DNA of 30,616 bases from NCBI GenBank assembly GCA_022496205.1, contig WTXD01000139.1, forward strand, positions 1-30,616. Reading direction: 5' to 3'. A program made the translations under genes and the position numbers. Positions 1-30,616 of this stretch are shown here, piece by piece. The notes under the pieces are model-generated. The model ran no database searches. It saw only the letters and a program-made list of their open reading frames with translations, and was not told the origin of the DNA. Source of the stretch: Gloeopeniophorella convolvens. Lineage: Eukaryota; Basidiomycota; Agaricomycetes; Russulales. How positions within the stretch are numbered: position 1 is the first letter of the stretch; the number at the start of each line of letters is the position of its first letter.

Positions 1-341
1 GGGGTTTGAGGCCCCATAGAGTTCTTGATGATCAGAGTCCCAAAGAGGACGCGTGAAGTGTTTCATCTTGATCAAGGTTCTGGTTACTTTGGGACGAGTA
101 ATATGGCCATTCTGAGAGATCCCTAGTCCGGGATCTTGGGGGTATTTCAGGGTTAATGGGCCATTAGGGAGTAGGGCGAGGAATGGGGGTAAGGGGTCAC
201 GTGATGCATTTCGACTTGTAGTCGAAATGTGAGTGGTACACGTCGCATTGTGAGTGACGCATAAGGTATTCACTAGTAGGGCTGAGTTCACTTGAGTGTT
301 CTGAGCATCTTAACCTCCTTGAAGCCCTAGTGTTCGTGACA
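1..341 (-). mobile_element. Partial LTR of an LTR retrotransposon, minus orientation
   Basis: This stretch is the reverse complement of 29456-29797, with scattered substitutions. Its 5' terminus is at 341, where the plus strand reads TGACA, the complement of the TGTCA that opens the right-hand copy. The remaining half of the repeat and any element body lie left of the window. A near-perfect hairpin (CATTTCGACT at 207-216, AGTCGAAATG at 220-229) is inside it. Whether it is a solo LTR or the end of a full element cannot be seen. Confidence 0.85.
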
Positions 342-432
342 CATGGGGGTTACGCTACAACTGCAACTATTCTTGCTACCAGCAACACCTGTCGCTGACT
401 GCTCTGCAATGACAGTGTAAATCATCGCAACT

Positions 433-1803
433 ATGCCAACTCCGTCCAGCAACGCCACCCCAGTCCAGGGGAACACTCCTCTTCCACCAGCGCAAGGCGC
501 AACTGGCACCACATCCATTTCCCAAAATGTTGCCACCATTCACCAGCAAAACTTCGCTTTCGTCATGCCCTCTTTCCTGCGCATTCCAGAGCTGGAAGAG
601 ACAAACTGGGCGGCATGGAACCAAAAGTTCCTGTCTGCCCTTGGCATGAACGACTGTGCCATCCTCCTTGTCCACACCTCTCCCCCTGCCGGAACTGATC
701 CCGACAACTGGGAACTCATGACCCGCCGGGTTACTGCGTTCATGATGGGGTGCATCACCCCGGAAGTGTACTCGCAAGTCCCGGATGTCGAGTTTCCCTC
801 GGTCAAGGAGAAATATGACCAGTTGCGCGTCCTCTATGGTGGCAACACAGTCATGAGAGGCTGGAACTTGTGGCGTGAGTTCAATGCGTGGCGCATTGAC
901 GACTCCCAACCCCTTGGTCCGCAGATCAGGCATCTGAAGGAGTTGCGCAAGCAACTTGTGGAAGTTGGCCTTGGCAAGTCGGAACTTGAGGTTTGCCTCA
1001 CCCTTGTCGACGCTCTTGGTGGTACCAAGTACCAGGGGACTCAAGATGTCCTCTTGGCAACTCATGACCTCAAGACTTTCGTGCTCAAAGATATTGAGCC
1101 CCTAGTTCAAAACGCTGAAGAGATCAGGGAAGGTCCTGCTGGTGGTGCACTCAATGCCACCAGGAAGTTTTCTTCTGGCAAGAAAGCAGAACCCTTTGAT
1201 GGGGAATGCTTCTACTGTCACAAGAAAGGCCACAAAGCCGACACTCGCCACAAAAAAAAGGAGGACCTGAAGAAGAAGCATCGCGAGAAGAAGGAGGCAG
1301 ACAAGGGACAGAGTTCCGGAACTTCCGGAGCTGCTGGGAACTCGGGGGGAACTGGAGGGAACTCCAACAAGGCGGCCAACGTACTTGCTGCTGTAGATAC
1401 TTCTGCACATATCTCAGATGTGGAATCAGAAGTTGGAGTTTCCCTTTACTCGTTGGTTTCCTCCCGCTGGATGATGGACTCTGGCGCCACACACCATATA
1501 ACGCCACACTGTTCTGACTTCAAAGATTATACCCTATCAGCAGGCAGCATTAGCCTAGGGGATAAGTTGTCGGTTCACCAAGTTGGCTATGGCACCGTTG
1601 TCTTGCAGACTCCGGAAGAAAAGATCACGTTGTCGCATGTATTGCATGTTCCGGGTGTTTCAGGTCGCTTCCTGTCGACCAGAGCACTCACGCAACTCGG
1701 CGCAACTGTATCTTTTGGAGACTGTGGCTTTCAAATCGCTGTTAAGCAGCGTTGCATTGCAAAAGGGTACCTAGAGAACAACTTGTATTGGTTGGATTCT
1801 TAA
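433..1803 (+). pseudogene. Copia gag and aspartic protease segment
   Basis: The 456-residue open segment starts at the ATG at 433. It has a gag-like N-terminal half (LRIPELEETNWAAWNQKF near residue 50 is typical of Copia gag), then a zinc knuckle near residue 258 reading CFYCHKKGHKADTR. There the expected final Cys is Arg, so the CCHC knuckle is incomplete. A Lys/Glu-rich stretch follows, then the protease active site DSGATHH near residue 349. The segment ends at a TAA. The same frame continues beyond this stop to 1853 and, once the inserted LTR and one target-site copy are ignored, runs into the integrase, so the stop is a nonsense mutation rather than a natural end. Confidence 0.9.
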
Positions 1804-1853
1804 GTGCGGTCCCTTAGCATGCATGTACAGGATAGCGCAAGCTATGAAGTCTG

Positions 1854-2338
1854 TGTTGAAGCGCAGCAAAGGGTGGAGTGACAACTGAAGGACACAGAGT
1901 GACGCTCAGTCAGAGAAGGTCAAAAGACTGATACATTAGTGCAATACCTGAAGGACACAGAGTGACGCTACAAGGTAAGGTAAGCATAAGGTAGAAGTGA
2001 AAGGAGTGTAAGTGTACTTGCCTCAGTCAAAGAAGGTCAAAAGACTGAGGCTACAAAGGCGAAAGAGGAGGTCCTTTTATACAAGTAAGGAACGACAATA
2101 GTATGTGATAAACAATGCTTAGAAAGCCTAGGAGACCCACATGAAATGGAGTAAGAGTGGGTACCGGAGTACAGGGTGGGTCATGGAATGCCCTAGAATA
2201 GTCCAGAACATGGAAACGAATGTGGGGCTGAGCACAGCCTTAAGTCTAGAACATTATGTACACTAGATAAGATAGTCCTTGATCATTAGGTCCATATCTA
2301 ATCTAATCAGAGCGGCCAGGACACTGTTCGTCTCAACA
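1854..2338 (-). mobile_element. Antisense solo LTR inserted in the Copia pol region
   Basis: The reverse complement of this 485-bp block aligns along its length with the 3' LTR at 5298-5821. Both begin TGTTGAGACG, share GATTAGATTAGATA, GTTCTAG, CCATGACCCAC, TTTATCACAT, a TATA-like box and GTAGCCTCAGTC, and end TTCAACA. The copy is clearly diverged and belongs to a related subfamily. The 5-bp GTCTG occurs immediately before (1849-1853) and after (2339-2343), a perfect target-site duplication. No internal element sequence is present, so it is a solo LTR left by LTR-LTR recombination. Confidence 0.92.
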
Positions 2339-2343
2339 GTCTG

Positions 2344-3592
2344 GCATCAGCGGATGGGTCACCTAGCCTATGGTACCCTGGAACACTATGTAGAGCCTAC
2401 AGTTACTGGCTTTACTGTGAACAGTGCCTCGGAAGTCCCCGCAACTCCCTGTGTTGGCTGCCAACTTGGCAAGTCACACAGACAGGAGTTCCCCAGTTCT
2501 TACAAAAGGGCAACTCGTCCCTTTGAGGTCGTACATACAGACCTTGTAGGAAAAATGCAGACGCAGTCTCTCCAATGTCACTAGTACATTGCAACGTTCA
2601 TAGATGACTACAGCAGTCACGCTGTAGTGTACTACCTTAAAACCAAGGACGGATTCAGTAAAGCCCTTACTGAGTACTTGGCGTGGGGGGAAACCCAAAT
2701 GTCTAGTAAACTCAAGGTGCTACACTCCGACCGAGGTGGAGAATACATGAACGGTACTGTTGAGGACTTGCTGAAGCAGAGGGGGATAGAGCACTATACC
2801 ACGATGCCTCACTCATTGCAGCAAAATGGTAGAGCCAAGCGATTCAATCGCACAATCATGGATAAGGCACTCGCAATGCTTCATGCAAGTGGTCTTTCCA
2901 ACGGCTTTTGGGAATATGCAGTAGCAACTGCGGTACATGTCTACAACCGTTCCCCTATCAGACGTCTGCAATGGCGCACACCTGTTGAGCTCTGGGGACT
3001 TAGTCACCCCCTGGATGTCTCATACTTCCGCATTTTTGGATGCAGGGCATATGTACATGTCCCTAAGGATGGACGGAAGAAGCTGGATGCTAAGGCATTC
3101 CCAGCAACATTCATCGGGTACGAGCCTGGTAGTAAAGGATACCGGCTTTGGAATGGGTGTACCCACTCAGTCGTAGTATCTCGCGATATGATATTCAATG
3201 AAACTGTCTTCCCTTCCAGGCAGGCTGTTGAGCCAGCACCTGCCACAGATGTCCCACCACCCTTTGAACCTTTTTATGTGGAGGTTCCCTACGTCGTCCC
3301 GGCTGTAGTGGAGGCACAAAACGCAAGGCCTCCCATGCCACCAGTACCACCACCTGCTCCCTCTCCACCTTCTACGCCAAAGAAGGAGCAGAAACAAGAC
3401 CCATCAGCATTTGTAACACCACCCACTCGCCCACGCAGCGCACCATCTACCCCTACAAGAGTTCCGGTCGGAAGAGAACTTGCCAATCCGGAAGAAGAGT
3501 CTTCCCCTCCTGAAACTCCCACTCCTTCTAGACGTCCTTCCCCCACTCCTGAACCAGAGGGGGACATGGCCACGCGGCAGGACATTCTTTAG
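2344..3592 (+). pseudogene. Copia integrase segment, catalytic Glu replaced by Lys
   Basis: The GAG-pre-integrase motif WHQRMGHL begins at the inserted LTR's target site, followed by CVGCQLGK and the integrase core (HTDLVG, FIDDYS, LHSDRGGEY). An in-frame TAG at 2582-2584 interrupts it. In Copia integrases the third catalytic residue lies in a QQNG-A-ERFNRT context, 35 residues after the second Asp. Here it reads QQNGRAKRFNRT, with AAG (Lys) at 2837-2839 at exactly that spacing, so the enzyme would be inactive. A Pro-rich linker follows, ending at the in-frame TAG at 3590-3592. Confidence 0.9.
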
Positions 3593-5343
3593 GAGATTGC
3601 TGGAGTTCGGCGCAGCACTAGAGTTAGCAGGCCTAATCCACACTATGCCAACCCTAATAATGCTGCCTGGAATCTGAGAACCGGAAGACTCAGAACTCTA
3701 CAGTTACTTGCGGTCGCAATTGGTGCAGACCCTGTAACTTTTGCAGAAGCAATGCAGTCTGCAAATGCGCAAGAGTGGCTAGAGGCGTGTCAATATGAAA
3801 TGGATGCGCTCTCTAAGAATGGTACTTGGGAGTTAGTTGATCTCCCTGCTGGTCGCAAGATAGTAAAATCAAAATGGGTCTTTAAGCTCAAAGCGGATGG
3901 TCGCTATAGAGCTTGGTTGGTCGCAAAGGGATTTACACAAGTCCCTGGGATCAATTACGACGAAACATTTTCTCCAGTTGCCCGGTTTGAGTCTCTTAGA
4001 CTTCTCCTTGCATTGGCCGCGCAGGAAGATTGGGAAATACACCAGATGGACGTCAAGTCGGCGTTCCTTCATAGGGAACTGGATGAGGAAATCTATATGG
4101 AGCAGCCTCATGGTTTCATCATCGTAGGACAGGAGGGCAAAGTCTGTCGCCTGTTAAAGGCCATCTATGGTCTCAAACAAGCCTCCCGCACATGGAACTT
4201 GCAGTTCCATGGAGTTCTGGTGGAACTCGGCTTTAAGTGGATGTACTCTGATGCAGGAGTATATGTGCTCTATCGTTCAGAGAATGGCACAAAGTTATAT
4301 GTTGTCATTATACTCTATGTGGACGATATCACACTCATGGGGAATTCCCTTGTGAAAGTCATCAGGATTAAAACCCTGTTGAGCAAGCGCTATGAAATGA
4401 CGGATTTGGGAGAAATCCAGTCATACCTGGGCATTCGCATCACTCACGATCATTCCAGAAGGCGCATCGAGATTGACCAAACTGGTTATATCTTGAGTAA
4501 AGTTGCTCAGTTTGACTTGCGGAGCACAAAAACGCCCGCAACTCCCTTGCCAGCCGGTGCCGACATGCACCTTGTAAAATATACAGGTGAAGCAACTATT
4601 GCGGAACAAGGATACTTCCAGTCCTTGATCGGCAGTTTGCTGTACTGCAACTCGGAACTCGTCCAGATATCTCTTTTGCGGTGGGGAGACTGGCGCAATA
4701 CGCCGCAAATCCCTCTAAAGACCATATAAGGCTAGCAAATTATGTTATGGCGTATCTTAATGGTACTGCAGACTATGCGCTATGCTATAATGGCACGTCG
4801 AAGAGTTGGCTTAGCGGCTACTCTGATTCCTCTCTGGCAGACCAGCCAGACGATTACCACTCTACGTCCAGTTATGTATTCTTGCTATGCAATGGTGCAA
4901 TCTCTTGGTCTTCGCGCAAGCAAAAGACTATTGCCCAGAGTACTACACATGCAGAGTACATGGCCATGACTGATGCCTCTAACCAGGCTCAGTGGTATCG
5001 GAGCTTCTTCATGGAGCTTGAGTACGACATTGAGGATCCCGCGATCCCACTTCACGGTGATAATAAAGGTGCCATTGATTTGGCGTTAAATCCTGTCACT
5101 GGGAAGCGATCCAAACATATTGCTATCAAGCATCATGTTATACGGGAATATGTTGAACAAGGTGTCATTGAATTGGTGCGCACTCGCACTGAGGACATGG
5201 TCGCCGACGGCTTCACAAAATCCCTGCCAAAGGATAACCTGTGGCTGCTCAATGAGCGCATGGGCATTGTAGTGAGACAGTCTGGATCATGGGGGGATGT
5301 TGAGACGGACAGGACTCAGGACAGGAAGGACGTCTCTGATTAG
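3593..5343 (+). pseudogene. Copia reverse transcriptase and RNase H segment, frameshifted
   Basis: Reading continues in the integrase frame from 3593. The RT_Ty1 domain shows the early motif NGTWELVDLP, the palm motif QMDVKSAFLHREL and the catalytic YVDD near 4315-4326. Near 4650 a one-base difference shifts the frame: the downstream PDISFAVGRLAQYAANPSK motif continues in the next frame up to 5343. The RNase H part has GYSDSSLAD, SRKQKTIAQST-HAEY and HGDNKGAI, with the SKHI-IKHH-IRE block before the end. Transcription would be from the missing 5' LTR. Confidence 0.92.
5289..5297 (+). other. Polypurine tract of the Copia element
   Basis: The purine-rich run ATGGGGGGA directly precedes the TGTTGAG that opens the 3' LTR. 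This is the usual position of the plus-strand primer. It lies inside the last codons of the RNase H frame, so coding and LTR sequence overlap to 5343. Confidence 0.7.
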
Positions 5344-5821
5344 ATTAGATAAGGGACTCGGTGATCTGCGAGCTATCTGATCTACAATGTATATGACATC
5401 ATTATGTTCTAGCCCCTAAGGCTGTACCTACTTTCGTTCCTGTTCTAGATTCTTCCGGGCCCTTCCATGACCCACATGCAGTTCCGGGTTGACCCACCTG
5501 CAGTTCCAGTCGACCCACTTTAGTTCCGCTTTCACATGGGTCTCTGGTTATCACATGTTGCTGTTGTTTATCACATGCAAACCACACTCCTTTTGTGTAT
5601 ATAAAGGACACTGTTTTGCCCTTGTAGCCTCAGTCTGTTGACTTCACTGACTGAGGCAAGTACTTTACTTCCGGAACTTCCGGACTTGCCTTACCTAGTT
5701 ACTTTAGCTTTGCTCTTGCTTGCCTAGGTATTGCGCCAATGACATTAAGTCTGTTGACTTCACTGACTGAGCTTTGCTCTTGCTTGCCTAGTTGGCACCC
5801 TGTTTCTGCTGTGCTTCAACA
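5298..5821 (+). mobile_element. 3' LTR of the Copia element
   Basis: The 524-bp repeat opens TGTTGA and closes TCAACA, a 6-bp perfect inverted terminus, and it follows the polypurine tract. A TATA box (TATATAAA near 5598-5605) lies upstream of a hairpin with stems CCTCAGTC (5628-5635) and GACTGAGG (5649-5656). The hairpin core recurs at about 5748-5771. The antisense solo LTR at 1854-2338 supports these ends independently. Confidence 0.9.
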
Positions 5822-6074
5822 GTGGGCTGCCGCTCACCCAGATGACTGGGCATAGCACGTCGACGTGCACTAGCAACACGTAGAGTACATTGGTTAGCCC
5901 CATGTATATGTCCAAAAAGCCACAACATATTGAATCACACTAACCCACGATGCGCCCCCATTTCAGTGTTATGTTGTAGATTTAGTAGTTTACATCAAAA
6001 ACAGCAATTACTGGCTATTATAGATGAATCCAGGCCCTAAACCAGCCCTCAATGCAAGAAATCGGGCAACTTTG

Positions 6075-6162
6075 AGAGGGGTCCAATTTTCTGATAGCAG
6101 AGACCCGGACCGGACTAACTACCTAACCCCCGGTGCCGGGTTGCCGGCCCGATACCCCCTTG
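6075..6162 (+). repeat. Orphan terminus related to the right end of the 22.3-28.6 kb DNA transposon
   Basis: These 88 bp align with 28521-28609 in the same orientation. Shared blocks include TTTCTGATAG, GGAC-AACTAACTACCTAAC, a CCGG-rich stretch and the terminal CCCCCTTG. No second terminus is seen between the Copia LTR and this point, so it is a truncated relic or one end of a badly decayed non-autonomous copy. Confidence 0.7.
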
Positions 6163-7282
6163 GTTGTGATTCATCGGTCACGGGGCTGGCAGTGTACTGT
6201 TTCGGTCCTCCTTCAAGCTGTCGCCCCTGCTTCCAGTGACACATAATACTGCCCAGCGGTGCACCCCATTCGACATACACGGGAGTGGGCAGCTACAGAC
6301 AGACAAATTCCATGCTCGATCGATCTTATTTGCGTGAGAGAAGCACTTATGGAGGCCACGAAAAGTTTTTATCCTCGATCGATCAGGTACACACAGTACC
6401 TGGGCGATAGAGTGGTGAGAAAGGCCCTTGTACGCGGACGGAAATGGTACAGAGTCGGGCGGCAGTGGCGCCGTGAGGCAGGACGAGGCTCTCCGGACCG
6501 CTGGGAAGTCCCGTTGCCCGAACACAGAACTACTTATGTTGCTCAACGCACCTGTGTGCGCAAGGCCCGTACAAGAACACTTCCAGGACACCACCCGACT
6601 TTGTGGCCCTCGCATGCGCCTACTGCACCCCAGTCCCTCTTGGCACCCCAGCCTTCAGCTTCAGTGACGACAAGACTGACCAGCGGTGCATCACATGTCC
6701 ACCAGTTAAGTTGGTCATAAGTGATTTATTTATTCTTTCGATCACAGCTGTCCATTCCCTGCCTCCATAAGCACTAGGAGTAAATGACAAGTTGCGTTCC
6801 TAGCTGGTAATCGGCGGTGGATTAGTGAGGCTCATCGGCGGAGATCAGAGGTCATCACGTTGGAGCGCACCAGCTTTGATCCAAAGTACCCCCCTCACTC
6901 ACTGGTTCATCGCTGTGCGCCAGTCTTCATATAACCACGCATGACATGTTGCTCAGTAAAGCAATTTCGTCGCATCGTGTGGTAGCGCTGTGTCATGGAC
7001 TCTTGCTTACACTCCATCATGTATGTATTCTCGTTACCAGAGGGGTGATTCGAAGCTGACCTCAGGGGTTTCTGTAGTCTCAGTTCCAGCCGTTGCAGAG
7101 CCGATCCGAGCTCCGCTCATGGATTGCATTCAGGTTCGGCATCAGGCCACTCCTTGATTGCGCAACCATATTTTCGTAACGTCCCAGAGACCGCCCCGGT
7201 CCTGACGATGGCTTGGGCCACCTGACTGATAGCTTACGGAGGCCTTTGTCCCTGTGAAGCACGCGGTGATGTCTCCAAGACA
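6163..7282. other. Intergenic, no gene supported
   Basis: Open frames here are short, lack recognisable motifs and do not join into a spliced model. The word CTCGATCGATC occurs twice, near 6314 and 6376. The far right part is the upstream region of the repeat precursor gene. Confidence 0.6.
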
Positions 7283-7289
7283 TATAAAA
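7283..7289 (+). promoter_or_regulatory. TATA box of the repeat-precursor gene
   Basis: TATAAAA lies about 100 bp before the ATG at 7383. The leader between them is pyrimidine-rich in its second half and has no ATG. This is a strong, conventional fungal core promoter for a small, highly expressed secreted peptide gene. Confidence 0.7.
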
Positions 7290-7382
7290 GCTCAGAGAGA
7301 GAAGCCCTGCTTCCCCAGTACAGCTCCCATCGTTGTGCGTCTTCGAAAACCTCTTCGATACACCGTTCAGCTCCTCGCATCC

Positions 7383-7718
7383 ATGCGTCTTCTGTCTCTG
7401 CTCATCGTCTGCCTGGCAGTCGTCGTCAATGCGTCTCCAATCCAGGGCAATGACGGTATTTATTTCGTCCAGTCTCCTTAAGTGGCTTACCTGACATCTG
7501 TAACCTCAGTGCTGGGTCATATCGCGCGTACGCCCCAGTCCCAGAAGGGTGCTGACTGGAGGCGCACCGCTGAGGACATCAAGCGCGACCCCCAGTCCCA
7601 GAAGGGTGCTGACTGGAGGCGCACCGCTGAGGACATCAAGCGCGACCCCCAGTCCCAGAAGGGTGCTGACTGGAGGCGCACCGCTGAGGATATCAAGCGC
7701 GATGACTTGCTGGACTGA
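7383..7718 (+). CDS. Secreted Kex2-processed repeat precursor peptide, candidate RiPP precursor
   Basis: Two exons, 7383-7455 and 7510-7718, are joined by a 54-bp GT..AG intron in phase 1 and give 93 residues. Residues 1-17 form a signal peptide (MRLLSLLIVCLAVVVNA, likely cleaved after Ala17). A short pro-region SPIQGNDVLGHIAR follows. Three tandem repeats come next, the second and third being DPQSQKGADWRRTAEDIKR and the first starting Thr instead of Asp, and then the tail DDLLD. Each repeat ends in Lys-Arg, a Kex2 site; the pro-region ends in Ala-Arg at the matching position. Trp-Arg-Arg inside each unit is a second dibasic site. Trp is the only aromatic residue in the repeats. The layout matches fungal Kex2-processed repeat proteins and ustiloxin/dikaritin precursors. 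No CaaX end is present, so it is not a basidiomycete mating pheromone. The mature product is an inference. Confidence 0.85.
7530..7700 (+). repeat. Three 57-bp tandem repeats in the precursor gene
   Basis: Copies lie at 7530-7586, 7587-7643 and 7644-7700. Copies 2 and 3 differ by one synonymous base (GAC versus GAT for the Asp of EDIKR). Copy 1 differs from copy 2 only in its first codon (ACG instead of GAC). Such uniformity, including third positions, points to recent unit duplication or gene conversion. Confidence 0.97.
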
Positions 7719-8657
7719 GCAGTGTATTAGCCGTGCGTACACTCATGTCTGTCCTTGGTTTGTCCCCGCTCGATTGTGCTGATAAGGAATGTAGGTAGAG
7801 ACGGATCCGACGATGCTCTAGCCAATGTGTTGATGATGGTATCCTGACGGTAGATGTAGGACGGCTCATGTATCGTTTGCTCTTGTGTCCCTGTGGATGG
7901 CGTTCCGTCCTTAGTGCATAGAAGCAGCTAGTATACATGGAGTATGTATAAACACACGTATTTCTGATGTATTCAGTGGCCGAAAGTTTGATGCGCTCGA
8001 CCTCAAGAAAGGAACCGGCGGACGTGCGCTGCATGCAGCGTACCGTCACTACCATGACAGTATCGCCATTCCCTTTAGTGGATTTGTAACATGGTCCTGT
8101 CAGCCGATTGGAGCCTTCAAGGCGGCGAGATCGCGAACTGGGGAGCCATTGAGTGCATTGCTAGTCACTCGAGTGTCCACGTGTACGAATCAATTCAGTT
8201 CGTACATCATAGGCAGGAAGCTGCGGGTGGGTGGGGCATATTGATGAGGCCGCGGAGACGACTGGAATGGCAAGGCATCGAAGGCAAGGGCCCAATGGGC
8301 TAGCTGGCAATACGAACAAAAGCGGCCCGCAGACGACACCGACACCGACAACCAGTATTACAGTGATGTTAGAAGAGCTGACTGTCATGACCAAGCGAGC
8401 AGACGAGCAAAACAAGCAAGCGTCCAGTGTGAGGACCCAAGAACAAAACGCACCACAGCGTGCGCACACCGCGCATCGTAAGCAACGAACAGAACAGGAA
8501 AAGCGGGAATTTGAGGGGAAATCTGAATCGGTTGTCATCATAAGTGAAGTCAAGTGAAGCCAATGCATGCAGAGCGCGATAATACGTATGTATGTATGTA
8601 TGTATGTATGTAGTCGTAGGTTATCAAAGCACGGAAACGCAACAGACATGAGAGCCA
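7719..8657. other. Intergenic between convergent genes, with a GTAT microsatellite
   Basis: This stretch holds the 3' side of the precursor gene and of the Barentsz-like gene. A run of about seven GTAT units lies at 8586-8613. An open frame at 8231-8557 has low complexity and no recognisable domain, and I do not call it a gene. Confidence 0.6.
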
Positions 8658-11084
8658 CTACTGGTAGTACGCCCCCGGCGCGGGCGCGCCGCCACTTCGC
8701 GGATCCCCATATGCATCGTACTCCATGAACGCCGGCGCATACGCAGGCGCGCCGTACCCCTCCTGCACCGGCGCACTGTACCCATAATACGGCGGCTGTG
8801 CGTATGCTGCGTAACCCATCATTGCACCCGGCACAGGAGCCGGCGGAACCTCGGGAGGCGGGCTCGGGTAGAACTCCTGCGGTGGGTGCGCCGCTGCGGC
8901 AGGCGTGAACGCGGGAGCGGAGATGCTCGCGCGCAACGCGGACGAGCGGTGGGTGCGCGCGGCCGCCGTCGCATCGTCCCGTGCATCCGGCCGGCGAATC
9001 TCGATGCGGGAGCTCTGGCGTGGTGGGGCAAAGAGTGCAGGGTCGGGCGACGGGTGTGGATGGTGGTGCGGGGTGTGTGTATTCGCGTGCGCGTGCATAG
9101 GCGGCGGGTACGGCATCATATACACGGGAGTCGACACCTGCGCAGGCGCCGGGAGGTACACGGGGCGACCAGTAGCGAGCTCGTAAGGGATGCCGTGCGC
9201 GTCCAGTGCAATACCCGGCGGCAACGCAGGCGCCGATACGGGGGCGTAGGTGTACGGCGAGGCGTAACTCGGAGCAGGAGCGGGCTGTGTGAAGGCTGTC
9301 TGTAAGTGCGGGGGCGGAGAGCGCCAGAGGAGCCCGCCTTCAGGCGCGGGAGCAGAATGTGGGACCGGGGCAGGGGGAGAAGGTGGCGTGACGCCGCTCG
9401 ACGTGCTTGCAGGAGGATTGGCTTGCGCGGGTGTCAGGAGGGGGATGACAGTGGGGGGAGGGGGGTCGCGCAACTTGAAGGCGTCGTCAGCGGGAGGCTC
9501 GGACGGTATTGCTGATTGCTCTTCGATGGCGATGTGTAACTTGGGCGGTGACGCAGGCTTGGCCATAGGGATGGATACGGGGATTGGCAGTTGAGGCGGC
9601 ACTGGCGCTTCTGCCGGCGCCGGTGCCGGAAGGGTGGGTTCATGCAGGGAAGATGAAGGTACAGCAACGGGTATGACGGGGCGATGCTCGACGGTCTCGG
9701 GCTTGAACTGAGCACGTGGCAGGGACACAGTGAATACCAACTCGCCCTCTTCACGCTCCACCGCACGAGGTGGCGTTGGGGCACGGGGCACATGTACTCG
9801 AGGCAACGTCTGCACAATGGTCTCAGGGTTTGATCCGGAGAGCTTGACACGGAACGCTGCACCGTGACCAGGGCGAGGACGTAGAGCAGGGTCCGAGTAG
9901 AGAAAGAGCTCGTGGTGTTTTGTCCATGGTCGCTCCGGCTTCACCAGGAACCATGTACGAGACGATGGCGAAGATGGCGAGTCTGCAGAGGGCGTGAAGC
10001 TTGCCCGCGGAGAGAACCTGCCCCTGACGAAGCCTCGTCCTCGGAATTGGAAGCCGCCACGTCCCCCGCGAGCACCGACGACAGAGCCCTGCTCTTGACG
10101 CTGCTGAAAGTGTGTGCGCTGTTCCTCGCGACGTTTCATCTCTTCAAAACCGTCGTGTGTCCATTGGCGGTCCACTGGAAGCACTTCCTCTTGCGATGAC
10201 GGCACCTCTCCAGCTGAGGGATCTTCCGCGCCAACATGAGCGCCTCCGCGCCCGCGCCCTCGACCGCGCCCCCGCATGCCGAAACCACGACCCCGGATGC
10301 CACCCTGCCAACGCCCACGCCACCAACCGGAGAGGCTGCGCAGATCCTTATCAAGTAGGCGGTCGTCGTGGCCCCAGAACTCGCCAACAGTCGGGACGTA
10401 TGACGGATCGTTTTCAAGCCGCTCTTGGTAAGCCTGCCGCGCCGACTGCCCGCGAGGATGTGTCGCCGGCGGCCCTGCAGGCTCCGGCTCGGCTGGCACG
10501 GTGGAGGGGCCGGGAGAGGCGGGCGCAGCAGATGGTTCGGAAGGAGGAGGGGAGGTTGACGGAGGGACTGCAGGCGCGGAAACGCGCCGACGGGTGTCCG
10601 GACGCTTTAATTTGGGCGCCTTGAGCGCTGCCAGGGCGCGGGGTGCCTTGGTAGGGATAGTGCTGGCATCGAGATCGGCAAAGTCAATGACTGGGAGGTC
10701 GGCGTCGCCGTTGGCCGCCTCGTCCGCAACCATCTCGGACCAGTTCACGGATGCAGCAAGTGAAGGCGCATGACCACTGTCTTCCTTGCTCCCACCATTG
10801 ACAGCGGGCGGGGTGGAGCTGGGGCTGAGGACAGTAGCGTGTTCATTGGACGGGGCATCCTCGGATGCGGGCTCCGTCTCAGAGTCGGTGTCCGAGTCGA
10901 GGGAGGACTGGTCATCGTCATCGGTGTCCGAATCTGATCGCGCTTCACGCTCGATCTCGTCGTCGCTGTAGATTCCGTTGGCAGCCCTCCCTCGCCTCCT
11001 AGCGATCCTAGTCTTGGACGATGCTGGGCGGGGCGCAGAAGATGACGTCGTTTTTGTGGCTTTGTGGGTGGTGGGAGCAGGCAT
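8658..11084 (-). CDS. Barentsz/CASC3-like exon-junction-complex protein (Btz domain)
   Basis: A single exon encodes 808 residues from the ATG at 11084; a longer frame would need a GTG start. The N-terminal region is acidic and Ser/Asp-rich. Around residues 226-245 it reads DPSYVPTVGEFWGHDDR, the signature of the Btz (CASC3/Barentsz eIF4AIII-binding) domain, and the partner block WTHDGFEEM follows near 308-316. Between them are RG-rich repeats (about 261-281), with more at about 350, typical of RNA-binding tails. The remainder is Pro/Ala/Tyr-rich and disordered. Known members clamp eIF4A3 on spliced mRNA in the exon junction complex and affect mRNA localisation and decay. It looks like a housekeeping gene and gives no support to the peptide cluster around it. 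Confidence 0.82.
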   Translation of the reverse strand: MPAPTTHKATKTTSSSAPRPASSKTRIARRRGRAANGIYSDDEIEREARSDSDTDDDDQSSLDSDTDSETEPASEDAPSNEHATVLSPSSTPPAVNGGSKEDSGHAPSLAASVNWSEMVADEAANGDADLPVIDFADLDASTIPTKAPRALAALKAPKLKRPDTRRRVSAPAVPPSTSPPPSEPSAAPASPGPSTVPAEPEPAGPPATHPRGQSARQAYQERLENDPSYVPTVGEFWGHDDRLLDKDLRSLSGWWRGRWQGGIRGRGFGMRGRGRGRGRGGAHVGAEDPSAGEVPSSQEEVLPVDRQWTHDGFEEMKRREEQRTHFQQRQEQGSVVGARGGRGGFQFRGRGFVRGRFSPRASFTPSADSPSSPSSRTWFLVKPERPWTKHHELFLYSDPALRPRPGHGAAFRVKLSGSNPETIVQTLPRVHVPRAPTPPRAVEREEGELVFTVSLPRAQFKPETVEHRPVIPVAVPSSSLHEPTLPAPAPAEAPVPPQLPIPVSIPMAKPASPPKLHIAIEEQSAIPSEPPADDAFKLRDPPPPTVIPLLTPAQANPPASTSSGVTPPSPPAPVPHSAPAPEGGLLWRSPPPHLQTAFTQPAPAPSYASPYTYAPVSAPALPPGIALDAHGIPYELATGRPVYLPAPAQVSTPVYMMPYPPPMHAHANTHTPHHHPHPSPDPALFAPPRQSSRIEIRRPDARDDATAAARTHRSSALRASISAPAFTPAAAAHPPQEFYPSPPPEVPPAPVPGAMMGYAAYAQPPYYGYSAPVQEGYGAPAYAPAFMEYDAYGDPRSGGAPAPGAYYQ

Positions 11085-11461
11085 TCTGTGGGGTTCAAAA
11101 ATCTCAGTTTGCACCGAGGAAAAAGGCTGTCGGGGGCCTAGCTACCAAGATCTTTTTCCTTCTGAGGGTAATGTAGGGTGGAAGCAGTGTCTGTTGGAAG
11201 GGCAAACGGGATGGTAGGAACGGCAAAAGGAAAGATGGAGGGACAAGAGCGAGCAGGTCAAGGACGACGTTGTGGAACACAGCACCAAGTAACAAAGCCA
11301 CGCTCGGCAAGCGCCGATCCATTCGGGCTCCGCGTTGCCTGACTCATCGTCGTCTCGGTCCCTTGACAGCCCCTTGACCCACTCAGCCTGCTCGGAACGG
11401 TCCTCCTCTCATCCGGCCCAATAATAATATCTGGCAGAGGCGTCGTGTATTGTTCCCGGAC
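11085..11461. other. Intergenic, upstream region of the Btz-domain gene
   Basis: It separates the start of the Btz-domain gene from the end of the epoxide hydrolase gene on the same strand. The part next to 11085 should hold the leader and promoter of the Btz gene. No clear TATA box was seen. Confidence 0.5.
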
Positions 11462-12805
11462 TCACAACTTGGCCCGGATCGGACGCGGTATGTTCAGCCC
11501 CGACAGCCAATCCAGCACCCCTGCCACAACCTCCTCCTTCGCGTGCAACATCACCCAGTGTCTCGCATTCGGCAGCTTTATCTCCTGAAGCTGTGGAATC
11601 CCTTCTCGTATCTTCGCAAGCATCCCAGGCGTGGACGTCGCGTCCTTTTCGCCCCATATGTGTAGAACTGGCAGATCGGGTGATGGGTATTCCGGCAGCC
11701 CCGCAGCTGATAATGATGGCAACGATGCGTCAGCACGCATCATTTCATTCGTCGTGAGACAAGCCAGCTGCCAGACCAACCTTGTTCCTCCTCGAAACGA
11801 ATCTTGCTTGTGCGGTAGTATGACAGCGGACCGTTCATCTTGCCCATCTGCGACGCAACGTACTGGAGCTCCTGAAGGCGCGCGTGTATCAGTATCATAG
11901 CGCACGCATCGATGAAGGGACGAACAGCTTGTGTCATGTCGCCCTTGTTCGTGGGCACTACGCTCCCCGAATTGACGATCGCCTCCCTCAGGTTATTGTC
12001 CACTGCAAAATTCTTCTTAGGTTTGTCGAACCCATACATCAATCGCATGAATCGCTCGAACTGTGTTTAGAGGTCAATACGACGGATCCAAAAGGCATTT
12101 GAGTGCGCACATTAACCTCGATTTCCTTCGTGGCCTCCTCGCTAGCGAAATAGAGCTGGTAGGAGTAATTCGGAACTTTTTTGACGACGTTCTCGAGGGG
12201 AATGTACTTTTTCGTTGGAGGGGCGAACGGAACAGAGAGCCTGGAAAAAATGGATGAAGGGGAGCACCACAGTAGACGATGAGTGCTTACAATGCCAGTG
12301 CAAGTAGTCTGTCTGGTTGCCACAGCGCAAACCGACCTGCAGTGTACGAACCCCAATCATGCCCAACGACGATCTGCCACCGGCGTCGAGTCGTGAGCGT
12401 AGACACTGCGGAAAATGAACGCTTACAGCCTTTGGTACACCGACAAGATTGAGGAGTGCAGCTAGATCCGCACAAAGCTTCTTGGTTGAATATTCCTCTG
12501 CTGCCTGAGGCTTGTCTGTCCCGCCATATCCAAGCATGTCGGGGACAATAACGCGGTACCCAGCGCGAACCCAAGGGCCAATCACGTGTCTCCAGCCATA
12601 CCTGACACCCTCTTGTCGGAAATAATGACCGTGCAGAGGATAAGAGTACACACCATATGTCAGGGAACCCGTGCACACAGAGGATAGTCGGTGCGGACGC
12701 GTGATCACGGTACCCCACAGGCATCTGGTCGACAAAATGGTATGTCCTGCCGGTGGAGAGTCGCTCGGTGCGGTGGTTGAAGCTAGCTGGGTCTGCAGGA
12801 TTCAT
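11462..12805 (-). CDS. Epoxide hydrolase, alpha/beta-hydrolase fold
   Basis: Seven exons join to 334 residues: 12805-12654, 12601-12427, 12373-12291, 12240-12117, 12060-11926, 11871-11781 and 11706-11462. All introns are 49-75 bp with GT..AG ends and the phases agree. The HGFP oxyanion motif is at residues 45-48, the nucleophile elbow GHDWGS places Asp115, the acid is Asp275 in WGEKDA, and the general base is His303 in NARHWV. Cap-domain tyrosines are present in SYYRTSK. The length and triad are complete, so it should be active. Members open epoxides to vicinal diols; the substrate is unknown. It is transcribed away from the UstY genes' 3' side, and a role in the peptide pathway is possible but unsupported. 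Confidence 0.88.
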
Positions 12806-13323
12806 TCTCCAGGCAACGGTGGGTGCAACAGAGGAAGTCTGGGTGCATTGGTGGCGACGTTGACTGTGAATAGGTACGTCGCGTGACCGGTGACCCGACT
12901 CGCCCGTATCGCAAGAAGCAGCGCTCGGCCCGGCCGGGTGCGGGGAAATCATATGCATCTGCCACTGGTTCCGCATCTGGCAGTGGCCACCGTTGCTTTG
13001 CAGCCTCTGCTGCTCGGAATCACGACAACTTCAAGTAGTGTTCAATTACCTGCACTCTGAACTGGCGCTTCCGGCGACGAAGTTGAATCGCTGTTAGTTC
13101 CTCAATGCGCCCATCCCACATACAACCAAGAACGCCATGCCAGCTTGAATGCGGCCAGTGTCCAGTAGCCTTACCCTCCTCGGAGACACTGGCACTGCTC
13201 GGTCGACGTGGCTTGAAGGTTATCGCGGTCGCGTCAAGGTTCGGGCTCCAGGTGTACACATTTTGTCGCCACAATGGTTCCTGACGCCATGCGGCAAACA
13301 GTCAATGCAAACGATGGATGGCT
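12806..13323. other. Intergenic, promoter side of the epoxide hydrolase gene
   Basis: Some 518 bp lie between the hydrolase start and the 3' end of the first UstY gene. An 84-codon minus-strand open frame here shows no domain, no signal peptide and no plausible splice partner. Confidence 0.5.
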
Positions 13324-14038
13324 CTATGACTCTGTGGTGTTCTCCGCGGGCGATGGCTCAGTCAGTCTCCGATGCATGTCCGGTGTCCACTTGACATACT
13401 GCTCCTCCTGCCAGTCCCTGACCTGCTTCCAGTCCCTGCACGTATGCACCGTCGCCTCGCCCTGCGCCGTCATGGCCCCGTTCGCCAGCAACTTGTCCGT
13501 GCCGACCTCCTCGAGCGTGAGGTCCGCGCCGCACAGGATTGCATTGCGGAGGTACTGGAAGCAGTGTTGTGTGTGCTCGGAGCCATCATCTCCGTTGACG
13601 ATGAGCGCACGGATGTGCCCTAGGCAGTGTATCTCGTGCCACATGCTCACGCCGTAGGGGTAGTACGACCCGCCGAGGAAGACGTAACCGAAATCAGGCG
13701 GTTTGATCGCGTTCCATTGCGCTGCGCTCTCCACACCATCGATCGGATAATGGTCGATATCGTCATGGAACTCCATGTTCACGGTGCGCAGCTTGATGGG
13801 CAACTCGCGAGGGTGGTCATGACCAAGGTATGCTGTGGCTGTTGAGCAGAGAGGACACAGAAAATCAGAGGTGAGACTTACTGTGGTGCCGCTCTGCAGG
13901 CCACGAATGCCGGATCTGCGCGGTCAAGGCGATAAAGTTGATGCTCAAGGAGAGTATAAACGTCACTACAAGCGTTGTCGTAGAGAGACGGGACAAAAAG
14001 CCGGGCTTGTTCAAGTCAAACGCAGATACAAACTTCAT
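13324..14038 (-). CDS. UstY-family (DUF3328) protein, copy 1
   Basis: Exons 14038-13882 and 13832-13324 with a 49-bp phase-1 intron give 221 residues. The start is the ATG at 14038; the frame extends upstream only through a TTG. A transmembrane helix spans residues 20-41 after a short cytosolic N-terminus. Then come YLGHDHPRELP at 54-64 and two HxxHC motifs, WHEIHC at 117-122 and HTQHC at 139-143, followed by LRNAILCGADLTLEE, all hallmarks of the UstYa/UstYb family. Family members are secretory-pathway oxidases or cyclases that crosslink ribosomal peptides in ustiloxin, asperipin and related pathways. All key residues are present. Its closest relative in the window is the next gene, in tandem on the same strand. 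Substrate assignment to the 7.4-kb precursor is inference. Confidence 0.92.
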
Positions 14039-14495
14039 GCCAAAGGAAGAGCTGAGAGGTGGGTGACGGCGATTCTGGGTGGTCAAGAGCAAGGCACCTA
14101 ATACTCTCCCTTTCCTACTCGCCCGCGGCTGTTGCTATTAATCTGGGCTCCCGGGCTCCAACAAACGTGATGAGCGCGCGTGCAGAGCCTAGGGTTCATG
14201 GTCAACCAAATTGAGCATGGCATTAATTTTGGATCGTCTCTATCAGTCTTCGTAGAAGACGGCGCCATCATCCATGTAATTCGCATTTGCAGTAATCCGC
14301 AACGCTGGCGCGAATGCGGGCGCCTACAAACGGTAACGGCGCCAGATGGGTCAGCCCCAACTCACCTCACGGTCATCCCCGATCCCCGCGATGCCCGTCT
14401 GCCCCCTTGCGAGGCCCAGGCGGTCCCCCAAAACCACACAACAAGGTTCGGAACCACACGCAGAGTCGAACGACCAAGGACAATGTATTTTTCCT
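14039..14495. other. Intergenic between the two UstY genes
   Basis: It holds the promoter of copy 1 and the 3' side of copy 2. ATTAATAG near 14136 on the minus strand could act as a core promoter, but no clear TATAAA is seen. No coding content is supported. Confidence 0.5.
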
Positions 14496-15249
14496 CTACG
14501 AAACAGGGATGTCCTCAGGGGTTGCCAGAACGGTCGCATTATCTACACCCTCGACCAGCTCCCGCATCCCCGGTGTCCATTTGTCATACTCAGCGGCCAA
14601 GTAATCGTAGACCTGTCGCCAGTCGCGGCACGTATGCGTCGCGTGTGTCCGCGGAGCCACGGTGCCAACCCCGCTCGCGGCGCGCATGCTCATACCGCCC
14701 TCCTCGAGCGTCGTATCTGCGTTGCAGAGGATCGCCTCGCGCAGATAGTTGAAGCAGTGCTGCAGGTGGATACCAGGCATCTGACCCTTGATAAAGTTGG
14801 CGCGGATGTGTGCGAGGCAATGTATCTGGTGCCACATCGCGACGCCATACGGCAGCTTGCCCTTCCCGAGGAAAACGTGCCCGTTGCCCGGCGGACGGAT
14901 GGTGTTCCACTCGGTCCACGAGCGCACGGTGTGGTCGACTGCGTAGTGCTCGGTGTCATTTTCGAAAACGGCGTTGACGGTGCCCACTTTCAACGGCAGC
15001 TCGCGTGGGTGGTCGCGGCCGATGTATGCTGAGCACCGGGTAAGCTATCCATAGTCCGCCAAGCGCGCGCACGAGCCAAGACTTACTGTATTCCCGAGTC
15101 GGAGGAGAGATGTGTCGGACTTGGACGACGATGAGAACAACATTGACAAGGAGAGTGAGGAGCAGCGCAGAGTAGAACAGGATGGACGTGGCCTTGCGCC
15201 CGCGAGGCGTTAAAGGAGACTCGCCGATGGGAGACGGGGGAAGCTTCAT
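14496..15249 (-). CDS. UstY-family (DUF3328) protein, copy 2
   Basis: Exons 15249-15087 and 15028-14496 with a 58-bp phase-1 intron give 231 residues. The intron interrupts the same Thr codon, just before YIG-DHPRELP, as in copy 1, which indicates tandem duplication. The transmembrane helix is at residues 22-43. The HxxHC motifs are WHQIHC at 120-125 and HLQHC at 142-146, followed by LREAILCNADTTLEE. The protein is predicted to sit in an ER/Golgi membrane with its catalytic domain in the lumen, where Kex2-type precursors also travel. Two UstY copies often act together in known pathways (UstYa with UstYb). The gene is divergent from the membrane paralog at 15840 and shares a promoter region with it. 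Confidence 0.92.
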
Positions 15250-15839
15250 GATGGTGTGCGATGGAGTGCAACAGCTCGCTGGACTTGCGATGAATCAAAT
15301 GGGCGCGTGCGAGCTCCTCAATGCCTCATAGCGGGAAACCCATCTCGTAAACCTTGAGAGTGAGTTAACCGGCGCAATGAACGTACCGTACCTCGCGAGC
15401 CGCCAGTATACATAAGTAGACGCCGGCATAGCGAGGTTCGGCGCATGCCGGCATATGGGCGGGAATCGGATATCGAGATTCCGGATCTAGCTTGAGGAGC
15501 GAGGCGCGGAACCTCGCGGACTTGGCACCCGCCTCGCAAATCAGTGGAAGCTCCCGGTGCCAGGACTTTGGGCCGCAGATCTCGCGTCTGTTCCCGTCGG
15601 TACTGTGAGCGCCGCATTGCGACGTTAAACGGTGGGCCTAATCGAACCAAACTGGTCCCCCTCGGGATGCACCTTGAGACGGTTTGAGAACGCCCCAGGC
15701 TCGAGCGAGGCCCAAGGCTGATCCGCGTGGTGCGCCGCACTCAGCTCAGGGCCCTGTGGTTATATTGAGGACTTCTCTTATGTAGTACTAACCGCTCCAG
15801 TGCGTGAGAGTGGCGACTTCCATCGAGACCACCGCGATC
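15250..15839. promoter_or_regulatory. Shared divergent promoter of UstY copy 2 and membrane paralog 1, with GCGAGG motifs
   Basis: The 590-bp gap drives genes in both directions. GCGAGGTTCGGCGC at 15431-15444 and GCGCGGAACCTCGC at 15504-15517 are inverted copies matching at 13 of 14 positions. Further GCGAGG/CCTCGC words lie at 15391, 15499, 15532 and 15705, and the palindrome CTCGCGAG is at 15392-15399. Such clustering suggests sites for a pathway regulator. This is inference from base pattern only, in GC-rich DNA. Confidence 0.5.
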
Positions 15840-16713
15840 ATGTCCACCCGCCCCAACGAAGAAGAGTACGAAGCGCTCAACCAAGATGCAGAGGAACCTT
15901 CCTCTCCAGACGATGCAGAGCTCAAGAATAAACCCTCGTCGGTCATCACGCCTCTCGTCTTCTGGACTCTCTGCGGCATGGTGTTGCTCACGGTGCTGAA
16001 CTCTACCCTCTTCCCTCTTACCGTTTTGAAGACCGCCTCGCACTACAATTGGAAGAACCTCCATTTCGTCGATTCCACCCCTGGGCTAGAGGAGGTGCGC
16101 GAGAAACAAAACCTCACTACGTATATGTACTCGCAGCCATCGCGAATTTCTCAAGTCAGCGCATACGAGCACACCCGCAAAGTCGTCACGTTCGACGAAG
16201 GACGCACCGTTCTCGTAAATCCGCACGTAAGTCTTCGTCACTGCTCTGCCACCTAGAAAGTCACCCTAACACATGAGCAGGTGAACAGCGTGCTGCAGTT
16301 CGCCGTCCCTGATGGATATTCCCCGACATGCTCTCTCGCATTCTACCGCCCGCCGATCACCGTCACGTCAGAACTATTCGGCGCGCTCAAAGACGTCGAG
16401 GTGTGGGAGGTTCCTGAAGCCGCTTTAGCAACGCATGGCCCGCGCATTGAGTATGCGGACGCAGAGGAGGCGCTCCTGGTGATGCTCGACCTCACCAAGC
16501 AGACACAACTCATGACTACACGTGAGTTCCCCTGCAAGGGCCGCGAACAGATGGCCTTTGAGATTCGGTGCCCAAAGGAGGCTGGGTGCAGCATCCAGTA
16601 CGCGGCGACGATTGCGCCGAACTCACGCATTGGTAAGCGCTTTCCGGGAGATGCATCTTCAAAGACATCAGGCTTATCTCTATTGCGACAGGCTTCCAAT
16701 TGCGCAGAGTGTG
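15840..16713 (+). CDS. Single-pass membrane protein of an unrecognised family, paralog 1
   Basis: Exons 15840-16226, 16281-16632 and 16691-16713 (introns 54 and 58 bp, phases 0 and 1) give 253 residues. The start is the ATG at 15840; upstream in-frame starts are GTG only. An acidic N-terminus of about 35 residues precedes a helix at 36-60, and the rest would be lumenal or extracellular. Conserved with the other two paralogs are a first Cys (PTCSLAFYRP), EVWEVP, a FPC block, the EIRCPKEAGC block and a C-terminal GF-L-RR (here GFQLRRV). It lacks the HxxHC motifs of UstY despite the same topology. It is the most diverged of the three. I do not recognise the family; function unknown. Confidence 0.8.
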
Positions 16714-18512
16714 AACCAGAATGGGGTTGTCTATGGGTCTTGATCTTTGGTGTATCTTGTTGTTCATTTGATAGCTCCATGTAAATTGGGACCGTGTGAT
16801 TGTCGTGCGCGTGACCCATCGTCTAGCGTGCGATTGCTGGCTCGTTGTGGTAGCTCTGCGGGCGCCGTCTGCACAGGATTGGTGACATAGGAATGTAGAC
16901 CCTCCATCCTGACTTTACGGAAAAGCCGCTGATCCCCTTCAGGCAGATACTGCCAGCTGGAGCCGACACATGCTCCGAGGGTATTTCATAACCTGTAGCC
17001 AGCTTAGTCCCAACGTGACCGGGGTAAATGGTTCCACTGTCATCTTAACAAAAATGGATGAGACGCACGCTCGACTTCCGTGAGTTTGGTGGAGGAATCC
17101 GATGACTGCCCTCAACCTCTGATTCTGCAGCGAAGCAAGACCTATCAGATGGTCACATGAATTATCCGTGATTTCGTGTAGTTCCCGAATGCTCAGGAGA
17201 ACGGCATGTTGAGGTCCCATAGCACTTCGTCCACGCATACTCCATCATCAAAGACGAAGCCTTATCAGATATGCGGATCTGTGGCCGGCGTCGTGTCTAC
17301 AGGCGTGTTTCCACTTGTCACCAATCAGTCCGGCTCTGTCCGCGGGAGTTTTCCTAGGGCCAGCTGATGTACGCACTCAGAACTGGTACTGCATTACTTA
17401 CTCTTGAGCTGCACCGGCATGTTCAGATGCAGGCTCGGGCCGGGCGTTATGCGGAGAGTCGAGAAGAAGGGTGAGGTGCTGTTGAACAGTTCAAGCTAAG
17501 GGATATGGTGTCACACGCACACGCTTGGAACGGGCCATTGTAACTTGATTGTAACCTCACGCACTACACTGCGCAGCCTGCCACGCGGTCCCGTAGGCGC
17601 TAAGTGAAGTTCAGGCAAGGCCGAGGGCGCAGCAATGAGCGACGGGGAAATTGAGACGAAACCTCCCCTCCCAGACCGAAGAGCGGAGACAGCGGGCTGC
17701 GTGTTACACTGAAGGAAACGGGCGGTACAAGCATCGGAGCTTTACTTAGCTATTAAAAGACAGGCGCGCTCACTTCTACTGGACCGCCCGCACGGCGCAC
17801 GCACACAAGGCTAGACCGCCTGAGAACTTCAAGGAAGCCCAGCAGGGGCAGACCGCAGCAGCGCTGAACCTTGGGCCACGCGACGCCGCGCCTAAGTACC
17901 AGCATCTCACGCGGTGGCGTTTGCTGTGTGCATTTGGGCTGGTTGCGCCGACGTGGTAAGCGGGGAGCAAAGCCTGTTGGATGGTCGGACAAAATTTAAA
18001 GCTGAAACGCACCTGGATGATAGAGAGGCCAGCGCCATATCTAGGCGCTAGTCTCCGAGACGCGAGCTGGGGAAACGAGCCGCTCACGAAAGTCCAAGGG
18101 GATAAGTACCAGCGCACAGAGGAGGGCAACGCGGGGGCCAGAATCGACGCACAGTTCAATGCTTGGTTCAACGCCATGCCCGAAGCAAGCACTGGCGGCG
18201 GCAGCTTGGAATTTGAAACGCCGCCGGCAGAGCCCGATTCGGGGAATAATGCACAGCGGTCATAAAGTCGGGCATCAGGGGGCTCAGCTGGGCTCAGGCG
18301 CCACCGGTGAATATCGAATGATCAGGCCTGTGCATATGAAATTCAAAGTCGAAGGACAACTCGGGCCTGACGCTCGGGTGTTGTAAGTAGACAATAGTAA
18401 AACTATGGTATGATCATGAAGCCAACGTGTATACTGTGTTGCTCATTTCAACGCATGCAATTGAACATGACAGCTCCACCAGAAGTCGACGTCAAGCCTA
18501 GTACTATTCGGC
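16714..18512. other. 1.8-kb intergenic stretch, nothing supported
   Basis: The gap lies between the ends of two convergent paralogs. Open frames near 17.75-18.27 kb are compositionally biased and overlap on both strands without domains. I found no UstY-type HxxHC block, no repeat precursor and no transposon ends here. Confidence 0.5.
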
Positions 18513-19425
18513 TCACATCTGCCGTCTCAGGAGATCAAAACCTAGATATGAAGTCGTCAGATCCATTTCGGAGACACAGATAAGAAAGCTAACCCATCTT
18601 GGGTAGGAAGCCTACGTGCATATACCGAGCGAGGCACCCAGCTTTTGGGCAACGCATCTCGACAGTAAGGGTGTCTTCTTGGGGACAGGCAAACTCCTCT
18701 GTCGTAGAATTGGGCCATGCAGTAAAGTCGACAACACCCAGCAACTCCCCAGAGACTGGGCGGGTGTTCCACGACAGGGTGTCGAAGTCGAGGTCCGCCG
18801 CACGCGTGCCAGGTGGGAGTCGAGCAGCGGGGTTAGGACCAATGATGGACCACACTTCGATTTGGCTGACGTCACCCTCTATGTGGAGATCTTTCTGTCG
18901 AATCCCATACTTAGGAGGACCACGCCAAGAGATAGCACAGGTTGCTGTCCCAGTTCGGGGGACGCGGAAGCGTATTATAGTCGTGTCCTGTGGGCTTATG
19001 AGTAGCTGTGCTGCGTAGATGCTTGAATCCCCGCTTACATTCTCGGATATGTGCACGTGTGGGGCCACGCCGTACACCCCGTTTTTGATCGCTTGATTGA
19101 GCCGTGCGATGTTCTCTGGCCCTTGGTAGAGCCACCGCGTGGGAGGCATAGACTCTGCGACTCGGTCAAGTCCCAGGCGTTGGTCAAGGTATGGCATAGC
19201 TGCAAGCTCAGCGTCCGTCATGGCCTTTGGTGAAAAGGTGAAAGGGAGGAGGGAGAGGTTGAGGATGGAGAGGTAGCCGACCATTAAAATGCAAGAGACG
19301 TATAGCATCCAACCCCACCCCAAGCTTGTGGGGGCAACTGGAAGAGCAAGGTCATCTTCGCTGGCGTCGGTATGATCCACTTCGAGCTGAGTGTATCGAG
19401 CGTTGGAACCTCTGGTGGAGAACAT
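18513..19425 (-). CDS. Single-pass membrane protein of an unrecognised family, paralog 2
   Basis: Exons 19425-19039, 18987-18594 and 18541-18513 give 269 residues. The first intron (19038-18988, 51 bp) has no stop and keeps the frame, so a naive reading would translate it. Comparison with the paralogs, which splice at the same phase-0 point, shows it should be removed. The helix is at residues 38-62, followed by LSLLPF and MTDAELAAMPYLDQRLGLDR, closely matching paralog 3. Conserved Cys are in ATCAISW, EEFACPQ, and EMRCPKAGC, with EVWSIIGP between. The tail exon encodes GFDLLRRQM. It is divergent from paralog 3. Function is unknown. Confidence 0.8.
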
Positions 19426-20044
19426 GGGGGGTAGGACAGAACAAGTGGTGGCTGCGGGTCGAGCGAGCGATAGCGTTTCAGACCCCGGCTCACGACGGTC
19501 CGGGGCAGATCTCTGGTAACTTGTATGGAAAGACGGATCTCCCACATTCCCCATCTGGGCCAATAGCGGGTGGGGATGTGGGCCGGTGTGGGGTAGTCGG
19601 GGTCCCTGAGTCAGACATGAGGTGAGGCGGCGAGGCGGCGAAGAGAATTCACCTTCCAATCTTCAAACTGACACCTCCGGCTGGTGAAGTACTGAACGAT
19701 GAATCCCACACCACCATATAGCCGGTCCCAGAGGAACGTTCTGTCCGAATGGGCTTGGGACGAGCGGTGCGCGCTTGCTGTGGCGTTTTCAAAGTTGCAC
19801 TGCGATCACGAGCTCGTAGATTACAGCCATCTGTTACGCGTGAGTCATGGACGAAGAATCAGAAGAGGGAGAATTTATACCCGTGGTTGGCCTAGGACGG
19901 GCTCGCGAATCCACGAGCGCTCTCGGTGGAGATAGAGCACATGAGCGGGTGATTCACGGAGGATATACCCGGTCTCGATAAGCTCGAATCACCTTCACTT
20001 CAAACCTGACATTGCGCCGCGCCTTGACAAGCTTGAATCTGAGC
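19426..20044. promoter_or_regulatory. Shared divergent promoter of membrane paralogs 2 and 3
   Basis: This 619-bp gap separates two divergently transcribed paralogs. CATATAG (about 19715) and AATTTATAC (about 19871) are AT-rich candidates for core promoters. The GCGAGG inverted repeat of the other divergent promoter was not found here. Confidence 0.45.
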
Positions 20045-20927
20045 ATGATCAGCCCAGATAGCGACGAACGCGCGCCACTCACCGGTCACAAATTCGATGG
20101 TGGCGACGAGGACTTTGTCGACATCCCATCAAAGCCTACTGGTCTCTTTCCGTGGAGGGGGCTGCTCGTTTGCTTCGCCGTAGCTTGCCTCTCCTTCATC
20201 AACCTCACCCTACTTCCCTTCAGCCTCACGTCTAAGAAGCTCACCGATGCACAAATGGCCGCTCTTCCCTTCCCTGATCAAGACGTAGGGCTGGACAGAG
20301 CCGCACAGACCATTCCCATTCCCCCGCGCTACGCATACGAATGGCCTTACAGCGCTACAAGGTTAAGCCGTAAGGCAAAGAACACTGTGTACGGCCGCAG
20401 TACACAGGTATATGTCTCCGTAGAGGTGATCAGCCTTTCTTTGACTCGGGGAAGGGGCTGACGGCGACGATAGGATTCGACCCTGCTGCGCTTCGCCGCT
20501 GACACCATGTCTAATGGGTCCGGGACGTGTGTGCTGTCTTGGCTCCCGCTCTCCGCAGCAGGGACCCAGGCAGCAAACCTGACGATGAAGGGCGACGTTA
20601 CTGACCTCGAGGTCTGGTCCGTATTCCAGCCCGGCCAGGCCGACAGCAGTGGCATCGACTTCGGTACGCTCTCCTGGGGAAGTCGACCATCGGGCGCGGA
20701 GATGCTTGGAGCGCTGAACCTTGATGCGAAGCCGAACTCCACCACTGTAGAGTTCCCGTGTGGGGGACAGTCGAGCCTTGTTATCGAGCTGCGTTGCCAG
20801 CGGGTGGCGTGTCACGTCAGCCTCAATGATCCCGGCTTAAGAACCGGTATGCGTTGCATGTTCTGTTCAAAGTCTTCGATGCTAGATTGGATGGACAGGT
20901 TTTGCATTGGGAAGGCGTCAGGCATAA
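20045..20927 (+). CDS. Single-pass membrane protein of an unrecognised family, paralog 3
   Basis: Exons 20045-20425, 20474-20846 and 20899-20927 (introns 48 and 52 bp, phases 0 and 1) give 260 residues. The first ATG in frame is at 20045. The helix is at 38-60, then LTLLPFSLTSKKLTDAQMAALPF, near-identical in plan to paralog 2. The lumenal part has GTCVLSW, DLEVWSVFQP, EFPCGGQ and ELRCQRVAC, giving four conserved Cys. The tail exon encodes GFALGRRQA. The intron positions and phases are the same as in paralogs 1 and 2. The gene sits between paralog 2 and the methyltransferase. Function is unknown; topology and position suggest a secretory-pathway partner of the UstY proteins. Confidence 0.82.
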
Positions 20928-21320
20928 TTGCCAGCGGATAGTATTCGTTTCAAGTGGTGAGCGTTGAACGGAGGATTTCGCAGCGGGACTGCATGGGCGG
21001 GCCGTTTCGGCCGTAGAGCACGTGATACAACATACTATGAGCGTTGTCGGCCTGGCCCTTGCGCCGACTCGTCGGATGGCACTCTGCTTCAATACCACCG
21101 TATTCTCTCTGTCGTTGCCACTATCATATATTCTTCCATCATGATTCTATCAAATCAAAACCCTTTGGTTGTCATCCTGCATGGTGAAAACTCTCTGAGA
21201 CGCCAAGCTAGCGTTGGGAGATCATGTAGCGAGTCCAGAAGCTGAAGCTCGCGCGATCTGTGGTGGAACACTGCCAGATTGAAGGATACCAGTTGGGCAC
21301 AGTACATGAATCTGCACATA
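20928..21320. other. Intergenic between convergent genes
   Basis: It carries the 3' sides of paralog 3 and of the methyltransferase. No reading frame with support was seen. Confidence 0.5.
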
Positions 21321-22226
21321 CTAATTCTGGGTGAAGCTAGCTACCCATACATCCATTGACCGGACGCCCTTCAAACCCCCGACCACCTCGAGGGCCGCCA
21401 GCGTCGCCTCCCTCATCGCTACAACAGCACTTCGCTGCCTAACGTCTGCCACGAATGTTTCTATTTCCATCTTGAACTTCGCGCTCCTCACTAAATCAAC
21501 CTCCCACCTCCCATCAAGTATGTTATCTGCGGGTACTACCGTCCTCTCGCTCACGAACGTCCATTCAGCTGCAGTCGCAGCCTCTTTGATGGCAGCTGGC
21601 GTTGCAGCGTAGCGGATGTTCGAATGGGGGTTTGTCTTCTGTGACTCCAGCGCGGCCTGCGTCAATGCAGCGAGGATGTGAGGGTGGGCAGCAGGGTTTG
21701 ATGCCTTGAGGCTCCATTCTGCGATGAAGATGGAACGCGCGCGCTTCACGAGCGCGGAGAGCGTCGCTGCCAGCACGGAAGGGTCGTGGAAATACCAGAT
21801 GCATAGAGCGAGCACCGCAACGTCGTACGTTGTTTCGTCGCTTTCGAGGAACGCGAGAGGGTCGGCTTGTTTCCACGTTATCCGCGAGCCGAGGCGGCCC
21901 GAAGAGATGTGCTCTTGCGCCTGTCCAAGCGTAAAAGGCGAACCTTGCAGGGGTGAGCGGGCGCCGAGCGCTGGACCATGCGACATACCATAGTCAAGGG
22001 GTCCAGGATCAACGGCAGTAACATGACCACCAGGGCCAACGATCTCAGCAAGTACGGTCGTCGAATCGCCTTGACCACACCCAACCTCCAGAACGCGGGC
22101 ACCGCGTTTGATAGTTGCATGCGACAAGATCGCAATGCGGTGCTCGGTCGACTGCAACTGAGATGGGAAGCCTTTAGGCCCGTACAGGCTCTGAGAAGCG
22201 ATATCCTGAACGTTGAGGGTGGTCAT
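21321..22226 (-). CDS. Class I SAM-dependent methyltransferase
   Basis: A single exon encodes 301 residues from the ATG at 22226. Motif I VLEVGCGQGD is at residues 45-54, the acidic ribose-binding motif AVDPG at 71-75, and YDVAVLALCIWYFHDP near 134-149 fits motif IV and its surroundings. No signal peptide is present, so it should be cytosolic. It resembles small-molecule methyltransferases rather than rRNA or protein enzymes, but its substrate is not evident. Ustiloxin-type pathways include a methyltransferase (UstM), which makes it a plausible tailoring enzyme. A DNA transposon begins 30 bp upstream of the start codon, so its native promoter now lies beyond 28617, 6.4 kb away. Confidence 0.85.
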   Translation of the reverse strand: MTTLNVQDIASQSLYGPKGFPSQLQSTEHRIAILSHATIKRGARVLEVGCGQGDSTTVLAEIVGPGGHVTAVDPGPLDYGMSHGPALGARSPLQGSPFTLGQAQEHISSGRLGSRITWKQADPLAFLESDETTYDVAVLALCIWYFHDPSVLAATLSALVKRARSIFIAEWSLKASNPAAHPHILAALTQAALESQKTNPHSNIRYAATPAAIKEAATAAEWTFVSERTVVPADNILDGRWEVDLVRSAKFKMEIETFVADVRQRSAVVAMREATLAALEVVGGLKGVRSMDVWVASFTQN

Positions 22227-22247
22227 GATATGCTGGAATTGGGGACG

Positions 22248-22255
22248 GGTGTACC
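22248..22255 (+). repeat. Target-site duplication, left copy
   Basis: GGTGTACC precedes the left inverted terminus and is repeated exactly at 28610-28617. One extra base on each side (GGGTGTACCC) also matches, so the precise edge is ambiguous by one or two bases. The 8-bp reading makes the termini CA..TG. Confidence 0.85.
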
Positions 22256-25200
22256 CAAGGGGGTCTCGAACCTGCAGTCAGAAACCGGGGGTCGCATTTT
22301 CTCAATACCGATAGGGGGGTTGGACTAACTAGGTATGTAAGCAGGCACGTGATTAGTCATCAGGGACATCTACCAAATAAGGAAAGATAAGATTAAGACA
22401 CGTCGCTATCTGTGTTTCCCTCGCGCGCTGGGAACTTCTCCCAACTCCCGCGTTCAACCCACGCCCGCCAGCCACTCTCCTTCACTTGCACCATCCCTCT
22501 ACAGACGTCCGATATCAACGACGTCTCTGCTTTTTGCTGGCCGTTGCTTTGCATGAAGTGCAGGTCCAGCCTTTTGCCGGCTCCACAAGTTCAACACATT
22601 CCAAGTGAAACTAAGGGCGGGATTTGGGTGGGATCAGAGCGAAGAGGACACCGGGTGAGCACTGTTACTGACTGAAGAAAAACTCACACTCACCCATATC
22701 GTATCGCAACCTCCCCACGCACACATGATCGAGTCTTTGGCACCCGCAACGGCCTCATCCCCACATATACAGTGCCGAACCATTGCCAGGTCAAGTCCCT
22801 TGCGCTTCCTCCTTGTCCGCGTTGGCTCGCCTCCACTTGCCGAATCTCCTCCACCCGCCGGCTCTCCGGGGTGAGATGTGCCGTGTGCTTCACACGCATT
22901 GTTCGTGTGCTCTATATCTGCAGCTTCCTTGCTCGATGGATCACCTACGCGTATTGTGAGTACAAGAAACACCATCCTACAACGCGAGCAGCTTACCGGT
23001 TTCAAGTCCGCGACTGGGTTCACCCCCAGGCGCATCTTCCATCAAGGGTTGCGCATCCTCGATAGTCCCCGTTTCGACTACAAGAGTACCGGTCCCCAAC
23101 GCTTCTGGAGCGCAGTCAGAGGCTGACTCCAAAGTCAGATCGCAGTGCTCGGGCTCTCGCGCGGGCGGAGACATCTTGCAGGTATCCTCGGCACCTATCG
23201 GAGGTATCTCCGAGTCTTCATAGGGACCGTGGAGAATGTCATCATAGGGGAGATCTGCCACACTCGTTGGCAGCGCATCCTCTTCTTCCGACACCGGATC
23301 TGAGTACAGATAGTCGCCGGTGCTTTCGGCATCTTCGTCTTGTGAGCTGACCTTCAATGTCGATCTAGATACAAGTCAACCTTGATTCGCCGGAGGAAGC
23401 AGTCCACCAGACGCACTGTGCCGCATTTCGGGAGCTGTGTGCCTCGGAGATCACCAGGTTACATACATCTTGCTTCTTCTTCCGTGGCTCAACCTGCTTA
23501 GCACGGGCTTTCCAGACACGGTCCATCTCGTGCAGTTCATTGTCGTCAAGCCTCCATAGGTCTTCATAGGTCCCTGCAGGCACAGACGGATGGACGCGTG
23601 CGAAGTGAGCTTGGATATTGTAGCGCCATACAGCAGGTGAGTTGGAAGGACACAGTGGACAAATTAGCGGAACGTTACTACAAGGCGAGGAAGCGGTGGA
23701 CTTTGCGGCGACGGCATACGAGAATTTGACAAAGTTGGCACATGTACTCCGTTCGCGTAGGATTCCGAGGTTTCGGTTTTGTCCTTTTGTCTTTTGAGAA
23801 AGATTTGACACCCGCCCCACGACCGTAGGCAAAGTCCACAGGGCTCGATTGTACGGTCTACTGAGGAATCGTGGAGGATGTGGCTGCCAACGTGTTCCAG
23901 GATCCGCTGGGCGTTTGAGGCATCGAATCGGAATTCGGGAAGGCACTGTGGGCAGCAGAGAGACATCGATTCGTGAACATCGTGCCTCCCTTCTGCAACA
24001 AAGCAAGCCTTCCCTAGACGAAACGTCACATGATGCCTGGTGTCCAGGATATGAAGAGCGTACCTGCTGGCTCACGGTATGGGAAATCGTTGCTCGGCTT
24101 GATAGATGGTACAACACGCGCATGCGTGTACATCACCCGGTCGTGAAGTGTCGAAGCCAATGCAACTAAAGTAGGACTGTCGAGAATGAAGAATGTGCTG
24201 GCCCCACCCGGGGCTTCACGCATCCCCATTAATGGGTTGATCGGATGAATGAGAGCACCCGGGACCGTGAGCGTGATAGGGAGCAGGCGCGAAGAGCGCC
24301 AGTCACATTTCTTCGAGGGATCGTCAGCGTCAGTCGCCGGGATGAGACTGATCACTTGATAGGAAATTTGAACCGCTTTCTCGTGTAGAACGGAAACGAG
24401 AACTTCTTCTACTGCCTGTGAGTTGAACTTGATGTTATTGATCTCGCCAAGGCATAGGAAGACGTGGCCATCGCAGCGAACAAGTGAAGCTACGGGGTCT
24501 GTGACTGAAATTCGCGGACCCTCCTGGAGATGAGCGAGGGGTCCAATGGAAGCGCTGCCGCCGTTCATGTACCTTGGCTCCTGCTGGACTCGGCGGAGAC
24601 GATCGGTTGAGCTAGAAGTCGTCTTGTACTTGAAGCGTTGCGCAAGCGCGCGTGCCTTACTGATTATCTCGCCTTTGCCATTGACGTCGATTTGATTCGA
24701 AAATGAAGCTCCCTTTGATGTTGCTGAAGTTTCGCCCCACTCGGCCTGCGAGGCAGCATCTTCCAAAGTGCGTAAACCCTCACCCATAAGATCGCTCTCT
24801 ACGGTGCTATCGGCAAGGGTGACAGGCACCTCAGGTTCCTCGATGTTGTCGTCCATGAGAGCGAGGACGCTGGTGTCCGAAGACTCCCCAGTTAGCAGGG
24901 GCTTCACCATAAGCGTTCCGAAGGGTGCCAAGATCGATGCGCCTGGTGTTTCGTCGATTGTACGAAGCTGTTCTGTTGTAAACGGGAATTTGTCTTCAAT
25001 GAAGCGTCGCCCACGCTTCCAGCATGTAGCCAAGGTGACGTCCTGGGGAACGACGCTTCCCCGCCATGCGCGCGGGCTAATATGATCAGCACCATGGACT
25101 GCCTGGGCATCCCTCGTAAGAGTAGGCAGATGTAAGCGCCGTGGTGCTCTGTCCCACTCTGGATGCTTTGCGAGGATATTTGCCACCTCAGTTGTGCCTG

Positions 25201-28200
25201 TGACTCGTAATGCAAGTTGTAACATGTCGAGGTTTGCATCGTTGCCAACCATGGTGCGCAGAATACCAAAAAGTGACTCGAGTCGATCAGTCCCGAGCAG
25301 GATCAAGTAGAATGGGCGCTCGGGCATGTCAACCTTCGCCTTTGCAACGCAGAAGAAGACGTTCTTGATCATGATCATGATGTCGATATAGAGCGCATTG
25401 GGGAGGAAGCGGGACTTGGCATCTTCGAATGTGTAGAGCGCCATGGCAAGATGGGCGGCGCTGCTAAGATGCCCGAGTTGCTCAGAGAGGGAGAGGTCGA
25501 CACATATGTATGGGAATATGAGGTGATAACACAAAGAACCGAACGCGCACAGTGTGTCGCGTGTCTGAGCATACGCTGCGTCCTTGGATGCATCTTCAGC
25601 TAGTGACTTGAGGGACCAGATGTCGCGTTCAAGCCGGTACGCGAGTTCGACATCTTGTTTATCAGCAGGGTTCAAGACGGACTGTACATGGGCCAAAGTA
25701 TGACCTGAATCCAAGAGGTGGCGACGCAGGAGTGCAGGAGTGATCCAAACCCCTAGCACGAGGGAACCTTTCTCGCGGAGTAGCACATTTCGTAAACGCT
25801 TGAACACAACGTGTTTGTAGTCTTTGTCTGCAGTGATGTCGTCATCGCCCACGTGGAGGTCCATGAGGGAGAGTGTTGAAAGGGATAGATATATAGATGA
25901 TGTCGGTGAGAGGAGCGACTTGAAGGTGAGGTGCACAAGTGCTTTGCCACGACGTGCTTCGCCGTCAGAGGCCAGGGAAACAATGCGAGCACGCGTCAAT
26001 GCTTTCTGAGAGTTTACAGCATTAATTGTTGTTTGCAAGAGGGTGACATGGTCTCGAGCGCTCTCGCGTTTGCAGCTTCCAGATGCGAGGATGGGGCGTG
26101 CGCTGTAGAGACGCGAGTCAGCGCTCAGCAAACCGATAGCGCCCACAGTCGCCTATCAACATGTGTCAGTCAACATCCCGAATGGGCAGACTGTTTTTTC
26201 CCACTCACCTCCGACGCGAGATGCACTTCTCCACGCTCAAGCTCATCAAACACAACATCCAAGTCCTTCATACTTGAAAACTCCAGGGAAGTATCTTTAG
26301 TGCATTCTCTGCAAAATCCTAACAAGTTATTTGTCTTGTCGTCCCACCGTGGGCGCTGCTCGATTGCCAACTCATCCCACATCAGCACTGCGTGGCACGG
26401 TCCTTCCGATGGCCCTGCGAGGATATCTACGATGGCTTCAAGTGCCGCCCGGATGTTTTGAGTAACTTCGGAAAGAGTTGGCATGGAGGGTGATGGCGCA
26501 AGGATCGGTATGTTCGTTCGCTTGCGGATTGTGGATGCCGCAGGTGTTCCAAAGACGCGTGCTGTCATATTTGCCAGGCGCGCTCCTCCGTAGCGAAGGA
26601 AGAGGGACGCAAGAAGATTGTCCCTCTCGTCAAATCCCTTGGGTCGGTAGACGCCATCTGCAGCTTTCTGGACCATCAAGAGGATGCTCTGCATGCTTGC
26701 ACCCCGATTGAAGCCCACGCGAAGGACTCGATCAATCCGCGGGATGCTCTGCGATGACACAGCAAGCAAGACCTTCTTCTGGGTGTCAAGAACCCCTTCG
26801 AGGCCAACAAGCTTGCGCGCATCGTTTAGGCGGCATAGCCTGAAGTTGTCGATAAGGTCCATCTTGTGCTTCAGAAGTTTGATCAGTCCACCGATTCCAT
26901 GGTACAGATATGCTGAACTCTCTTTGACTCCATGTTCGATTCGCCAAAGAATACCCTTTAGAAGGGTGCTTGTTGCGAGCGCTTTGCATGCGGTGCACCG
27001 ACCTGATGCTACGATCCTTGTGCACGCGTGCGCCCTTAGAACCAAGGCTCCGTGGTGGGTCTCATAATCCCAAGGAAGGCTCCACTTGTCATGAAGTCCG
27101 AATGGGTAGCTTGAGTGAGGTGAGCAACCCGTCGGCAGCGTAGGTGAGTACCTAGCACACAGCTGTGGACGCGCCTCAGGAGTCGCATGTTGATGACTCT
27201 CGTTAGATGGTGCTAAGGCATCCGGGACTCTGAGCACGGGGCCTGCGGGGATTGGGGGCCCATTGCTCTCTTTATGTTGTGTTTCTTGTATGGCATTATG
27301 TTCCTCTCCTTGAGATCTATCCGAGCCAGCTTAGTACACGCAAGATGAAGGAGAGCTAAGTAACGCACGCAATACGCATTGCTTCCACCAATATATTAAC
27401 CTTTCCTTCTAACAGCTCTGCATCCATCTCGTACTCCAAGACAAAATCCTTGATGTAGTCATGCAGTGCGTCCATCCCCATTGAGCCTCGTCGTACAAGG
27501 AGCGCAACATCCTTTGCTGTGGCACCGATGCCCATGAACCGAGTTAACTTGAGGTCCAGAGCCTTTCGAGCTTCACTGTCAACAACATAGGACTTCAGCG
27601 ACAGTTCTGCGAACCGCGCAAGTTGATCTGTGTCGGTCGCGCTCGGGATTGATGATGGTAAGTCCTTGATGGCATCCTTCAGTCGTTTAAGAACGCTCAT
27701 TGCCGTGCGCTCCTGAGATGCGCCACCACGACCTCCACCATAGGTGATTGGAGCTAGGTTTGAACTCATAGCCGTTGCAGGCGTGCATGCAGTAGCTGAC
27801 AATGCCGCATCCTCAGCTGCTCCTGCGGCGTCGTGACATGCGGCTGCCACAGTCGACATGATGAGGCTCGGTGGTGTCGCCTGACTTGGAACGGGGGTAG
27901 GTGTAGGGGCAGGATGGAAGAAAGATGTGAGCTTTGCCTGGAGGCCCGTCTGGGTTGCGCGGGCTGCTTCATCCATGTGTTTCGCCTTCTGGGTGCGACA
28001 CTTCTTGCTCCCAAGGTGTTGCTTTCGAAAGTTGTTAACTCCTCCATTCCCGAGCAGGATCTTCACGTTGCACTCAGGGCAAAGAACATGCCCATTGGCA
28101 TCGGCGACAATGTCATCGCTAGCAGACCCCTGGCCCCTGTCAACGACAAATGCCTCAGGACAAGTTCGATGCAACGCACCTCCAATGCCATAGTGCTAGC

Positions 28201-28609
28201 CAGAGGGTGGTAAAGAAGCTTGAAGATTCGAGGATATGGTAGTCTCTTGCGTACTGTAGTATCCACTGTATCTGTGTCTTGGTCTGCGTGGTTGACGACT
28301 TGCTGCGATGCTACTCAGTCCGATCCACCCAATTAGGGTAAGAGGCCTCCCCATAAGGCAATTTGACACACGCTTGAGGACACAAGCACGGATTCCCACA
28401 AAAATGACACACAGCAATATTAGAATAGTGCTCAAAATGCTAATTAGACACATTTCCAAACTTAATGGAGAGCTCTAGAGTGCCATCCGGCCATCCCTAG
28501 CCCGAAAATCAGCTGACTTAGGAGGGGGTGCAACTTTCTGATAGGGCCATCACCGGACCAACTAACTACCTAACGTCCGGTCCCGGCCTGCCGGTCCGAG
28601 ACCCCCTTG
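22256..28609 (-). mobile_element. 6.35-kb DNA transposon with PHD-finger transposase
   Basis: Both ends share the inverted terminus CAAGGGGGTCTCG, extended with two mismatches through ACC-GCAG. They are flanked by perfect 8-bp direct repeats (22248-22255, 28610-28617). One long multi-exon gene on the minus strand fills the interior. An 8-bp duplication and CA-start termini fit hAT or P-type elements. The presumed catalytic block DELAIEQRPRWD-KTN and LGTDRLESLFG-LR resemble P/THAP9-like transposases more than hAT, but I cannot assign the superfamily. Confidence 0.88.
22515..28174 (-). pseudogene. Multi-exon transposase with zinc fingers and a C-terminal PHD finger, frameshifted
   Basis: Exons that splice in phase are about 28174-27369, 27316-26209, 26152-24064, 24013-23381, 23346-22997, 22944-22694 and 22610-22515. 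The first exon has no ATG at its open 5' edge, so an upstream exon is missing. It encodes a CPEC-x-HLGSKKC finger. Exon 2 has DELAIEQRPRWDDKTN, a likely RNase H-fold catalytic Asp. Exon 3 has LGTDRLESLFGILRTMVGNDAN. Exon 4 has C2H2-like fingers (CCPQC..., EPCGLCLR, CPLCPSNSPAVWRY). The last two exons join into a complete PHD finger: CICG, CAWGGC, WFHLEC, CTSC. Between 23740 and 23800 the frame must shift by one base to keep FLKRQK and CANFVKFSYAVAAK in one protein, so this copy is probably inactive. Such genes are repeated in Agaricomycete genomes. Confidence 0.75.
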
Positions 28610-28617
28610 GGTGTACC
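28610..28617 (+). repeat. Target-site duplication, right copy
   Basis: GGTGTACC follows the right terminus (CCCCCTTG ending at 28609) and matches the left copy at 22248-22255 in full. Confidence 0.85.
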
Positions 28618-29455
28618 CAATCGACAAGTCGTTTGACTCGAGACTCAGCCTCGCGAGAGATTTAAGCACATCGACTATCATCTGTACATAATCATGATTA
28701 CTCAGGTTTGCACATGGAGACTGGGCGTGAGAGTTGTCGGCACCAACCCAGCGCCGACCGCCAAACTGTTACCCAGCTGACACCTCTATCGATGCGACAA
28801 GCGACCCTACTACCAGGTGAGAGGGCGGGTTACCGACTTCATGACACTGACGCGGACGGGTCGGGGAGGTGTCTATGACTCATAACGTATGAATAAACTG
28901 GTGTTGCGCCACATTGTGGTAGGATCTCGTACAGGCGCCGCGAAAGCCGGTACCGTGGGTGGGACGCGGTGGGTCGGGACGGACTATGTATCGCCCCGTG
29001 GGACAGCAATTCGATCTACTACCGGTCATCTGCTTCCGAGGGTTCCATACGTCTTCAACGCCCAAAGTCGAAGATACCATCCTCTGGATAATCGTAGCAG
29101 AGGGGTGCTTCTTTGTAATGAAAACCTAATAACTGATGGTGAGAACTACGGTCGTTGCGGAGTCCTATACCACACCTGAGTGACTTCTATTGGCACCGAA
29201 AGGCGGTCGAACTTCAATACATGCTTCTGCGTCACGTTTTTGTCAAAGATGGACTTTTCAGGATGCGTCGTATGCAGCGGGATCCCTGAAAATGCGCGCG
29301 CGTTCTCTGCATGAGCAGCTTGCCACTGCACTCTGATTAAATGATCAGAGAGCCTGGGTCATAACGACAATACGCACTTTGCTCCAAAGCCTGTCCAGTT
29401 GAGCGTGATGTAACCCTGTAAATACGGCTCAGCTTGTGAGTAGGTAATCACTAGC
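28618..29455. other. Intergenic; contains the displaced upstream region of the methyltransferase gene
   Basis: Before the transposon arrived, the first part of this block was joined to 22247 and so lay directly upstream of the methyltransferase. CCTCGCGAG at 28649-28657 matches a word in the UstY/paralog-1 promoter. An AT-rich ATTTAAGC follows. Open frames further right lack domains. Confidence 0.5.
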
Positions 29456-30104
29456 TGTCACGAACACTAAGGCCTCAAGGAGGTCGAACTGCTCAGAACA
29501 CTAGAGCAAATCCAGCCCTACCAGTAAATACCCTACGCGTCGCTCACAATGCGACGCGTACCACTCACATTGCGACTACAAGTCGAAATGCATCACGTGA
29601 CCCTTCACCCCCATTCCTCGCCCTACTCCCTAATGGCCAATTAACCCTGGAATACCCCCAAGATCCCGGACTAGGGATCTCTCAGAATGGCCATATTACC
29701 GTCCCAAAGTAACCAGAACCTTGATCAAGGTGAAACACTTCATGCGTCCTCTTTGGGACTCTGATCATCAAGAACTCCATGGGGCCTCAAGCCCCACTCT
29801 GCATGGAATCTAAGAAGCGTATCAGAGAGGAGAGGTTATGGGGAATCCCCTCTGGAATCCCCATCAGTAATTAGACCAGATTCGTCTGGGGGTCTCCAGT
29901 AGTATATAAGACCCCCATGTATCGCCCAGTGGTCCTCAGACTGTCCATCTGTGGCACTCTCATCTGTACCTAGCACTGCAATAGCACTGTTAGTGTGTTC
30001 CCACTCGTCCTGCATACTCGCAGCTCATCTTCTGTCTCCCCCTTGTGACGCTCTCCAAACCCTCTGCTATCCTCTCTGCGCGCACCCGCGAGTGAGTCCT
30101 GACA
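29456..30104 (+). mobile_element. Complete LTR of an LTR retrotransposon, plus orientation
   Basis: The 649-bp repeat opens TGTCA and closes TGACA, a perfect 5-bp inverted terminus. A TATA box (TATATAAG at 29903-29910) lies at about two thirds of its length. Its first 342 bp match the inverted copy at 1-341. Just downstream, TGGACAGTCTC at 30107 is placed like a primer-binding site, which would make this a 5' LTR. Confidence 0.88.
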
Positions 30105-30105
30105 T

Positions 30106-30616
30106 TTGGACAGTCTCTTACACCCTCTGATCAGCTGCGACCCAGTGTCTTACTCTTACTCTGGAATCACTGCACCCCGGACTGCGCTCCTCTCGGACCG
30201 TACTCAACCTCAGGCACTGATTCGCCCCTCGTCCTATCTTGACCTTGACGCTCCCACCTCTGGACCGTCCAACCCCCTTGACTACGGCACTCCCACTGCG
30301 GACTGTCTCCTGAACTCCAGTACCCTCCTCTCGTCTCCACTCCTCGTCCTCCGCCTACACCTCGTTCACCATCATACCATCCTCGCTCCCCATCTCCGAT
30401 CGACGTCGAACCAGGACAAATCCTCGACGTTCTCACAGTACCACCTCGCTCTCCCTCTCCTCATCACTCGGCCTTCGACTTCTTAGTCCGCCTCAGAGCT
30501 CAACAAGTGCAAGAACGATTCGCAGAAATTGTACGCACCTCAGTCATCCCTCAATCCCCACTCCTGGCCCCTCTCGCACTGGTGAACAAGCTCCCAGCCC
30601 CTTGGTCGAGCCTACT
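30106..30616 (+). pseudogene. Start of the gag region of the right-hand LTR retrotransposon, partial
   Basis: The sequence runs off the window. One frame is open at 30106-30486 without an ATG. A second frame opens after a TGA at 30279-30281 and remains open to the edge, giving Pro/Ser/Arg-rich sequence and then FDFLVRLRAQQVQERFAEI, which looks like a helical capsid-type segment. The likely reading is a gag with a frameshift near 30300. No pol motif is visible, so Gypsy versus Copia type cannot be decided. Confidence 0.5.

Follow-up and report, generated by a model that had tools for sequence, protein, structure and literature searches.

Do the two UstY genes on one contig of Gloeopeniophorella convolvens (Russulales), a basidiomycete that dwells on wood, act on the Kex2-repeat peptide encoded nearby, or together with the membrane proteins encoded beside them? 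The window analysed here is this entire contig (C45; 30,616 bp), part of a 36.7-Mb assembly. The preliminary description had taken it for a basidiomycete UstY-type RiPP locus with a new accessory family, naming a signal-peptide precursor with Kex2 repeats, a tandem of two UstY genes whose HxxHC pairs are intact, a methyltransferase and three membrane proteins that are paralogs of each other, with a Btz gene and a hydrolase between the precursor and UstY. These genes were located as follows.

7383..7718, + strand (exons 7383-7455 and 7510-7718): Kex2-repeat precursor gene, 93 aa, identical to NCBI protein P0009
8658..11084, - strand: Btz/CASC3-like gene, an unrelated neighbour (PF09405, 38.3 bits)
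11462..12805, - strand: alpha/beta hydrolase gene with several introns (PF00561, 121.4 bits after conceptual splicing), presumably epoxide-hydrolase-like, judging by motif
13324..14038, - strand: UstY1, HEIHC/HTQHC intact (PF11807, 74.7 bits; P0011)
14496..15249, - strand: UstY2, HQIHC/HLQHC intact (PF11807, 66.1 bits)
15840..16714, + strand: But2-like type II membrane protein 1 (paralog 1), head-to-head with UstY2
18515..19425, - strand: But2-like type II membrane protein 2 (paralog 2; P0001, P0002)
20045..~20846, + strand: But2-like type II membrane protein 3 (paralog 3), 3' end uncertain, head-to-head with protein 2
21321..22226, - strand: SAM methyltransferase (PF13489, Methyltransf_23, 37.5 bits)

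The splice models are our own and were compared with NCBI proteins. P0009 agrees exactly with the precursor model, and P0011, a partial UstY1, departs from ours by six bases at a single acceptor. P0001 and P0002 splice out a 17-residue stretch that is retained in our paralog-2 query, and P0001 lacks the N-terminus. Start-to-start gaps in the head-to-head pairs are 590 bp (UstY2/paralog 1) and 619 bp (paralogs 2/3). Adjoining these genes is a retrotransposon of the copia type (421-4729, + strand; a further frame reaches 5343), in which gag, integrase and reverse transcriptase domains were recognised and the frames are separated by stops. At 23365-28195 on the minus strand, four long frames (708, 386, 279 and 255 aa) had no Pfam match at E 0.01 and are possibly an undescribed mobile element.

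Both UstY proteins score above the 25-bit cut-off of PF11807 (UstYa/DUF3328), and each carries two HxxHC motifs. An N-terminal hydrophobic helix is seen in the sequence and in a low-confidence structure model (pLDDT 49.7); a sequence search found no related solved structure. With UstYa and UstYb of ustiloxin and other dikaritins they share the protein family, the paired motifs, the tandem arrangement and the predicted membrane helix. The window differs from dikaritin pathways in its But2-like membrane partners and its unsupported precursor link, and no tyrosinase or dikaritin-like core was noticed by eye. Nor was a peptidase or transporter noticed in the ORF list of the window, from which 16 proteins or frames were searched against Pfam.

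The DUF3328 protein CctR is a membrane-anchored, dimeric, copper-dependent hydroxylase with binuclear copper, and ApnU and AprY are reported to be similar to it (PMC12435403). CctR shares its HxxHC(x)nHxxHC motif and, as predicted from sequence, its topology with the UstY proteins of the window; it is a homodimer, whereas the window has two UstY genes and other loci of the genome combine an intact with a degenerate UstY. DUF3328 enzymes have peptide and polyketide substrates, including non-RiPP ones such as cyclochlorotine and atpenin (PMC12435403; PMC12048977). Sixteen UstYa-like genes have been published for Pleurotus (PMC8893723).

In each of the three paralogs an N-terminal tail and a single hydrophobic helix precede a predicted luminal domain whose cysteines are conserved; in an alignment of seven relatives (A1), four cysteines and an N-x-T sequon are kept. 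Against the But2 C-terminal domain (PF09792, cut-off 24.2 bits), the window proteins scored 15.0, 16.3 and no match, all under the cut-off, and a paralog on contig C370 scored 30.9 bits, above it. The subfamily of the window and the one holding this But2-scoring member are homologous by profile (hhalign, 98.4%, E 6.6e-15), as is their luminal domain with the But2 domain. The window members differ from that domain in scoring under the cut-off, in their N-terminal membrane helix and in lying beside UstY. Modelled at modest confidence (mean pLDDT 65.7), the luminal domain is a jelly roll resembling a carbohydrate-binding module (CBM); in fold it matches the chondroitin-sulfate- and alginate-binding CBMs 8wab and 7vbo, to which it is 14% and 9% identical. 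The accessory membrane family is real and wider than the window. Literature searches, with preprints and most subscription papers outside their reach, returned no description of it, which is weak evidence of absence.

We then asked how often But2-like and UstY genes occur together across the genome. The first relatives had been weak matches to a profile of the paralogs, run on fetched UstY stretches only. Protein queries were chosen for the whole-genome search (the C370 member, exons of the C268, C366 and C267 members, and paralogs 1 and 2); a six-frame Pfam But2 run was silent, as were its controls. We counted genes with E < 1e-6 in at least one search, counted duplicate contigs once, and left out weak matches on C13 (E 0.09) and C345 (E 0.69). 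Because these searches, made in six frames, score just the best candidates, the counts are lower bounds. At least 13 But2-like genes were found: three each on C45 and C101, two on C370, and one each on C18, C7, C268, C366 and C267/C350. Twelve of the 13 detected genes lie at UstY loci. Outside C45 and C101, six of seven have a UstY match at a distance of 335 to 3472 bp; for the seventh, on C267/C350 (L053:4554-5396, - strand), there is no UstY within the 9.4 kb read on C267.

Zones of +/-5 kb round all 19 UstY matches make up 0.34% of the genome, for which a binomial calculation gives a figure of ~1e-14, overstated because C18, C7 and C370 carry copies of one cassette. After allowing for these copies, four divergent But2-like subfamilies are still linked to UstY, and the linkage holds between subfamilies only 26-30% identical. 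Seen from the other side, a But2-like partner was detected at seven of nine UstY loci, the two without being C388 and C366:21k/C41 (C101 is included in this count; C52 and C41, 99.6% and 97.9% identical to places on C366, are treated as their duplicates). The shared cassette of C18, C7 and C370 comprises an alpha/beta hydrolase (S33 match), a multi-helix protein with no Pfam match, a pseudo-UstY, a But2-like protein and a UstY (L036, L037, L038, L040, L041); on C370 the hydrolase, multi-helix and But2-like genes are repeated.

A further regularity concerns the UstY genes themselves. Each of the five partner-bearing loci outside C45 and C101 has one intact UstY and one degenerate UstY (HxxK/RC ... 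LxRHC); at each of the two partnerless loci, the stretch read contains one intact UstY. A tree was built from 19 sequences, five of them database proteins and the other 14 reading frames from this genome, for the most part pieces of exons; C101, C52 and C366:21k were omitted. In it the degenerate UstY of this genome group together with support of 0.955. The intact pair of the window and the Artomyces, Heterobasidion and Pluteus proteins fall on the opposite side of a 0.999 split from them. P0016 of Artomyces is degenerate in a different way (QQLQC). Literature searches aimed at a UstY-But2 link found no paper tying But2-like proteins or pseudo-UstY to UstY.

Evidence from other genomes is sparser. 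In Artomyces pyxidatus, four proteins are each listed with a longest contig of 348,044 bp, namely the relative P0003 and three UstY homologs (P0012, P0013 and P0016); judging by the equal length, we take this to be one and the same contig. P0006, a second relative, belongs to a contig of 243,454 bp, for which the matches listed include no UstY. The listed relatives P0004, P0005 and P0007, as well as P0008, come from contigs shorter than 2 kb, which are uninformative on linkage. For the Heterobasidion and Pluteus UstY homologs, no But2-like relative is among the matches listed by these word-limited searches.

Contig C101 (0.25-8.5 kb) holds a collinear copy of the UstY block of the window, with blocks 79-85% identical. 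The reading frame is disturbed in four of its six genes (UstY1, UstY2, paralog 1 and the methyltransferase), by frame changes or by an in-frame stop, and stays open in the other two; the stop is that of the methyltransferase gene, for which a new intron is an alternative. To judge from its reading frames this is a decaying copy, with assembly error as an alternative. We also considered C45 and C101 as haplotypes, which is less likely because other duplicate contigs are 97.9-99.6% identical.

Whether the precursor belongs with the UstY genes is a separate matter. It lies 5.6 kb from UstY, with the Btz and hydrolase genes intervening. Its start is signal-peptide-like by eye and is followed by three KR-bounded 19-aa units, [T/D]PQSQKGADWRRTAEDIKR, with an internal RR (a 57-bp repeat unit in a 3.1-copy array, score 333); it thus has the signal peptide and KR/RR-separated repeats of a Kex2-processed repeat protein (KEP). 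A DNA search identified relatives in this genome on C359, C383, C352/C250, C404 and C166, and none of these contigs has a match in our UstY list for the genome. The nearest sister, P0010 on the 159-kb contig C359, has 11-residue units, [A/T/D]PQSGREDIKR, without Phe, Tyr or Trp. The units of P0009 also lack Tyr, so neither protein has the Tyr-containing core of dikaritins.

The mature part of these relatives varies while the upstream region and signal exon stay conserved, at 83-90% over ~400 bp at C359 and C383 and at 72-77% over ~200 bp at C352/C250 and C404. The C383 relative appears decayed, those on C352 and C404 carry what by eye are short cysteine-containing tails, and the C166 match is confined to the downstream part of the precursor region. 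Within this secreted-peptide family (L048-L050, L031), signal exon and promoter are kept and the mature part ranges, by eye, from Kex2 repeats to cysteine tails. The Btz gene is the sole full-length copy by DNA search, the other match spanning 8668-9994 only; a partial copy sits beside the sister precursor on C359 (L031:4121-5490), in an arrangement unlike that of the window.

We scanned 19 sequences (L029-L045, L047 and the window), plus L052 and L053, for Kex2 repeats, a set made up of UstY stretches and others. True repeat precursors were found in the window and on C359 only; other matches were arginine-rich frames, and the other UstY stretches scanned yielded no further Kex2-repeat gene. 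Two short conserved stretches inside the C18/C370 cassettes, translated in search of a conserved small precursor, gave nothing remarkable. A protein search with the precursor found no match at C101, and the DNA of the precursor, Btz and hydrolase genes had no match at the copied block, which is a weak test of the precursor link because the copy is decaying. The precursor as UstY substrate is weakened by its UstY-less relatives and by the copied block without it. Its adjacency to UstY is probably chance, and the gene more likely belongs independently to a family of secreted peptides that changes fast. Of the preliminary description, the UstY locus and the accessory membrane family are supported; the membership of the precursor is not supported, its relatives being unlinked to UstY.

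We consider it reasonably probable that the locus is a module of UstY (DUF3328) oxidases and type II membrane partners, undemonstrated as a RiPP cluster. An unlikely alternative makes the Kex2-repeat gene the substrate of a basidiomycete UstY-type RiPP pathway with But2-like accessories, in which Kex2 would cut after KR/RR and UstY would modify the Trp-containing DPQSQKGADW unit. The precursor is intact, with signal peptide and three units, and two genes lie between it and UstY1, fungal KEP-DUF3328 pairs being on average 3.09 genes apart (PMC7329392); C101, with its frame-broken UstY and no precursor, also fits decay without a substrate. Against this are the Phe-, Tyr- and Trp-free sister on a contig with no UstY match, the remaining relatives likewise, the Tyr-less units of the window, the lack of another Kex2-repeat gene in the scanned stretches, and a survey in which only 103 of 1680 basidiomycete KEPs (6.1%) had UstY nearby (Umemura 2020; PMC7329392). 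In that survey 65.6% of UstY-linked KEPs had a Tyr-containing core, hence usual rather than required. KEP-DUF3328 co-occurrence in Basidiomycota is already published there, likewise for repeat precursors and DUF3328 genes at most 15 genes apart; the window differs in that the relatives of its precursor are unlinked to UstY in this genome. It is also improbable that the UstY substrate is a small molecule of polyketide, terpenoid or non-ribosomal-peptide type that is synthesised elsewhere and tailored by the methyltransferase and maybe by the product of the epoxide-hydrolase-like gene. The action of DUF3328 enzymes on cyclochlorotine and atpenin, as given in the two reports cited above, and the neighbouring methyltransferase and hydrolase would suit such a role, but reading through the ORF list of the window by eye showed no core synthase, and the hydrolase has no DNA match at the C101 block.

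Very unlikely, in our judgement, is co-location without function, in which UstY and But2-like genes were merely copied jointly as tandem cassettes in repeat-rich regions. C18, C7 and C370 are indeed plain copies, and a copia element lies beside the genes of the window, but the linkage persists between subfamilies of 26-30% identity and recurs in Artomyces, and the motifs are kept. Counting against the oxidase-partner module are the C267/C350 member without UstY, the partnerless loci C388 and C366:21k/C41, the non-independence of C18, C7 and C370, the C101 copy broken in four of six genes, the position of P0006 off the shared Artomyces contig, and the Heterobasidion and Pluteus UstY without a listed relative.

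What the analysis shows is the gene content, the genome-wide co-location, the copied block and the fold model; that the oxidases and membrane partners form a complex, where it would lie and what it would do are inferred. The two UstY and three But2-like proteins have a common predicted topology of short cytosolic tail, one membrane helix and luminal domain. Given this matching topology and the tight linkage, a shared complex in secretory membranes is the simplest reading: UstY copper oxidases and jelly-roll But2-like proteins would act together in Golgi/secretory membranes, the But2-like protein may bind or present the substrate or stabilise the oxidase, and the methyltransferase could tailor the product in the cytosol. 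Because a degenerate UstY accompanies the oxidase in five other loci, the sequences suggest a heteromer of active UstY, pseudo-UstY and But2-like protein, of which the window would have a version with two intact UstY. More speculative, and in our view rather doubtful, is a basidiomycete heteromeric system in which an active copper UstY and a conserved pseudo-UstY are joined by a membrane-anchored But2/CBM-like subunit responsible for choosing the substrate, maybe a glycan or glycopeptide and not a linear repeat peptide.

DUF3328 enzymes perform hard C-H chemistry, and in the literature consulted we found neither a product nor a partner described for any basidiomycete member. Membrane partners identifiable from their position in the genome, together with a conserved degenerate UstY, offer a direct, testable route to reconstituting these oxidases. 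Genome miners are advised against taking every UstY as the sign of a repeat-peptide RiPP.
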